From positions 1 through 64,000 of the forward strand of contig NZ_RKMH01000016.1 in the NCBI RefSeq assembly GCF_003797185.1: a DNA stretch of 64,000 nt. Reading direction: 5' to 3'. The notes under the pieces are model-generated. The model ran no database searches. It saw nothing but the letters and a program-made list of their open reading frames with translations, and was not told where the DNA came from. The stretch is from Gordonia oryzae (GTDB taxonomy: Bacteria; Actinomycetota; Actinomycetes; Mycobacteriales; Mycobacteriaceae). Below, piece after piece: positions 1-64,000 of this stretch (the stretch's first letter is position 1; the number at the start of each line of letters is the position of its first letter). A program made the position numbers and the translations under genes.

Positions 1-456
1 TGACGCAACAACTCACGGCCGGTCTCGATGAGCCTCATCGCGTGGCATGGCTGCGATCGCGGCAGCATCGGCACCGGAATTGGCATCGGTGAACGTCACC
101 ACACTCGACACCCGAAACCTTCCCCTCCCACGATCGCACCCGGTGAGAACAAGTGTACGAATAGGTACCGACAAAACCAGTGCGGCGATCGCCAGGCCGG
201 AGAAATCCGTGGACTAGAACTTTCGCGCGCGTCGACTGGGGATCAATGTGGTTGCGATACTTGTCATCTCGCCGGGTCGAGAGGCAAGGGCCGCTCATCG
301 GTCGGGAAGCGGCCGTCGCCGTTCTGATGGTCGAGGTGCCCAGGAGCGCTAGCGACGCGCCACGAGACCCGTTGTGACGATGGGTATCCGGGCCACAGTG
401 GTCGAGAATCGGCAGCGGTGAGAGCTGCTCGCCATAGCCTCAGGGGGACACTGAGG
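1..456. other. no gene recognised at left edge
   Basis: No open frame here reads like a protein. Frames on both strands are Arg/Gly/Ser-rich, without hydrophobic cores or a ribosome binding site. A short minus-strand open stretch ending near 24 is too short to assign. The only structure seen is a small hairpin at 438-456. Confidence 0.5.
438..456 (-). terminator. possible short terminator hairpin
   Basis: A 6-bp perfect stem (CCTCAG / CTGAGG) with a 7-nt loop abuts the stop codon of the minus-strand NTF2-like gene. There is no clear T-tract. Position suggests a terminator, but the stem is short. Confidence 0.3.
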
Positions 457-912
457 TCACTTGCCGGCCCGGATCGCCGGCCCCACCTTCAGGGTGAAGC
501 CGGGAATCGCGGCCAGCGGTACATGGGCCTCGTAGGTGCGGTCGTAGCCGGTCGCGCAGATTCGCCAGCCGCGACCCGTGCGGCGATAGGTGTCGTCGTA
601 AAACGCGGCGCCGATGAGCATGAACTCGAAGTCGGGCACGATCACCCGATCCGACAGGTACCAGCGACCGTGCGCAACATCGCCGGATACCTCGATCTCC
701 GGATGCGAGACGTGGTGCTCGGTGATCACCCCGGGCCCCACCGACGTCCGCATGAAGCCGACGAGTTCATCGCGAGTGGTGAAGCTCAGGGAGTCGCCGT
801 ACTCGCCGGTGACATCGTCGGTCAAGGTGTCGGCGAAGGTGTCCCAGTCCTTGGTGTCGAGGGCGCGGAGGTACCGGTACTTGAGCGCTGTGATGGCGGC
901 GGCGTCGTTCAC
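457..912 (-). CDS. NTF2-like (SnoaL-like) family protein
   Basis: This 151-aa protein has the layout of the NTF2/SnoaL-like fold: an N-terminal helix pair (residues about 5-35, with the segment RYLRALDTKDWDTFADTLTDD), a middle strand rich in H, E and V (HHVSHPEIEV), and a C-terminal strand run containing WYLSDRVIV and ending in the basic tail GPAIRAGK. The fold holds small enzymes (dehydratases, isomerases) and binding proteins, and no active site can be named here. The start is GTG at 912. It lies 54 bp downstream of the SCO6745-family gene on the same strand and is probably cotranscribed with it. The substrate is unknown. Confidence 0.75.
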   Translation of the reverse strand: MNDAAAITALKYRYLRALDTKDWDTFADTLTDDVTGEYGDSLSFTTRDELVGFMRTSVGPGVITEHHVSHPEIEVSGDVAHGRWYLSDRVIVPDFEFMLIGAAFYDDTYRRTGRGWRICATGYDRTYEAHVPLAAIPGFTLKVGPAIRAGK

Positions 913-966
913 CCTTCGAGGACTACCGCACCCGCATGGCCGATGACCCCGGAATCGCCGAGTTGA

Positions 967-1839
967 TCAGCTCTTGCGGGTCGTTCCCGGCAGCACGCCG
1001 GCGTCGATGACCGCCTTGACGTATGGCCGGATCGCCTTCAGCGCATCGTCGAGTTCGGTGTGGGCCCAGAGTTGCTCACCGAGAGCATCGGTGGTGGCTT
1101 CGACGTCGTCGTAGAGAGCGGCACCTGCGGCGCTCAGTCGGTGCCCGTCACCAGCGCGTTCGGCCAGACCGCGGTCGACGAGCCGATCCACCGAGGCCTC
1201 CCAGTCCTGATCCGACCACCCGCGGGTGAGTAGCGTCATCTCGCGGCCCATCGACCGACGGCGCACCGTCGGATCGGGAAGTGTGGCCTCATGGAAGACC
1301 GCGGCGTCGATGCCGTTGAGCCCGTTCACAACCAGTGCGGCAATGTGGTTGTCGCCGCGCCATTCTCGCAGTATCGCGACCGCGTGCCAGAGTCGCAGGT
1401 GTGCAGCGGTGGGAGCCGGTGACTCCGCCCACGCGGCGGCCAACGGGCGACCGGTGTAGGGCAGCGTACGTCCGGCGTCGGCGAAGACATCGGCCAGACG
1501 GGCGATCTCCGGATCGTCGGCGCGTTCGCCGAGGATGGTCCGCAACTGCTCGTCGAGCATCGTCCACCGCGCCTGCGACACCCGCTCGAGGCCACAAGCC
1601 ACCGCCTTGGGCCAGCTCTTCGCGATCGACGCCGGAGCGAAGTTGAAGAAGGCCGAGGTGACCACCGTCGGCGCGCACTCACCCAGTGGCGCCCCGCGAG
1701 CACCGACATAAAACGCGTGCGGATTCAGGCCCGTGGCCTGGTGTGCGGCACCGAGACCGGGGTTGAAATAGGCGAGGATGTGGAAGGGCTCGAGCGTCTC
1801 GTACGCGCGGCGCGCATGCGAGATCTGGTCAGACGACAT
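967..1839 (-). CDS. SCO6745-family protein
   Basis: This 290-aa protein resembles the actinobacterial SCO6745 family of unknown function. The typical opening, ETLEPFHILAYFNPG, is present, followed by a mostly helical body. The last third (about residues 190-265, with WEASVDRLVDRGLAERAGDG and LSAAGAALYDDVE) looks like a winged-helix module. The ATG at 1839 is preferred over the in-frame start at 1848 because family members begin close to this point. It probably forms a two-gene unit with the downstream NTF2-like gene. The winged-helix-like end could mean DNA binding, but that is inference. Confidence 0.7.
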   Translation of the reverse strand: MSSDQISHARRAYETLEPFHILAYFNPGLGAAHQATGLNPHAFYVGARGAPLGECAPTVVTSAFFNFAPASIAKSWPKAVACGLERVSQARWTMLDEQLRTILGERADDPEIARLADVFADAGRTLPYTGRPLAAAWAESPAPTAAHLRLWHAVAILREWRGDNHIAALVVNGLNGIDAAVFHEATLPDPTVRRRSMGREMTLLTRGWSDQDWEASVDRLVDRGLAERAGDGHRLSAAGAALYDDVEATTDALGEQLWAHTELDDALKAIRPYVKAVIDAGVLPGTTRKS

Positions 1840-1902
1840 GACCCACACGTTTGCCGCTGACTGGTCCGGGTGTCAAGACGAGGCCGGGATGTTGCCGTGA
1901 CG

Positions 1903-3021
1903 TCACTGCGCTCGATCGCGCCTATTGCCGGTCGCCGGGCGATGTCCGTCGCCGCGCGGTATGCCGACGTCGGTCTCGAGGTCTTCTTCGACGAGAGTGA
2001 AGGCGGCGTCGCGGAAGCCGTTCTCGTTCGGGGACCTCTCCAGACGCGCCTCGTCGTCGAACTCTTCTGCGCCGTATTCCGCCTCATCGAAATCCTCACG
2101 GCCGCGCCGCCATCCACCCTTCATCGGTGGTGCCTCGCCGAAGTGGTCGGGATCTCCGGTCCCGTACCACGCGACGAGAACGGCACCGACCACGGCTCCG
2201 ATGAAGCCGACCACGGCCAGCCATCCCAGCCCGGACTTGGCGGTGTCGCCGAGGAACAACACTCCGACGAGGCTCGGGCCCGCGGTCTCGCCGACCACGA
2301 GTACCGCGGTCACACCGTTGACCGCCCCAAGCTGCAGGGCAACGGTCTGCACGAAGAACCCGCAGGCACCGGCAACGGCGATGGTCCACGCGGCCGGGTC
2401 GAGCAGCAGCACTTTGAGGTCGAACGGGTGTACCCCATCGAGGATGCGCACGGCGATCGCGATCACACCGAACAGCAGACCGGCCATCGCGCCACCGACG
2501 ATCGCGCCGTGGCGTCCGAGCCGGTATACCCCGAGCAGAGCCAAAGCCGACAACAGGATCGTCGCTGTGAACAGGCCCCAGTGGATGGTGTCTGCCTGGC
2601 CCTTTCCGGTGGTGTGTGACGAGGAGAAACCGAGTAGGCACAGCGAGAACACGACCAGCCAGATGGCAATCCAGTCGCGCGTGTGCAACGCAATGTTGAG
2701 CATGATCGTGCCGAGTAACGCCGTCACGACGAGATTCGCCGAGACGATGGTCTGCGACAGGAACAGCGGGAGGAACCGCGCGGCGACCGCACCGCCGGCG
2801 AATCCGACGATCACCATAACGGTGCCGAGGATGAAGGAGGGGTCGACGAGCGTCGACATCGTCGACTGCAGTGTCGGGCCGCCCGCGGCGTTGGTGCCGA
2901 CGACGCCGTCCTCGCGTTCGGTCTGCGCGACCCGGCGCGCTCCGAGCGCGCGGAGCACCGTTGACATGCCGTAGGCAATGGCGGCCAGCGATGCCGAGAT
3001 GACGCCGATCACAAACAGCAT
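1903..3021 (-). CDS. DMT-superfamily-like integral membrane protein
   Basis: The 372-aa protein has about nine to ten hydrophobic segments between residues 1 and 285, including VIGVISASLAAIAYGMS at the N terminus and GWLAVVGFIGAVVGAVLVAW near residue 280. The arrangement resembles drug/metabolite (EamA-like) transporters. An acidic, probably cytoplasmic tail follows (about residues 290-372, rich in E and D). The ATG at 3021 has a purine-rich GGAAGGGG sequence about 8 nt upstream, so this start is well supported. The substrate cannot be inferred, and the gene appears monocistronic. Confidence 0.65.
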   Translation of the reverse strand: MLFVIGVISASLAAIAYGMSTVLRALGARRVAQTEREDGVVGTNAAGGPTLQSTMSTLVDPSFILGTVMVIVGFAGGAVAARFLPLFLSQTIVSANLVVTALLGTIMLNIALHTRDWIAIWLVVFSLCLLGFSSSHTTGKGQADTIHWGLFTATILLSALALLGVYRLGRHGAIVGGAMAGLLFGVIAIAVRILDGVHPFDLKVLLLDPAAWTIAVAGACGFFVQTVALQLGAVNGVTAVLVVGETAGPSLVGVLFLGDTAKSGLGWLAVVGFIGAVVGAVLVAWYGTGDPDHFGEAPPMKGGWRRGREDFDEAEYGAEEFDDEARLERSPNENGFRDAAFTLVEEDLETDVGIPRGDGHRPATGNRRDRAQ

Positions 3022-3279
3022 CGCCGCACCCCTTCCGTTCGACCGAACATAGCCAACCTAACAATCCAGACAATCCCAACGATGACCGCGGGTCCGCTAT
3101 TCCGTGTCATCGGCCCTCCTACTCGATGCGATCGATGTATTTACCCCTTGTCCGACTTGTCGTCCCGCCCCAGATCGGGGCGAGGCGGTGCGAGGTGACT
3201 CTGCGGCAGGGGTCCGACAAACCATCGCGGCCCGGCAGCCGTCGCAGAGACTGGGACGAGCACGCCTACACTCGCCCCC

Positions 3280-4443
3280 GTGGCCTTCTCCGGTAAGCAC
3301 ATCCTGATCACCTTCGGCCGGTCCTTTCTCAGCCTGAACCTGGCGCGCCTGCTCGCGGCGGCCGGGCATCGGGTCACCACCGTCGACTCGATCCCGGTGG
3401 TGTTGACCAGGGTCTCGAAGGCCGTCGACTCGTTCCATCTTGTCCCGCCGCCCAAGTTCGCGCCGCAAGAATACTGCCGTGAACTGGCCAGGATCGTCGT
3501 CGATGAACACGTCGACATGGTGATCCCGATTCACGAAGAGACCGACATCCTGTCGATGATGCGGGGATTGTTCCCACCCGAGTGTGAGCTTTTCCTGTCC
3601 GATTTCGAGCTCGAGAACCGGTTGCACAACAAGTACGAGTTTCAGGAGATGCTCGACGCGCACGGCGTCGACACCCTGAAGTTCGCGCGGCTCGACGGTC
3701 CGGAGGACGTCGACAAGCTCGACTTCACCGGTCCCTTCGCGGTCAAGAAGTGCTACTCACGCGGCTCGCAGAAGGTGCACAAGGTGTACCCGGGCGACCG
3801 GATGGAGTGGCTCGATCACGATCCGAGCAACCCGTGGCTCGCGCAGGAGTGGTTGACCGGCGATCGATACTGCACGTACTCGGTGGTGCGGGAGGGCAAG
3901 ATCTTCGCGCACGCGACCTATCCGGTTGAATACGCGATCGGTGGCAGCTCGTGCCTGTCCTTCGTCTCGGCGCACCACCAGCCGATTTTCGACTGGGTCG
4001 AGAAGTTCCTGGCCGGCACCGATTTCACCGGGCAGGTCGGCTTCGACTTCATCGACCACCCGGACAAGGGACTCTACTGCATCGAATGCAATCCGCGCGC
4101 CACCAGCGGGATCATGATGTTCCGGCCGCACAATCGCGTCGATGAGGCGTTCTTCGGTGAGAATGACGAGCTGATCGTCCCCGACGACGATGTGCACACC
4201 ATGATCAAGGTCGGCATGACGATCTTCGGGTGGCGCCAGGACGCGCGGCAGGGACGAACCATGCGGCAGTACTTCCGGGACCTGCGCGGATTTGAGGACG
4301 TCATCGGTATGCGCGGTGACCGGCTGCCGGGTTACGCGCTTCCCGTCGCCTACCTCGGAATCGTGCGCAGCTGCCTGAAGTACCGCGTCGGCCTCGCGGA
4401 GGGCTTCATGCACGACCACGAGTGGGACGGGCAAGTCATCTGA
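3280..4443 (+). CDS. ATP-grasp domain protein
   Basis: The 387-aa protein has a Rossmann-like pre-ATP-grasp domain at the N terminus (KHILITFGRSFLSLNLARLL, residues 6-25). An ATP-grasp core follows: the phosphate-binding region PFAVKKCYSRGSQKVHKV at about residue 149, the base-contact segment LAQEWLTGDRY, and the metal-binding GLYCIECNPRATSG. The Glu and Asn of ECNPRATS match the Mg-ATP ligands of carbamoyl-phosphate-synthase-like and amino-acid-ligase members. The reaction is presumably ATP-dependent carboxylate-amine ligation, with unknown substrates. The start is GTG at 3280. Guanine deaminase begins 70 bp downstream in the same direction, but a functional link is unproven. Confidence 0.75.
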   Translation: MAFSGKHILITFGRSFLSLNLARLLAAAGHRVTTVDSIPVVLTRVSKAVDSFHLVPPPKFAPQEYCRELARIVVDEHVDMVIPIHEETDILSMMRGLFPPECELFLSDFELENRLHNKYEFQEMLDAHGVDTLKFARLDGPEDVDKLDFTGPFAVKKCYSRGSQKVHKVYPGDRMEWLDHDPSNPWLAQEWLTGDRYCTYSVVREGKIFAHATYPVEYAIGGSSCLSFVSAHHQPIFDWVEKFLAGTDFTGQVGFDFIDHPDKGLYCIECNPRATSGIMMFRPHNRVDEAFFGENDELIVPDDDVHTMIKVGMTIFGWRQDARQGRTMRQYFRDLRGFEDVIGMRGDRLPGYALPVAYLGIVRSCLKYRVGLAEGFMHDHEWDGQVI

Positions 4444-4513
4444 GGTCCGGCGGTATCCGACACCCGGCGCTGTTCGCCGCGCCGAATCGGCGGCGCTGTG
4501 TTTTCGTGTTCCG

Positions 4514-5920
4514 GTGACCATCCACCTCGGCCATCTGATCCACATCACCGGTGCCCCGACGCTGCAGGAGGCCCCCGCGGCGGTGGTTGACATCGCCGAC
4601 GGCGCACTGGTGATCGACGACGCGACCGGCGTCATTGTCTACAGCGGTCCGCGCGCCGGCCTGCCCGAGGACACCGGCGGCGTCACCGTCGACCATGGTG
4701 AGGCCTATCTGATCCCGGGATTCGTCGACGCCCACATCCACTTCCCGCAGACCTATTCGCTCGATGCCTACGGGGGTGGGCAATTACTGGAGTGGTTGAG
4801 CACCTGCATCTTTCCCGCCGAAGCGCGACTCGCCGACCCGCAGTTCGCGCGGCGCATCGCCCGTGACTTCACCGCGCGACGGGTCTCTACCGGCACGACC
4901 GCGGCCCTGGTGTTCGGGTCAGCGTTCGGCCACGCCCAGGACGCATTGTTCACCGAGACCGCCCGGGTGGGGCTGCGACTGGTCAGTGGACGTGGAATCC
5001 AAACGGTTGGACCGGATTCAGCCGAGCCGCTGCTCACCTCCGAGGCCGACGCCATCGCGCTGACCCGTGCGGAGATCGAACGCTGGCATGGTGCCGATAC
5101 CGCCGACCCGGCGACGTCGTTGTTGCACACCGCGATCGTGCCGCGGTTCACGCTGTCGGTGACCACACAGACGTTGCGGGCACTGGGCGAGCTGTATGCG
5201 GAAGTGGCCGATACCGGGGTGTATGTCCACACCCACCTCAACGAGAACAATCGGCCAGGCACCGGTGAGATTGATTCGGTGAAACAGCTTTTCGAGGTCG
5301 ACACCTACCTCGACACCTACGATGGGAAGTTCCTGCCGGGCTCGGCGTACGGCGGAGAGGGTCTGCTGGGACGTCGTACGATCCTGGCGCACGCCGTGCA
5401 CTGCACCGACGCCGAACTTGACCGGATGGCGCAGACCGGGACGTCCATCGCGCACTGCCCGACCTCGCAGCTGTTTCTCGGATCGGGCACGATGCCGTGG
5501 CGCAGAACCGTGGGTTCCGGGGTGACGGTGGCGGCCGGAAGTGATTGCGGTGCAGGCGATGAGTGGCTGATCTCCCGCGTGCTCTCCGATGCGTTCAAGG
5601 TGCACATCTCCGAGCCGGGAGACGCGGGTGTGTCGATTCATCCGGCACAGTTGTTGTTCACCGGAACGCTGGCCGGCGCACGAGCTCTCGACGCCGAGGA
5701 TCGGTTCGGCAACCTCGACGTCGGCAAGGAAGCCGACTTCCTGGTCATCGAGCCGTGGCGATGGCCGCCGCTCGAGTCCGTCTTGGCGAACGGGATTCGC
5801 GCCGACGACGCCGATCTCGCCCGCGAACAGGAGCTGTTCGCGTTGCTGATGGCGTTGCGCGAGCCCGCGATCGCCGAGGTCTACGTCCGCGGCCGGCGGG
5901 TGAGCTCGGACGAGGTGTGA
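4514..5920 (+). CDS. guaD: guanine deaminase
   Basis: The 468-aa amidohydrolase matches guanine deaminase, which converts guanine to xanthine and ammonia in purine salvage and catabolism. Visible motifs are the metal-binding FVDAHIHFPQ (about residue 75), the guanine-contact stretch GGGQLLEWL, the HTHLNEN motif with metal His (about residue 240), LAHAVHCTD (about residue 295) and the catalytic GSDCGAGDEWL (about residue 342). Its length is typical of bacterial GuaD. The start is GTG at 4514. It sits 70 bp after the ATP-grasp gene, so the two may be cotranscribed. Its 3' end overlaps a small minus-strand membrane-protein frame. Confidence 0.88.
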   Translation: MTIHLGHLIHITGAPTLQEAPAAVVDIADGALVIDDATGVIVYSGPRAGLPEDTGGVTVDHGEAYLIPGFVDAHIHFPQTYSLDAYGGGQLLEWLSTCIFPAEARLADPQFARRIARDFTARRVSTGTTAALVFGSAFGHAQDALFTETARVGLRLVSGRGIQTVGPDSAEPLLTSEADAIALTRAEIERWHGADTADPATSLLHTAIVPRFTLSVTTQTLRALGELYAEVADTGVYVHTHLNENNRPGTGEIDSVKQLFEVDTYLDTYDGKFLPGSAYGGEGLLGRRTILAHAVHCTDAELDRMAQTGTSIAHCPTSQLFLGSGTMPWRRTVGSGVTVAAGSDCGAGDEWLISRVLSDAFKVHISEPGDAGVSIHPAQLLFTGTLAGARALDAEDRFGNLDVGKEADFLVIEPWRWPPLESVLANGIRADDADLAREQELFALLMALREPAIAEVYVRGRRVSSDEV

Positions 5921-6039
5921 GTCCGGACGTGGGTGCCCGGCCCGGACTGGGCGATGATGCCGATGAGTGCACCGATTCCCGCGGCGCAGGCCACGAGTAC
6001 GAACACTGCGGAGAGTGCGAGGAATTCCATGGTGGTCAT
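5881..6039 (-). CDS. small single-pass membrane protein (52 aa)
   Basis: A 52-aa frame opens MTTMEFLALSAVFVLVACAA, carries one strongly hydrophobic segment (residues 5-30, ending IGIIAQ) and has a polar, basic C terminus (TSSELTRRPRT). The clean hydrophobic block in the frame of a plausible ATG suggests a real small membrane protein. It lies 137 bp downstream of the SHOCT/PLDc_N-like membrane gene on the same strand, and its last 40 bp overlap the 3' end of guaD on the other strand. The ribosome binding site is weak (GGGACC). No family is recognised. Confidence 0.45.
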   Translation of the reverse strand: MTTMEFLALSAVFVLVACAAGIGALIGIIAQSGPGTHVRTHTSSELTRRPRT

Positions 6040-6176
6040 GTGGTCCCATTGTCCGTGGCAGCGCCCTCACGTCCACTCACCAGCGCATATGGTGTCCATC
6101 CTCACCCGTCCGTCGCTGATGTGACCCGGCTCGGATCGGTCGCGGGCGAGCGCCGATCCGAGCGCGTCGGCGCCGG

Positions 6177-6557
6177 TCAAGCCAGTGCTTTGGCCTTCAG
6201 CGCCCCGAGCTCCGCCTCGGTGATGGTCCCGGCGTCGAGGAGGGACTTCGCGTCGGCGATCTGCTCGGCCGCCGATTTCCCGGCAACGGACCTGATGTAG
6301 TCGTTGGTCTGATCCTGCATCTGTTGCTGCGCGGCGATCGTTCGCCGGCTCATGCCGCGTCCGCGGGCGATGAGGTAGACCAGCGACGTCAGATACGGCA
6401 CGACGATCAGGAAGAGGATCCAGGCCGCCTTGGCCCATCCGGAGAGTTGATGATCGCGAAACAGGTCGCTGAGGATGTAGAACAACACCAGCAGATAGGC
6501 GACGAAGGCGAAGATCACCACCATCAACCAGGTGAACTCCCAGAACGAACTCCACAT
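6177..6557 (-). CDS. PLDc_N-like membrane protein with C-terminal SHOCT domain
   Basis: The 126-aa protein has two transmembrane segments (about residues 8-30 and 43-63), with the second in the context WAKAAWILFLIVVPYLTSLV typical of the phospholipase D nuclease N-terminal-like (PLDc_N) module. A linker follows, then a SHOCT domain (about residues 97-125: AEQIADAKSLLDAGTITEAE), a short C-terminal oligomerisation module. Members are thought to act at the membrane in envelope stress or as scaffolds, but no enzyme activity is expected. A second SHOCT protein lies about 0.6 kb away in the opposite orientation. Confidence 0.8.
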   Translation of the reverse strand: MWSSFWEFTWLMVVIFAFVAYLLVLFYILSDLFRDHQLSGWAKAAWILFLIVVPYLTSLVYLIARGRGMSRRTIAAQQQMQDQTNDYIRSVAGKSAAEQIADAKSLLDAGTITEAELGALKAKALA

Positions 6558-6745
6558 GTCGATCTCCTCGGGTGTCGGACCCGCGCGGGGTCGGTGCGTT
6601 CAGACGTGTCGGCTCCACCTTGCGCCGAAGCCGATGCATCCGGATCACCCGCCGCGGATGAAAACGAGTGGTCGGGTCACCGGTTTCTCGGTCTTCATCC
6701 CGATGGGGTGATGATTCCGGCACGTCCCGGTGCGAGCCTGGGGTG

Positions 6746-7174
6746 ATGTCCGCCGATGATGTGCCACTCGGTCCGATCGACTATCTCGTCGTCGAATTCC
6801 CCTCCGACGCCCGCTTCGACGGCTCTGCCCTCGCGCATCTGAGAGACCTCGTCGAGCGGGACGTCATCGCCGTCCTCGATCTTGCGTTCGTGCGGCGAGA
6901 CGCCGAGAAAGTGGTGGCGATCGACATCACCGAGCTCGGACTCGACGGCGATATCGACGTCTCGCTGTTCGCCGAGGCAGCCTCCGGGCTGATCGGTGAC
7001 GACGATCTCGCCGAAGCCGCAGGCATTCTCGAACCCGGTCATGCCGCAGCGACCATCGTCTACGATAATCGCTGGGCTGCACCGTTCGTCGGCGCACTGA
7101 ACCGCACCGCGGTCCAGGTGGTCGCCTCGGGTCGCATCCCGGTCGCCGACTTCCTCGCCGCTCTGGATCGATAA
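6746..7174 (+). CDS. DUF6325 family protein
   Basis: The 142-aa soluble, acidic protein opens with GPIDYLVVEFP and has an alternating strand/helix pattern (VIAVLDLAFVRRD, then AATIVYDNRWAAPFVGALNR). This is the DUF6325 pattern, often annotated near SHOCT proteins in actinobacteria. The ATG at 6746 is chosen over an in-frame start at 6668 because the extra residues are Arg/Ser-rich and unlike the family. A small SHOCT protein starts 22 bp downstream and DUF2252 follows, so these three likely form an operon. The function is unknown. Confidence 0.75.
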   Translation: MSADDVPLGPIDYLVVEFPSDARFDGSALAHLRDLVERDVIAVLDLAFVRRDAEKVVAIDITELGLDGDIDVSLFAEAASGLIGDDDLAEAAGILEPGHAAATIVYDNRWAAPFVGALNRTAVQVVASGRIPVADFLAALDR

Positions 7175-7196
7175 CCTTCTCGAGAGGACTTCACCC

Positions 7197-7499
7197 ATGC
7201 CCGGACTCCTGCGCGGGATGACCCGCACTGCGGTCGTCGCCGGTACCGCCACGGCGGTCTCCAATCAGGTCTCACGCCGTCAGGGACAACGGTGGACCCA
7301 ACAGCAGTACAACCCACAGCAGTACGGTCAGCAGGCGGCGGCGCCGCAGTATGCCGCTCCCGCACCGCACTACGAGGCACCGGCGGCGTCGAGCGCCGAC
7401 CGCATCGCAGAGTTGCAGCAACTGGCCGACCTGCGTGCATCGGGTGTGCTGACCGACGAGGAGTTCGCCGCCGAGAAGCGGCGAATCCTCTCGTCGTGA
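7197..7499 (+). CDS. small SHOCT-domain protein
   Basis: The 100-aa protein has an N-terminal hydrophobic, Gly/Ala-rich stretch (residues 1-22) and a low-complexity Gln/Tyr/Ala/Pro linker (residues 30-65, with QQYNPQQYGQQ). The C-terminal SHOCT domain (residues 68-100) contains IAELQQLADLRASGVLTDEE and EKRRILSS. SHOCT modules mediate homo- or hetero-oligomerisation. The start at 7197 follows GAGAGGA at a suitable distance. Its stop overlaps the GTG start of the DUF2252 gene by 4 bp (GTGA), which indicates translational coupling. Confidence 0.82.
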   Translation: MPGLLRGMTRTAVVAGTATAVSNQVSRRQGQRWTQQQYNPQQYGQQAAAPQYAAPAPHYEAPAASSADRIAELQQLADLRASGVLTDEEFAAEKRRILSS

Positions 7500-8905
7500 C
7501 CACACCGTCGGCCGGAGCGCGACCACACCCGAGCGTCGCCGACCGCGCGGAGTCTGGGAGACAGGCGGCTGCGCGGGTACCGCTCGACGGTCTGGGCGAG
7601 GTCGGCGACGGTGCCGACCGTGACCCGGTCGGGCTGCTGCTCGGACAAGCCGCCGACCGCGTCCCCGAACTGGTGCCGATCCGGCACGGCCGGATGGCGC
7701 GCACCCCGTTCACGTTCTATCGCGGGGCCGCCCTGGTGATGGCCGACGATCTGTCACGCACCCCGAATTCCGGTCTGCAGGTGCAGTTGTGTGGCGACGC
7801 GCACCTGAGCAACTTCGGTCTGTACGCCACCCCGGAACGTCAGCTGACCTTCGACGTCAACGACTTCGACGAAACCTACCCCGGCCCGTTCGAGTGGGAC
7901 GTCAAACGATTGGCGGCGAGTCTGGTCGTGGCGGCCGTCGCCAACGGCGCGACTCCCAAGGCGGGCAAGGAGATAGCGCGTGCCTGCGCGCAGGAATACC
8001 GGGAGACGATGGCGGCGCTCGCCGGCATGGGAACGCTGACGGCCTGGTACAGCCACGCCATGCCGACCGAGGGACTCGAACAGGTCGGTGCGCTCCTGGA
8101 CCGCACCACCGCCAAGACCGTGCGCCGCACCATCCGAAAGGCTTGGGGCCGTGACAGTCTGCAGGCACTGGGGAAGCTCACCGTCGTCGAGGACGGTCAG
8201 CTCCGCTTCGTCGACCAGCCCCCGCTGATCGTGCCGATCGAGAGTCTCCTCGGGGACAGCGCCGCGGGATTCTACGACGAACTGCGGGTCCGCTACGGAG
8301 ACTTCCGATCCACCATGGCACCGCACCATCAGGTGTTGCTCGACCGATTCCACATCGTCGCGATGGCCCGCAAGGTCGTCGGGGTGGGCAGTGTCGGGAC
8401 CCAGGCGTGGGTTCTCCTCCTCGAGGGCAAGGACTCCGGTGATCCCTTGATCCTGCAGGCCAAAGAGGCCCAGCGCTCGGTGCTCGCCGCCTACCTCGAG
8501 GGCCCCGAGTACGAGAACGAGGGAGAGCGGGTCGTCCTCGGACAGCGACTCATCCAGGCGGTGAGCGATGTGTTCCTCGGCTGGAACGGCGGTGCGGGTG
8601 TCGACGGCAAGCATCGCGATTTCTATCTACGCCAGCTCCGGGATGCCAAGGGCTCCTTCGCGATCGAACTGTTCGACACGCCCGCGCTCACGGTCTACGG
8701 GCGGATGTGCGCGCGGGTGCTCGCCTTCGGACACGGGCGCTCGGGAGATGCGGTGGCCATCTCGGCCTATCTCGGCGAGACCGACATGTTCGACAAGGCG
8801 ATTCGCCGTTTCGCTTCTCGGTATTGCAAGGTGAATGCGGCCGATCATGCCGAGTTCGTCGCCGCCATCGAGCGGGGGACGGTCACGGCTATTGCCGAGT
8901 ACTGA
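7496..8905 (+). CDS. DUF2252 family protein
   Basis: The 469-aa protein matches DUF2252. The family core RMARTPFTFYRGAA is followed by QLCGDAHLSNFG and DVNDFDETYPGPFEWDVKRL. The paired G-D-x-H-x-x-N and D-F-D motifs resemble the catalytic and metal-binding loops of kinase-like phosphotransferases, so a phosphotransfer role is a reasonable inference, although the family is biochemically uncharacterised. The start chosen is GTG at 7496, overlapping the stop of the preceding SHOCT gene; the open frame extends upstream, but only as an out-of-frame shadow of that gene. A strong hairpin follows at 8947. Confidence 0.85.
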   Translation: MTTPSAGARPHPSVADRAESGRQAAARVPLDGLGEVGDGADRDPVGLLLGQAADRVPELVPIRHGRMARTPFTFYRGAALVMADDLSRTPNSGLQVQLCGDAHLSNFGLYATPERQLTFDVNDFDETYPGPFEWDVKRLAASLVVAAVANGATPKAGKEIARACAQEYRETMAALAGMGTLTAWYSHAMPTEGLEQVGALLDRTTAKTVRRTIRKAWGRDSLQALGKLTVVEDGQLRFVDQPPLIVPIESLLGDSAAGFYDELRVRYGDFRSTMAPHHQVLLDRFHIVAMARKVVGVGSVGTQAWVLLLEGKDSGDPLILQAKEAQRSVLAAYLEGPEYENEGERVVLGQRLIQAVSDVFLGWNGGAGVDGKHRDFYLRQLRDAKGSFAIELFDTPALTVYGRMCARVLAFGHGRSGDAVAISAYLGETDMFDKAIRRFASRYCKVNAADHAEFVAAIERGTVTAIAEY

Positions 8906-8946
8906 ACTCACGCACAGGCTCTCGTGAAGTGTCTTCGCTGAGACAC

Positions 8947-8999
8947 CGCACGGGCCGGACACGATTCGAGGGTCACTCGAGGTGTGTCCGGCCCGTGCG
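8947..8999. terminator. bidirectional terminator hairpin
   Basis: A perfect 16-bp inverted repeat (left arm 8947-8962 starting CGCACGGGCCGG, right arm 8984-8999) encloses a 21-nt loop that contains a further 5-bp stem. It sits between the convergent DUF2252 gene and leuA and has no long T-tract. This is the usual form of GC-rich actinobacterial terminators. Confidence 0.8.
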
Positions 9000-9085
9000 T
9001 TCACACGATGCGGCAGGGTTCACCCACGCATCGGGCTGACTGTGATGCCCCGGCTGCGATAGTCCGGCTCGGGTGTGCGCCGGCG

Positions 9086-10942
<1,857 letters not shown>

Positions 10943-10987
10943 TCAATCTCCGTAAGTCAAAGAAGGAAGATGACCGGCGCATAAGAA

Positions 10988-11005
10988 GGCCCGCGACGGA
11001 GGGCC
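10988..11005 (-). terminator. leu attenuator hairpin (candidate)
   Basis: A 5-bp GC stem (GGCCC / GGGCC) with an 8-nt loop lies just past the leader-peptide stop, is followed on the minus strand by TTCTTAT, and stands about 50 nt before the leuA start. This matches the order leader peptide, terminator, structural gene expected for ribosome-mediated attenuation. The competing antiterminator fold was not computed. Confidence 0.5.
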
Positions 11006-11012
11006 GGTCGAG

Positions 11013-11054
11013 TCAGACCCCGCCGCGGCAACCGAGAAGGAGCGCGCGCTGCAT
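11013..11054 (-). CDS. leuL: leu leader peptide (13 aa)
   Basis: A 13-codon frame reads MQRALLLGCRGGV, with three adjacent leucine codons (CTC CTT CTC), directly upstream of leuA and followed by a terminator-like hairpin. Leucine attenuators with short leader peptides upstream of leuA have been described in actinobacteria by comparative genomics. Scarcity of charged tRNA-Leu would stall the ribosome on the Leu run and relieve termination. The ribosome binding site is weak (GAG about 5 nt upstream). The gene assignment is inference from arrangement. Confidence 0.6.
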   Translation of the reverse strand: MQRALLLGCRGGV

Positions 11055-11111
11055 GAGCTCGACAGTACCCCTGATGGTTGCGACGGATCAACCATGGGGT
11101 GGTTGGCCTCT

Positions 11112-11164
11112 CGGTGGTCGTCGATCCGGTGGTCGTCGATCCGGTGGTCGTCGATCCGGTGGTC
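11112..11164. repeat. 15-bp tandem repeat, 3.5 copies
   Basis: The unit CGGTGGTCGTCGATC is present three times without a mismatch (11112-11126, 11127-11141, 11142-11156), with a partial fourth copy running into the stop codon of the FUSC gene. It occupies the gap between FUSC and leuL, where the leuA promoter should lie. Confidence 0.95.
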
Positions 11165-12785
11165 ACCGTGCCGGGCGACCGAGGAGCAACCGGCGCTCGG
11201 TCAGCATTCCGACGAGCGTCGGGTCGAGCGATCGGCTCTGATCTGCACGCCAGCACCATGACAGTGTCTCGTATCCGACCTGACACACCGCCACGTGGTG
11301 TGCCCAGTGCTCGCGGGCCCATGGTGGTTCGTCGCCGGCCGCATCGGTCGCGGCCATCTCCGACTCGAGCAGGGTCCACTGCAGGTCCCGGCGGGTGACC
11401 AGCGTTTCCGCCGCTCCGACCGGCAGGACTGTGGCCGTCTCCAACACGTGGTCGACATCGGCGAGTACGGCGTCATCGGCGCGGGTCGCGCTGCGCCGAT
11501 GCAGGTGGGCGCCGACCAGCCACATCGAGGCGATCGCCAGAACCACGCCCACTAGGGTCTCCAGGAAACGATCGCGGACCGGGACGGTGATGTCTGCCGA
11601 TGGAGTGCCCATGAGCATCGCCAGCGGCGTGATGAAGGTGACCGCCACCGCGTAGTTGCCGACGATCGTCAGCTCTATCAACACGTTGAGCACGGCGATG
11701 ACGACGATGAGCGCGGGCACGCCGAGATCGAGCAGATGGAGGGCTGCGAAGACCGCAAGTCCGACGACGGTGCCGGCCAGCCGGTGAGCGCCACGGATGA
11801 CCCCGCGAATCCGATCGGGTCCCAACTGCAGGACGAGCACCGCGCCGAGGATCGCCCAGTCCGGCCGTGTGAGGCCGACGACGACCGAGGTCGCTCCTGC
11901 GCAGAACGCCGAGACGATCACTCGGCCGGTGGTGATCTGGGCGTGGCTGAATGGTGCCGTGGCCATGCGCAGGCGGTGAGCGACCGTCGGACGGCCCAGC
12001 GGCGGGGAGATCGCCAGTGGGTCGCCAGCGCCGTGCAGTCGATGCATTGACTGCCAGAGCTGTTGTGCCAAAGCGGTATTCGTTGCCGCTGCGTCGTGCA
12101 GCACGGTCCACGCATGCAGAGTCGACAGGGCAACGCCGTGCCGTCGGGCGCGATCGGCGCCACGATTGCCCTCCAGGTAATCCTCCACCGCCGCCATCGC
12201 GGCGAGGGTTGCCGCCGTCTCCGGGCCGTGGGGACGCCACAGGCCGGGCGCCATCGCCACGATCAGGGAACCGACGACACCGGCGGTGGTCGCGACGACG
12301 AGCGGACCGAGATCGACCCCGTGACGGGTCACCACCGAGGCGACCGCCGCGGTGAGTACGAAGAAGAACGGACCGGGTGGTCCAAGGCGCAGAGTGTTGA
12401 CCCCGAAGGTGGCCAGAGCGGCACCGCAGACCAGTAGTGCGACGAGCACCAGATCCTCGGATGTTGATGCGTCGGGTCCGGCCCACGCACCGAGCGCGCC
12501 GTATCCCGCGGACGCCGCCACCAGCAGGACTGCCGCGGTGAGCACCGCTCGCCACCGCACCCGGTAGGGTCGCTTCTCGCCATACAAGGCCGCGAACCCG
12601 CCGAGAGCTGCGAGAAGTGCATCCCGCTCGAAGCCCATCAGGTACAGCGCCGCGGCAGGTATCGCGAATGCCAGACCGGCGCGCAGGGCCGCAGCCCATC
12701 GGCCGCGGATGTCGGGGACGGCGAAGAACGCGCGTCTGATCGACGGACGCGGGGGTGGCACGGGGCGGGGGTCGGCGTGGGGCAT
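11163..12785 (-). CDS. FUSC family membrane protein (aromatic acid exporter-like)
   Basis: The 540-aa protein has two sets of about five transmembrane segments, at roughly residues 30-195 and 285-420, separated by a soluble helical region and followed by a soluble C terminus of about 115 aa. This duplicated layout is that of the fusaric acid resistance / aromatic acid exporter (FUSC) family. Visible features are RAGLAFAIPAAALYLMGFERDALLAALGGF in repeat one and RPDWAILGAVLVLQLGP opening repeat two. It is presumably an efflux or membrane-stress protein in the plasma membrane, with unknown substrate. Its stop codon abuts a 15-bp tandem repeat, and leuA lies downstream on the same strand. Confidence 0.78.
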   Translation of the reverse strand: MPHADPRPVPPPRPSIRRAFFAVPDIRGRWAAALRAGLAFAIPAAALYLMGFERDALLAALGGFAALYGEKRPYRVRWRAVLTAAVLLVAASAGYGALGAWAGPDASTSEDLVLVALLVCGAALATFGVNTLRLGPPGPFFFVLTAAVASVVTRHGVDLGPLVVATTAGVVGSLIVAMAPGLWRPHGPETAATLAAMAAVEDYLEGNRGADRARRHGVALSTLHAWTVLHDAAATNTALAQQLWQSMHRLHGAGDPLAISPPLGRPTVAHRLRMATAPFSHAQITTGRVIVSAFCAGATSVVVGLTRPDWAILGAVLVLQLGPDRIRGVIRGAHRLAGTVVGLAVFAALHLLDLGVPALIVVIAVLNVLIELTIVGNYAVAVTFITPLAMLMGTPSADITVPVRDRFLETLVGVVLAIASMWLVGAHLHRRSATRADDAVLADVDHVLETATVLPVGAAETLVTRRDLQWTLLESEMAATDAAGDEPPWAREHWAHHVAVCQVGYETLSWCWRADQSRSLDPTLVGMLTERRLLLGRPAR

Positions 12786-12959
12786 CGCCGATTCACTCTA
12801 GAGCGCACGACCGTTGCGGTCACCGGCGATCAGCAGCACGAGGACCAGAAGGTCTCGTCGCTGGCGCTCCTCGGCACCTCGACCAGCCTCGACCATCGGG
12901 GTGGGGCGCCATCTGATGGGATAGGGGCGGAAGTGCGCTCCTGGTTGGTGATGTCTCGA

Positions 12960-14237
12960 TCAGGGTGCGGGCAGGGCGAGCGGACGCGGCTGCCGCAGTC
13001 GGCGGTGAAGCGCGGTCAGTAGGCCGGCGATGACGCCGTCGGCGACCGGGCGCGCTGGGTGGCGCACGCGCAACTCGAGACCGCCCTCGGAACGGGTGAA
13101 CCAGAACTGTGCCGTGTCGGTCGACGTCACTGCCGAGATGTGTTGTCCGCCAGGAAGTGCCGGGCCGAACTTGCGGTAGTCAAGGTACGAGACCATGAAG
13201 ACGTCCTCGGTGGGCAGATGCGGACGGCACTGCGCCAGAACGTGGTCGAGAGGTAGGCCGGCCAACTCCGACGCGTGACGTAACCACGTGGTGGCACTGG
13301 TCGGGTCGCCCGCATTCACGACGACCGGAGCATTGGATACCAGCCACCCGGCCGTGGAATGCCACCCGGATGTCCGTGATCCCCGCGTGTGTATCGGTAT
13401 CAGCGTCGCCAGCCGCTCCGGACCACCCACGTCGGCCACCGCGGCCGCCAGTGCGGACAGGATCGTCGCGAACGACAAATCCGACAGCAGTTCGGCACAT
13501 TCGGACTGGGTGAGTAGCGCAACGATGACAGTTCGTTGTGGTGCGCGGCCGGTACCGAGGCACAGCGGAAACGCCGGAACGGCACCTTCGGTGAGGGTGA
13601 AGAAGTCGTGCCACACCTGCATGAGTCGCGTTGAGTCCGCATCGAGGCATCGGCTCGGCGACGACGCTTCGGCGGCGTCGATCAGACAGCGATCGGCAAA
13701 ACTGAGTGTCGGACGTCGCGGCGTCGTCGGGTCGATGTAGTACTCGCACAGGCGGCGGAGGACCAGGTCGATGGTGATCGCGTCGGCGTGTGCATGGTCG
13801 AACGCGCAGATCACCGTGTCGTCGAGGATTCCGAAGAAGATGCCGGGAACATCGCCGGCACGGCAGCGCTGCGTGAGCAGGGACTCCACGAAACCGTGCC
13901 ACACCCGCCCGACCACCCTGGGACGGACCTGCACCTGCGTGGCGTCGAAAACGTCTTGCGTTGGGACCACTGACACGGTGAAAGACGCTCGGAGGGCGTC
14001 ATGTTCGCGGAGTACGCGAGCCACCGCACCCGCGACCCTCGACGGATCGGGATGGGCGGCGGGGAGTCTGACCCGTCCGGCCAGCCATGCCCCGCGACCA
14101 CTGCGCTGGGCCCGCAGATGATTGCCCTGATTGAAGCTGACGGGAAGTCCGCGCCGCGCGGGGGCGCCGACCCAGGTGACCGACAACTCGGTGAGGGTGC
14201 CGGTCAACTCGACCTGATCGATGGCGGTGACCCGCAT
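12960..14237 (-). CDS. PapA-type (condensation-fold) acyltransferase A
   Basis: The 425-aa protein has a chloramphenicol-acetyltransferase/condensation-like fold. The catalytic motif sits at residues 148-152 (HAHAD), and Tyr167 completes the HX3DX14Y signature of polyketide-associated (Pap) acyltransferases. A second conserved region, HSTAGWLVSNAPVVV, lies at about residue 300. Such enzymes move a fatty or polyketide acyl group from a thioester onto a hydroxyl. It is the last gene of a three-gene acyltransferase operon: its ATG shares one base with the stop of the upstream gene (TGATG), so translation is coupled. Donor and acceptor are unknown. Confidence 0.75.
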   Translation of the reverse strand: MRVTAIDQVELTGTLTELSVTWVGAPARRGLPVSFNQGNHLRAQRSGRGAWLAGRVRLPAAHPDPSRVAGAVARVLREHDALRASFTVSVVPTQDVFDATQVQVRPRVVGRVWHGFVESLLTQRCRAGDVPGIFFGILDDTVICAFDHAHADAITIDLVLRRLCEYYIDPTTPRRPTLSFADRCLIDAAEASSPSRCLDADSTRLMQVWHDFFTLTEGAVPAFPLCLGTGRAPQRTVIVALLTQSECAELLSDLSFATILSALAAAVADVGGPERLATLIPIHTRGSRTSGWHSTAGWLVSNAPVVVNAGDPTSATTWLRHASELAGLPLDHVLAQCRPHLPTEDVFMVSYLDYRKFGPALPGGQHISAVTSTDTAQFWFTRSEGGLELRVRHPARPVADGVIAGLLTALHRRLRQPRPLALPAP

Positions 14238-15634
14238 CAGCCCACCTCCACGGTATCTGCCGCCACGGCGGCGGCGAGAATGGTGCGGAGCGTGTGAAAC
14301 CAGCGGCGCACCGAGTCAGCGGCCACCGGGTTGTCGGGGCGCTGAGTGGCGATCCGGAGCCCGTCGACATCGCGGGTGATCCACAACGACGCATTGCCGG
14401 TACGGCCCTCGCCGGTGAAGACGAGGAGATCGGAGGTGGCCGGCGGTGCCGGAAACCACCGGAGATCCAGGTAGGTCACCATCTGCGGGCTCGCCACGAC
14501 GGCAGGGTCGATGGAACCTTCGGCGAGGAGGACACTCAACGCGGCATGGACCGGGTCGTCGGCGGCGGTACGCGATCGGGCAAGTGCAGCAGCCGCGTCG
14601 TCGAGTACCTCCACAAGCGCGTCGCCGGTCACCTCGAAGCCGAGTGGTGCGAAGTTACAGAACCACCCCTGGGAGCCGGCGTACTCGTCGGCCCGCCTGG
14701 TGCTGACAACGGTTGCGGTTGCATACCATTCGGCACCGTTCAGTGCGCGCTGCGCGAGTCCGAGTGCCGCGTAGATCACCGCTGCCATCGAGGTGTGGTG
14801 CGCGGAGGCGAGCGCGGCGAGCCGAGCCGTCGTCGCACTGTCGGCGAGGTCGTCGCTGTGGATGTACACGGGTTGCGGAATCACTCCACCTGCACCGGAG
14901 TCGAGGCCCAGAGGTAGAGGGCAGGCGGGGATCGTTCCGCCCGACCGCCCCAGGACCCAACGCCACTCGGTCACGCCCGGCGATTGTGGCGAGATCTGTG
15001 CTGCGCGAGCCGATTCGGCGCCAACGTGCTCAAGGAAGCTGTCATGGACATCGATGACCAGCGGATTGTCAAGCGAACCACGGTATCGCGCGAGGATCTC
15101 GGCGATACCGAGAATCTGCGAAGCGCCATCACCGTAGGCGTGATCTACGCCGTAATACAGATCGAACGATCCTGGACGCGCCACCGCCCCGAACGCGCAC
15201 CCGGGCCACGAATCGAATACCGCCGCAGTCGGAAGGCGTTGTGCCAGATGCTCAAGCGGATTGATCGCGCCGAGCACCGACGCCGTGAAGTCGACGTCCG
15301 TGACGTCGACGACGTACCGCGAGACCGCTGATCCGTCGAGGCGGAACGATGAGCGTAGACCCTCGTGGGCACGGACGAAGTCCGTCAGCGCACGCGCCAT
15401 CCGTTGGGCGTCGAGATCCTCGTGCACCGTGACGACGCTGCAGGTGAAACCGCGGTGCTCCCGACCGGCCTCGCGGTGCCGGAGTGTCGAGGAGATGTGG
15501 TCCTGCTGGAGGAAAGACGGCCCCACCGGATGTGGCGGGGCGGCGGCCGCTGCGGTGAGCGACCGTTCCGATGGTGTCCAGCACACGACGTCACCGGCCG
15601 CGGGTGTCCACTCGCGAGCCGCGCCCAGTCTCAT
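14237..15634 (-). CDS. PapA-type (condensation-fold) acyltransferase B
   Basis: The 465-aa protein belongs to the same fold family as its two neighbours. The active-site motif is HAYGD at residues 165-169 with Tyr184 in place (HX3DX14Y). The N-terminal third contains the expected helix LTDFVRAHEGLRSSFRLDG, and a later SQGWFCNFAPLGFEV segment parallels GWLVSNAP in acyltransferase A. It overlaps the upstream acyltransferase by 4 bp (ATGA) and the downstream one by 1 bp, so all three are probably made in fixed ratio. It is predicted to be cytosolic. It probably acylates a sugar or polyol, which is inference from the adjacent glycosyltransferases. Confidence 0.75.
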   Translation of the reverse strand: MRLGAAREWTPAAGDVVCWTPSERSLTAAAAAPPHPVGPSFLQQDHISSTLRHREAGREHRGFTCSVVTVHEDLDAQRMARALTDFVRAHEGLRSSFRLDGSAVSRYVVDVTDVDFTASVLGAINPLEHLAQRLPTAAVFDSWPGCAFGAVARPGSFDLYYGVDHAYGDGASQILGIAEILARYRGSLDNPLVIDVHDSFLEHVGAESARAAQISPQSPGVTEWRWVLGRSGGTIPACPLPLGLDSGAGGVIPQPVYIHSDDLADSATTARLAALASAHHTSMAAVIYAALGLAQRALNGAEWYATATVVSTRRADEYAGSQGWFCNFAPLGFEVTGDALVEVLDDAAAALARSRTAADDPVHAALSVLLAEGSIDPAVVASPQMVTYLDLRWFPAPPATSDLLVFTGEGRTGNASLWITRDVDGLRIATQRPDNPVAADSVRRWFHTLRTILAAAVAADTVEVG

Positions 15635-17097
15635 CGCCGCTCCACCGAGCGCGTCGTCGACATGATGCGCTCCGTCGGCGCCCCGGTGTCCCAGGTGAGC
15701 TCGCCGTGATCGGCGACCTCGAGCAGAACCGCCCGGTACTCGGCGAGCAAGGCGTGGATCGATGTCGTAGCGATCTCGTTGTTGGGGAAGCGAAGGGAGA
15801 CGTTGATTCCCGCATGTGTGCGATTGATCCAGAGGTAGACCTCGTCGAGGTTGTGAATCCGGCTGCGTAGCACTCGATCCCGATCACCCCAGGAGTCGGC
15901 GCCCGGCACATGTCGGCCGTCGACATAGGAGACCGCGAAGCGCGGCGCCTCGGCGATGCCGAGAAGTGACGCGATACGCGGATGCGGCGCGTGTGCGAGC
16001 GCCGCATGTCTACGCACTCCGGTACTCACCGAAGTCAGCGCAGCACTGAAGGTGTCAGATCCCTCGAGTGACAAGTCGACCGGGACCAGGCCGACGTACC
16101 AGCCGGCCGCGGCCAACGACTGCGGGTCGGTGCGCGTATGCACCGGCATGACGAACCGGATTGAGGAGTTGCCGGTGAGCCGCTGAATCGCCACCGCAAG
16201 TGCGGTGAACGCGCCGCCCGACATCGACGCACCGTGATTCTTGCAGGCCGCGGCGAAGCCGTTGGTCTCCTGCGCGGTCAGTAGCCACCGGGAAATGCTC
16301 GACTGCCAACCCGCGCCGCCTGCCACTGCACCAGCGGGTTGTGTCGGCAATGGCAGGCGAGGCATCTGTAGCCGGCCGTCGTCAGTGGTGAGGAACGATC
16401 GCCACGCCTGCACCGCAGGGTGATCGATGGTCATGGTTTGCGCGGCGTGGAATTCGCGCGCGCAATGGTCGACGTAGGAACCGCACGTCGGCAGCGCCGG
16501 GGCCCGACCCTCGACGAGCGCCCGATGGATCTCGCGGAACTCCGCGATGAGTAGAAGCTGAGTGTAGGCGTCCATCACCGAGTGGTCGGCCGCGACGATG
16601 ACGGTGACCCCCTTGGCCGCCTCGACCGGGCTGTCGGGTTCGATGGTGACGGCTACGACATGCGGCCACCGCACGGCACTCACCTCGCGGGCGAAGAAGC
16701 GCTCGAGATGCCGGTCGACACTGACTCCAGGTGGGGGAGCCTGTTGCGTCCGGGCGCAGATGGTCACCGAGTCGGCGACCACGACAACCCGGGCGTGGGT
16801 ATCGCCGCGACGGGTGACTGTCGTTCGGAACGCATCGTGCCGAACGATCCACGCACGCAGTACTGCGGTGAACACCGAGTGATCGAAGTGGCCGGGCAAC
16901 CGGAAAGCCGTGCCTATCCATGATCCCAGACCCAGGTCGCCGGAATCCGGTGCTGATTCCGAATTATACAGATGTGCAGTGTGATTCGGTGACAGTGGTC
17001 GATCGTCGGACTGCCAACGGTCGGGTTCGACCGTCGGGATCCACTCGGTGATCCGGCCCGCAGGGACCGGATAGTCGGCGAGTTCTGTGTACTCCAT
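15631..17097 (-). CDS. PapA-type (condensation-fold) acyltransferase C
   Basis: The 488-aa protein is the first of three coupled acyltransferases. The HX3D motif is HSVMD at residues 172-176. The position that is Tyr in its two neighbours is His191, an unusual change. Other supporting segments are AVLRAWIVRHDAFRTTVTRRG (condensation-like N-terminal helix) and RFVMPVHTRTD with AAGWYVGLVPVDL in the C-terminal half. The ATG at 17097 is chosen because GGGGGAT stands about 4 nt before it; the frame stays open upstream to 17259 but without family-like residues. It shares the control region at 17098-17709 with the divergent glycosyltransferase operon. Confidence 0.75.
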   Translation of the reverse strand: MEYTELADYPVPAGRITEWIPTVEPDRWQSDDRPLSPNHTAHLYNSESAPDSGDLGLGSWIGTAFRLPGHFDHSVFTAVLRAWIVRHDAFRTTVTRRGDTHARVVVVADSVTICARTQQAPPPGVSVDRHLERFFAREVSAVRWPHVVAVTIEPDSPVEAAKGVTVIVAADHSVMDAYTQLLLIAEFREIHRALVEGRAPALPTCGSYVDHCAREFHAAQTMTIDHPAVQAWRSFLTTDDGRLQMPRLPLPTQPAGAVAGGAGWQSSISRWLLTAQETNGFAAACKNHGASMSGGAFTALAVAIQRLTGNSSIRFVMPVHTRTDPQSLAAAGWYVGLVPVDLSLEGSDTFSAALTSVSTGVRRHAALAHAPHPRIASLLGIAEAPRFAVSYVDGRHVPGADSWGDRDRVLRSRIHNLDEVYLWINRTHAGINVSLRFPNNEIATTSIHALLAEYRAVLLEVADHGELTWDTGAPTERIMSTTRSVERR

Positions 17098-17709
17098 GAC
17101 ATCCCCCGGGGTGACTAGGCGGACAGGAAGCGGAGTGGGCGCGGACCCCGTTCCGCGCACCAATGCCATGGGGAGAATGGCTTCACATCGATAGCCGTGG
17201 TTACGCGTCGACAACACCCACCATCGGGCCGTCGATAGCATGCCGACCGCCATCCCCAACCGCTGACGGCGACACGTCTACGACATTAGGGCGGTCGCCG
17301 TGAGGTGGCCAGCGGAGAAGAGTGAGACATAGGTGACGTTTCGCTGGGCTTGCCGCGGCCGTGAGTAGTGATGCAGAATATTCCGCTCTTGCGTGAATTC
17401 TCGTTGCGCGGCTTCAGTGGGCGCGGCGGCTGCCGATACCGTACGACGTCCATCGGTGATCGTTGTATCCGAATTCATTGATGTGACCCAGAACCCTTTG
17501 TCTTGCCAGGCATCCGAACCTGACCTACGCTCCGCTGGAAAGAACATCACGGGGGTCGTGTTCGATTGCGGTGGCGACGCTTGGGCGCTCCGTATCAACT
17601 TCCTCCGGTGTGTTCACCCGATGTTCATACAATCCGGCACCGACCCCGGCGAACTTATCTCGCTGGCCTGTCAGCGCACTGAATGGCTACGACACAAGGG
17701 ATTACAGTG
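17098..17709. other. divergent control region, noticeably AT-richer
   Basis: This stretch of about 610 bp separates the leftward acyltransferase operon from the rightward glycosyltransferase operon. It contains many more A and T bases than its neighbours (for example around 17360-17560). A minus-strand frame of about 106 codons at 17278-17598 has no ribosome binding site or recognisable motif, and I do not call it. The region probably holds both promoters and regulator-binding sites. Confidence 0.55.
17628..17633 (+). promoter_or_regulatory. possible -10 element (TACAAT)
   Basis: TACAAT lies 77 bp upstream of the glycosyltransferase start, facing rightward. No convincing -35 hexamer stands at the right spacing, so the call rests on the -10 match and on position. 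Confidence 0.25.
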
Positions 17710-18672
17710 ATGATCTCAGATACGAACACCCGCGAGATTGACCACGGTGTGGACAGCACGCTGGCGTCGCGCGGCGCCGGACGGATTCTCTTGTCGGTGG
17801 TGATCCCAGTGTTCAATGAGGCGGACACCATCGGGACGTGTCTGGACCTGCTCATCGATCAGATCGACGACATCGCCGAAATCGTAGTGGTAGACAACAA
17901 TTCGACGGACGCCACGCGTGGGATCGTCGAGGATCGAATGCTGCGGAGCCGTCGAATCCGGATCGTCGAGCAAGCCGAGCAAGGTCTTGTGCACGCACGA
18001 AATGCCGGTATGGACAGCGCGACCGGTGACGTCATCGCCCGCATCGATGCCGACACCCGAATTCCACCGGGGTGGGCGCAGACCATCGTGGAATTCTTCG
18101 AAGCGGATACGCAGGGCCAGTGGTCGGCGCTGTGCGGCCGGGGCGCCGCGTACGGTTTGCCGTTCGAAGGTTCGATGAGCCGGGTTGCCCGGCACCTCGG
18201 ATCCGCGCTACGGCACCTACGTCGCGTCCGGACGACTGTGCCGGAATCATCCGAACCCCGGGAGATACCCGTTCTCTACGGATCGAACATGGTGGTCCGA
18301 CGCGAGGTGTGGTGGGTGATCCGTACCCGCGTGAGCATGCGTCGCGACATCTTCGAAGACGTCGACATGGGTCTGTGTGTCCAGGACATCCACGGGCGCA
18401 ACGCATTTCTGGCGTCGCTGACAGTGGGGGTGTCGCCGCGGAGGATGGAAACCGGTGTGCCGGCCTTTGCCCAGTACATGAGCTTCCTGCCGCGGACACT
18501 GCTCCTGCATCGCCGCTACGGCCTGGCTGCCGGTGCCGCGTTCGGCTATCTGCCGCCGGTCATCGTCGTCCATGCCGTGCGTCTGGTTCTGATCCGCGCC
18601 TACGATGCCGACGCCGGCACGTTCTCGGTGCGCAACCTCCTGCGCACGACGACCGAGCGGGGCCTGCCATGA
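17710..18672 (+). CDS. family 2 glycosyltransferase
   Basis: The 320-aa protein has the GT-A nucleotide-sugar fold of family 2. The N-terminal strand LLSVVIPVFNEADTIGTCLD, the nucleotide-binding VVVDNNSTDAT, the DXD-type metal motif IDADTRIPPGW and the later EDVDMGLCVQ are all visible. A hydrophobic C-terminal segment (about the last 45 residues, GYLPPVIVVHAVRLVLI) suggests membrane association. The ATG at 17710 is preferred because AAGGGA lies 8 nt upstream; a second in-frame ATG at 17683 has no such site. It leads a rightward operon with an acyltransferase-like gene and a GT1 gene, so it probably builds the glycolipid sugar core. The acceptor is unknown. Confidence 0.85.
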   Translation: MISDTNTREIDHGVDSTLASRGAGRILLSVVIPVFNEADTIGTCLDLLIDQIDDIAEIVVVDNNSTDATRGIVEDRMLRSRRIRIVEQAEQGLVHARNAGMDSATGDVIARIDADTRIPPGWAQTIVEFFEADTQGQWSALCGRGAAYGLPFEGSMSRVARHLGSALRHLRRVRTTVPESSEPREIPVLYGSNMVVRREVWWVIRTRVSMRRDIFEDVDMGLCVQDIHGRNAFLASLTVGVSPRRMETGVPAFAQYMSFLPRTLLLHRRYGLAAGAAFGYLPPVIVVHAVRLVLIRAYDADAGTFSVRNLLRTTTERGLP

Positions 18673-18715
18673 CGGCGCCGGCCGCTGCAAGTTCCAATGC
18701 GACGGCGCGCCCACC

Positions 18716-20056
18716 ATGTCGGATCCTGCGGTGACACCGGTTCCGCGGGTGAGCGGGCCGGACGAGGCGTTCCTCCTGGCCGAGGAGAAACTCGGCTATG
18801 GCACATCCATTCAATATTGCTGGGTGCTCGACGACGACCCCGGAATCGGTGCCGTCGAACGGTTCGCCGAGCGGCTGAGTCATGGACAGCTCCATCGCAG
18901 TGTGGGGCCACGCCGGGTGCCGGGGGCGCAACGTCGGTGGCTGCGGTCACCGTCTGCGCCACAGGTGATCTCCGGCGCCCGCATCGATGATGCGGCTATC
19001 GGGGTGTGGGCCGACGAGGTCCTGCGGGCCGCCGATCTCCGGCCTTCTCGCGGACCGGCGTGGCGCCTGCACACCACCACCACGACGCGAGAGCGCCGCG
19101 TCGTGGTGCTCCTGGTCTCGCACCTCGTCGCCGACGGCGAGGCCATCATGCGCGCGATCGTGGCAGCCGCTGACGGCGAGGTCGCGCAGTTACCGGCACC
19201 GCGCAGCGCCCGAGGGGCCCGAGCCATGCGTGCCGACCTGCGCGACAGCGCACGCCAGGCGCGGGCAGCGGGGCGGTCGGCCCGGGCGGTGTGGCGTTCG
19301 GCGCGGCAGAAACGTCGGTCGACGGTCCCCATGCCGACGGCCGGAAACGTCTCGCCTGCACCGACGTACGATCCTTACCGCGCGAGCCTGGTCACCGTCG
19401 ACATTGATCGTGACCGATGGCATACGTGCGCGAAGGCGCATGGCGGCACCGGCAATACCTTGTACACCGCGGTGACCTGTGGTGTGGTGCGCAGGTCGGG
19501 AATCCCTGTCGGAGAACAGCTCCGCGTCAGTGTCGCGGTGAGCAAGCGTGGCGGTCGCGAGGACCAGCGGGCGAATGCCTCGGGCGGGGTGTGGCTCCGG
19601 ATCGACCCTCGGCGCCGCTGGCCCGGCGACCTGGGATACCTTCGATCACTCAGTCGAGAAGCGTTTGCGGCCTATGCGGCGTCGGGTACCGACGTCCCCG
19701 ACGACCTGCTGGCGCTGGTCCGGGTGATGCCACGCCGTGTTCTGGGTGCCGCGCTGCGCAGCGTTCCGGCGCCTGAGGTCAGTGTGTCCAATCTCGGGGT
19801 GCTCGACGAGAAGGTCCGTGCGATCGGCGGTGTGCCGGCATCGTCGTTCCTGCTGCGGATGCTCGTTCGCGACCACGCGGACCGGCCTCTAGTGGTGCCG
19901 GGCCCGGGTCTGTCGACGTGGATCGTCGAGTACGGCGACCGCATCACCATGACGGTTGCCGGTTTCGTGCCTGAATACCACGGCGACGGTGAACGACTCG
20001 CGGGAGTGGTTGGAGACGAGTTGTCCGACTGGGGCCTCCCGCACAGGTTCTGGTGA
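18716..20056 (+). CDS. HxxxD acyltransferase-like protein (WS/DGAT or condensation type), paralog 1
   Basis: The 446-aa protein has HLVAD at residues 136-140, the acyl-transfer HxxxD signature. A basic linker of about 60 residues rich in Arg and Ala follows (RARAMRADLRDSARQARAAG-like), then the half-domain segment GGTGNTLYTAVTCGVV and a C-terminal VSNLG motif typical of wax-ester-synthase/DGAT-like proteins. It is clearly related to the protein at 21471-22790, which has the same three landmarks. The ATG at 18716 is chosen because family-like sequence starts there. It ends with a 4-bp GTGA overlap into the GT1 gene. The probable role is acylation of the sugar product, by inference. Confidence 0.65.
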   Translation: MSDPAVTPVPRVSGPDEAFLLAEEKLGYGTSIQYCWVLDDDPGIGAVERFAERLSHGQLHRSVGPRRVPGAQRRWLRSPSAPQVISGARIDDAAIGVWADEVLRAADLRPSRGPAWRLHTTTTTRERRVVVLLVSHLVADGEAIMRAIVAAADGEVAQLPAPRSARGARAMRADLRDSARQARAAGRSARAVWRSARQKRRSTVPMPTAGNVSPAPTYDPYRASLVTVDIDRDRWHTCAKAHGGTGNTLYTAVTCGVVRRSGIPVGEQLRVSVAVSKRGGREDQRANASGGVWLRIDPRRRWPGDLGYLRSLSREAFAAYAASGTDVPDDLLALVRVMPRRVLGAALRSVPAPEVSVSNLGVLDEKVRAIGGVPASSFLLRMLVRDHADRPLVVPGPGLSTWIVEYGDRITMTVAGFVPEYHGDGERLAGVVGDELSDWGLPHRFW

Positions 20057-21453
20057 CCTCGGCGGTGGTGCACACATCAATGCCTACCGGCGAGCCCGAC
20101 GCCGCGCACCTGGTCTTCCTGCTCTACGGCAGCCGAGGCGACGTCCAACCGGGTCTGTGTCTCGCTCTGGAATCGGCACGCCGCGGACACCGTGTCACCG
20201 TGGCGGTTCCGCCCAACCTGGTGCCGTTGGCCACCGCGGCCGGGGTCGGGGAGGTGGTGCCGATCGGCGCCGACACCAATCGGCAATGGTCCTCGGACGA
20301 GGCACGTGAGGTCCAGCGATCGGCACATCCGTTGCGTAAGGCGACGTTCGCGATCGACACCGCACGCTCGGGCATCGCGGCGTTCGACGACGCGATGATG
20401 GCGACCTTTCTGGACGACGATCCCACGATCGCAGGTGTCGACGCCCTCATCGCCGCACCGCTGTGTCAGGCCCGAGGGCTGGCCGTGGCCGAGCGACTCG
20501 GTGTGCCGCTGACGGTGCTGCGATATGCGCCGATGTCGGAGAACGGCCTGTTCGGGCCGGTCCCCGGGGTCACCGACGGGTGGACACCGCGGTGGACCCG
20601 CCGTGCGTGGCGAATGCACGATAGTGCGGTGTGGTCGGTGATGCGGCACGGCGAGAACCACTTTCGGCGACGAGCAGGTCTGCGCCCGGTTCGCACGGCC
20701 TGTGCGCAGCGACTCAGTCTCGCACGGATCCCACAGATCCAGGCCTACGATCCGGGTGTCGTGCCCGGCCTCGCCGAACAATGGCGGACGGGACCGTCGA
20801 TCAAACCGGTGGTCGGGTTCCTCGATCTGCCCTCCCATGCGCGTGCGACGCTCGACGAAACCTCCGGCGCCGATGTCGATCTGGTGCGTTGGCTCGATGC
20901 CGGAGAGCCGCCCTTGTTCGTGGGTTTCGGGTCGATGCCGATCGCCGATCCGGCGGCGACGCGAGCGACGATCGCCGCGGCCGCCCGGCGCCACGGTATG
21001 AGATGCGTATTCGCCGTCGGTGGTCGGTCGAGGGCGCAGGGAGTCTCCTCGGATTCCGGAGTGTCATCCGGAGCCGACGAGTCGTCCGATATCTACGACG
21101 TGGGTGCAGTGAATCATTCATGGCTGCTGCCTCGGTGTTCTGCGGTGATGCATCACGGGGGCGCCGGAACCACCGCTGCCGGTCTGCGTGCCGGCATCCC
21201 GGCGATCGTGTACTCGTTCACCGCTGAACAACCGTTCTGGGCCGGCCGAATCGCCGACCTCGGGCTGGGCACCGGGCGGCGATTCACCCGGCTCACGATC
21301 GAGACGATGGTCGACGACCTGACGGTTGCCCGCAGCGAGTCCGTCCGTACCGCCGCAGCCACATTCGCGGCGACGATGATCAGTGCCGATCGTGCGGTGC
21401 GCACCGCCGCCGACATCGTCGACGTGCGCCTGCCGCAGGGAGTTGCCGGATAA
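20053..21453 (+). CDS. GT1 (UGT/MGT-like) glycosyltransferase
   Basis: The 466-aa GT-B enzyme has the N-terminal acceptor-domain start FLLYGSRGDVQPGLCLALES and the C-terminal donor-binding signature HHGGAGTTAAGLRAGIPAIV, followed by the sugar-contacting EQPFWA. This arrangement is shared with the glycosyltransferases of mycobacterial glycopeptidolipid and sterol or lipid glycosylation. The GTG start overlaps the stop of the preceding acyltransferase-like gene (GTGA), so they are coupled. An odd insert rich in Ser/Gly/Asp (GVSSDSGVSSGADESSD) lies before the donor-binding loop. Probably it adds a hexose or deoxyhexose to a lipid acceptor, which is inference from family and context. Confidence 0.85.
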   Translation: MTSAVVHTSMPTGEPDAAHLVFLLYGSRGDVQPGLCLALESARRGHRVTVAVPPNLVPLATAAGVGEVVPIGADTNRQWSSDEAREVQRSAHPLRKATFAIDTARSGIAAFDDAMMATFLDDDPTIAGVDALIAAPLCQARGLAVAERLGVPLTVLRYAPMSENGLFGPVPGVTDGWTPRWTRRAWRMHDSAVWSVMRHGENHFRRRAGLRPVRTACAQRLSLARIPQIQAYDPGVVPGLAEQWRTGPSIKPVVGFLDLPSHARATLDETSGADVDLVRWLDAGEPPLFVGFGSMPIADPAATRATIAAAARRHGMRCVFAVGGRSRAQGVSSDSGVSSGADESSDIYDVGAVNHSWLLPRCSAVMHHGGAGTTAAGLRAGIPAIVYSFTAEQPFWAGRIADLGLGTGRRFTRLTIETMVDDLTVARSESVRTAAATFAATMISADRAVRTAADIVDVRLPQGVAG

Positions 21454-21470
21454 CTGCGGTCTGCGGGCGG

Positions 21471-22790
21471 TCAGGCACCCCAGAAGGTGGCAGGCAACCG
21501 CCACCGCTCAAGTTCTTGGGTGAACAGACCACTCAGTGTCGGCTCGTCGGGTACCCGTTCGGGATCGAGAGCGGTCAGACACAGGGTGACCACACCGGCG
21601 CTGCGCGACGACCAACCGCTGATACCACCGTCCATGCGGCGCAACGCTTCCGTGGTGGCGGCCTGCGTCATCGACCGCATGGCGACGGGTCCGGGTCGGC
21701 CGCAGCCGAGGCCGGCGAAGGCGTCGCCCAGTGTCCCGAGATTCGACGCGAGGCATAGTGGCGCCCGGGCATCGGCGGCCAGACGCTCAACGATGGTGTC
21801 GCCGAACGGTTGCGCGATCCGCCCGAGAAGTTCGAGTGCACCCGGAGCGTCGGAGACCGCAGCGAACGCGGCCTTGCTGGCTGCGCGTAGTGGGCGCAGA
21901 TCGCGGCGTCGTGCGGCGCTCACCCGATAGAGTGCGGTGGCGCCGATGGTGGCGTTGGCGCGTCGATCACCGGGCGTTCGCGTCGAGACCGGTAGCCCGA
22001 TCGGTATCTCGTCGCCGTCGGCAACTCGGCCGGTGGCTTCGAGGACGCCGATCACCAGCGCGGTGAACAGCGTGTTGGCGGTTCCGCCGACAGCAGCTGC
22101 AGCAGAGTCGAACTCGGACTCGTCGACCGTGACCACCACCGAAGGGCTCAGCGCTGGGACACGCGGCTGTCCGGCGGTGGGCACCGGCGTGACCGGCGGT
22201 GCCGGCGGGCGGGTGAGAGTCGCCGGCCGTGACATCGCCAGCCTGCGGGCGGCGTCGGCGGCAGCGAGCAGGGTCCGGGCGCCCTCCCTGACCGTGTCAC
22301 CGACGCCGGCTCGGGCGTCGGTCACGTCGAAGGTTTCACCGGACATGGCCTCCTCGATGCCGGTGATCACCGCGCCACCGTCGGCGATGACGTGTGAATT
22401 GACCCATGACACCGCGGTTTCGCCGGTGTCGTCGACGTACACGGCTGTCAGGCGCCATGCCGGGCCCATCACGGCATCCACACCGACCTCGGCCTGCCGC
22501 CGGGCCCACGCCGGTATCTCGTGCGCCGCGATCGCCTTCTCGCAGAACTCGTGGGCACCGGCAGATCGGGTATGAATCCATATGTCCCGCTGCGGAAAAG
22601 GTGTCCGATCCACCAGTCGGGCCAGGCGGCCGCTGCTCAGTCTCCGGCCGAGCGCCGCGAACTCGCCGGGGTCGATGCGGCCGGGCAGGCGCCAGATGGC
22701 CTGGTTGACAACGGGGAGACCGAGGGCATGCTCCATGCGCAGGAAGAGGTCGTCGTCGACGGTGAGGCGTTCGGGTCGGTCCGGTGACAC
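21471..22790 (-). CDS. HxxxD acyltransferase-like protein, paralog 2
   Basis: The 439-aa protein shares layout with the protein at 18716-20056: HVIAD at residues 133-137, an Arg/Ala linker (ARTLLAAADAARRLAMSRP), GGTANTLFTALVIGVL in the second half-domain and ASNLGTLGD near the C terminus. These are marks of the CAT-like acyltransferase superfamily (WS/DGAT and condensation types). The start is placed at GTG 22790, one base past the stop of the ABC permease gene, where the family-like N terminus (ERLTVDDDLFLRME) begins; the open frame continues into the permease gene only as a shadow. It is last in the operon with the exporter, so it may finish the lipid before export. Confidence 0.65.
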   Translation of the reverse strand: MSPDRPERLTVDDDLFLRMEHALGLPVVNQAIWRLPGRIDPGEFAALGRRLSSGRLARLVDRTPFPQRDIWIHTRSAGAHEFCEKAIAAHEIPAWARRQAEVGVDAVMGPAWRLTAVYVDDTGETAVSWVNSHVIADGGAVITGIEEAMSGETFDVTDARAGVGDTVREGARTLLAAADAARRLAMSRPATLTRPPAPPVTPVPTAGQPRVPALSPSVVVTVDESEFDSAAAAVGGTANTLFTALVIGVLEATGRVADGDEIPIGLPVSTRTPGDRRANATIGATALYRVSAARRRDLRPLRAASKAAFAAVSDAPGALELLGRIAQPFGDTIVERLAADARAPLCLASNLGTLGDAFAGLGCGRPGPVAMRSMTQAATTEALRRMDGGISGWSSRSAGVVTLCLTALDPERVPDEPTLSGLFTQELERWRLPATFWGA

Positions 22791-22791
22791 A

Positions 22792-23640
22792 TCAGGCCTG
22801 ACGGAGATACGCGCGCACGGTGATCGGTGCGACGACGACGATGATGGCGACCGCACCGATAAGTGTCCAGCCCACATGCGCGGTGACCTGCCCGTCGTTG
22901 ATCAGCGAGCGTAGCGAGGACACGAGATGTGAGATCGGATTGACCTCGGCGAGCGTGCGCATCCAGCCGGGCATGGTGGTCACCGGCACGAAGATGTTGG
23001 AGGTGAAGGTAAGCGGCATGAGCACCAGCATGGAGACCCCCTGTACTGCAGATGCTTTCGACATGAGCACTCCCATCAGCGCAAAGATCCAGCTGATCGC
23101 GAAGGCTGCGAAAAGGGTCAGGATGATGCCGGTGATGGTGCCGAGCAGACTCGACGGCCGGTACCCGAGGATTACGCCGACGCCGATCGACATGACCGCG
23201 GCGATGAGGTACCGCACGACGTCGGCGATCAGTGAGCCCGCGAGCGGGGCGATGCGCGCGATGGGCAGCGAGATGAAGCGGTCGAAGACTCCGCGATCCA
23301 TGTCCTCACGCAATTGCACGCCGGTGACCACCGAGGCGGTGATCGTCACCGAAACCAGCACGCCCGGAACCAGCTGGGGCAGATAGGCATCCACGCTCCC
23401 GGCGATGGCACCCCCGAAGATGTTGGCGAACATCACGGTGAACACGATCGGGATGACGATCACGTCGAACAGTTGCTGTGGAGTGTGCTTGAGCCGCAAC
23501 AGGCCTCGGCGCGCCATGGTGATGGTGTCCCGAATGGCCTTGCCGATACCGATGTGGTCGACGGGGGTACCCAGGCGCATTCCGGGGGTGGAGATTTCGG
23601 TGGCGGCGTATATGTGGCCACCGCCGGCGGCGGTGCTCAT
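22792..23640 (-). CDS. ABC-2 type permease (DrrB-like)
   Basis: The 282-aa protein has about six transmembrane segments after a cytosolic N terminus of about 60 residues. It opens its core with LKHTPQQLFDVIVIPIVFTVMFANIFGG and has the ABC-2 signature region LREDMDRGVFDRFISLPIAR. This pattern matches DrrB/daunorubicin-resistance permeases, which in mycobacteria export lipids such as phthiocerol dimycocerosates. The ATP-binding subunit overlaps it by 4 bp upstream (ATGA). The neighbouring biosynthetic genes make a lipid or glycolipid the likeliest cargo. Confidence 0.88.
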   Translation of the reverse strand: MSTAAGGGHIYAATEISTPGMRLGTPVDHIGIGKAIRDTITMARRGLLRLKHTPQQLFDVIVIPIVFTVMFANIFGGAIAGSVDAYLPQLVPGVLVSVTITASVVTGVQLREDMDRGVFDRFISLPIARIAPLAGSLIADVVRYLIAAVMSIGVGVILGYRPSSLLGTITGIILTLFAAFAISWIFALMGVLMSKASAVQGVSMLVLMPLTFTSNIFVPVTTMPGWMRTLAEVNPISHLVSSLRSLINDGQVTAHVGWTLIGAVAIIVVVAPITVRAYLRQA

Positions 23641-24650
23641 GCGGCCACCTCCGTGGCCGGCCCGGCGGTCAGGGCGAAGAACACGTCGTCGAGGCTCGGG
23701 CGCCGCACCGAGACCTCCCCGACACCGATGCCCGCTCCGTCGAGCGCCACGACCGCACGAGCCGCGGCCGACGGATCGGTGATCGCGGCGATGAGCTGTC
23801 CGTTCTCGGGTGTGGTGGTGACCGCCGTGTCGAGAGCGGTGCGTAGCACCTCGCGTGCCTCAGAGAGGTGTACCGGGTCGACGGTGATTTCCAACGAGCG
23901 GTCGCCGACCCGATCCTTGAGGGTGTCGGCGTCTCCGGAGGCGATCACGCGCCCGGTGTCGATGACGACCAGGGAATCGGAGAGCTGGTCGGCCTCATCG
24001 AGATACTGCGTGGTGAGCAGGACGGTGCTCCCCTGCGCAACCAGCTCGCGAACACTGGTCCAGACCTGGGTGCGGGTGGTCGGGTCGAGCCCGGTGGTCG
24101 GCTCGTCGAGGAACAGCAGTGCCGGGGTGCGGATCATCGACGCCGCGAGATCGATGCGGCGCCGCATGCCACCGGAGAATCCGCGAACGGGGCGTCGCGC
24201 GGCCGCACTGAGCCCGAACCGGTCGAGGAGATCGGTGGCGCGCGCGCGTGCGGCCCGGCCGCTGTATCCCAGCAACCGCGCGAACAACTCGAGGTTCTCC
24301 GCGGCGGTGAGATCCTCGTCGACCGAGGCGTACTGGCCGGTGAGTGAGATGAGCGACCGCACCGCGGTGGCCTGGGCGGCCACATCGCGGCCGAAGATCG
24401 TCGCGCGTCCGGCGTCGGGGCGGATCAGGGTCGCCAGCATGCGCACGGTGGTCGTCTTGCCTGCGCCGTTGGGGCCCAGGACGCCCAGGATGGTTCCGCG
24501 TGGCACGGTGAGCGACACGTCGTCGACGGCGACGACGTCACCGAAGGTCTTGCGCAGGTGATCGGCGTGGATCGCGGTGTCGGGAAGCGTGTCGCAGTGG
24601 TGGGTGCTGTCGGCGAACATGGTGTCGAGAGTGCCCGCGGCCGCTTTCAT
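23637..24650 (-). CDS. ABC transporter ATP-binding protein (DrrA-like)
   Basis: The 337-aa ATPase has Walker A GPNGAGKT at residues 59-66, a Q-loop around LTGQYASVDEDLT, the ABC signature FSGGMRRRIDLA, Walker B ALLFLDEPTTGLDP and an H-region replaced by LLTTQYLDEADQLSD, where Gln stands in for the usual switch His as in DrrA-type proteins. The C-terminal extension of about 90 residues (LRTALDTAVTTTPENGQ to RRPSLDDVFFALTAG) is typical of DrrA. It pairs with the overlapping permease to form an exporter. A SARP-type regulator gene ends only 18 bp upstream on the same strand. Confidence 0.9.
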   Translation of the reverse strand: MKAAAGTLDTMFADSTHHCDTLPDTAIHADHLRKTFGDVVAVDDVSLTVPRGTILGVLGPNGAGKTTTVRMLATLIRPDAGRATIFGRDVAAQATAVRSLISLTGQYASVDEDLTAAENLELFARLLGYSGRAARARATDLLDRFGLSAAARRPVRGFSGGMRRRIDLAASMIRTPALLFLDEPTTGLDPTTRTQVWTSVRELVAQGSTVLLTTQYLDEADQLSDSLVVIDTGRVIASGDADTLKDRVGDRSLEITVDPVHLSEAREVLRTALDTAVTTTPENGQLIAAITDPSAAARAVVALDGAGIGVGEVSVRRPSLDDVFFALTAGPATEVAA

Positions 24651-24668
24651 TTCGCTTTCACATGCCTC

Positions 24669-27665
24669 TTAGCGCAGGACCGTGAGCAGCGCTGTGCGTC
24701 GTGAATGTGGGCCGTCGCCGAGATCGATGACGGAGAAGTCGCGCCGGTACCGGGCGCCCCGGGCGGCGCCGGCGAGGACGTCGGTGGGTGCGGTGCCGGT
24801 GACGAGGGACACCGCGGCCGAGGCGGCGCCCAAGGCCGGCAGATTGGCCGCCGGAGCTGCGGCCAAGCGCGACAAGGAAATCCGCAGCGACTCGGCGGCC
24901 AGGCGGGCCGCGACCATCTCGCCGGTCCGCGCCAGGATCACCGCGCGCACCCCGTGCAGATAGGCGCAGTGGGCATCGGTGGGCGGCCCGACGATCTCGA
25001 TGGCGCGCTCGGCGGACCTGCGGGCTCCCGACGGGTCGTCGCCGACCCGCAGGTCGGCGAGCGCGGCGTGTGCGGTCGCGACGAACGCTCTCGGGGTGTC
25101 ACCGGAATCGCGCAGACAGGTCTCGAGCAACTCGACCGCGACATCCGGCGCGGAGTCCGACAAGGCGATCGCCTGATGAACCCGGGTGCGGGAACTCTCC
25201 TCCTGGAAGCCCAGGGCGGCATAGTCATCCGCGGCGCGGGCGAACAGGGTTGCCGCACCTGCACGGTCGCCGAGGAGCAGGTGGCCGCGGCCGAGACGGT
25301 GCCGTGCCGCGGCGGTCAACCATGGATGCCCGGCGAGCTCGGCGGCGACGACCGCTCGCAGCGCCGACCGCCGGGACATCGACGGCGCGGCCGCGAATTC
25401 GGCGATGTCGGAGCGCGCGATCTCCGCGACAGCGGCCACCACCGGGTTGGCAGACCGTGATGCCCGCGCGAGGACTTGCGCGAGTCGCCGGGGCGAGCCG
25501 TTGACGGCCTCGACCAGTGGGGCGAGATGTGCGGCGGGCGGGTGCCGCCGAGCCGTCCGCCGCAATGCGGTACGGGCCCGGCCGGCTGCCCGATACCTGC
25601 CGAGAGCAATGAGATAGCCGGTGGCGCAGAGGAGTCCGGGAATCTCGGCCGAGTCGCCGCAGCCGGGGTCGTCACAGCCCGAGACAGCTGCCTCGGCGAG
25701 GTCGCCGAGGCCCGGGTGTCCGCCGGTGCGCACCACCCGCCATAGGGTGATCGGCAGCAGCCGGGCGGGCGCACCGGGGTCGGCCGGGTCGGGGTCGCCG
25801 ACGACGGAGTCGAGGATCGCGAGCACCGCGTCGGTGGTCTCGTCGAGTCGCGCGAAGGCCTTGACGACGTCGGTGCCCGACAGTGTTCCCGCGACATCGG
25901 TCACGAGGCGGCTCGCCCAGGCGATCTTCTCGCGACGCAGTGCGGCCTCGCGCGCCGGATCGGCGGCGGTGTGGGCGCGCGCGAATTCCCGGACCGTCTC
26001 GGTGAGTCGATACCGGGTCGCCCCGTCCGGATGGTCGACCACGACGGCGAGCGAATGATTGCAGACCTCGGCCAGTGATTGCTCGGTCACCTCGGCGAAC
26101 GTCAGAGCGTCGTCGAGGCGGACGTCACCGGGAAGCGAGGCGAGCACCTCGAGTGTGCGCTGTGCATTGTCGGGTAATAATTCCCAACTCGTCGAAACGA
26201 TCTCGGACAAGGAGCGTCGGCGTCCACCGGTCGGGGTGAGGAGTTCGAAACGGGAATCGACACGTTCGAGGAGGTCGCGCGGCGACAGGTGCCTCAACTG
26301 CGCGGCAGCGAGTTCGATGGCCAGTGGTGAACCGTCGAGCCGTGTGCACAGCTCGGCGAACACTGCGACGTCGGTCTGTATCTCCGGTCGTAGTGCGCGA
26401 ATCCGCCGTTCTAACAGTGCGGCGCCACGCTCGGGTGGCAACGGGGGCACCGTGAGGTTCCGCTCATCGACCAAGCCTAGTCCGATGCGGCTGGTGGCCA
26501 CGATGGTGAGATCGTCACGTCGGGAACGGATGTCGGTGATCAGATCGGCGACGAAGTCAACCAGATGCTCGCAGCCGTCGAGTACGATCACCGCGCCGGC
26601 GGCGGCCAGGTGTGCCAGGGCGGCGCCGGCAATCCCGGACGCGGACACCGGAGAAGCGGTGGGTGTCGCGGCGGTGCCCTGCTCGGGCAGTGCACCGCGT
26701 CCGAGCGCCGCGGCCACCGCCGCGCGCACATCGTCGGGGGCACGTGCGGCGGACAGATCCACGAAGACGTTCATCGGGGTATGGACGGCGATGTACTCGG
26801 TGACCAGTCGCGTCTTGCCGATCCCGCCGGGACCCAGCACCGTCACCACCGACGACTCACGCAGTGCCGCGGTCAACTGCGTCATCATCTCGGGATCGGC
26901 GAGGTACTCGTCGGAGGGGGGTGGGGGAGTCCGTGGCATCGGTGCGTAGGTGAGTGCGGCGCTGTGGGCCGCCGCCAATTCGGGTCCGGGGTCGGCGCCG
27001 AGTGCCTCGGCGAGCCCGGCGGCGATCCGGGCATGGATCTGCAAGGCGGCGTTGGGATCTCCGGCCGCGAGAACGGCTCGCATGTGTACTGCGGCGAGAT
27101 GCTCGTCGAGTGGTCGGCGCTCGCGCGCCATCGCCAACTCGGTGGCCACGGTCTGCGGTTCGGTGCGTAACCGCCGGCGCCAGTCGGCTTCCTGCAGAAT
27201 GCGAAATGCGCGATCGGCGCGGGCGGTGAGCCGTGCGCGCAGCTCGCCGTCCGGAAGGTCGGTGCCCGGCTCACCGCGCCAATTCTGCAGCCCGGTTGGG
27301 TATTCGAGTTCGGCGGACCGCGCTGACCGGGAGAGATCCTCGACGACAGCGAGATCTGACACCGGACCATCGGTGACGAGGCGATACCCCGCCGCCGACC
27401 CGGCAATCATCTGGGCGCCGAGACTCTTCCGCAGACGCGAAATCTGGGTCTGGACCGCCCCATTCGGGTTCTGGGGAGGCCGGTCCGGCCAGGCGTCGGC
27501 CACGAGCGCTTCGATTCCGACGGGTCGCGGGTGCGACAGGACGAGTGACACCAACAGGCTGCGCGCCCGCCCCGAGGTGACCGGCGTCGCCTCGCTCGCA
27601 GTGGTGAACACGCAGACCGGCCCCAGGACGCCGATCCGCGGGTGGGTCCGGGGAGCCTCGGTCAC
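24669..27665 (-). CDS. AfsR/SARP-type transcriptional regulator
   Basis: The 998-aa protein has three parts. An OmpR-like winged helix (residues about 1-95: LVLSHPRPVGIEALVADAWP and QTQISRLRKSLGA) is followed by a bacterial transcriptional activation domain (about 100-250). An NB-ARC-like ATPase carries Walker A GPGGIGKTR at about residue 280 and a Walker B-like VIVLDGCEHLVDF. Helical repeats fill the remainder. This is the architecture of AfsR-like activators that drive secondary-metabolite clusters. The start is GTG at 27665. It is first in the minus-strand unit with the ABC exporter and paralog 2, so it probably controls the glycolipid locus. Confidence 0.9.
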   Translation of the reverse strand: MTEAPRTHPRIGVLGPVCVFTTASEATPVTSGRARSLLVSLVLSHPRPVGIEALVADAWPDRPPQNPNGAVQTQISRLRKSLGAQMIAGSAAGYRLVTDGPVSDLAVVEDLSRSARSAELEYPTGLQNWRGEPGTDLPDGELRARLTARADRAFRILQEADWRRRLRTEPQTVATELAMARERRPLDEHLAAVHMRAVLAAGDPNAALQIHARIAAGLAEALGADPGPELAAAHSAALTYAPMPRTPPPPSDEYLADPEMMTQLTAALRESSVVTVLGPGGIGKTRLVTEYIAVHTPMNVFVDLSAARAPDDVRAAVAAALGRGALPEQGTAATPTASPVSASGIAGAALAHLAAAGAVIVLDGCEHLVDFVADLITDIRSRRDDLTIVATSRIGLGLVDERNLTVPPLPPERGAALLERRIRALRPEIQTDVAVFAELCTRLDGSPLAIELAAAQLRHLSPRDLLERVDSRFELLTPTGGRRRSLSEIVSTSWELLPDNAQRTLEVLASLPGDVRLDDALTFAEVTEQSLAEVCNHSLAVVVDHPDGATRYRLTETVREFARAHTAADPAREAALRREKIAWASRLVTDVAGTLSGTDVVKAFARLDETTDAVLAILDSVVGDPDPADPGAPARLLPITLWRVVRTGGHPGLGDLAEAAVSGCDDPGCGDSAEIPGLLCATGYLIALGRYRAAGRARTALRRTARRHPPAAHLAPLVEAVNGSPRRLAQVLARASRSANPVVAAVAEIARSDIAEFAAAPSMSRRSALRAVVAAELAGHPWLTAAARHRLGRGHLLLGDRAGAATLFARAADDYAALGFQEESSRTRVHQAIALSDSAPDVAVELLETCLRDSGDTPRAFVATAHAALADLRVGDDPSGARRSAERAIEIVGPPTDAHCAYLHGVRAVILARTGEMVAARLAAESLRISLSRLAAAPAANLPALGAASAAVSLVTGTAPTDVLAGAARGARYRRDFSVIDLGDGPHSRRTALLTVLR

Positions 27666-27683
27666 GACGACGTCAGGCCGGGA

Positions 27684-28256
27684 TCACTTGGTGACGGTGA
27701 ACGGCTCGCCCCACCTGCGGGAGAATGCGATCTCCCTCAGCGGCAGCCGTTCTCGGGGTTGGCGGTCGCGATCGGCGACGTCCGGGTCGAGAAGAGCCGG
27801 GTCGTCTGCCAGACGGCCGAGCCCGAGAATCACCATCGGCCGTTTGTCGGCCGGGATGTCGAAGGCCGCGCGTGCGATGCTCGCGTCGAAGCCGGCCATG
27901 GGATGGGCATTGATCCCCATCGAGACCGCCTGGATGCTCATCTGGGCCACCGCGAGACCCAGGTCGACGGCGCCGTAGTCGTGCAGCTTGGTATCGTCGG
28001 CGGCGTCGCTGGTGCACACCAGGATGAGGGCGCCGGCCGATGGCGCCCACCCCTTGTTGCCGCGAGTCAGGGTGGCGGTCAGCTGCCCGAACGTGGCGTC
28101 GCCGCGGAGACCGACGACGAAGCGCACCGGCTGGATGCGCCCCCACGTCGGCGCCCACCGCCCGGCCTCGAGAATGTCGGTGATCTCGTCGGTGCTGAGC
28201 GTGGCCTCGGGGTCGTATCCTCGCGCGCTCCAGCGTTCTTCGATGAGTTCATGCAC
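27684..28256 (-). CDS. nitroreductase family protein
   Basis: The 190-aa FMN-dependent reductase has the typical N-terminal RWSARGYDPEATLSTDEITD followed by LEAGRWAPTWGRIQPVRFVV, which binds FMN phosphate and ring. Later come VDLGLAVAQMSIQAVSMGI and the C-terminal PADKRPMVILGLGR with P-L-R-E near the end. It likely uses NAD(P)H to reduce quinone-, nitro- or unsaturated substrates. The start is GTG at 28256. It lies 18 bp upstream of the SARP gene on the same strand, so cotranscription is likely. Whether it belongs to the lipid pathway is unknown. Confidence 0.85.
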   Translation of the reverse strand: MHELIEERWSARGYDPEATLSTDEITDILEAGRWAPTWGRIQPVRFVVGLRGDATFGQLTATLTRGNKGWAPSAGALILVCTSDAADDTKLHDYGAVDLGLAVAQMSIQAVSMGINAHPMAGFDASIARAAFDIPADKRPMVILGLGRLADDPALLDPDVADRDRQPRERLPLREIAFSRRWGEPFTVTK

Positions 28257-28514
28257 GCCGTCGAGACTACGTTGTCGGCTCGTGGTCGGCCGGGGAGCGC
28301 AGCGTGGCTGTCACGCGCGACGCACCACCTGAGCGCTGTGGCCGAGACCATCTCAGGTGAGCACTGTGACCCGACCCCGACGCCCTGCGGTTACCGTGCC
28401 GTCGCATCGTCGGCGACATGGCAATGGTGCCGCAGGGTTCGTAGCTGGGGCGCTTCAGCGCACCCGCCGGCGTGTCGACGCCCCGGTCGGTCATCGAGTG
28501 GGCCACACCGGCGA

Positions 28515-30035
28515 TCAGCGCCCGCTGATCGTGTCCTTCGGGTTCCGCATCACCACGGCGAGGACGACTGCCAACACGGTGAGCGTGATCACCGAGGCAA
28601 GTGAGGCGGCGTGGACCCCGTCGACGAAGGCTGCGCGGGCAGCGTCGGCGAGTGCGGCGCCGTCGGCACCCATCCCGGTTGCCTGATGCAGGGTCTCGCC
28701 GAGGGTGTCGCCGAGCCCGGCTCCCGAGATGTGCTCGCGGAACACCAGCGTCGCCAGCGACCCGAGCAGCGCCAGACCGAGCGCGGTGCCCAGCTCGAAG
28801 CTCGTCTCGGAGATACCCGACGCCGCGCCCGACCGTTCGGGCGGAACCGAACCGACAACGACCTCGGAGACCAGGCTGAACTGCACGCCATATCCGATAC
28901 CGGCGATCGACGTCGACGCCAGATAGATCCACAGCGAGCTGTCGGTGGACAGCCACAGCAACCCGAGGTTACCCAACGCGGCGAGCGCCACCGACCCGAC
29001 CAACGCGGTGCGGGTACCTACCCACGCAGTCACCCGGCTGGCGCCGATCGAGAAGACGGCCACGGCGATCGACATCGGCAGCCCGGCCAGCGCGGCGGCC
29101 AGGACGTCGTGACCCATCACCGACTGGAGGTACACACCCGTCAGATACGACATACCGCCTAACGCCATCATCCCCACCAGAGCGCAGGCGACCGCGGCGC
29201 TGAAGGCGATGTTGCCGAACAGCATGAGGTCGAGCAACGGGGCACGGGTCCGACGTTGCTGAAGGAGGAACACCGCGAACATGATCACGCCGACGACACC
29301 GATCACCGCGATGAGCGGGGACACGCCGTCGGCGGCCACGGTCTTGATCGAGTACACGATCGGCAGGATCGCCAGCAGCGACAACGCCACGCCGAGGAAG
29401 TCGAAGGGGTCGGTCGACGGCGCGCGGTACTCGGGAACCAGGCGCGGGGCGAGCGCGAACAGCACGGCCAGTACCGGCACGTTGATCAGAAACACGACGC
29501 CCCACCAGAAGTGGTGCAGCAGAACGCCGCCCACCACCGGGCCGATGGCCGAACCGCCAGCGAACGCGGCCGTCCAGACGCCGATCGCGCGAGCACGATC
29601 GCGGGCGTTGGGGAACATGTTGGCGATCAGCGACAGACTCGACGGCATCAGTGTCGCACCGCCGATGCCCATCAGTGCGCGGGCGGCGATGAGGACGCCG
29701 GCGCTCGGCGCGAAGGCGGCGATGACCGAGGCAATGCCGAACATCGCGGCACCGGCGAGCAGGATTCGTCGCCTACCGAGGCGGTCGCCGACATTGCCCA
29801 TCGTGATCAGCAGACCGGCGATGAGGAACCCGTAGATGTCGAGAATCCAGAGTTGCTGGGCTGCGCTGGGGTCGAGCGCATCGGTGATCGACGGAATTGC
29901 CAGATAGAGCACCGAGAAGTCCATCGACACCAGCAGTACGGGCAGCGTCAGCACGGCCAGCCCGAGCCAGGTACGGCGATCGGCGACCGAGGTGTCCCGG
30001 TTGCGCTGATCGGTCGTGCGGCATTCGGTGGTCAT
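28515..30035 (-). CDS. MFS drug transporter (DHA2 / 14-TMS family)
   Basis: The 506-aa protein has about 14 hydrophobic segments. It carries the DHA2 landmarks SMDFSVLYLAIPSI in segment 1, the motif A loop GNVGDRLGRRRIL, RALMGIGGATLMPSSLSLI in segment 4 and GPVVGGVLL (motif C, antiporter) in segment 5. It is predicted to expel drugs or toxic cations using the proton gradient. A TetR-type gene is divergently placed about 170 bp away, with a perfect palindrome between them, so repression by that regulator is the simplest model. The 258 bp downstream (28257-28514) hold no recognisable gene. Confidence 0.9.
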   Translation of the reverse strand: MTTECRTTDQRNRDTSVADRRTWLGLAVLTLPVLLVSMDFSVLYLAIPSITDALDPSAAQQLWILDIYGFLIAGLLITMGNVGDRLGRRRILLAGAAMFGIASVIAAFAPSAGVLIAARALMGIGGATLMPSSLSLIANMFPNARDRARAIGVWTAAFAGGSAIGPVVGGVLLHHFWWGVVFLINVPVLAVLFALAPRLVPEYRAPSTDPFDFLGVALSLLAILPIVYSIKTVAADGVSPLIAVIGVVGVIMFAVFLLQQRRTRAPLLDLMLFGNIAFSAAVACALVGMMALGGMSYLTGVYLQSVMGHDVLAAALAGLPMSIAVAVFSIGASRVTAWVGTRTALVGSVALAALGNLGLLWLSTDSSLWIYLASTSIAGIGYGVQFSLVSEVVVGSVPPERSGAASGISETSFELGTALGLALLGSLATLVFREHISGAGLGDTLGETLHQATGMGADGAALADAARAAFVDGVHAASLASVITLTVLAVVLAVVMRNPKDTISGR

Positions 30036-30119
30036 GAGGAGGGCTCCGTATCTGGTGTCCGGGTATCTGCACCCGGGACGAGGTTGATGTGGCGTACGCG
30101 TCGCCGCGGGCCGGAGCCC

Positions 30120-30134
30120 GCGTACGACGTACGC
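30120..30134. promoter_or_regulatory. palindromic operator candidate for the TetR regulator
   Basis: GCGTACG-A-CGTACGC is a perfect 7-bp inverted repeat around one central base, in the gap between the divergent MFS and TetR genes. Related GTACG-bearing stretches lie at 30092-30100 and 30155-30168. Size and place suit a TetR dimer site. Confidence 0.55.
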
Positions 30135-30208
30135 TCATTGACGGTACGGATATGGGTACGCTGTACGCAAGTGGAAAATTCCCCGTGCGGGGTGAGGGGA
30201 GCGTGGTG

Positions 30209-30907
30209 GTGGCCCAGTCGGTCCAGAAGCTGACGTCGTCGGTGATCGTCGAGGCGGCCATCGTCGTCGCCGACCGGGACGGGCTCGATGCGTTGTCGAT
30301 GCGACGCATCGCCGACGAACTCGGCGTCGGCGCGATGTCGCTCTACCGGCACATCGCCGACAAGGACGCGTTGCTCCAGGCGATGGCCGAGGAGATCGGC
30401 ACCCGGTTTCCCTATCCGGTGCAGGAGTGCTCATCCACCTGGCGTGAGCGCATCGAGATTGCCGTCGAGATCGACTGGGAGCTCTATCAGCGTCACCCCT
30501 GGGTGGTGCTGGCATATGCAACGCCGCGCTACGCCTTCGGTACCGAGTCGCTGGCCGGACTCGATTGGCTCATCGCCGGATTCGTCGACGTCGGGGTCGG
30601 GCACGTGCGGGCTGCGGAGATGGCCCTGGCGTTCTGGTCATTGGTGAACGGCGTCGCGCTGGCCGCCGTCGGGGAGCAGCTTCTCAGCGTGCAACTCCGA
30701 CGCCGGGGTGCCGAGGCGTCGCCGTCACCGGACGGCGGTCTGGCCGACCTGATCGCCGGGCGACTGGCCGTCGATCCGACGACCCTGCCGCAGCTGGCGG
30801 CCCTCGCCGGCAACCCGGACGCGACCCGACTCTCGGATCCGCGAGCGGTGCTCGACGCCGGACTTCGCGTGCTGTGTGCGGGTTTCGTCACTGAAGTGTC
30901 GGGCTGA
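30209..30907 (+). CDS. TetR family transcriptional regulator
   Basis: The 232-aa protein has a TetR HTH at the N terminus: IVEAAIVVADRDGLDALSMR, then RIADELGVGAMSLYRHIADK (recognition helix around GAMSLYRH). The C-terminal ligand-binding helical domain continues with TWRERIEIAVEIDWELYQRHPWV, as in TetR_C domains of drug-efflux regulators. The GTG at 30209 is chosen because GAGGGGA lies 8 nt upstream; an in-frame ATG at 30152 has no such site. It is divergent from the MFS exporter and probably represses it through the 30120-30134 palindrome. The inducing ligand is unknown. Confidence 0.88.
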   Translation: MAQSVQKLTSSVIVEAAIVVADRDGLDALSMRRIADELGVGAMSLYRHIADKDALLQAMAEEIGTRFPYPVQECSSTWRERIEIAVEIDWELYQRHPWVVLAYATPRYAFGTESLAGLDWLIAGFVDVGVGHVRAAEMALAFWSLVNGVALAAVGEQLLSVQLRRRGAEASPSPDGGLADLIAGRLAVDPTTLPQLAALAGNPDATRLSDPRAVLDAGLRVLCAGFVTEVSG

Positions 30908-30918
30908 GAGGCTCGGAC

Positions 30919-32232
30919 CTACATGGCGTGCGGGTACACCGTCAGCATGTGCGCCCCGAACCATGAACTGGCCAGGACTATCGGCACCATCACCGCCACC
31001 CCGATCGCCGGGCGGGCCCGGGCGAGGACGATGGCCAGGGGCAGGAGCAGTACGAATGCGGGCAACAGCAGCCGGGGTCGGCTCATCATGAGACCACTCG
31101 ACGCCACGATCGAGGCAGTCACCAGGGCGCCGTAGGTCAGGACCGGCCACGGCAATCGGGCCCAGAGCGCCACCACCACCATCACCAGCGTCGCGATGAT
31201 GATCCACGAGGTCGCAACCGGAGCCACCTCGCCGGAGTTCACGAGCTGATCATTGACGAAGGTGAATGCAGCCACGCCCCAATCGAAGCGGGTGTCCCAG
31301 CCCTGGGTCTGGATCGTGAACCACCCTGTCGGTGAGCCGGTCTGGGCCCACACCACGGCCAGGTAACCGAGGTAGCCGAGCGGACTGAGGAGCAGAGCGA
31401 GCCAGGCGCCGGCGGTCGTCCACCCCGATCCTGATCGGCCCGACCCTTCCTGCCCCGACCCTGAGCGGCCGAACACATCGATCAACGCGGCCAGCATCAC
31501 CACTCCGATGACGACGACAGCGGTCGGACGAACCGTTCCGACCAAGCATGCGCAGATCCCGGCAAGCACCCACCGCTGTTGCAGTACGCCCACCAGCGCC
31601 CAAATGCTCAGCGCGCAGAACAGGGTCTCGGTGTATGCCATGTTGAGGACCACCGACATCGGGGTTGCCGCGAAGATCGCGACGAGATAAAGCCCGACGC
31701 GTCGCGCGTACGAGTCACCCGGGTCGGTGTGGGCGAGCGCGGCGACCATCGGTGTCCGCCCGGCCATCCACGCCACGCACAGCGCACCCAACTGCGCTGT
31801 GCCCACCGCGGCCACACATCCGAGCACCAGATTCAGCAGCACGGCGGCACCGAACGGACTCAGGAACGGCAGGTGGGCCAGCGCTCCCACGGTGTACGGA
31901 TATCCGGGAAAGAAGGCGAAGGCGGTGTCGGCGGTGTGATAGCCGCGCGCGTCGGTGAGTTCGACGGGCACTCCGTCGTATCCGTGTTCGGCAATCGCGA
32001 GCATCCACTTGCCGTCCCACGCCGACAACGAGTCCCTCAGCGACGATCCGCGCAGCGCGTCAAAACGGGCCAGCATGAGTACCCCGACGGCTCGAATCAG
32101 CAGGTAGATGCCGATCGGCGCGAGCCATGACCGCCACGCGAGGGCGGGCGGTGCACTCGCTGCCGACGCGCGCTCCGGTTGGCCGGGGTCGGGTATGCGC
32201 GCGTCGTGGCCGACGGCACTCGTGGTGGACAC
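30919..32232 (-). CDS. multi-pass membrane protein, PIG-V-like mannosyltransferase family
   Basis: The 437-aa protein has about nine to ten hydrophobic segments. The first luminal-type loop is LRDSLSAWDGKWMLAIAEHGYD, with the W-D dyad and acidic residues expected in GT-C glycosyltransferases. A FFPGYPYTVGALAHLPFLSP segment follows, close to the FPxxP pattern of PIG-V-related mannosyltransferases. A Gly/Ser-rich repeat (GSGQEGSGRSGSG) sits in a central loop. It may transfer a sugar from polyprenyl phosphate to an envelope glycan. The GTG at 32232 is the first start clear of the lysC promoter region; the open frame reaches 33168 only as an antisense shadow of lysC. Confidence 0.65.
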   Translation of the reverse strand: MSTTSAVGHDARIPDPGQPERASAASAPPALAWRSWLAPIGIYLLIRAVGVLMLARFDALRGSSLRDSLSAWDGKWMLAIAEHGYDGVPVELTDARGYHTADTAFAFFPGYPYTVGALAHLPFLSPFGAAVLLNLVLGCVAAVGTAQLGALCVAWMAGRTPMVAALAHTDPGDSYARRVGLYLVAIFAATPMSVVLNMAYTETLFCALSIWALVGVLQQRWVLAGICACLVGTVRPTAVVVIGVVMLAALIDVFGRSGSGQEGSGRSGSGWTTAGAWLALLLSPLGYLGYLAVVWAQTGSPTGWFTIQTQGWDTRFDWGVAAFTFVNDQLVNSGEVAPVATSWIIIATLVMVVVALWARLPWPVLTYGALVTASIVASSGLMMSRPRLLLPAFVLLLPLAIVLARARPAIGVAVMVPIVLASSWFGAHMLTVYPHAM

Positions 32233-32250
32233 GCAGAGATGGTAGGTCAG

Positions 32251-32289
32251 CGACCTGTGGAAAGCGCGACCTGTGGAAAGCGCGACCTG
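32251..32289. repeat. 16-bp tandem repeat, 2.4 copies
   Basis: The unit CGACCTGTGGAAAGCG occurs at 32251-32266 and 32267-32282, followed by a partial third copy. It lies in the 156-bp divergent promoter space between the PIG-V-like gene and lysC. Confidence 0.9.
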
Positions 32290-32388
32290 GGCGGGCGGCC
32301 GAGCGGCGGCTGCGAGGTGCATGCCGGCCGCCGGTAAGGTTGTCCCGGCATACAACGCATCGACACACCTTGCAGGAGGGCAGCCGAC

Positions 32389-34714
<2,326 letters not shown>

Positions 34715-34769
34715 CGATGTGGTTTGCCTCGATGCCCCAGCCTCACCTCGATGATCGGTGGATGTTGCC

Positions 34770-35798
34770 ATGACTGCTCCGGATGCCTCTGCCCTCGACG
34801 CGCGGGTCGGCCACTATTACGCGATTGATGAGGCCTATCAGGTCGGTCGCGAGAAGGTGCGCGAATACGCTCGGGCGGTGCAGGATTCGCATCCGGCCCA
34901 TCGCGACGAGGCGGTGGCCGGAGAACTCGGCTACGCCGGGGTGGTATCGCCGCTGACGTTCACCGCGATTCCTGCGATGGCGGCCAACCAGGAGCTGTTC
35001 GAGTCGGTCGTGGTCGGGTACGAGACCTATGTGCAGACCGAGCAGGTCTTCGAGCAGCATCGGCCGATCGTCGCCGGCGACGAGTTGCACACCGACGTTG
35101 AGCTGAGTTCGGTGCGCCGGGTGGCCGGGCGTGATCTGATCACCGTCACCAATACCTTCACCGACGCCTTCGGCGAGGTGGTGCACACGATGCACACCAC
35201 CGTCGTCGGGGTGACCGCCGACGAGGTGGACCCGTCGATTGCCGAGGCCGTGCGGACCATCATGGTGCACGACGTGAACATCCTCTCGCGCGAGCAGTCG
35301 GCCTCCGGCTACCGCAAGACGGTCCGGTCCGACGGTGCGCGCCGTATCGCGACGGCCGGTGCGACGCGTACCCCCGGCTCGCGCAACTTCGACGACCTCG
35401 CCGTCGGCGACGAGTTGCCGGTGCGGCACGCGCGACTTTCGCGCGGCGATCTGGTCAACTATGCGGGAGTCTCCGGCGACGCGAACCCGATCCACTGGGA
35501 CGAGTCGATCGCCAAGCTCGCCGGCCTGCCCGACGTCATCGCGCACGGGATGCTGACGATGGGTCTCGGGGCGGGCTTCGTCTCCGCGTGGTCGGGCGAT
35601 CCGGGTGCGGTGACCCGTTATTCGGTGCGCCTGTCGCAGGTGGCGGTGGTCTCGGCCGCCGAGGGCGGCGACATCGAGTTCAGCGGGCGGATCAAGTCCC
35701 TCGACGCCGAGACCCGCAGCGGCGTGGTGATCATCGTCGCGAAGTCCGGCGGCCGCAAGATCTTCGGGCTGGCGACGATGAACGTGCGCTTCGCCTGA
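34770..35798 (+). CDS. hadAB: fused HadA/HadB (3R)-hydroxyacyl-ACP dehydratase
   Basis: The 342-aa protein carries two hot-dog (MaoC-like) domains. Domain 1 (residues about 8-160) resembles HadA, with the segment VGREKVREYARAVQDSHPAH. Domain 2 (about 200-342) is HadB-like and holds the complete hydratase-2 motif YAGVSGDANPIHWDESIA with catalytic Asp and His, then AHGMLTMGLGAGFV. In M. tuberculosis HadA and HadB are separate subunits of the FAS-II dehydratase that makes mycolic acid precursors; fused forms are known in related genera. The ATG at 34770 is chosen; GTG at 34758 is an alternative. It follows asd by 55 bp. Its placement away from the usual hadABC locus is notable. Confidence 0.82.
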   Translation: MTAPDASALDARVGHYYAIDEAYQVGREKVREYARAVQDSHPAHRDEAVAGELGYAGVVSPLTFTAIPAMAANQELFESVVVGYETYVQTEQVFEQHRPIVAGDELHTDVELSSVRRVAGRDLITVTNTFTDAFGEVVHTMHTTVVGVTADEVDPSIAEAVRTIMVHDVNILSREQSASGYRKTVRSDGARRIATAGATRTPGSRNFDDLAVGDELPVRHARLSRGDLVNYAGVSGDANPIHWDESIAKLAGLPDVIAHGMLTMGLGAGFVSAWSGDPGAVTRYSVRLSQVAVVSAAEGGDIEFSGRIKSLDAETRSGVVIIVAKSGGRKIFGLATMNVRFA

Positions 35799-35871
35799 CG
35801 GCCGGAATCCCCGACGCCTGGAATCCCTGACGACCGAAAGGGCAACGCGCCCAGGATATGTGGCGGGCGGG

Positions 35872-36579
35872 TCAGCTGCGCTCGTCGGCGACCGCTTGCG
35901 CCGCCTCATCGATGATTGCGCGCATGGCGTTCTCGGCGGCGTCGGGTTCGCCGAGCCGGATCGCGCGGGCGACGTCGTCGTGCAGTGCGATGGCCGCGGG
36001 GTTGGGCCGGGCGGGCATCATGCCGTGATGGGTACGGCCGGTGAGGACCTCGCCGACCACCCCGGTCAGTGCCCGGAACATCTCGTTACCGCTGGCCTCG
36101 AGAAGGCCGCGGTGAAAGATCTTGTCGGCCAACAGGTAGGCGTCGAGGTCTCCGGTCCGTCCGTGTACGGCCATGTCGGAGGCCGCGGCGGCGAGTACGC
36201 GGCACTGGTGTTCGTCGGCGCGCTGGGCGGCCAGTGCGGCCGCGGCGGGCTCGATACCCCGGCGTAGCTCGGACAGCGTCAGCAGGAAGGCGGCGCGATC
36301 GGCGCCGTCGAGGCGCCACCGGATCAGTCGCGGATCGAACACACTCCAGCGGGTTCGGCGCTGCACGGTGATCCCCACGCGTCGCCGCGACGCGACGAGT
36401 CCCATCGATTCGAGTACACGGATCACCTCGCGGGCCAGGGTGCGGGACACCGTGAACTCGGTCCCGATCCCGTCGAGGGTCACCACGGCGCCCTCGGGCA
36501 GATCGCCGGAGGCGATGCGCACCCCGAGTTCGGTGAGCACCTGTTCGTGCCGATCGGTGGCGGCAGTGGTCTCGGTCAC
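35872..36579 (-). CDS. GntR/FadR-type regulator of gluconate genes
   Basis: The 235-aa protein has a GntR winged helix (residues about 10-75: HEQVLTELGVRIASGDLPEG then FTVSRTLAREVIRVLESMGL) and a helical FCD effector domain (about 90-225) with metal-ligand-like residues including D147 (DLDAYLLADKIFHRGL) and a later H-D pair (IALHDDVARAI). It is divergent from gntK and gntP, so it most likely represses gluconate uptake and phosphorylation and is released by gluconate or a phosphorylated derivative. The start is GTG at 36579. A 9-bp inverted repeat reaches from the gene start into the gntK promoter. Confidence 0.85.
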   Translation of the reverse strand: MTETTAATDRHEQVLTELGVRIASGDLPEGAVVTLDGIGTEFTVSRTLAREVIRVLESMGLVASRRRVGITVQRRTRWSVFDPRLIRWRLDGADRAAFLLTLSELRRGIEPAAAALAAQRADEHQCRVLAAAASDMAVHGRTGDLDAYLLADKIFHRGLLEASGNEMFRALTGVVGEVLTGRTHHGMMPARPNPAAIALHDDVARAIRLGEPDAAENAMRAIIDEAAQAVADERS

Positions 36580-36660
36580 CCAATCATCTTCTCATTCGCG
36601 GGTGTCAATCGCGAAGCGCTGCCGTTTACGGTCGTGCGATCCATATAAAACGATGATTGG
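36580..36660. promoter_or_regulatory. gntR-gntK control region with 9-bp inverted repeat
   Basis: CCAATCATC at 36580-36588 and GATGATTGG at 36652-36660 are exact inverted copies 63 bp apart, one beside the GntR start codon and the other beside an AT-rich TATAAA (36644-36649). Paired sites of this sort suggest binding of the divergent regulator with looping. This is inference from geometry. Confidence 0.45.
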
Positions 36661-36700
36661 AGTCTTGGGCTTGCAATAGTCATACCTTTAAGGCAGTCTA

Positions 36701-36716
36701 TGTGACCAGTAGCACA
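36701..36716 (+). promoter_or_regulatory. CRP/GlxR-like binding site upstream of gntK
   Basis: TGTGACCAGTAGCACA matches the mycobacterial CRP consensus TGTGAN6TCACA at nine of ten fixed positions, and ends 17 bp before the gntK start codon. In Corynebacterium glutamicum the CRP homologue GlxR represses gntK and gntP, so repression here is plausible. A crp gene lies at the right end of this window. Confidence 0.5.
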
Positions 36717-36733
36717 GCAGCAGAGGAGCGGGC

Positions 36734-37249
36734 ATGGGGTCGCCGGTGGTGGTCATGGGAGTATCCGGATCGGGAAAGTCGACGGTCGGCGCCGCGTTGG
36801 CGCAGCGCATGCGGGTGCCGTTTGCCGACGCCGACGACTTTCATCCGCAGTCGAACATCGACAAGATGACGGCCGGTCGCGCGCTGACCGACACCGACCG
36901 GCAGCCGTGGCTCGACCTCATCGGGGACTGGCTCGGTGAGCACGGCGACGGCGGGGTGATGAGTTGTTCGGCGCTCAAGCGCGCCTACCGCGACCGGTTG
37001 CGCAGCCACTGCCCCGACACGGTTTTCGTCCACCTCGACGGGCCGCTCGAGGTGATCGCGCGGCGGCAGGCGTCCCGGCCCGGGCACTTCATGCCGACGT
37101 CGCTGCTGCACTCACAGTTCGACATCCTCGAGCCGCTCGGGTCCGACGAGCGTGGAGTCATCGTCGACGTCGACCAGCCCGTCGACGCCATTATCGACCG
37201 CATCGCCGCCGCACCACTGATCGCCGACGCCACCGGAGGCGCCCGATGA
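36734..37249 (+). CDS. gntK: gluconokinase
   Basis: The 171-aa kinase phosphorylates D-gluconate to 6-phosphogluconate, feeding the pentose phosphate route. The P-loop GVSGSGKST (residues 9-17), the substrate segment FADADDFHPQSNIDKMTAGR with L-T-D-x-D-R-x-P-W following, and the lid SCSALKRAYRDRLR are all present, as in the thermoresistant GntK/IdnK class. The ATG at 36734 follows GAGGAGCGGGC. It overlaps gntP by 4 bp (ATGA). Regulation probably involves the divergent GntR protein and CRP. Confidence 0.95.
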   Translation: MGSPVVVMGVSGSGKSTVGAALAQRMRVPFADADDFHPQSNIDKMTAGRALTDTDRQPWLDLIGDWLGEHGDGGVMSCSALKRAYRDRLRSHCPDTVFVHLDGPLEVIARRQASRPGHFMPTSLLHSQFDILEPLGSDERGVIVDVDQPVDAIIDRIAAAPLIADATGGAR

Positions 37250-38700
37250 ACACGCTCACCGTCCTCGCCGCCGAGACGACACTGCCCGACCCGGTCGGCT
37301 CCGGCTGGCATCTCGTCGTCGCCGCGCTCGCGGGCATCGCCGTCATCGTCGCCCTCATCACGTGGGCCAAGGTCCATCCTTTCCTCGCCCTGATCGCCGG
37401 TGCGGGCACCGTGGGAATCGTTGCCGGCGAAGCGGTTCCGAAGGTCATCGACTCGTTCACCGCGGGCTTCGGATCGACTGCGGCCGGGGTTGGCATCCTC
37501 ATCGTGCTCGGCGCGATGTTCGCCAAACTGCTCGCCGATTCCGGCGGTGCCGACGAGATCGTCGACACCATCGTCGGCCACGCCGGGCCGCGGATGCTGC
37601 CGTGGGCGATGGCCCTCGTGGGTGCGGTCATCGGGCTGCCGATGTTCTTCGAGATCGGCCTGGTGTTGTTGATGCCGGTCATCTACCTCGTCGCCCGGCG
37701 CTCGGGTCTCGGCCTGATCCCGATCGGTATCCCGGCGCTCGCCGGACTCTCGGCCATGCACGGCTTCGTCCCGCCGCATCCCGGGCCGCTCGTCGCCATC
37801 GACGCACTCCACGCCGATCTCGGCCTCACCTTGGCTCTCGGTGTGGCCGTGGCGATTCCGACCATCATCGTTGCCGGTCCGCTGTTCGGCATGCTGGCCG
37901 GGCGATGGGTCGTCATCGACGCGCCCCGCACCTTCGATGCCGACCCGGGTACCGTCGGCGCCCGCTCCGAGAGTTCCCCGGAGGAGTCCGAATCAGACTC
38001 CGGCGCAACACCTTCGGCACGATCGCCCAAGGGGCCGGGATTCGGCCTCACCCTCGCGACGATCCTGCTGCCGGTGGTGCTGATGCTCGGCAAGGCCATC
38101 GCCGAGATCGTCGTCGACGACGACGGTCAATGGATCCGCAGGATTCTCGACGTGCTCGGCACGCCGTTGGTCGCACTGCTGATCGCCGTCGTCGTCGCGA
38201 TGTTCACCCTCGGCCGCCGATCGGGCATGACCCGCGACACCCTCTCGTCCTGTGTGGGATCGTCGCTGCCGCCGATCGCGGGCATCCTGTTGATCGTCTC
38301 GGCCGGTGGCGGCTTCAAACAGGTCCTCGTCGACACCGGCATCGGCACCCTGCTCGCTGACTGGGCATCGGCCGCCAACATCTCGGTCATCCTGCTCGGC
38401 TGGGTGCTCGCCGCACTCATCCGTGTCGCCACCGGATCGGCCACCGTCGCGACCATCACCGCGTCGTCATTGATGCTCGGACTCGTCGACGGGCTGAGTT
38501 CGGGCCAGGTGTCGCTGGTGGTTCTGGCGATCGGCGCGGGCTCGGTCTTCCTCTCACACGTCAACGACGCCGGATTCTGGCTGGTCAAGGAGTATTTCGG
38601 GATGAGTGTCGGGCAGACCTTCAAGACCTGGTCGGCGATGGAGACGATCCTGTCGGTGACCGGACTGATCGTGGTGTCGGCGCTCGGCCTCGTGATCTGA
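37246..38700 (+). CDS. gntP: gluconate permease, GntP family
   Basis: The 484-aa protein has about 12-14 hydrophobic segments with GntP features: VHPFLALIAGAGTVGIVAG near the N terminus, FGSTAAGVGILIVLGAMFAKLL, and the conserved PMFFEIGLVLLMPVIYLVAR and HGFVPPHPGPLVAI. The C terminus has VLAALIRVATGSATVATITA. It carries gluconate/H+ symport across the plasma membrane. A Ser/Glu-rich loop (residues about 238-262) links the halves. It is translationally coupled to gntK (ATGA). The start at 37246 is fixed by that overlap; the open frame from 36964 is a gntK shadow. Confidence 0.93.
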   Translation: MNTLTVLAAETTLPDPVGSGWHLVVAALAGIAVIVALITWAKVHPFLALIAGAGTVGIVAGEAVPKVIDSFTAGFGSTAAGVGILIVLGAMFAKLLADSGGADEIVDTIVGHAGPRMLPWAMALVGAVIGLPMFFEIGLVLLMPVIYLVARRSGLGLIPIGIPALAGLSAMHGFVPPHPGPLVAIDALHADLGLTLALGVAVAIPTIIVAGPLFGMLAGRWVVIDAPRTFDADPGTVGARSESSPEESESDSGATPSARSPKGPGFGLTLATILLPVVLMLGKAIAEIVVDDDGQWIRRILDVLGTPLVALLIAVVVAMFTLGRRSGMTRDTLSSCVGSSLPPIAGILLIVSAGGGFKQVLVDTGIGTLLADWASAANISVILLGWVLAALIRVATGSATVATITASSLMLGLVDGLSSGQVSLVVLAIGAGSVFLSHVNDAGFWLVKEYFGMSVGQTFKTWSAMETILSVTGLIVVSALGLVI

Positions 38701-38751
38701 GGGTGACCGGGATCTACCCCGCGAGGTTACTGTGCGGTAGCTTACCTAGCC

Positions 38752-40035
38752 ATGAGACGAATTCGGGGATTGAACTCATCACGGCGAACCTGGGGGATTC
38801 GGGGTGCGGCGGTGCTCACCGCCGGCGCGCTGGCCGCCGCCGGAGCGAGCCTGGCAGCACCGTCGGCCCAGGCCGCAGACTTCTACACACCGCCCGCGCA
38901 CTTCGCGAGCGCACCGGGATCGATCATCCGCAGCGAGCCGTCACCGCTACTGCTGCAGATTCCCGGCATTCCGAACCAGTGGCCGGGCACCGCCAAGCGC
39001 GTCATGTACACCTCGGAGTACCAGGACGGTTCGCCGGCCGCGGTGACCGGAACGGTCATCGAACCGACCGCCCCGTGGCGTGGCAAGGGCCCGCGACCGA
39101 CCGTCGTGCTCGGCCCCGGCACCGTCGGGCAGGGTGATCAATGCGCCGGATCGAAGCTCATGTCGTTCCCGCTGGCGATCGATCCGAGCAAGCCGTCGAT
39201 CGCGGTGAACTACTCCGGTCTGGAGATGAATCTCCTGCTCATCAACGGTGTGCGCGTGGCGATCACCGACTACATCGGGATGGGCACACCCGGCATCCAC
39301 ACCTACGTCAATCGACTCGAATCCGGCCACGCCATGCTCGACGCCGCGCGCGCAGCGCTGAAGATTGCCGGGGCACCGGCGAATTCACCGGTCGCGTTCT
39401 CCGGCTACTCGCAAGGCGGTGGTGCGGCGGCATCGGCGGCCGAACTCGCCTCGACCTACGCACCCGACCTCAACGTCAAGGCCACCTATGCCGGTGCTCC
39501 GCCCGCGGATCTGTCGAAGGTGATCGACCGCATCGACGGCACCGCGATCTCCGGCGCCATCGGCTACGCCATCAACGGCCTCGAAGCCCGGTACCCGGCG
39601 CTCAAGACCGTCGTCGACCGGCAGACCAATGCGGCCGGACACACTGCACTGCAACGGTTGTCGACGCAGTGCATCGGTGACACGATCCTGTCCTACGGAT
39701 TCCAGCGGACCAACTCCTGGACCCGCAGCGGTCAACCGCTGTCGGCGATCGTCAACGCCGACCCACAGGTCCGCAAGATCGTCGGGGACCAGCTGATCGG
39801 CAAGCTCAAGCCCAACGCCCCGGTGTTGCTCGAGGGCGGGATCAACGACGACGTCATCCCGTATGACCAGGTCGCCCAGCTGTATCGGGACTGGAAAGCG
39901 CAGGGCGCCACCGTGTCCATGGTCACCAACACCCTCCCGCCGATCTTCCCGGGACTGGTCGTGAACCACGCGCTGCCTATGCTCACCACACTGTTGCCGG
40001 CGACGAATTTCCTCCTCACCGAACTCGCCAGGTGA
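38752..40035 (+). CDS. secreted lipase of the LIP family
   Basis: The 427-aa alpha/beta hydrolase has a signal peptide (basic RRTWGIRG, hydrophobic core to residue 35, cleavage near SAQA at 41). The nucleophile elbow is GYSQGGG (Ser at about 222), and the catalytic Asp and His are probably in EGGINDDVIPYDQ and VVNHALP. Length and the N-terminal segment FYTPPAHFASAPGSIIRSE are those of the secretory lipase (LIP) family of Candida and actinobacteria, which hydrolyse triacylglycerols or esters outside the cell. Another secreted protein begins 2 bp after its stop and may be cotranscribed. Confidence 0.85.
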   Translation: MRRIRGLNSSRRTWGIRGAAVLTAGALAAAGASLAAPSAQAADFYTPPAHFASAPGSIIRSEPSPLLLQIPGIPNQWPGTAKRVMYTSEYQDGSPAAVTGTVIEPTAPWRGKGPRPTVVLGPGTVGQGDQCAGSKLMSFPLAIDPSKPSIAVNYSGLEMNLLLINGVRVAITDYIGMGTPGIHTYVNRLESGHAMLDAARAALKIAGAPANSPVAFSGYSQGGGAAASAAELASTYAPDLNVKATYAGAPPADLSKVIDRIDGTAISGAIGYAINGLEARYPALKTVVDRQTNAAGHTALQRLSTQCIGDTILSYGFQRTNSWTRSGQPLSAIVNADPQVRKIVGDQLIGKLKPNAPVLLEGGINDDVIPYDQVAQLYRDWKAQGATVSMVTNTLPPIFPGLVVNHALPMLTTLLPATNFLLTELAR

Positions 40036-40036
40036 C

Positions 40037-41476
40037 ATGACGGCGGGTCGACGGGTCCGGGCGGCGGCGGTCGCGGCGCTGATCACCGGCATGGTGGTCG
40101 CCGGCTCGGGCCGCGCTGCCGGGGACCCGCCGCCCGATCCGGGGCCGCCGATCCTCGGACCGCCGGGCACGTCGCTGATGCACGGGGATCTCGAGTCCAC
40201 CGACTCCACGCCTCACCCCGGACCCGGCCGCGGCGCCCGGCTGCTCGCGTCGTCGGTACCGGGAGCCGCGTGCGCGGCAACCTTCGTGGGCAGCGGCGGC
40301 ATGCCGGTCTCGTTGTGCACCAGGTACATCGGAGCACCCGGAGACGGGTCTGCAGGCGGGTTCGCGGTGCCGTCGGTGACGCTGTTCGATCCGGCGTCCG
40401 CCGCACCGCTGGCGTCGGTTCAATTGGCCAAGGGCGGATTGCTCGGCGGGGTGTACGGGTACCTCGACGGCCGCGACCGGGTGGTCGTCGCCGACGGCTC
40501 GAACGCGATCCTCTTCGTTGCCCACCGGCACACCACCCGCGGGTGGCAGGTGTACGTCGACGACCGGATCGACGTGTCCGGGCACATCCCCTCCGGCGAC
40601 TCGATCACCGGCCTGGCGCCGGATGGGTTGGGCCGCATCTGGTTTGCGACCGCCCACGGCGTGATCGGCACCGTCGACACCGACCGTCGCGTGCACTCGG
40701 TGCATCTGCCGCCCGGCGAGGACCTCGGCAACGGACTCAGCGTCCGCCCCGGTGGTGTCTCGGTGCTCACCACGCACGCGCTGTACGAGATGTGGGCGAC
40801 CCCGGGTGCCGCGCCGCACACGATCTGGCGACAGGCCTACGACCGCGGCCCGGCACGCAAACCCGGCCAGCTGACGTGGGGATCGGGCACGACGCCAACG
40901 TATTTCGGTCCCGGCGGCGAAGGCTGGGTGGCGATCGTGGACAACGCCGCGCACCACCCGTCGCTGATCGTGCGAGACAGCGACACCGGTCGGCTCGTGT
41001 GCACAATGCCTGCCTTCGGCACGTCCGGTCAGGGCACCGAGAACTCGCCGATGGCGTGGGGTGACTCACTGGTCATTCCCAGCACCTATGGCTATCAGTA
41101 CCCGCCGCTGGCGGTGTCGGGGCCGTCGGTCCCGGCGACTTCGGGCTTCGTCGGCGGGTCGACCCGCATCGACGTGACCGCGCGCGGCTGTCATCGGGTC
41201 TGGGAGAACAACGACCGCCTCGCGTCGTTGCCGAAGCTCTCCCGCGCCGACGGACTCATCCACGGCCTCGGATACGGGCCGTATGTGCCGGGGGCGATCC
41301 AACAGAGCGGGCCGGTCGACTACATCGCGAGCGACTTCGCCACCGGACGGCGGGTGGTCACCCGGCAGATCGGTACCGCTCCGATCGACGAGCCGCTGGA
41401 ACTGACGGGCACCATCGCCGCCGATGGCATGTTGTGGCAGGCGACGGTCGGTCACATGCTCAAGATCGGCCGGTGA
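40037..41476 (+). CDS. secreted protein of unknown function, beta-propeller-like
   Basis: The 479-aa protein has a signal peptide (RRVRAAAVAALITGMVVAGSG, cleavage near residue 28), a Pro/Gly-rich segment (residues 29-65) and a body of short beta-rich repeats such as VVVADGSNAILFVAHRH, GLGRIWFATAHGVIGTVDT and GEGWVAIVDNAAHHPSLIVRD. The spacing resembles a beta-propeller. No catalytic motif is visible. The gene starts 2 bp after the lipase stop, so the two may be made together. It is probably exported to the envelope or medium. Confidence 0.6.
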   Translation: MTAGRRVRAAAVAALITGMVVAGSGRAAGDPPPDPGPPILGPPGTSLMHGDLESTDSTPHPGPGRGARLLASSVPGAACAATFVGSGGMPVSLCTRYIGAPGDGSAGGFAVPSVTLFDPASAAPLASVQLAKGGLLGGVYGYLDGRDRVVVADGSNAILFVAHRHTTRGWQVYVDDRIDVSGHIPSGDSITGLAPDGLGRIWFATAHGVIGTVDTDRRVHSVHLPPGEDLGNGLSVRPGGVSVLTTHALYEMWATPGAAPHTIWRQAYDRGPARKPGQLTWGSGTTPTYFGPGGEGWVAIVDNAAHHPSLIVRDSDTGRLVCTMPAFGTSGQGTENSPMAWGDSLVIPSTYGYQYPPLAVSGPSVPATSGFVGGSTRIDVTARGCHRVWENNDRLASLPKLSRADGLIHGLGYGPYVPGAIQQSGPVDYIASDFATGRRVVTRQIGTAPIDEPLELTGTIAADGMLWQATVGHMLKIGR

Positions 41477-41558
41477 GCTCGGTGGTCGACGGTCGCCCTC
41501 CGTGTTCCGATGACCGGGCGCGCCACCGCGCCGACGCGACGAGTGTCACAATGCGACC

Positions 41559-42215
41559 ATGATCGATCCCACCTCCGAGGACCCCGACCGCAGGCCCTCG
41601 CAGGCCGAGCTCGACGCGCAGGACCTTGCCGAACTGCAGCGGACCTCGGCCGACCGGGACCGGGCCAATCTGTACCCGAAGCCGCCCACCGCGCCCGGGC
41701 CTGCGCCGGCTGCTTTGGCGCTGCACGCCCGGGTGGCCTTCTGGGGCGCGGCCGCTGCCGGTTTGGTGTGCGTCGTGTACGGGGCGATCAATCTCGGAGC
41801 GATCCGAGATCTTCTTCGTGATCGGATGCTCGCCGACGCCGTGGCCACGCCGAAGGGTCAACCCAGCGCCGGTCAGATCAACACCTTCGCGTCGGTGCTG
41901 CCGGTCGCCGGGCTGATCGTCACCGTGCTGTTCCTTCTCGGCGCATACCTGTTTCTCCGGGCCACTGCCACCCATCACAGCCGCAACTGCCGCAATTTCT
42001 TCCTCACGATCGTCGTCCTGAACCTCATGTGCATCCCGGTGGGACTCGATCTCTTCTTCCGCTATCCGAGCTTGTGGTCGGGGACCGTGATTCTCGGATG
42101 GATTCAGTTCGCGTTGCTGCTGGTGTCGGCGGTCATGACCCTGCGCCGTGTCGTCGATCGCTGGCTGCCCGAGTCGACCCGGATGCGCCCGACGCGAATG
42201 CTGCGGGCCCGGTAA
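41559..42215 (+). CDS. four-TM membrane protein of unknown function
   Basis: The 218-aa protein has a polar N-terminal region (residues 1-50, rich in D, P and R) and four hydrophobic segments at about 55-78, 110-133, 145-167 and 172-193. The C-terminal tail is basic (RRVVDRWLPESTRMRPTRML). The segment HHSRNCRNFFLTIVVLNLMC is the most distinctive, with a Cys-Arg-Asn cluster near the membrane. No family is assigned with confidence. It converges with the amidohydrolase gene 27 bp away. Confidence 0.65.
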   Translation: MIDPTSEDPDRRPSQAELDAQDLAELQRTSADRDRANLYPKPPTAPGPAPAALALHARVAFWGAAAAGLVCVVYGAINLGAIRDLLRDRMLADAVATPKGQPSAGQINTFASVLPVAGLIVTVLFLLGAYLFLRATATHHSRNCRNFFLTIVVLNLMCIPVGLDLFFRYPSLWSGTVILGWIQFALLLVSAVMTLRRVVDRWLPESTRMRPTRMLRAR

Positions 42216-42242
42216 GGAACTCGCCGTGGCCGCAGCCACCGG

Positions 42243-43571
42243 TCACCCGGCCGTCGCGGCGATCAGCTCCTTGGTGAACTCGGCCTCGTCGATGCGCGTG
42301 CTGCGACCGTCGGCGACGACGATCTCGCCGTCGACCATCACCGTGTCCACCAGACGCGGGGAGCCGGTGGTCAGTAGCGCGGCGCCCGGATCGCCGACCG
42401 GGAGTGTGGCGTAATCCCGGTCGAAGCGCAGCAGTGTCAGGTCGGCGGGGGCGCCGACGGCGACGCCACCGATCGATTCGGGGAGCCCGAGCGCCACGTT
42501 CGCGCCGCCGCAGGCGATGTCGAGCATCGTCGCGTTGCCCATCAGATCCGCGCGCCGATGCACCGCCCGCTGCAGATAGGCGCCGATGCGTAATGTCTCG
42601 AGCATGTCCTGGGTGTCGTTGCTGGCCGCGCCGTCGACACCGAGCCCCACCGCGAGGCCTCGATCGAGCATCGCAGGCACCGGGGCGACGCCACTGCCGA
42701 GTCGCATGTTCGACAACGGGTTGTGCGAGATCGCCACACCGCGGTCGGCGAGCAGAGCCTGGCCGTACTCGTCGAGTTCGACGCAGTGCACCGCGAGCAC
42801 CCGATCCCAGAGGAAACCGCCGCGATCGAGGTAGTCGACGGCACCGACACCGGCGTGTTCACGGCACATCACATCGTCGGTCGGCGTCTCCAGCAGATGG
42901 ATGGAGACCGACAGGTCACGCTCCTGGGCGAACTCACGCAGCGTCGTCATGCCCGGCTCGGTGAGCGAACGCGGATTCGGGACCGCGAGGGCGATCGAGA
43001 TCGTCGACCCGTCGACCTGCGTCCGTAGGTGATCGATGTGGTCCACGACCTCGTCGAGGGGTTGCATGAGCCGTGGCTCGAAGCCCCACTTGCGGGTCGC
43101 GTCACCCCGATCGGCGACGCCCCGCCCGAGTAGGGCACGAATCCCGGTGTCGTGCAACGCCTGGATCACCGCACCGTGGACCTCATCCGAGGGGTGGGGC
43201 CACATGTGCTCGACGAGGGTCGTCGTGCCCGATCGCAGACTCTCCAGGCAGGCTGCCGCCGCCGCGAGATAAGCGCGTTCCGGCGTGATGACCACCGACT
43301 GCTCGCCGACGGCCAAGAGCCACTCCAGAAGTGGTGTGCACTCGGCGATTCCGCGCATCAGCGACTGCTGCAGATGGGTGTGGGTATTGACGAAGCCGGG
43401 GATGAGTACCGCGGGCAGTGCGGAGTCGGGAGAGGCGGTGGTGTCGGAGATCGCGCTGATGACCCCGGCAGCTACATACACATCCTGGTGGGCGACCCAT
43501 GTGCCGCCCATGCGGACGGTGACGTCGGTGAATGCCCGCTCTCCGGCCGGAGAGCCATCACGGGCGGTCAT
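42243..43571 (-). CDS. amidohydrolase (guanine/8-oxoguanine/SAH deaminase-like)
   Basis: The 442-aa protein is a metal-dependent deaminase of the AtzA/TrzN/MtaD group: FVNTHTHLQQSLMRGI (metal HxH), LLEWL, SIHLLETPTDD (metal His), LAVHCVELDE (metal His), and the metal Asp in VGLGVDGAASNDTQDM. The usual Glu that activates water is in HLLET. Substrates in this group include 8-oxoguanine, S-adenosylhomocysteine, guanine and s-triazines, and no fine assignment is possible. It overlaps the downstream end of the 2-oxoglutarate oxygenase by 4 bp (ATGA), so they are coupled and may act in one catabolic path. Confidence 0.82.
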   Translation of the reverse strand: MTARDGSPAGERAFTDVTVRMGGTWVAHQDVYVAAGVISAISDTTASPDSALPAVLIPGFVNTHTHLQQSLMRGIAECTPLLEWLLAVGEQSVVITPERAYLAAAAACLESLRSGTTTLVEHMWPHPSDEVHGAVIQALHDTGIRALLGRGVADRGDATRKWGFEPRLMQPLDEVVDHIDHLRTQVDGSTISIALAVPNPRSLTEPGMTTLREFAQERDLSVSIHLLETPTDDVMCREHAGVGAVDYLDRGGFLWDRVLAVHCVELDEYGQALLADRGVAISHNPLSNMRLGSGVAPVPAMLDRGLAVGLGVDGAASNDTQDMLETLRIGAYLQRAVHRRADLMGNATMLDIACGGANVALGLPESIGGVAVGAPADLTLLRFDRDYATLPVGDPGAALLTTGSPRLVDTVMVDGEIVVADGRSTRIDEAEFTKELIAATAG

Positions 43572-44629
43572 CGACGGCTCTTGGTGGCGTCGAAGTTTGC
43601 TGAAAGTCGTTGGGCAATATAATCGGCCGCAGTAATCGGAGGGTACTTGCCCCCCGCGCTCTCGATCAGCACGTCGGTGTTGGCCTGCGCGAAGTAGGCG
43701 ATGGTGTAGCGCGGGCCCTGGTACTCGCCGCGACGCGGTGCGCGCACCCGATGGAAGTTCGACGGCAGGGTGTCATCGGACCAGCGCATCAGCATGTCGC
43801 CGATGTTGCAGGTGATTGCCTCGTCTGACGGGTCGACGGGAGTCCATGCCTGGCTGTCGGCTTCGGCTCCCGGCAGGACTTGCAGACCGCCCTGCCCTGA
43901 CCGCTGGAACAGCAGGGTCAGCACATCGAAGTCGGTATGCGCACCCGCTCGCCAAATGGTGGGCTCGTCGAGCAACTCGTCGGGGAAGCGGTAGTAGTGC
44001 AACAGCCGCAGAGTGCACTGATAGGTATCAACGTCCGGATCGTGTGCGCGGGTGAAGAACTCGCGATCGAAGCCGAGCTTGTCGGCAAAGCAGCCGAGCA
44101 GCGACATCGCGAGTTTCCGGCACCGCGACTCGAAATCATCGAGGGTACAGCGGAATCCGGCGAGTTCGTCCTCGGTGGGCCACAAACCGTCCATCCGTGG
44201 GCGGGTGAACTGGTAGGACTCCTTCTGATCCGGGGTGCCGACCGACGGCCGGACCTGGGTCATGAACTCCCAGCCCGCGTTCCGCCCCCTCTTCAGCGGA
44301 TAGCGCTCCTTGATCTTCTGGGGCAGTGCGAAGAACCGCTCGGACATGGTGAACGCATGGTTCACCACGGACATGTCGATGCCGTGATCGACGATCTGGA
44401 AGAACCCGATATCGGTTGCGGCCGAGAAGAGTTGCTCGGTGATCTCGGCGCGGCGGGCGGCGAAATCGGCGAGGGAGATCTGGCGGACCTCGCGGTCGGC
44501 GGTCTCGGTGCCCACATCACCCATCCGTGACTCCCGGGTGAGTTCGGCCATCGGAGTGGCCGGGATGTGGGTGGGATCGGTATGGGTGGCAGACGTGTGA
44601 ATATCGACGGTGGTCGTCGTGTCGTTCAT
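43568..44629 (-). CDS. 2-oxoglutarate/Fe(II) oxygenase of the isopenicillin N synthase family
   Basis: The 353-aa protein has the DIOX_N region (residues about 48-105: ITEQLFSAATDIGFFQIVDH) and the 2OG-Fe(II) core with H231-x-D233 (HTDFDVLTLLFQ) and H293 (NFHRVRAP) as iron ligands and Arg307 in RYTIAYF for the 2-oxoglutarate. The conserved GNAGWEFMTQVRPSVGTPDQKES-like lead is present at residues 117-138. Plant and bacterial relatives hydroxylate bases, hormones or drugs. The ATG at 44629 is chosen because the family N terminus starts after it; the open frame reaches 45025 without such residues. It is coupled to the deaminase-like amidohydrolase. Confidence 0.82.
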   Translation of the reverse strand: MNDTTTTVDIHTSATHTDPTHIPATPMAELTRESRMGDVGTETADREVRQISLADFAARRAEITEQLFSAATDIGFFQIVDHGIDMSVVNHAFTMSERFFALPQKIKERYPLKRGRNAGWEFMTQVRPSVGTPDQKESYQFTRPRMDGLWPTEDELAGFRCTLDDFESRCRKLAMSLLGCFADKLGFDREFFTRAHDPDVDTYQCTLRLLHYYRFPDELLDEPTIWRAGAHTDFDVLTLLFQRSGQGGLQVLPGAEADSQAWTPVDPSDEAITCNIGDMLMRWSDDTLPSNFHRVRAPRRGEYQGPRYTIAYFAQANTDVLIESAGGKYPPITAADYIAQRLSANFDATKSRR

Positions 44630-45193
44630 GGTGTGACTCTCTCGGTGGTCATGAGACGGTGTGCGCTTTTCGACGCCGGCCGCGTGAGAGAGGAGTGGCC
44701 GACGGACGCGAACAATCGGCTTCTTGCCGGTTGCTACACACGATCTCGTGCCGAAGATGATACGACGCCTTCGGCGGGCCCGCCATTCGGAAGGGGCGCG
44801 GGTGAGTAGGTAGGTCGAACCTGCCCAGGTTGGAGTTGATCCGATAGTTGGATCTCCTCCACACACCTGGTGTGCCGCAGCCGCGGGGACAACAGAGCCG
44901 TCGACTGCGTCGTCGCCGCGACACCGTATCGGAACCCCGACCACGGGTACCTCCTCGAAGAGGCCGAGATCACCTTCTGGGTGGTGTTGCCGATCCCGCG
45001 GCGCGGTTTCGGTGACCGCCGTCACCGAGGCCCGTGATCTGTTGCCGGGAATTCTCGCCCAATTCGTCGCATCGGGAACGCGGAGACGTCGAGAATGGTT
45101 GATGAGCAGGGTAGTTCGACAACAACCGGAAATTCGCTCGATCGAGTACGTCCAACACGCCGTCCACGGGCGGCCGACAACCGAGGAGACATC
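44630..45193. other. gap of about 560 bp with a possible coding fragment
   Basis: No complete gene is supported. A plus-strand frame open at 44840-45037 (first usable GTG 44870) reads like protein over about 45 residues (VAATPYRNPDHGYLLEEAEI), but lacks a start signal and a homologous full-length frame, so it could be a remnant. The rest must hold the leftward promoter for the oxygenase and the rightward one for Ohr. Confidence 0.4.
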
Positions 45194-45625
45194 ATGGCAA
45201 TCGCACCCGCATACAGCATCTCGTCCAAGGCCAGTGGCGGCGGCCGCGACGGAGAAGTGGTCTCCGCGAGTGGTCAGATCGACCTCGAACTGCGTCCGCC
45301 GAAGGAACTCGGGGGCAGCGGCGAGGGTAGCAACCCCGAGGAGCTGTTCTCGGCCGGCTACGCCGCCTGCTTCCTCGGCGCCCTGCGCGCCACCTCCACG
45401 CAGGCGGGCTCGCCCGCACCCGACGACGCCACCGTCACCGTGACCGTGGGCATCGGCAAGGACGAGTCCGACGGCGGTTTCGGGCTAGTCGTGGACATCG
45501 AGACCTACCTGCCGGGCCTCGACGAGGCGAAGGCCAAGGAACTCGTCGAGAAGGCACATGCTTTCTGCCCGTACTCCAAGGCCACCAAGGGCAACATCAA
45601 TCACACTCTGACGGTCCGTGTCTGA
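45194..45625 (+). CDS. ohr: organic hydroperoxide resistance protein
   Basis: The 143-aa peroxiredoxin of the OsmC/Ohr class reduces organic peroxides with thiols. The reactive Cys59 (GYAACFLGAL) and resolving Cys125 (FCPYSKAT) stand in the usual motifs, with R-P-P-K-E-L at residues 34-39 supplying the Arg that activates the thiol. Length and C-terminal NINHTLTV are typical of Ohr rather than OsmC. ATG 45194 has GAGGAG at 8 nt. No OhrR-type MarR gene is beside it, which is different from many genomes. Confidence 0.95.
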   Translation: MAIAPAYSISSKASGGGRDGEVVSASGQIDLELRPPKELGGSGEGSNPEELFSAGYAACFLGALRATSTQAGSPAPDDATVTVTVGIGKDESDGGFGLVVDIETYLPGLDEAKAKELVEKAHAFCPYSKATKGNINHTLTVRV

Positions 45626-45701
45626 GGACGTCACGGTCCACCGCGCCACCGCGCGTTGCCGGCCACAGTCAGGCAACCTCACCACAAGTCGGGGTCACAC
45701 C

Positions 45702-45833
45702 ATGTCTGCGCCGTCCACCCCCATCGCCGGCCGCCTCATCGCCGGCCGCCTGAGAGATGAGCAGAAGGAGATCACCGTCACGACCCTCGTCGATCGGATC
45801 GCTCTGTCGCTGATCGCCGCGCACGCCCACTGA
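45702..45833 (+). CDS. small ORF (43 aa), uncertain
   Basis: A 43-codon frame starts at ATG 45702 and carries a duplicated IAGRL-IAGRL (15-bp direct repeat in the DNA) and an end KEITVTTLVDRIALSLIA. It is 76 bp past ohr. There is no strong ribosome binding site, no family is recognised and codon preference is not conclusive. Confidence 0.25.
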   Translation: MSAPSTPIAGRLIAGRLRDEQKEITVTTLVDRIALSLIAAHAH

Positions 45834-46195
45834 GACGTCGCCGGCGACCAACGCCGGTCGATGCATGCACCTCGAACTCGACGAGCTCGTCGGTGTCGCT
45901 CGCGCAATTCACCGACGCGGCCCGCCGAGCGTGCCACAGCCGTGGCGTCAGCCCGCATGGGCGCGCAGACCGTCGCCACGACCGCAGGCACTAAGGGATT
46001 CGGAGAGGGCGGAACCAGGGACACCGGTGGCAGCCATTGGTGGCCTGAGTGCACCGATACCCGGTGGATGCGAGGGCGACAGCCTGGACCTCGGCTCCGT
46101 CGTCGTATCCGGGGTGCGACGTTGTCGCCGACGGGGCCGGGCGGCGGCTGTGACCTGACGCACGGCGCAGAGGATGACGGCGGTAGCGTGAGGGA
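45834..46195. other. gap of about 360 bp, no gene seen
   Basis: Every frame is rich in Arg, Pro and Gly and lacks a ribosome binding site. A start-like MHLELDELVGVARAIH at 45865 runs into Arg/Pro-rich sequence, so I do not call it a gene. No repeat or hairpin stands out. The promoter of the gene at 46196 must lie here. Confidence 0.5.
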
Positions 46196-46810
46196 GTGGA
46201 GTACTGGGGAGTCATGGCAGGGATCGGACTGCTGGCCGTCGTCGTCGCGGGTATTGCCTTCGTCCGCTACCGCGATCGGGAAACAGAACAGCTACGACGC
46301 GGCGCGTCGCTGGCCGCCGAGTTACGTGCCCTGGCCGACGGTGATGCGGTGCGGTTGGCTGCGGTCGAGGAGTACGAGACCTCGCTCTATCAGCGATTGT
46401 TCTACGTCTCGACGGTGTCGCCGCGGGTGCGCAGCGCGGTGTGGTCCCTGCTCGCGGCGGTCCTCTCGGCCGGCGGTGCCCTGGTGACACGCGGTGACGG
46501 TCTGACGCTGGCCATCGTGCATTGGACAACGTTGTTCCTCGCGGTCGTCTTCGCCCTAGCAGCGTTGTTCTTCGCGGGTCTGGCCGCGTTCCACGCGGCC
46601 ACCACACCGCGCGTCTCGTTCGCCGAGTCCTACACCAACGATGACACTGCTGGTTCCGGGGGTGCTGGTTCTGACACCGCTGGTTCTGGCGCTGCTGACA
46701 CCATCGACCCGCCGGCGGACACCGACGCGTCGGCGGACGAGGACACTTCGGCCACCGCAAAGGCGGCCACCGAAAAGGCGACCACCGACGAGGCCGTACC
46801 GACTCCGTAA
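46196..46810 (+). CDS. membrane protein with acidic low-complexity tail
   Basis: The 204-aa protein has an N-terminal transmembrane segment (residues 6-24), a charged helical stretch (25-75, EEYETSLYQRLFYVSTVSPR) and two further hydrophobic segments (about 81-97 and 104-133). The last 65 residues are a low-complexity tail of Ala, Thr, Asp, Ser and Gly, including a GSGGAGSDTAGSGAADT repeat. No enzyme motif is visible, and it may be a scaffold in the membrane. The start at 46196 could also be a nearby ATG at residue 7. Confidence 0.5.
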   Translation: MEYWGVMAGIGLLAVVVAGIAFVRYRDRETEQLRRGASLAAELRALADGDAVRLAAVEEYETSLYQRLFYVSTVSPRVRSAVWSLLAAVLSAGGALVTRGDGLTLAIVHWTTLFLAVVFALAALFFAGLAAFHAATTPRVSFAESYTNDDTAGSGGAGSDTAGSGAADTIDPPADTDASADEDTSATAKAATEKATTDEAVPTP

Positions 46811-47176
46811 CTTGCTGAACTCTGTGAATTCGTGCGCCAATCCGGGACAAGAACCGATCAATTCGTCCACGTTGTCGCACTTGTGCTGCGCGGTCGGTCC
46901 GAGGTCGTCGGGTGAGGCGCTGCCGCGCATCATCATCCGTTCGGCGTGCACGTCGTTCTGAACCCGGCGGAGTATCGACGGCGGATGACCGTCGTCGCCG
47001 ACTCGACGCCGCCGACGCGGAGGCGAGAATGGCCGATCCTCGATCCCGCCGCGAACTCCGCAGCCCAAGGCCATTTGCCGCGCCACCTGCCTGCGCGACG
47101 GGATAACTTGGGGACACCACCTCGCTGCGCGGGCATGCGCGTGGCGTCGAGGAGGCCGACGACGAGAGGACCCGAC
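46811..47176. other. gap of about 365 bp, no gene seen
   Basis: The only long frame is an upstream in-phase extension of the peptidase gene (from 46946) whose residues are Pro/Arg-rich and unlike M20 proteins. I see no hairpin or repeat of note. Confidence 0.45.
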
Positions 47177-48526
47177 GTGACCGACGATGCGATGGCAGAC
47201 CGCGTGCACGATCTGATGGGAAGGGCGCACACAGATCTCGCGGAGATGGTTGCCTTCGAATCGGTCTACGACCCCACCGCACCCGCGCCCGCCGACTGCG
47301 CACGGATGGTCGACTGGCTGCAGGAGACCTTCACCGAGGCCGGCGTATCCGATGTCGAGGCGCACGTCACCGCCGACGGATCGCAGGCAGTGACCGGACA
47401 CATTCCCGGACCGGCCGACGCACCGACGGTGCTGCTGTATTTCCACCACGATGTGCAACCGCCCCTCGATGCCGATGCGTGGGACTCACCGGCGTGGACG
47501 CTGACCGAACGCGGCGGCCGCTGGTACGGCCGAGGTGCGGCCGACTGCAAAGGCAACATCGCCGTGCACCTGACCGCCCTGCGAGCGATTGGCGCGGACC
47601 TCGGGGTCGGCGTCAAGATCATCGGCGAGGGATCGGAGGAGCAGGGCTCCGGCGGGATCGAGGATTTCGTTCCCAAGAACCCCGAGCTGTTGCGCGCCGA
47701 CGCGATCCTGATCCTCGATTCCGGCAACATCGAAGTGGGGCGTCCGACCCTGACGACGAGTCTGCGCGGAATCGCCAACGTCGTTGTCAGTGTCGAAACA
47801 CTCTCCTCGGCAATGCATTCGGGAATGTTTGGCGGTGCGGCACCGGATGCGCTCGCCGCGCTGATCGCCATGCTCGCCACGCTGCGCGACGATGCGGGCA
47901 ACACCACCGTCGCCGGCCTCGACACCGATCAGGCGTGGACGGGTATCGACTATCCCGAGAGCCAGTTCCGAAGGGACGCAACGGTTCTCGACGGGGTAGA
48001 GGTGCTCGGTTCGGGATCGATCGCCGAGATGGTATGGGCCCGCCCGGCGGTGACCGTGCTGGGTATCGACTGCCCGCCGGTGGTCGGCTCGTCGGCGTCG
48101 GTCGTCCCGCGGGCCCGTGCGCGCATCAACTTGCGTGTGCCACCCGGCATGGATCCGGCAGCCGCCCAGGATGCGCTGATCGCCCACCTGCACGCCGCCG
48201 CGCCGTGGCATGTGCGGGTGTCGGTGGAGCGTGAGGCGACCGGAGCGCCATTCACGGGGTCGACAGAAGGGCCTGCCTTCGAGGCGATCTCGCGCTCCTT
48301 GAGCAGCGCCTACGGAACCGACGTCGTGCAGCAGGGACAGGGTGGATCGATTCCCTTGTGCACGGTGCTGCAGAACACCTTTCCCGACGCCGAGATCATG
48401 TTGTTCGGAGTTGAAGAACCGCGCTGCCTGATCCATGCACCCAACGAGAGTGTCGACCCCTCCGAGATCGAGCACATGGCGTTGGCCGAGGCGCTGTTTC
48501 TGCGGGACTACGGCTCTGCGCGGTGA
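47177..48526 (+). CDS. M20 family dipeptidase / peptidase
   Basis: The 449-aa zinc hydrolase of the M20 (CNDP-like/DapE) group cleaves dipeptides or related amides. H90-x-D92 (FHHDVQPP) binds metal, D123 in GRGAADCKGN bridges the two metals, and the catalytic and metal Glu pair is in IGEGSEEQGSGG. A lid/dimer domain lies at about 205-330, and the last metal His is probably in CLIHAPNESV. A Cys follows the bridging Asp where most relatives have Asp or Asn. The GTG at 47177 with GAGAGGA upstream is chosen. It is predicted to be cytosolic, since no signal peptide is seen. Confidence 0.88.
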   Translation: MTDDAMADRVHDLMGRAHTDLAEMVAFESVYDPTAPAPADCARMVDWLQETFTEAGVSDVEAHVTADGSQAVTGHIPGPADAPTVLLYFHHDVQPPLDADAWDSPAWTLTERGGRWYGRGAADCKGNIAVHLTALRAIGADLGVGVKIIGEGSEEQGSGGIEDFVPKNPELLRADAILILDSGNIEVGRPTLTTSLRGIANVVVSVETLSSAMHSGMFGGAAPDALAALIAMLATLRDDAGNTTVAGLDTDQAWTGIDYPESQFRRDATVLDGVEVLGSGSIAEMVWARPAVTVLGIDCPPVVGSSASVVPRARARINLRVPPGMDPAAAQDALIAHLHAAAPWHVRVSVEREATGAPFTGSTEGPAFEAISRSLSSAYGTDVVQQGQGGSIPLCTVLQNTFPDAEIMLFGVEEPRCLIHAPNESVDPSEIEHMALAEALFLRDYGSAR

Positions 48527-48531
48527 GCTGA

Positions 48532-49060
48532 TCAGCTCCCGCTGAACCGCTGCACCAGAAGGGCTTTCATTTGCGGGCGACTGGCCGCGACGAGGGTGAA
48601 CTCTGGTCTGTGGGCCAGAGCTTGCGCGTCGTTGCCGGACAGCAGAGAACGTGCATCGTCGGCGAAGATCAGCGCGGGGCGGCGTCGACCACCGGCCCGG
48701 TGTCGTCGGCGCCGAGGGCGTTATCGAGTCGCGCGCGGGCCCCACCGGACCGTTTCCGAAGCGCCCGAGCGGCTTTCACCTCGCCGCCGCCACCGCGTTC
48801 GAGCAGAGCAGTGGCACGACGCAGGATGCCGGACGGGAGGGTGCCGTTGAAGCGTAGGCCGTGATCTGGGTGGCGAAGACCTGCTCGAGGCTGACGCGAG
48901 AGACGATGGCGTCGTCGATCCGCACCCCCGCCACTCCCCGGAACGCCGTCCTGGTGGTGTGGACACCGACAGGTGACATCAACGATCGCCGCGATCACCT
49001 CCTCGGTCTGCACATTTCGGGCCCAGATCTGCAGGATATGCACGATGCCCCAGGGCTGAC
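48532..49060 (-). pseudogene. decayed gene, three or more reading-frame breaks
   Basis: Read on the minus strand, protein-like sequence continues through shifting frames. First come VRIDDAIVSRVSLEQVFATQ (around 48840-48910) and then FNGTLPSGILRRATALLERG (around 48780-48850). KAARALRKRSGGARARLDNA follows and ends at a stop at 48669. A third frame with IFADDARSLLSG and EFTLVAASRPQMKALLVQRF ends at 48532. Each piece shows consistent coding character but none has a start, so frameshifts have broken the gene. The family is not recognised. Confidence 0.55.
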
Positions 49061-49285
49061 CAACGGTGCGTATCCGTCGCGTATTCAGCCGCCCTCGGTC
49101 CGTGTGGCCGCCATCCGCGGCGGGGGCGGGGCGACACCGGTGTGGCCACTCCCGCCCGGATTCGGCCGGTGGCGGTCGCGTCGAGATACAGATCCTGCAA
49201 GCGTGCCGGTCACCCGGCCACTGCAACGCCGTCGCACCGGCCGCAGAGCGATGCGGCCGGTGCGAGAACGAACGGAATCAGTTGG

Positions 49286-49954
49286 TTATACGGTGCACAG
49301 CGGCGAGTAGTCCGAGCGTCCGCCGGTCGTCGGTGAGATCAGGAAGGTGCAGGAGTTGAAGCCCGCGGCCTCGGTGCGGCGCTTGAGCATCCGCAGCGCA
49401 TCGGTGGTCAGCACCTTCTCGCGGCTCAACACGAATCCGGACAGTCGCGTCGGATCGCCGACAATCGCGAACTGGTACGGCTCTGTGCTGGTCGCACCCG
49501 CGCCGATGGCGTCGCGACCCTGGGCGTCGCCCACCCACGTCACGATGTAGTTGGGGTTGTTACCCGGGTTGATGGTGTTGGGCACGCCCGGAAAGGTCAC
49601 CACCAGTTGTGCTTTGGTGACCGGATCGACGACGGTCGCCTTGCCCTTGATGCCGTCGGACTGCCCGGTGAACGAGGTGCACTTGTTGTCGACGCCAATG
49701 GTCGTCGCATTGATCGGGGTGTAGGTGGCGTTGGTGTCCTTCGCGCAGCGCGCCCCGAAGAACGACGGGACGGTCGCCTGCTGCCACCACGTCCCGAGAT
49801 ATCGCGTGATGTCGAGCTTGGCGACCGGCCGGAGCGGCGCGGCGTCCGCGGTCGCGGGGGTGGCTACCAACGCCACCACGGCCCCGAGGACGACCAGAAG
49901 CGGTACGAGGAGGCGGACGGTTCTGCGAGTGTGTGGCATGCGCGGGAGCGGCAT
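49286..49954 (-). CDS. secreted lipocalin-family protein
   Basis: The 222-aa protein has a signal peptide (basic start RRTVRLL, hydrophobic core to about residue 30, cleavage near ADA at 37-38). The mature lipocalin barrel opens LDITRYLGTWWQQATVPSFF, the GxW motif of lipocalins, continues with VTKAQLVVTFPGVPN and PNYIVTWVGDAQ, and ends with SGFVLSREKVLTTDALRMLK. Cys69 with Cys93 or the late pair around C201/C220 may form disulfides. It resembles Blc-type proteins that carry hydrophobic ligands in the envelope, but without an obvious lipobox. Confidence 0.85.
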   Translation of the reverse strand: MPLPRMPHTRRTVRLLVPLLVVLGAVVALVATPATADAAPLRPVAKLDITRYLGTWWQQATVPSFFGARCAKDTNATYTPINATTIGVDNKCTSFTGQSDGIKGKATVVDPVTKAQLVVTFPGVPNTINPGNNPNYIVTWVGDAQGRDAIGAGATSTEPYQFAIVGDPTRLSGFVLSREKVLTTDALRMLKRRTEAAGFNSCTFLISPTTGGRSDYSPLCTV

Positions 49955-50084
49955 GGTCGGGAGTCCCTTCGGTCGTCGGTGCCGGACGAGCGGTGATTCG
50001 CCGCCGACCCGGTCCCCGGATGGGTGGGAACTGCTCGCCCAGGCGTGCGTGTGTCGGCCTAGAGCCTAGTTGTTCGGCCGTGCG

Positions 50085-50408
50085 TCACTGGCGCGGGTTC
50101 CACGAGTACACCGCGCAGATCAGGAGGACGTCGAGGTCGATGATGAGGATCGGCCATGTGGGGCAGTGCGGCAGCCACAGGAACTGGACGATTGACAGCG
50201 CGGCGATGATGATCGCCGCGACAATCGTGAGCCCGACAACGAAACCCCGCTGGACGGCCGACGCGGCGCTTCGTGGTCGACCCTCCGCCGGCTCGTCACG
50301 GCCACTTCTTCCGTCGTTCTGCGCGATTCGTGAATCGGCGTGGTCGGATTTCCGGCTCCCGTTCGTCGCTTTCGCCCAGTGGGCGCCCGCCTGTCGCCGC
50401 AGCTCCAC
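50085..50408 (-). CDS. small two-TM membrane protein, unknown
   Basis: The 107-aa frame has a polar, charged N-terminal half (residues 1-52) and two hydrophobic segments at 55-75 and 84-101 separated by a short W-L-P-H-C-P-T-W loop. The clean hydrophobic pattern makes it plausible, and the 5' boundary is uncertain. It sits just left of the tRNA-Pro gene. Confidence 0.5.
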   Translation of the reverse strand: MELRRQAGAHWAKATNGSRKSDHADSRIAQNDGRSGRDEPAEGRPRSAASAVQRGFVVGLTIVAAIIIAALSIVQFLWLPHCPTWPILIIDLDVLLICAVYSWNPRQ

Positions 50409-50475
50409 TTTTGGCCCTCTACCAGGCGATTTAGTGCCCGGCCATCATCGGGGGTAAGCTATCGCAGGTTGTACA

Positions 50476-50549
<74 letters not shown>

Positions 50550-50599
50550 CGTGTTGGTTGAGACACAGTTGAGGCCCTGGCCAGGAGAAATCCGGTCAG

Positions 50600-51090
50600 G
50601 GCTTCCTCGTTTCTGCGTTCGATTCGGTTCCGGTGTTGACCGCCGTCCGCAGTGCGTCCGCAGTGCGTCCGCAGCAGCTTCACGCGCGGCGTCGAGAGCA
50701 TCGGCCATACGTTCGAGATCGTCGGGGAAGAGATCGGCTAGGTGTCGAGCGTGAGCGCTGCGGACTGGTGGCCGAGCATGGTCTGGACCGCTTTCACAAG
50801 GGCGCCCGCTGAGATCGCCAACGACTACGCGGTGGACCGCAGATCGTGGATCGTGGCCTTGGGGAAATCGCTCAGCACCTCTCCGTCATCGCTGACAGGG
50901 CGAACCGACTCGATGGCCTTGTTGAACCTGCGGGTGCGAAACGTCGCAATCCGGAGCACGCCTCCCTCGGCCGCGGTGAACGGGAGTTCGTTGCGGTTCT
51001 TGCTGGCCATCGCGGCTGCCAGGTCATCGACGAGGAACTTAGGGAACGGTACCGACCGGCGTTCGTGATTCTTCGGAGATGGTCGTAGAG
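50600..51090 (-). pseudogene. tyrosine recombinase (phage-type integrase), degraded
   Basis: The minus strand encodes the C-terminal half of an integrase. KNHERRSVPFPKFLVDDLAA and IATFRTRRFNKAIESVRP are followed by ATIHDLRSTA, where the catalytic HxLR motif (H-D-L-R) is intact. A nonsense codon (TAG) comes next, after which the frame continues AISAGALVKAVQTMLGHQS (GHxS motif). A 1-base deletion in the TYADLF region removes the catalytic Tyr codon, and DLFPDDLERMADALDAAREA follows in the new frame. An 11-bp triplication (GTCCGCAGTGC) further disrupts the end. The N-terminal part is not recognisable. Confidence 0.85.
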
Positions 51091-51473
51091 GTTGAGGTGG
51101 CGGGTGGTCAGATCGGCGATCCGGCGCTCGGGCGTCATCGCAGCCTACCTTCCACAGACACGACAGGTACGGCAGCCGATGCGGTCGTGTGCGGCAGCCC
51201 GGACGAGCGCGACGCTGGTCCGGTGCCAGGAGGGCGGGTTCGGAGACGAAGACGCCCAGGTGTGCTGTAGGGGAAATCAGTGCCTCGAAATCAGGTTGTA
51301 TGCCGCGCTCGTCTTGAAAACGAGCGCGGGCGATCCCACGCAGCCAGCAAGGGCGTCCGCAGTCAGTCCCCACTCATCACACCCAATACGCGACCAAGAT
51401 CATCAACGCCGATGAGCACGTGTTTCACGCTCTGCCGTGACTCACCAACATCAGCAAACACCCAGGTAACCGA

Positions 51474-51516
51474 CGTTCGGGACGAAGAGGTCGTGGGTTC
51501 GAATCTCGCCACCCCG
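51474..51516 (+). repeat. attR-like partial duplicate of tRNA-Pro
   Basis: These 43 bp repeat the tRNA-Pro 3' half (50506-50548) with one difference. No D arm or 5' acceptor strand precedes it, so it is not a tRNA gene but the far boundary of a former integrated element. The space between holds only integrase debris. Confidence 0.88.
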
Positions 51517-51619
51517 GACCAGCGGATGAGGTTTGCCGAATCCGACAGAGCGTTCTCGTTCCGGTCTCCGCGGACCACGAGATCGGTCGAGATCCGATAG
51601 GCAATCGACGTGGTGGCAC

Positions 51620-52159
51620 TCATGATCGAGCGCTGCACGTGCCGCGTATTCGTGCCGACACCTCGGCGGCTACGCGGCGGGGTGCCTTCTCTCGATACAG
51701 CGACACCATTGCTTGACAGTAGAGGACGTCTCCAAATCGAGTGACTCCGGCGAAGTTGACCGCGTAATCGAAGGTCTCTCCTTGGTACGGGACGTCGAGG
51801 GTGGCGCCGGTGGCGTGCTCGGACGGTGAGACGATGACCGCACTCACACGGACGAACGGCGTAGACCGGGCGAGAGCCACGTGCGATATCACGTTTTGGG
51901 CGGCAACCTTGGCATATGTGTCACCGGTCGCCGCGCCCGCGCTGACGGCAACGGCCGGAATGCCGACGCAGAACCATCCGAGGAAAAAGAGGGCGGACTG
52001 CCACCACTGCCAGGCATGCAGCCATCGTTCGCGCCACACGATGAGCGGTGCCGCGAGTACCACCACTGCGCCGATCACTATCGCCATTTGCCAACCGGAG
52101 ACGTCTGTTGTGGCAATGTCGGGAATCGTTGTCCACGGTATGTCGAGCGGCGCTGTCAT
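51620..52159 (-). CDS. membrane protein, unknown, with soluble C-terminal domain
   Basis: The 179-aa protein has two hydrophobic segments (about residues 22-41 and 53-72) separated by a W-rich loop (RERWLHAWQWWQSALFFLGW), then a soluble beta-rich C-terminal domain of about 95 residues (STPFVRVSAVIVSP to FAGVTRFGDVLYCQA). The start at ATG 52159 is preferred; ATG 52192 in frame is an alternative. It lies just outside the att scar. No family is recognised. Confidence 0.55.
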   Translation of the reverse strand: MTAPLDIPWTTIPDIATTDVSGWQMAIVIGAVVVLAAPLIVWRERWLHAWQWWQSALFFLGWFCVGIPAVAVSAGAATGDTYAKVAAQNVISHVALARSTPFVRVSAVIVSPSEHATGATLDVPYQGETFDYAVNFAGVTRFGDVLYCQAMVSLYREKAPRRVAAEVSARIRGTCSARS

Positions 52160-52284
52160 AGCTTCATGATATTGACCAAGGGACATAGCCAATTTGATTT
52201 ATGGAATCAGGACGATTCCTCGCCGCCTGTCGACGTCCTTTCGTCGAGTGACGACGGCGGAACGATCACGTGGGGCGACGGGGC

Positions 52285-53073
52285 ATGATCGGAGTGGTGA
52301 GCACTCAGACGATCCTCGAACGTTCCGATGGGCCGGTGCGGATTCTCGGCCTCAACAGACCCGAGCGCCGCAATGCCGTCGACCGTCCGACGGCGCAGGC
52401 GCTCGCCGATGCATTCCGTCGTTTCGACGCCGACGAGAGCGCGTCGGTGGCCGTGCTCTATGGAGAAGGTGGAACCTTCTGCGCGGGAGCCGATCTCAAG
52501 GCCATAGCCGATGGCAGCACCCGCAACCGGGTGGAAGCCGACGGCGACGGGCCGATGGGACCGACGCGACTGCGATTGGGTAAGCCGGTGATCGCCGCCA
52601 TCTCCGGGTACGCGGTCGCGGGCGGATTGGAGCTGGCGATCTGGGCTGATCTCCGTGTCGCCGACGACGATGCGGTGCTGGGGGTGTTCTGCCGCCGCTG
52701 GGGCGTACCGCTCATCGACGGCGGCACCGTGCGGCTGCCGCACCTCATCGGGTCGAGTCGCGCGATGGATCTCATCCTCACCGGCCGTGCGGTGTCGGCG
52801 CGCGAAGCCCTAGACATGGGGTTGGTGAATCGACTTGTGCCCTCCGGGCAGTCCCTGGAGCGGGCGGTGGAACTCGCGCATGAACTCGCGTCGTTTCCGC
52901 AGACCTGCCTACGCCACGACCGGCTCTCGGCGCTCGAGCAGGAAGGGATGGCCGAACCCGACGGCATCCACAACGAATACCTGCACGGACTGCACTCGAT
53001 CCAAGCCGATACCGTCACCGGGGCAACACGATTCGCGCAGGGCGCCGGGCGGCACGGGTCGTTCGGGGAGTGA
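52285..53073 (+). CDS. enoyl-CoA hydratase/isomerase family protein
   Basis: The 262-aa crotonase has the usual opening ILGLNRPERRNAVD, an oxyanion hole region GEGGTFCAGADLKAI, the second oxyanion segment KPVIAAISGYAVAGGLELAI (residues about 95-115) and VLGVFCRRWGVPLIDGGTVRLP with Glu-less active site (Asp-Gly-Gly where hydratases keep Glu). The loss of the second catalytic Glu suggests isomerase or another crotonase activity rather than plain hydration. The ATG at 52285 is chosen; GTG 52297 is possible. It is probably in fatty-acid or aromatic-acid catabolism. Confidence 0.85.
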   Translation: MIGVVSTQTILERSDGPVRILGLNRPERRNAVDRPTAQALADAFRRFDADESASVAVLYGEGGTFCAGADLKAIADGSTRNRVEADGDGPMGPTRLRLGKPVIAAISGYAVAGGLELAIWADLRVADDDAVLGVFCRRWGVPLIDGGTVRLPHLIGSSRAMDLILTGRAVSAREALDMGLVNRLVPSGQSLERAVELAHELASFPQTCLRHDRLSALEQEGMAEPDGIHNEYLHGLHSIQADTVTGATRFAQGAGRHGSFGE

Positions 53074-53160
53074 CGCGGTACCACGCCTCGATCCGTCTGC
53101 CAGGCAGCGTTGCGGCGCCCATCGCGTCACCGGACAAGGGTGACGCTCGGCTGCACTCCG

Positions 53161-53856
53161 TCAGCACCCCAGCTGATCGGCCAGGTCGTCGAGGTCTCGG
53201 GCGTGGATGTCGTTGTCCGGCGAGCCCGAATCGTCTTTGAGTGCCGGGTCGCCCCACTCGAGGGGACGCTCGACGAACGCCGACCGCAACCCGTGAGAGC
53301 GGGCGGCGTCGAGATCGGATTGGTGGGTCGCGACCATCATCACCTCGTCGGGCCGCGCTTCCATCAGCCCGGCCAGCCCGAGATAGGTCTGCGGCGCCGG
53401 CTTGTAGTGATGCCACAGATCCGAGCCGCCGATGAAATCCCAGCCGAAGCCGTTGCGTTTGGCCATCTCGGTGAGCAATGCGACGCTCCCATTACTCAAC
53501 GCGCACACCGTGAATTGACGTCGCATACGAGCCAGCCCGCGCGCCGAGTCCGGCCATCCGGGGATCTCGCGCCAGGCACGCACGAGGTCGGCGGCACGGT
53601 CGGCGCCGATCGCGACGCCGAAGTGTGCGGCGACCTCGGCCAGGGTGTCGGACTGTAGTTCGTCGAGTCCGCGCCAACCGGTTTCACCGGCCTCGACGCG
53701 AGCGATGGCGGGTGAGTAGCGGGCTCGCCACTGCCGGGCGAACTCGGCCGCGTCGACTCCGGGCACGCAGCGCGCCACCGCGGCACTGATACCGCCGAGC
53801 CAGTCGGTGAGGGTCCCGAAGGTGTCGAATGCCAGCACGCGAGGAGTCGTCGACAT
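53161..53856 (-). CDS. haloacid dehalogenase type II-like hydrolase
   Basis: The 231-aa HAD hydrolase has nucleophile Asp11 in VLAFDTFGTLTDW, Ser/Thr motif II in ALSNGS (residues about 118-123), the motif III Lys in HHYKPAPQTYLGL, and motif IV in VMMVATHQSDLDAARSHGL. Lengths and the FDTFGTL start fit (S)-2-haloacid dehalogenase type II proteins, but many of these act on phosphates or unknown esters. The ATG at 53856 is preferred; the upstream reading is a shadow of the neighbour. It is 13 bp after the metallophosphoesterase stop on the same strand. Confidence 0.8.
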   Translation of the reverse strand: MSTTPRVLAFDTFGTLTDWLGGISAAVARCVPGVDAAEFARQWRARYSPAIARVEAGETGWRGLDELQSDTLAEVAAHFGVAIGADRAADLVRAWREIPGWPDSARGLARMRRQFTVCALSNGSVALLTEMAKRNGFGWDFIGGSDLWHHYKPAPQTYLGLAGLMEARPDEVMMVATHQSDLDAARSHGLRSAFVERPLEWGDPALKDDSGSPDNDIHARDLDDLADQLGC

Positions 53857-53869
53857 TTCCGGCGTTGCG

Positions 53870-54868
53870 TCAGCGCGCGTCGGTGGCCAACTGCGGCAGC
53901 GAGTGGTCCTCCTCGAATTCGGCGTCGCCGTGGGAGACCGGGGTGAGGGTGAGCAGACTGGCCTCGGGCCGGCAGCAGAACCGTGCGGGAACATACGGAG
54001 AGGTACCCAGACCGGCGCTGACGTGCAGCTTCATCGTCGACCCCCAGGCCGAGGTGCCCTTGACCCGGGAGCGATCGAGGTGGCAGTTGGTGACGAGCGC
54101 ACCGACAAGCGGCAGACACAGTTGGCCGCCGTGGGTGTGCCCGGCGAGCACGAGATCGTAACCGTCTTCGGCGAACCGGTCGAGGACCCGAGGTTCGGGT
54201 GAATGTGTCAGACCCAGACGCAACTGGGCGAGCGGATTGGGCCGTCCGGCGATGGTCTCGTAGCGGTCGCGTTCGATGTGCGGGTCGTCGACACCTGCCG
54301 CGACCACCCGCACCCCGCCGACCTCGAGTTCGCGTACCGAGTGCGTGGCGTCGAGCCAGCCGCGCTCGACGAATGCGGCCCGCAGGTCCTGCCACGGCAG
54401 GGGATCGCCGTGCGTGCGTTTGTGTTCGGTCTTGAAGTATTTGAACGGATTCTTCGGTGTCGGACCGAAGTAGTCATTCGATCCGAACACGAAAAGGCCA
54501 GGGCGCGAGAGTAATCCGCCGAGCGACTGGATTACCGCGGGCACCGCTTGCGGATGCGCCAGGTTGTCGCCGGTGTTGATCACCAGGTCCGGTTCGAGCG
54601 CCTCGAGTTCGGACACCCAGGCCTGCTTGAGTCGCTGGTTGGGCACCATGTGCAGGTCGCTGATATGCAGGACCCGCAACGGGGTGGCGCCGGGTTCTAG
54701 TACCGCCATCGTGGTGTGACGCAAGGTGAATGCGTTGCGCTCGATCAGCGTCGAGTAGAGCAGTCCGGCAGCGGCCGCCCCCGCGCCGACGGCAAGCGCC
54801 CGTGCTGCCGTCGACGTGCGAAGACGAGCGTCCACGCGCCAGGGCCGGGTCGAATCGAGGATGGACAT
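53870..54868 (-). CDS. membrane-anchored metallophosphoesterase
   Basis: The 332-aa calcineurin-like phosphoesterase begins with a membrane or Tat-less anchor (residues 22-42, ARALAVGAGAAAAGLLYSTL). The dinuclear metal motifs are VLHISDLHM (D-x-H), LVINTGDNLAH (G-D), FGSNDYFG (N-D replacing GNHD), and LAGHTHGGQLCLP (GHTH). It corresponds in order to Rv3683, which follows ponA2 in M. tuberculosis. It is probably cotranscribed with ponA2 (71 bp upstream) and the HAD gene. The substrate may be a phospholipid or cell-wall phosphate, by inference. Confidence 0.85.
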   Translation of the reverse strand: MSILDSTRPWRVDARLRTSTAARALAVGAGAAAAGLLYSTLIERNAFTLRHTTMAVLEPGATPLRVLHISDLHMVPNQRLKQAWVSELEALEPDLVINTGDNLAHPQAVPAVIQSLGGLLSRPGLFVFGSNDYFGPTPKNPFKYFKTEHKRTHGDPLPWQDLRAAFVERGWLDATHSVRELEVGGVRVVAAGVDDPHIERDRYETIAGRPNPLAQLRLGLTHSPEPRVLDRFAEDGYDLVLAGHTHGGQLCLPLVGALVTNCHLDRSRVKGTSAWGSTMKLHVSAGLGTSPYVPARFCCRPEASLLTLTPVSHGDAEFEEDHSLPQLATDAR

Positions 54869-54939
54869 TTTCTCAGGATACGCGCCGCCGGAGGGCGCGT
54901 GTCGGGGTCGTGACGGACAACCCGTCCGGCGACTCGACA

Positions 54940-57390
54940 TCAGCCGGGCAGATCGATCACCACCGGCCCGACACCGGGTACCTGCACCGTCGTCTGGGTT
55001 GGACCGTTGCTGCCGCCCGCGGACTGACGTCCGTTGCTCACGTAGATCGTGATCGTGCTCCCCGGCAACGCCGAGTCCGATGGGGCGGTGAACACCACGG
55101 TGCCCTGCGGGCGCGGGGAATCGATCTCTAGCTGAGTGACCTTGAAGCCGGCCGCCTGCAGCCGAGCGGTCGCGTCGCTGGCGGTGAGACCGGCGACGTC
55201 GGGGACACGTCCGCGACTGTTGCCGGACACGTACTGCGGATCCTGCGGTGGCAGGCTCGTTGGCCCGAACTTGTTCGCAACCGGCAGGACCGCCGAATAC
55301 CAGGTGCGTGCCGGCTCGTATCCGCCATAGAGATTGCCGTCGTAGCACGACCGCAGTGGGCTGGTGCAGATGCCCTCCGGGTTGGGGCCGTCGCTGTAGA
55401 CGTAGACCGACCCGGCGATGTTGTTGGTGAAGCCGAGGAACGCCGCCGAGCGGTGCGCCTCGGTGGTGCCGGTCTTCGCCGACACCGGCAGGTTCCAGCC
55501 CGTCGAGCCGGCGGCTGCCGCCGAGGTGCCCCCGCCTCGGTCGTCAAAGCTCATCGCATTGGCCAGGGTGTTCGCCAGACCCTGCTCGACCACGCGGTCA
55601 CATGCCGGTGCGTTGAACGGCACCGCGGTCAGGACCGGTGCGCCGTTGGGGCCGGGCACCGCGTTGCTGTTCTCGTCGCGCTTGATGGTGCTGATCGAGC
55701 CGATCGGATTCGGCGGACACCACACCCCGCCGGAGGACAGGGTGGCCGCCACATTCGACAGCTCGAGTCCGTTGACCGGGAAAGGGCCGAGAGTGAACGA
55801 ACCGAAGTTGCCGTCCTTGACGTACTGGGCGATCGACTTGTCGCCGACACCGGAGGTGCCCGGCGTGTTGTAGGAGCGCAGACCCAGACGCACGGCCATA
55901 TCGACGGTCGGCTTCACCCCGGTCTGCTGCAACAGCTTGACGAAGGCGGTGTTCGGTGACTGGGCCAGCGCCTGGGAGATCGACATCGTCGCCGGGTAGC
56001 GGCCGTCGTTCTTGACGCAGTAGCTGTCGGCAGGACATCCGTTGGAGCCGCCGCTGCTGCCCATGCCCTGCACGGCCAGGGTTGACGGGACTGGGATGTT
56101 GGAGCCCGAGCCGAGACCTTGCTCCATTGCAGCGGCCGTCGTGAAGACCTTGAAGACCGAGCCCGCACCGTCACCGACCAGTGAGAACGGCTGCGGCTGC
56201 ACGGTTTGGTCGGCATTCTGATTGAGTCCGTAGTTGCGGCTCGACGCCATCGCCAGCACGGGATGGGCGGTAGTTCCCGGCCGGATCGCGCTCATCACGC
56301 TTGCGACGCCGTCGGCCTGCGGATCGGCCTGCGTCTGCACCGCTCGCTCGACCGAACGCTGCACGTCGGGGTCGAGGGTGGTCTTGATGATGTATCCACC
56401 GCGCATCACCGAGTCGCGGGAGATCCCGTTCGTGGCGAGGAATTGCAGTGCGTAGTCGCAGAAGAATCCGTTGTTGCCGGCGCCGATGCACCCCTGGGTA
56501 GGGATGTTGGGATTGGGAATCACCCCGAGCGGCTTGGTCTTGGCTGCAGTCAGCTCGTCGCGGCGCTTGGGGAAGTTCTGGATCATCGTGTCGAGCACGG
56601 TGTTGCGTCGCGCCAGCGCAGCCTGCGGATTGGTGTACGGGTTGAGCGCGCTGCTCGACTGCACCATGCCCGCGAGCAGTGCGGCCTGCTCGACGGTGAG
56701 GTCCTTGGCGTGCTTATTGAAGTACACCTGTGACGCGGCCTCGATGCCGTAGGCGTTGTTGCCGAACGGCACCACGTTGAGATACCGCGTAACGATCTGC
56801 TTCTTGGCCTCCTGCTTGGCGGCCGCGTCGGAGAGGCCCTTGCTTTTGGCCTGCGCGGTGAGCGACTGCTCCATCGTCAGCGCCATGCGGACCTCACGCA
56901 GCTTGCGCGCCGGAGTGGTCTCGGTGGCTGCCTGCCGATCGGCCTCGGTGCGCGCGAGCACGAGGAGTTGATAGTTTTTGATGTACTGCTGGTCCAGCGT
57001 GGACGCGCCTTGCTGGACCTCTCCCGAGGACGAGTTCTTCAGCGCGGCGCGGATGGTGCCCTTCCAGTCGACGCCGTCGTGCTCGAGGAATCGACGGTCC
57101 TCGATGGAGATGATCGCGGCAACCATGTCGGGCGAGATGTCGTTGTACCCGACCTCATAGCGGTACTGGTCGAACAACAGCGCGATCGGGTTGCCGGCTG
57201 CGTCGGTCATCGTCGAGACCTGGGGCAGGGTGCCGTTGAGCAATTCCGATGAGACGTTCTCGACTGTCGAAGCGGCTCTGTTGAACACCAGTCCCGCCCC
57301 GCTGGCGACCGGGTAGAGGAGTCCGGCGACGAGTACGCCGGCCAGCACGCACGCGGCAGCGAGCGGCCCAAGCTTCTTCGAGATCGGCAC
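54940..57390 (-). CDS. ponA2: class A penicillin-binding protein with PASTA domain
   Basis: The 816-aa bifunctional enzyme polymerises and cross-links peptidoglycan at the outer membrane face. After one transmembrane segment (residues 8-30), the glycosyltransferase has E97-D98-R-R-F and Q127-G-A-S-T-L-x-Q-Q. The transpeptidase has S411-V-F-K414 (nucleophile Ser), S478-P-N480 and K639-T-G641. A C-terminal PASTA domain (about 735-795) begins VPDVAGLTASDATARLQAAG. The orthologue in M. tuberculosis is PonA2 (Rv3682), and whiB4 is divergent from it in both genomes. The start is GTG at 57390. Confidence 0.95.
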   Translation of the reverse strand: MPISKKLGPLAAACVLAGVLVAGLLYPVASGAGLVFNRAASTVENVSSELLNGTLPQVSTMTDAAGNPIALLFDQYRYEVGYNDISPDMVAAIISIEDRRFLEHDGVDWKGTIRAALKNSSSGEVQQGASTLDQQYIKNYQLLVLARTEADRQAATETTPARKLREVRMALTMEQSLTAQAKSKGLSDAAAKQEAKKQIVTRYLNVVPFGNNAYGIEAASQVYFNKHAKDLTVEQAALLAGMVQSSSALNPYTNPQAALARRNTVLDTMIQNFPKRRDELTAAKTKPLGVIPNPNIPTQGCIGAGNNGFFCDYALQFLATNGISRDSVMRGGYIIKTTLDPDVQRSVERAVQTQADPQADGVASVMSAIRPGTTAHPVLAMASSRNYGLNQNADQTVQPQPFSLVGDGAGSVFKVFTTAAAMEQGLGSGSNIPVPSTLAVQGMGSSGGSNGCPADSYCVKNDGRYPATMSISQALAQSPNTAFVKLLQQTGVKPTVDMAVRLGLRSYNTPGTSGVGDKSIAQYVKDGNFGSFTLGPFPVNGLELSNVAATLSSGGVWCPPNPIGSISTIKRDENSNAVPGPNGAPVLTAVPFNAPACDRVVEQGLANTLANAMSFDDRGGGTSAAAAGSTGWNLPVSAKTGTTEAHRSAAFLGFTNNIAGSVYVYSDGPNPEGICTSPLRSCYDGNLYGGYEPARTWYSAVLPVANKFGPTSLPPQDPQYVSGNSRGRVPDVAGLTASDATARLQAAGFKVTQLEIDSPRPQGTVVFTAPSDSALPGSTITIYVSNGRQSAGGSNGPTQTTVQVPGVGPVVIDLPG

Positions 57391-57566
57391 CCCGACAGAA
57401 TACGTGTGATTTCCTCAACACCCTCGCAGCCCGCGTCGCCGCGCATGGCACCGGCCGGGGGCGGCGGCGATGACCAGGTGTTTCGCCGAGAGTTTGCACG
57501 GTTGTGCCAGTTTTTCGGCCTCAGGGGTTGCGGTCGCATACACAGATCCCTAGATTGAGGGCAGAA

Positions 57567-57582
57567 TGTGACTCACGTAACA
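57567..57582 (+). promoter_or_regulatory. CRP-like site in the ponA2-whiB4 interval
   Basis: TGTGACTCACGTAACA matches the mycobacterial CRP consensus TGTGAN6TCACA at nine of ten fixed positions. It lies in the 313-bp divergent space (57391-57703) between ponA2 and whiB4, with no gene in it. A role in regulating one or both genes is inference; crp itself is 6 kb away. Confidence 0.45.
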
Positions 57583-57703
57583 GCTAATGCGGCAGAGTGC
57601 GAGAGATATCAATACTCGATCCACTGTCCAGGTGAGCAAGCGGGTTGCAGTCGCAGTGCGGTGACGTGGTTTTCGCAGACAACGACAGACAGGGGCGACA
57701 ACG

Positions 57704-58012
57704 ATGGCAACAGCGGCAGTATCGGCAGACGAGGCGCGGTTGACCTGGGTGTCGCAGGCCCGGTGCCGCGGAGAGAACCCGGATGACCTGTTCGTGCGGG
57801 GCGCGGCGCAGCGCAAGGCCGCCACGATCTGCCGGCACTGCCCGGTGCAGTTGCAGTGCGGCGCCGACGCTCTCGACAACCGCGTCGAATTCGGGGTGTG
57901 GGGCGGCATGACCGAACGCCAGCGTCGGGCGCTGTTGCGCCAGCATCCCGAGGTCACCTCGTGGTCGGCGTTCTTCGAGGCGCAGCGTCGCCGCCAGCGC
58001 GTTGCGGGCTGA
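57704..58012 (+). CDS. whiB4: WhiB-family iron-sulfur regulator (WhiB4-like)
   Basis: The 102-aa protein holds the four cluster cysteines C21, C43, C46 and C52 (RCRGEN and ICRHCPVQLQC) that ligate a [4Fe-4S] centre, the G-V-W-G-G turn (residues 64-68) and a basic C-terminal helix (ERQRRALLRQ) that contacts DNA. In M. tuberculosis WhiB4 (Rv3681c), divergent from ponA2, is an oxygen- and redox-sensing regulator. The place beside ponA2 supports the WhiB4 name. It is followed by a strong terminator. Confidence 0.93.
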   Translation: MATAAVSADEARLTWVSQARCRGENPDDLFVRGAAQRKAATICRHCPVQLQCGADALDNRVEFGVWGGMTERQRRALLRQHPEVTSWSAFFEAQRRRQRVAG

Positions 58013-58022
58013 CCCAGACCAC

Positions 58023-58067
58023 ACACTCACATCACCGGCGGGAGTGCCCCGCCGGTGATGTGAGTGT
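58023..58067. terminator. terminator hairpin after whiB4
   Basis: A perfect 20-bp inverted repeat (left arm 58023-58042, right arm 58048-58067; core CACATCACCGGCGGG) closes a 5-nt loop. It is 10 bp past the whiB4 stop. It is one of the strongest stems in the window. Confidence 0.85.
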
Positions 58068-58742
58068 CCGGGCATGCGTGGTGCGTTCGGGAGACTGCGC
58101 CGTTCGAGGGACAGATCCGATCGCCATGCACCTATCGACTGGCGGCTGAGATCGACCGGCTGTGGCCACTGCATGGTTCTCGGCAGCAGGATCGGCAGCA
58201 CCCCCTCCGGCCGCGACCCGGAGCGCCGGGTCGTCTATGTGGGCGATCGATACGTGCGTGACGCGAGTGCCGGGGCGCTGAACGTCGCTGTGAGACTGTC
58301 CCAGTCGAGGACGGTGAGCAACCAGCACTGGCTGCGGCCGTGGTCGTACTCGGTGGGTCCGGTAGCGGCCACCATCCCGACAGCGCCGTTCCGTCGGCGG
58401 GTGACCAAGGGTCCACAGCCCGTCGTCGACGGTCCCTGCGTGGAAGAATCGCGGTGGAACATGCTGCGTGGCAGTCGCTTCGAGAGGCGGTGCCCGAGCA
58501 GGGAGGGTGAGAAGCGGGGGCCGGTCGTCGTGGCCGTCGAGGATTGCCGGATCGCCTACATCCATCGCGCCGTCGTGACCGACGCGCCCCGCCGCCGGAA
58601 ATGGCTGTGACGGCCACCGCAGGGGGTCTTCGACGTTGCGGGACTCGCCAGCCCCGATCGTAGATGGTCCATCGACCCGCGCCGCCTCGGGCCAGAAAGC
58701 GTTCGCCGACAACGGCTCCCGCGACGACCGGGTCGCCCGCCC
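58068..58742. other. 675 bp without an intact gene
   Basis: Frames on the minus strand show short protein-like patches in different phases (for example SQCWLLTVLDWDSLTA near 58270-58320, then others near 58650-58720), but with stops and no start. This might be decayed coding sequence or coincidence. The matching interval of M. tuberculosis, between whiB4 and the ATPase pair, has no additional gene. Confidence 0.4.
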
Positions 58743-59129
58743 CTACCGAACCCGCGGCGTGTCGATCCCTGTGACGCCGTGAAAGGAGCCGGTCAGCTCC
58801 ACCTGTCCGGTCCGCGCTGTTGTCCGTCCCACGGCGCGGTTCAGTCCTCGCCGCGCAGGGGTCCGCCCCGCCAGAGGTCGTGTCGTCCCGCAAGTATCGG
58901 TAGCTGCGGGGTTCTCGGCGAGAACGAAACGCCGCGGTGGCCGGCCTGAGGGCTCGAGCCGGGCGCGCGTGGTCGTCGCGTCGTGCTGATCGGTCCCGGT
59001 CTCGCCCGACGAGTACTCCCAGAACCGCAGAGCGAACTCGATGACCTCCCCGATCGCGGGTGGGCGAATCTGTCCGTCCTCGATCGTGATGCGATCCACC
59101 AGGATCGTCAGCACGCGACGGCGAGCCAT
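58743..59129 (-). CDS. small protein of unknown function (128 aa)
   Basis: The frame starts ATG 59129, only 22 bp after the stop of the ArsA-like ATPase on the same strand, so it may be the last gene of that operon. The N terminus is convincing (MARRRVLTILVDRITIEDGQ, then IGEVIEFALRFWEYSS), while the later part is rich in Arg, Thr and Gly, ending TGQVELTGSFHGVTGID. The change in character may mean a frameshift in the middle. No family is confidently recognised. Confidence 0.45.
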   Translation of the reverse strand: MARRRVLTILVDRITIEDGQIRPPAIGEVIEFALRFWEYSSGETGTDQHDATTTRARLEPSGRPPRRFVLAENPAATDTCGTTRPLAGRTPARRGLNRAVGRTTARTGQVELTGSFHGVTGIDTPRVR

Positions 59130-59151
59130 CGGCGTCACCGGCGGATCGAGG

Positions 59152-60249
59152 TCAGCCCCGACCGGTGATCTGCTCGGCGACCGCGCGCAGGGCGACGCGG
59201 TCGGCGACCTCAAACGGCAACGACGGGACGCCGACGATCGGCACCGTCGGATGCGCGGAGGTGAACCGCCCCAGCAGATGGACCTCCCGCTTGGCCGTCG
59301 CGGCACGCTCGGCGTGCACCAGCAGCACTCCGCGGGTGAGGTCGTCGTCGGCTTTGTCCGCGGCCACGCGCGCCACCTCTTCGGTGATGCCGGTGAGGTT
59401 GGGGTGGGTGCGATTGAGGATCAGCCCGGCCAGCGGCATCGACTCCTCCGACAGGCGATCGACGAAGAAGGCCGCCTCGCGCAGGGCGTCGGGCTCGGCT
59501 GCGGCGACCACCGCGAACCGTGTGCCGGGCTGTTGGAGTAGTTGGTAGGTCTTGAGCGCGCGGTCCTGGAACCCGCCGAACATCGAGTCGAGGGACTGCA
59601 CGAACGTCGCGACGTCGCGCAGCATCTCACCCCCGATGATGGTGGAGACCCCGCGCATCGCCAGGCTCATCGCGCCGGTGACCATGCGTCCGACGCCGCG
59701 GCCGCCGCCGACGAGCACCTTCATCAGCCGACCGGACAGGAACGACCCGAGACGCTGCGGTGCGTCGAGGAAGTCCAGCGCGTTGCGCGACGGTGGGGTG
59801 TCGACGATGATCAGGTCCCACCGATTGGTCTCCAGTAGCTTACCGAGCTTCTCCATGGCCATGTATTCCTGTGTGCCGGAGAAGGATTCGGCGACTGTCT
59901 GATAGAAGGAGTTCTCCATGATGGCGGCGGCGCGCTCGGGCGTGGAGTACTCCTGCACCATCTCGTCGAAGGTGCGGCGCATGTCGAGCATCATCGCGTC
60001 GAGAGAGCCGGTCCCGTCGATGGCCACCGGTTGTGGGTCGTTGGTCAGTTCACTCATGCCCAACGACTGCGCGAGCCGCTTGGCCGGGTCGATGGTGAGT
60101 ACTGCGACGGTGCGGCCGTGTTCGGCAGCGTGCAGGGCCATCGCCGCGGCGGTCGTCGTCTTGCCGACGCCACCGGCGCCGCAGCAGATGACCACGCGCG
60201 TCGCCGGGTCGGCGAGTACCGAGCCCATCTTCAAGTCGAGCGGCATCAT
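59152..60249 (-). CDS. ArsA-like ATPase (Rv3680 type)
   Basis: The 365-aa P-loop ATPase of the ArsA/GET3/MinD class has Walker [10 protein letters not shown] at residues 24-32, switch I-like [32 protein letters not shown] (switch II / Walker B) and a helical insert (residues about 170-230, rich in Gly and Met). It is the second ATPase of a pair like Rv3679-Rv3680 in M. tuberculosis. The typical ArsA signature Lys before GG is Ala here. Its start overlaps the upstream paralog by 4 bp (ATGA). The pair probably forms a heterodimer linked to envelope homeostasis. Confidence 0.9.
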
Positions 60250-61343
60250 GCACCCGCTTTCTGTAGCAGAGTGGCCAGCTCGTAGAGGCCGCCGAGGTCT
60301 ATCCCGTCGCCGAGGGTGGGCAGTTCCAGCGTCGGGACCTCGACCTCGTCGAGTTGGGCCTTGGCCACCTGCTGCGCCTGTAGCCGGGAGGCGTGATCGA
60401 TCGTTTCGGTGAGCAACCCGGCGAAATCGGCCTCGCTCGCCTCGAGGTCTGCGTCGGCGAGCCCGGCCGCGACCCGCTGTGCGTCGACGTTGCCCTCGGC
60501 GATGTCGTCGATCTCGTCGGGCGGCAGATGCATCGGGTTCACCCGATTGATGATCAGGCTGCCGACGCGCAGCTTCTTGCCTCGCAGCTCGTCGACGGCC
60601 TCGATGGTTTCGGTGATCGGCATCGCCTCGAGGAGGGTGACCAGGTGGATTGCGGTCTCCGTCGAATGCAGCAACCGCGCCACCCCCTCGCTCTGGTTGC
60701 GGATCGGACCGGTCTTGGCCAGGTCGGCCATCGCCTTGGTGACGTCGAGGAAGCTCCCTATCCGGCCGGTGGGCGGGGAGTCGACGACGACGGCGTCGTA
60801 GAGCCGCACGCCCTTCTTGTTGGTTGCGATGATGCGTTCCTTGATCTTTCCGGTGATCAGGACGTCACGCAGCCCTGGGGCGACGGTGGTGACAAAGTCG
60901 ATCGCGCCGATCCGCTTCATCGCCCGGCCGGCGAAGCCCAGGTTGTAGAACAGGTCGAGGTATTCCAGCAGTGCATGCTCGATGTCGAGGGCCAGCGCCC
61001 ACACCTCGCCGCCGCCCTCGGCGGTGGCGATGCGGGTATCGGTCGGCGGTAGCGGGGGCAGGTCGAAGAGTTGCGCGACGCTTTGGCGCCCCTCGCATTC
61101 GACGAGCAGAACGCGCTTGCCCGCGGCGGCAAGGGCCAGCGAGAGCGCGCCGGCAACGGTGGTCTTGCCGGTGCCGCCCTTGCCCGAGACGAAGTGCAGA
61201 CGTGCTTTGGCGGCAGAGTCCGGCCAGATGTTCGGTGCGGCCACCGCCTTCTCGTCGTCGAGAATCGAGCCGACCCCGTCAGGTCGGGGTCGGCTCTGCC
61301 GACCACTGGATGTCTGGTCGCCCCCGGACGTGTCGTACACCAC
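60246..61343 (-). CDS. ArsA-like ATPase (Rv3679 type)
   Basis: The 365-aa protein has the deviant Walker [11 protein letters not shown] (residues 53-62), with the signature Lys of ArsA/MinD proteins. [18 protein letters not shown] (switch I) and [17 protein letters not shown] (switch II) follow. An N-terminal extension of about 45 polar residues may be unstructured. It is the partner of the overlapping downstream ATPase, and both occur in the same order in M. tuberculosis. The start is GTG at 61343. It is divergent from the DUF4177 gene at 61449. Confidence 0.9.
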
Positions 61344-61448
61344 GGATTCACCATATCGACTCAGTTGTCGTCCAGGGTTACTCCGGTCAGGTCATTTCGT
61401 CGGATCGTGTCTACGGGCATCCCACCTCGATGCCCTAGGCTTGGGGCC

Positions 61449-61613
61449 ATGAGTGATGTCACCGCCTGGGAGTACGTGACGGTTCCGCTGCTGACCCACG
61501 CGACCAAACAGATTCTCGATCAGTGGGGCGCCGACGGCTGGGAGCTGGTCAGCGTGCTGCCCGGCCCCACCGGAGAGCAGCACGTCGCCTACCTCAAGCG
61601 GACGAAGGGCTGA
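61449..61613 (+). CDS. DUF4177-like short protein (Rv3678A type)
   Basis: The 54-aa protein reads SDVTAWEYVTVPLLTHATKQ, ILDQWGADGWELVSVLPGP and EQHVAYLKR, matching the short DUF4177 pattern (a W-E-Y-x-T-V start, then G-W-E-L-V-x-V). The equivalent of Rv3678A sits at the same place in M. tuberculosis. It lies 4 bp ahead of the RidA gene, so cotranslation is likely. The function is unknown. The start at ATG 61449 is set by family length. Confidence 0.85.
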   Translation: MSDVTAWEYVTVPLLTHATKQILDQWGADGWELVSVLPGPTGEQHVAYLKRTKG

Positions 61614-61617
61614 GGAC

Positions 61618-62094
61618 ATGAGCACCTGGACACAACGGCTCGACGAGCTGGGTATCGTGCTGCCGACGGCTCCCAGCCCGGTCGCCAATTACGTCCCGGC
61701 GGTCCGGTCGGGGAATATGGTGTACACCTCGGGGCAGTTGCCCTTCGTTGACGGTGAGCTGTCGATCCACGGCAAGGTCTGCACCGGCGCGGAGGGCGTC
61801 GTCAAACCCGACGAGGCGACGGCGGCCGCACGACAGTGCACCATCAACGCGCTGGCCGCGATCAACGGACTCGTCGGGCTGGATTCGATTGTGCGGGTGG
61901 TCAAGGTGACCGGATTCGTTGCATCGGCGCCGGGCTTCACCGGGCAACCGGGTGTCCTCAATGGTGCATCGGACCTGCTCGGCGAGATCTTCGGGGAGGC
62001 AGGCGTGCATGCCCGCTCCGCGGTCGGTGTCGCCGAGTTGCCGTTGGGGGCGCCGGTGGAGGTCGAACTCGTGGTCGAGGTCGCAGACCGCTGA
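61618..62094 (+). CDS. RidA family protein (Rv3678c type)
   Basis: The 158-aa protein belongs to the RidA/YjgF group, which hydrolyses reactive enamines and imines. The fold motifs YVPAVRSGNMVYTSGQLPFV and QCTINALAAINGLVGLDSIV are present, but the catalytic Arg of canonical RidA (in the motif near the C terminus, R105-type) is replaced by the segment VHARSAVGVAELPLGAPVEV, where an Arg stands before Ser-Ala-Val. It forms an operon with the short DUF4177 gene (4-bp gap). A 26-bp tandem repeat covers its stop codon. Confidence 0.9.
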   Translation: MSTWTQRLDELGIVLPTAPSPVANYVPAVRSGNMVYTSGQLPFVDGELSIHGKVCTGAEGVVKPDEATAAARQCTINALAAINGLVGLDSIVRVVKVTGFVASAPGFTGQPGVLNGASDLLGEIFGEAGVHARSAVGVAELPLGAPVEVELVVEVADR

Positions 62095-62136
62095 GTGTGG
62101 TCGAGGTCGCAGACCGCTGAGTGTGTTCGAGGTCGC
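62075..62136. repeat. 26-bp tandem repeat over the RidA stop
   Basis: The unit TCGAGGTCGCAGACCGCTGA plus GTGTGG/T is found at 62075-62100 and 62101-62126, followed by a 10-bp partial copy. The first copy carries the RidA stop. The second copy repeats the last codons and stop, so the duplication is silent for the protein. Confidence 0.93.
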
Positions 62137-62578
62137 TCACGCTTGGATGCTGAGGTCGTCGCGGCACTCATCGTCGCCGCGGCGGCTGCGGGATGGGTCG
62201 ACGCGGTGGTTGGTGGGGCGGCCTGATCGGTATCCCGGCTCTGATGATCGGTGTGCCCTGGGATCGTCCCGGCGTCGGCGCTGTCCACCAACTCGCTGAC
62301 CGCGGTCGTCGGGACCGTCTCTGCGGCGCGGCGATACTCGCGTACGGTTGCCGCCGCGTGCGCGTCGCCGGGTGTCGGTGTTCGCCTGTGCCGCAGTCTG
62401 TTCCGGTGGGGAAGTGCTGATGGCGAGTCGGTTGCCCACCGATGTTTTCACGCCGATCGTCCTGGTGCTGCTGGTGATCGCGGGGTCGTCGTGGCCTTCT
62501 GCGGACTGATGTTTCCGGGCACCGGGACTTTCTGAGCATCACGCCAACGGCGTTGGTGGGCCGGATGAGCCTGACTCT
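62137..62578 (+). pseudogene. TSUP (TauE/SafE) permease, decayed
   Basis: Fragments of a TSUP membrane permease appear in changing frames. EVVAALIVAAAAAGWVDAVV with G-G from 62143 is the family N terminus, followed by IGIPALMIGVP, then ASALSTNSLTAVVGTVSAAR, TDVFTPIVLVLLVIAG, and finally GLMFPGTGTF around 62510-62534 (the family G-x-F-G-P-G-T-G-T-F loop). At least four frame changes and a stop break it, and only fragments of about half the protein remain. The protein would have carried sulfite or organosulfonate-type anions. Confidence 0.82.
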
Positions 62579-62611
62579 TACGTGGTGTCGCCACCGGATT
62601 ACTCTGGCCTC

Positions 62612-63475
62612 ATGAACGCCCCCGACGACAAGTCCCGAGCCGGCGAGGCCCCCGACGACGCTGCTGTTGACGCCGCCCCCCTGCATCCCGCCTATGGGGT
62701 ACTGCGCGAGGTGACGCCGTTCGCGTCGGTGTTGTTGTGCGACAACCCCGGTGTGATGGAACTCGACGGCACCAACACGTGGATTCTGCGGGCGCCGGGT
62801 AGTACGGAATGCGTCGTCGTCGACCCGGGGCCGCCGCGTCACAAGAAGCACGTGAAAAGGGTTGCGGCGCAACCGGGTATCGCCCTAATCCTGATCACCC
62901 ACCGGCACCTCGACCACGCCGGGGCCATCGACGCGCTGATCAAGCGGACCGGTGCCCCGAGCCGTGCGCGTCTGCGGTCGAATTGTCGTGACGCCGCTCC
63001 CCTGCGTGATCGCGAGGTCATCGAGATCGCCGGTCTGCGCATCACGGTGTTGTTCACGCCCGGCCACACCGGTGACTCCGTCAGCTATCTCGTCGAGCAC
63101 GACCGGCAGCGCGCAATTCTCACCGGCGACACGATCCTGGGCAGCGGGACCACCGTCATCGATCCGTCCGACGGCAGTCTGCTCGATTACATGAGTTCGC
63201 TGAATCGGTTGATCGTCGACTGTGCCGATGCCGTACTGCTGCCGGCGCACGGTCCCGACCATCCGACGCTCGAACCCGTCGCGCGCTTCTACAAGGCGCA
63301 CCGTGAGGAACGGATCGACCAGATCCAGGCCGCGCTCGACGAGATGGGGGTGTCGGCGAAGAAGGCGAAGCCGATGAAGGTGGTCCGCAAGGTCTATGCC
63401 GACGTCGACAAGAAGTTGTGGCCTGCGGCGCGGATGTCGGTGAAGGCGCAGCTGGAGTATCTGCGTCAACTGTGA
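62612..63475 (+). CDS. metallo-beta-lactamase-fold hydrolase (Rv3677c type)
   Basis: The 287-aa protein has the zinc motif H97-x-H99-x-D101-H102 (THRHLDHAG), H152 in TPGHTGDS, D173 in LTGDTILG and a final His in LLPAHGPDHP. A C-terminal winged-helix-like extension (ERIDQIQAALDEMGVSAKK onward) is typical of LACTB2/endoribonuclease-like members. In M. tuberculosis the homologue Rv3677c lies beside crp as here. The start at ATG 62612 is chosen; the in-frame GTG at 62582 adds ten non-conserved residues. It is cytosolic, with a likely nuclease or thioester hydrolase role. Confidence 0.88.
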   Translation: MNAPDDKSRAGEAPDDAAVDAAPLHPAYGVLREVTPFASVLLCDNPGVMELDGTNTWILRAPGSTECVVVDPGPPRHKKHVKRVAAQPGIALILITHRHLDHAGAIDALIKRTGAPSRARLRSNCRDAAPLRDREVIEIAGLRITVLFTPGHTGDSVSYLVEHDRQRAILTGDTILGSGTTVIDPSDGSLLDYMSSLNRLIVDCADAVLLPAHGPDHPTLEPVARFYKAHREERIDQIQAALDEMGVSAKKAKPMKVVRKVYADVDKKLWPAARMSVKAQLEYLRQL

Positions 63476-63498
63476 CGGCCGGCCGAGGGCCGGAAACA

Positions 63499-63568
63499 GT
63501 TCTTCCCCCACTCTTTCGTTCCTCCCCGGGAAATTGTCGGGGGAAGAACGAGAAAGTAGGGGAAGAAC
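63499..63568. terminator. long bidirectional terminator
   Basis: An imperfect hairpin of about 30 bp per arm (GTTCTTCCCCCACTC... pairs with ...AGTAGGGGAAGAAC) lies between the convergent MBL-fold gene and crp. The small mismatches and the central loop (around 63527-63537) leave strong pairing near the ends. It is inferred to stop transcription from both sides. Confidence 0.7.
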
Positions 63569-63580
63569 GTCGAGCTGAGG

Positions 63581-64000
63581 TCAGCGGGCGCGGCGGGCGA
63601 GGCGCTCGGAGTCGGCGATCAGCACGCTCTTGCCCTCCAGGCGGAGCCATCCGCGCTGGGCGAAGTCGGCGAGCGCCTTGTTGACGGTCTCGCGCGAGGC
63701 CCCGACGAGCTGGGCTATCTCTTCCTGTGTGAGGTCGTGGGTGACGCGCAGCGATCCGCCCTCCTGGGTGCCGAAGCGTTGAGCCAGCTGCAACAGCTGC
63801 TTGGCCACACGTCCGGGCACGTCGGTGAAGATCAGGTCGGCGAGGTTGTTGTTGGTACGGCGTAGACGTCGGGCCAACACGCGCAGGAGCTGTTCGGCGA
63901 TCTCCGGGCGGTCCTTGATCCAGGCGCGCAGCGCATCCCGATCCATGGAGACCGCACGGACCTCGGTCACCGTGGTCGCCGAGCTGGTCCGGGGACCTGG
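63581..64000 (-). CDS. crp: CRP-family transcription factor, C-terminal part (partial)
   Basis: The visible 139 residues run off the right edge, so the N-terminal part of the cAMP-binding domain is missing. The visible part has the end of the nucleotide-binding domain ([18 protein letters not shown]), the long dimer helix ([20 protein letters not shown]) and the HTH with [20 protein letters not shown] followed by [11 protein letters not shown]. Position matches Rv3676 (crp) of M. tuberculosis, a cAMP-responsive global regulator related to GlxR of Corynebacterium. Two CRP-like sites occur in this window (upstream of gntK and in the ponA2-whiB4 gap). Confidence 0.93.

Follow-up and report, generated by a model that had tools for sequence, protein, structure and literature searches.

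The locus and its setting

The locus studied here raises the question of which molecule its neighbouring acyltransferases, glycosyltransferases and ABC exporter build together, and whether that molecule has already been described. It lies in the window, the whole stretch of 64,000 nucleotides that was analysed, which belongs to contig 9 (C9) of a 4.52 Mb genome. Ten open reading frames across 12960-27665 are arranged as three units: the plus-strand genes GT2-HX1-GT1 lie between two minus-strand units, AT3-AT2-AT1, whose gene ends overlap, and SARP-DrrA-DrrB-HX2. The open reading frames together with their Pfam families confirm the ten genes in three units of the first-pass annotation:

12960..14237, minus strand: AT1, PapA2-type acyltransferase, 425 aa; HX3DX14Y complete; Condensation (Pfam) below cut-off
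14237..15634, minus strand: AT2, PapA2-type acyltransferase, 465 aa; HX3DX14Y complete; Condensation 6e-12; PapA2 (6aef) E 1e-26
15631..17259, minus strand: AT3, PapA2-type acyltransferase; Condensation 8.5e-22; likely start 17097
17098..17682, no strand: AT3/GT2 divergent intergenic region, candidate shared control region, from the alignment with L041 and L042
17683..18672, plus strand: GT2-family glycosyltransferase, first gene of the cassette; Pfam Glycos_transf_2 1e-30
18605..20056, plus strand: HX1, HxxxDG acyltransferase; likely start 18716; no Pfam match
20053..21453, plus strand: GT1-family glycosyltransferase; EryCIII-like_C and Glyco_transf_28
21471..22877, minus strand: HX2, HxxxDG acyltransferase; likely start 22790; no Pfam match
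22792..23640, minus strand: DrrB-like ABC-2 permease; ABC2_membrane 3e-27; TIGR00025 1e-24, below cut-off
23637..24650, minus strand: DrrA-like ATPase; TIGR01188 (drrA) 343.1 bits against a cut-off of 312.45
24669..27665, minus strand: AfsR/SARP-type regulator, 998 aa; BTAD 2.6e-11; AfsR model 6.5e-16, far under cut-off

Genes for LeuA and a FUSC-type membrane protein border the locus at one end, and the opposite flank carries those for a nitroreductase and an MFS pump. LeuA, near the acyltransferase end within 9086-12785, is by eye also present in the related loci L060 and L063, and this common neighbour hints at a fixed chromosomal site. A domain search of C9:1-64000 gave no ketoacyl-synthase and no AMP-binding match, the AMP-binding match closest to the window on this contig being located at C9:71073, and at this sensitivity the earlier statement that the window contains no PKS, NRPS or acyl-CoA ligase holds. 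No MmpL exporter was found when the ten genes and four flanking genes were scanned. Plasmid records gave only short matches inside the DrrA gene, and viral contigs no relative of DrrA.

In mycobacteria the acyltrehalose loci (SL-1, PAT, TPP, LOS) carry PKS, FadD and MmpL genes, the LOS-type loci in the form PKS-PapA-GT-MmpL, and the DIM/PGL locus is organized as fadD26-ppsA-E-drrABC-papA5. Membership of the window in the SL-1, PAT, TPP, LOS, GPL or DIM systems is ruled out, as no PKS, NRPS or FadD match is present in it, and on the same ground the suggested comparison with GPL, trehalose-polyphleate, sulfolipid and phenolic glycolipid loci ended without a match. PapA2 and PapA1 from the sulfolipid and polyacyltrehalose loci share fold and HxxxD motif with AT1-AT3, but the window differs from these loci in its three tandem acyltransferases, its DrrAB pump and its added GT and HX genes. 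The DIM/PGL locus resembles it in having a Drr-type exporter beside an HxxxD acyltransferase and is unlike it in its Pps and FadD proteins, whereas GPL loci contain NRPS (mps) genes and the window has no AMP-binding domain. The genome does encode a PapA5 orthologue (E 9.5e-122 to PapA5), located on contig 12 and thus outside the window, and relatives of PapA5 (E <= 1e-60) are found in 4 of 59 Gordonia genomes. On contig 12 we also observed a locus resembling that for DIM, phthiocerol dimycocerosate (G000:C12:328.8-360.5 kb, from L159 6819 to L160 19529). It comprises FadD, DrrA, a pair of DrrB-like permeases, this PapA5 orthologue and five modular PKS, the last of which has a condensation domain at its end.

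The acyltransferases

All three AT proteins possess an intact HxxxD catalytic motif. The full HX3DX14Y motif that had been proposed for the three of them is complete in AT1 (H148/D152/Y167) and AT2 (H165/D169/Y184), but AT3 with H226/D230 (numbered in the 542-aa frame) shows a histidine at the position of the tyrosine, which is conserved in 114 of the 119 matches labelled AT3, some of these being the same locus fetched twice. AT3 likely starts at 17097 (MEYTELADY) because its homologues align from there, resulting in a protein of about 488 aa compared to 542 aa for the longest open reading frame. The nearest solved relative is PapA for each of them, found by sequence for AT2 and for a profile of 12 AT3 matches (PapA2 6aef at 1e-50) and by fold for AT1, which is 17% identical to PapA2 and gave no match when PDB was searched by sequence. 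In the AT tree, which like all trees in this work comes from a quick search with SH-aLRT support only, the AT2 rows form one side of a branch with support 100, and the window proteins group with those of L060 and L061 and then with L054, L063, L064 or Corynebacterium. One Nocardioides row that is AT3 by best hit is placed among the AT1 rows. AT1-AT3 are PapA-like; trehalose as their acceptor is a guess from the similarity to PapA2, and condensation-fold enzymes acylate many kinds of acceptor.

HX1 and HX2 had been described as two paralogous HxxxD acyltransferase-like proteins. Both contain the motif, and across 48 aligned HX proteins the H, D and G of HxxxDG are invariant, but they are not recent duplicates: HX1 and HX2 are 28% identical and fall into two separate clades, each with support 100, which rules out a recent tandem duplication. 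HX1 likely starts at 18716: in L041 an ATG overlaps the stop codon of GT2, but in the window this ATG is not in frame with HX1. For its part, the likely start of HX2 is a GTG at 22790, one base past the DrrB stop codon; alignments and fold were computed with 18713 (HX1) and 22799 (HX2) as ends, which adds 1 and 3 residues. The proteins combine the fold of the BAHD/condensation superfamily with the HxxxD motif, and PF16911 (PapA_C), the trait of the PapA5 family, was seen in one of the 48 HX only (E 0.041), which does not assign them to that family. The WS/DGAT model TIGR02946 matched 17 of the 48 (best 9.3e-11) and PF03007 two (best E 0.014), with HX2 of the window matching neither. Neither HX1 nor HX2 has a match in Pfam or PHROGs, and HX1 found a single PDB entry by sequence at E 0.57. 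HX1 clusters with proteins from type D-like loci in Williamsia, Nocardia and Rhodococcoides, and HX2 with those from type B and type C loci (see below for these types). The HX proteins look like a conserved acyltransferase family that has no Pfam model or name.

Glycosyltransferases, exporter and regulator

That the locus encodes a GT2 and a GT1 glycosyltransferase is borne out by Pfam (Glycos_transf_2; EryCIII-like/GT28), and the best solved relatives of GT1 are sterol 3-beta-glucosyltransferase and GtfA/GtfB. The DrrAB-like exporter was also recovered, with DrrA above the cut-off of its model and DrrB matching ABC2_membrane while the permease models stay under their cut-offs; DrrB is only about 26% identical to the DIM-like Drr permeases of the same genome. 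For the AfsR-like activator the BTAD domain stands, and the match to the AfsR model lies far under the cut-off. The intergenic region 17098-17682 contains long blocks that are invariant in three species and is a candidate SARP operator or leader; it shows no listed consensus promoter, and the promoter and terminator scan performed no better than shuffles. Elsewhere in the genome (G000:C22, L040 9097-14170) a second DrrA-DrrB pair occurs with a SARP-like gene and no AT or HX match in 20 kb.

Conservation and cluster types

Two further species (L041 in G034 and L042 in G028) possess all ten genes with order and strand kept and 83-95% protein identity, and dN/dS between the window and these two ranges from 0.10 to 0.31 for each of the ten genes. 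In order to follow the parts through the genus we used a profile built from HX genes located beside AT3, which at E <= 1e-20 marks 38 of 59 Gordonia genomes, and the identical 38 are marked by AT3 matches at E <= 1e-150, with none in one set only and kinship uncorrected. This AT3 cut was chosen after the gap between 1e-159 and 1e-119 had been seen; below it a weaker AT3-like gene is found in 59 of 59 genomes among the matches listed. Each of the 49 strong AT3 genes has an HX within 6.6 kb (kinship again uncorrected), and in the other direction 69 of 79 HX places, some of them gene fragments, have a strong AT3 within 15 kb and 10 do not.

A scan of named genomes with AT3, from which the best 80 of 160 matches were taken, gave 76 loci, 19 of them shorter than 21 kb and some near-copies or overlapping (L093 and L094 come from one shared contig stretch); as only these best 80 of 160 were used, a locus missing from the set carries little weight. 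Open reading frames in the relatives were called by a heuristic of length and GC3, and some missed genes were recovered by tblastn or profile. Among the 76 loci HX is present in 71 (the exceptions being L084, L087, L121, L124 and L128), GT1 in 58 and GT2 in 24; 28 loci match DrrA, 28 match DrrB and 17 carry a mycoloyltransferase-like gene, all counted within the best 80 of 160 matches. The latter gene (PF00756; nearest solved Cmt1, PS1 and Ag85) is located between AT3 and either DrrA or GT1 in L039, L106, L131 and others, that is in type C and Williamsia clusters. The locus neither stands alone nor is mycobacterial, but is one variant of an AT3-AT2-AT1 + HX + GT1 module present, though not with all parts at every locus, in Gordonia, Williamsia, Rhodococcus/Rhodococcoides, Nocardia, Corynebacterium, Nocardioides and Promicromonospora. 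The co-occurrence of acyltransferases, glycosyltransferases and ABC pair that had been named as a check is found as linkage in three species, but HX without AT3 and AT loci without DrrA also exist. The record titled Kitasatospora arboriphila (L122) has a locus much like that of Williamsia muralis (L115, L119), and the strain may be mislabelled.

Comparison of the variants revealed several cluster types in Gordonia. Type B (L053, L054) has the order SARP-DrrA-DrrB-HX2-GT1-AT3-AT2-AT1, with genes 43-73% identical to those of the window except GT1 (32-34%), and neither GT2 nor HX1 was found in it. In type D (L043-L048, L057) GT2 is 56-63% and HX1 42-45% identical to the window, and GT1 47-52% in six of the seven stretches, L057 showing only a 33% GT1. 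The GT1 of the window is located in the type D clade of the GT1 tree (12 rows, support 100), apart from the GT1 of type B. Where type B holds its single GT1 between AT3 and HX2 the window has the GT2-HX1-GT1 cassette in opposite direction. The cassette is shared with L061 (G. jinhuaensis), which lacks an HX2 at the corresponding position, and with L060 (G. desulfuricans), which ends at a contig edge, and SARP adjoins DrrA in L053, L054 and L061, with SARP-DrrA-DrrB standing beside AT3-AT2-AT1 in L061 as in type B. By these comparisons the parts of the locus are of mixed ancestry, and it is apparently a hybrid in which a GT2-HX1-GT1 cassette from one cluster type replaced the single GT1 of another, this being the direction of exchange that we infer. 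On contig 14 the genome also contains a cluster of type C (L039), and type C clusters adjoin genes that by eye resemble those of steroid or acyl-CoA catabolism.

The proposed product

Starting from the gene families, the intact HxxxD motifs and the conserved linkage, all read from the sequences, we consider it probable that the locus directs the synthesis and export of a cell-envelope glycolipid, a polyacylated oligosaccharide that most likely has trehalose as its core. AT3, AT2 and AT1, as PapA2-type enzymes dependent on CoA or a carrier, would place the primary acyl chains on the sugar core, and GT2 and GT1 would attach one or two more sugars. HX1 and HX2 (WS-DGAT/PapA5-like) may then attach the last acyl groups, either to an added sugar or to the free hydroxyl of a hydroxyacyl chain attached earlier, before DrrAB would carry the product across the membrane. 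SARP would presumably turn the locus on, and lipid metabolism encoded elsewhere would supply the acyl donors. Points against this reading are the absence of PKS and FadD from the window and of a sugar-making gene from the ten, the histidine in the AT3 motif, the HX places that have no strong AT3 nearby and the AT3 loci that have no HX. The original idea of one glycolipid locus with recruited acyl donors survives insofar as the parts co-occur and stay linked and the ATs are PapA-like; its mycobacterial and solitary character does not.

The strongest alternative, which shares its core with the proposed polyacylated glycolipid and to which we assign a substantial though less than even chance, is that the product is a succinoyl trehalolipid or oligosaccharide trehalolipid biosurfactant of the type known from Rhodococcus. 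Rhodococcus sp. I2R produces succinoylated esters of di- and trihexoses that contain 3-hydroxyacyl chains and in many cases secondary acyls, in the form of di-, tri- and tetraesters plus acyloxyacyl chains, and its genome is more than 98% identical (ANI) to that of strain KRD197 (PMC8396431). The accessible text of that paper ties four clustered papA genes to the succinoyl saccharide esters by annotation only and reports no gene test; it puts the similarity between TlsA and the I2R PapAs at about 30%, names of this locus only the papA genes, mentions many glycosyltransferases and acyltransferases on several contigs, and calls the genetic basis and regulation of such esters poorly understood (PMC8396431). 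In KRD197 we found a homologous locus (L082) with AT3-AT2-AT1, two HX, one GT1 and a fourth AT3-like gene, and no match to GT2, DrrAB or SARP. It contains successive open reading frames of 1461, 1431 and 1488 bases, and the spacing of 1478 bases between the first two agrees with the paper; the length published for the third gene (1404) has no counterpart at the expected position, and the spacing of the fourth deviates by 19 bases. The length match alone is weak because two of the lengths are also obtained from alternative start codons, one of them within an unrelated open reading frame, and the identification of L082 with the I2R papA cluster rests on the gene order and the 1478-base spacing. 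Since a third hexose needs a glycosyltransferase and secondary acyls need extra acyltransferases, the GT1 and HX of L082 would be fitting candidates for these steps, and an L082-type module is a candidate genetic basis for I2R-type esters. A disaccharide octadecanoic acid glycolipid has also been reported from Gordonia sp. IITR100 (PMC9009618). Against identity with these lipids, the window shares the AT3-AT2-AT1 tandem, HX and GT1 with L082 but represents another cluster type that has GT2, DrrAB and SARP; HX and GT1 of the L082 relatives L066, L070 and L071 belong to other clades, and the ATs are 27-43% identical to those of the Rhodococcus/Rhodococcoides loci (L066 and L068-L083, excluding L067 and L080 from Corynebacterium). 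The earlier term undescribed consequently needs qualification: the literature searched, which included few subscription papers, assigns no product to this gene set, and the main text of a survey of Gordonia gene clusters lacks the words glycolipid, saccharide and trehalose (PMC9680422), but a homologous Rhodococcus papA locus has been linked to a product in print, by annotation. The product of this cluster variant is possibly undescribed.

An acceptor other than trehalose, such as a glycosylated polyketide, a sterol-like or carotenoid aglycone or a polysaccharide of the envelope, is in our view unlikely. DrrAB-like pumps export antibiotics, and this, the solved relatives of GT1 and the apparent catabolism genes near type C clusters would fit such an acceptor, but all three ATs are PapA2-like and no aglycone-making family recurs with the module among the gene maps listed. 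Least probable is that the ten genes adjoin one another but serve different functions, an antibiotic-type unit (DrrAB/SARP) lying next to a unit for envelope acylation, as might be read from L040 and from the 48 of 76 AT loci that have no DrrA match (best 80 of 160 matches; 19 of the 76 shorter than 21 kb), because the ten stay together in three species, type B and L061 keep SARP-DrrA-DrrB next to the ATs and HX2 likely starts directly past the DrrB stop.

For the polyacylated glycolipid the comparison turns an orphan locus into a testable proposal, namely which sugars and acyl groups differ between type B and hybrid clusters. Coat glycolipids can affect phage uptake: in M. smegmatis, phage adsorption is altered when the LOS gene island is lost (PMC11139207).

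HX genes in other genera

Several actinobacterial families have HX genes next to those for PapA-type enzymes. Among 150 genomes sampled evenly across the order, HX (E <= 1e-50) was detected in 15, ten from one genus of the same family (g23, by its gene content guessed to be Mycobacterium), two from Gordonia including our own genome and three from others. We fetched 14 loci from such matches, 11 hand-picked from g23 and three from other genera. A PKS, PapA or MmpL match lies inside the 20 kb stretch in 10 of the 11 g23 loci, and L146 and L150 show PKS-PapA-HX-HX in a row; L151 and L155, from other genera, had no match to any glycolipid marker tested. The g23 loci L146, L149 and L150 resemble LOS-type loci, with GT1 near PapA and HX in L149 and L150, and are unlike the window in having PKS and, in some, FadD, Sap or MmpL. 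It is tempting to speculate, though we hold it somewhat improbable as a whole, that HX is a new family that esterifies the hydroxyl of sugar-bound hydroxyacyl chains and so forms the acyloxyacyl layer of actinobacterial glycolipids, that clusters trade GT-HX cassettes and thereby alter the outer decoration of the lipid, and that the window would be the product of such a trade.

Two of the fetched loci show unusual arrangements. In L145 (6618-13890, g23) five tandem HX genes follow one PapA-like gene ahead of MmpL, and in L156 (8961-10370) an HX is located between GT1-type genes, with a nearby long frame that weakly matches the AT profile and that we guess to be NRPS-like, an arrangement reminiscent of a GPL locus.
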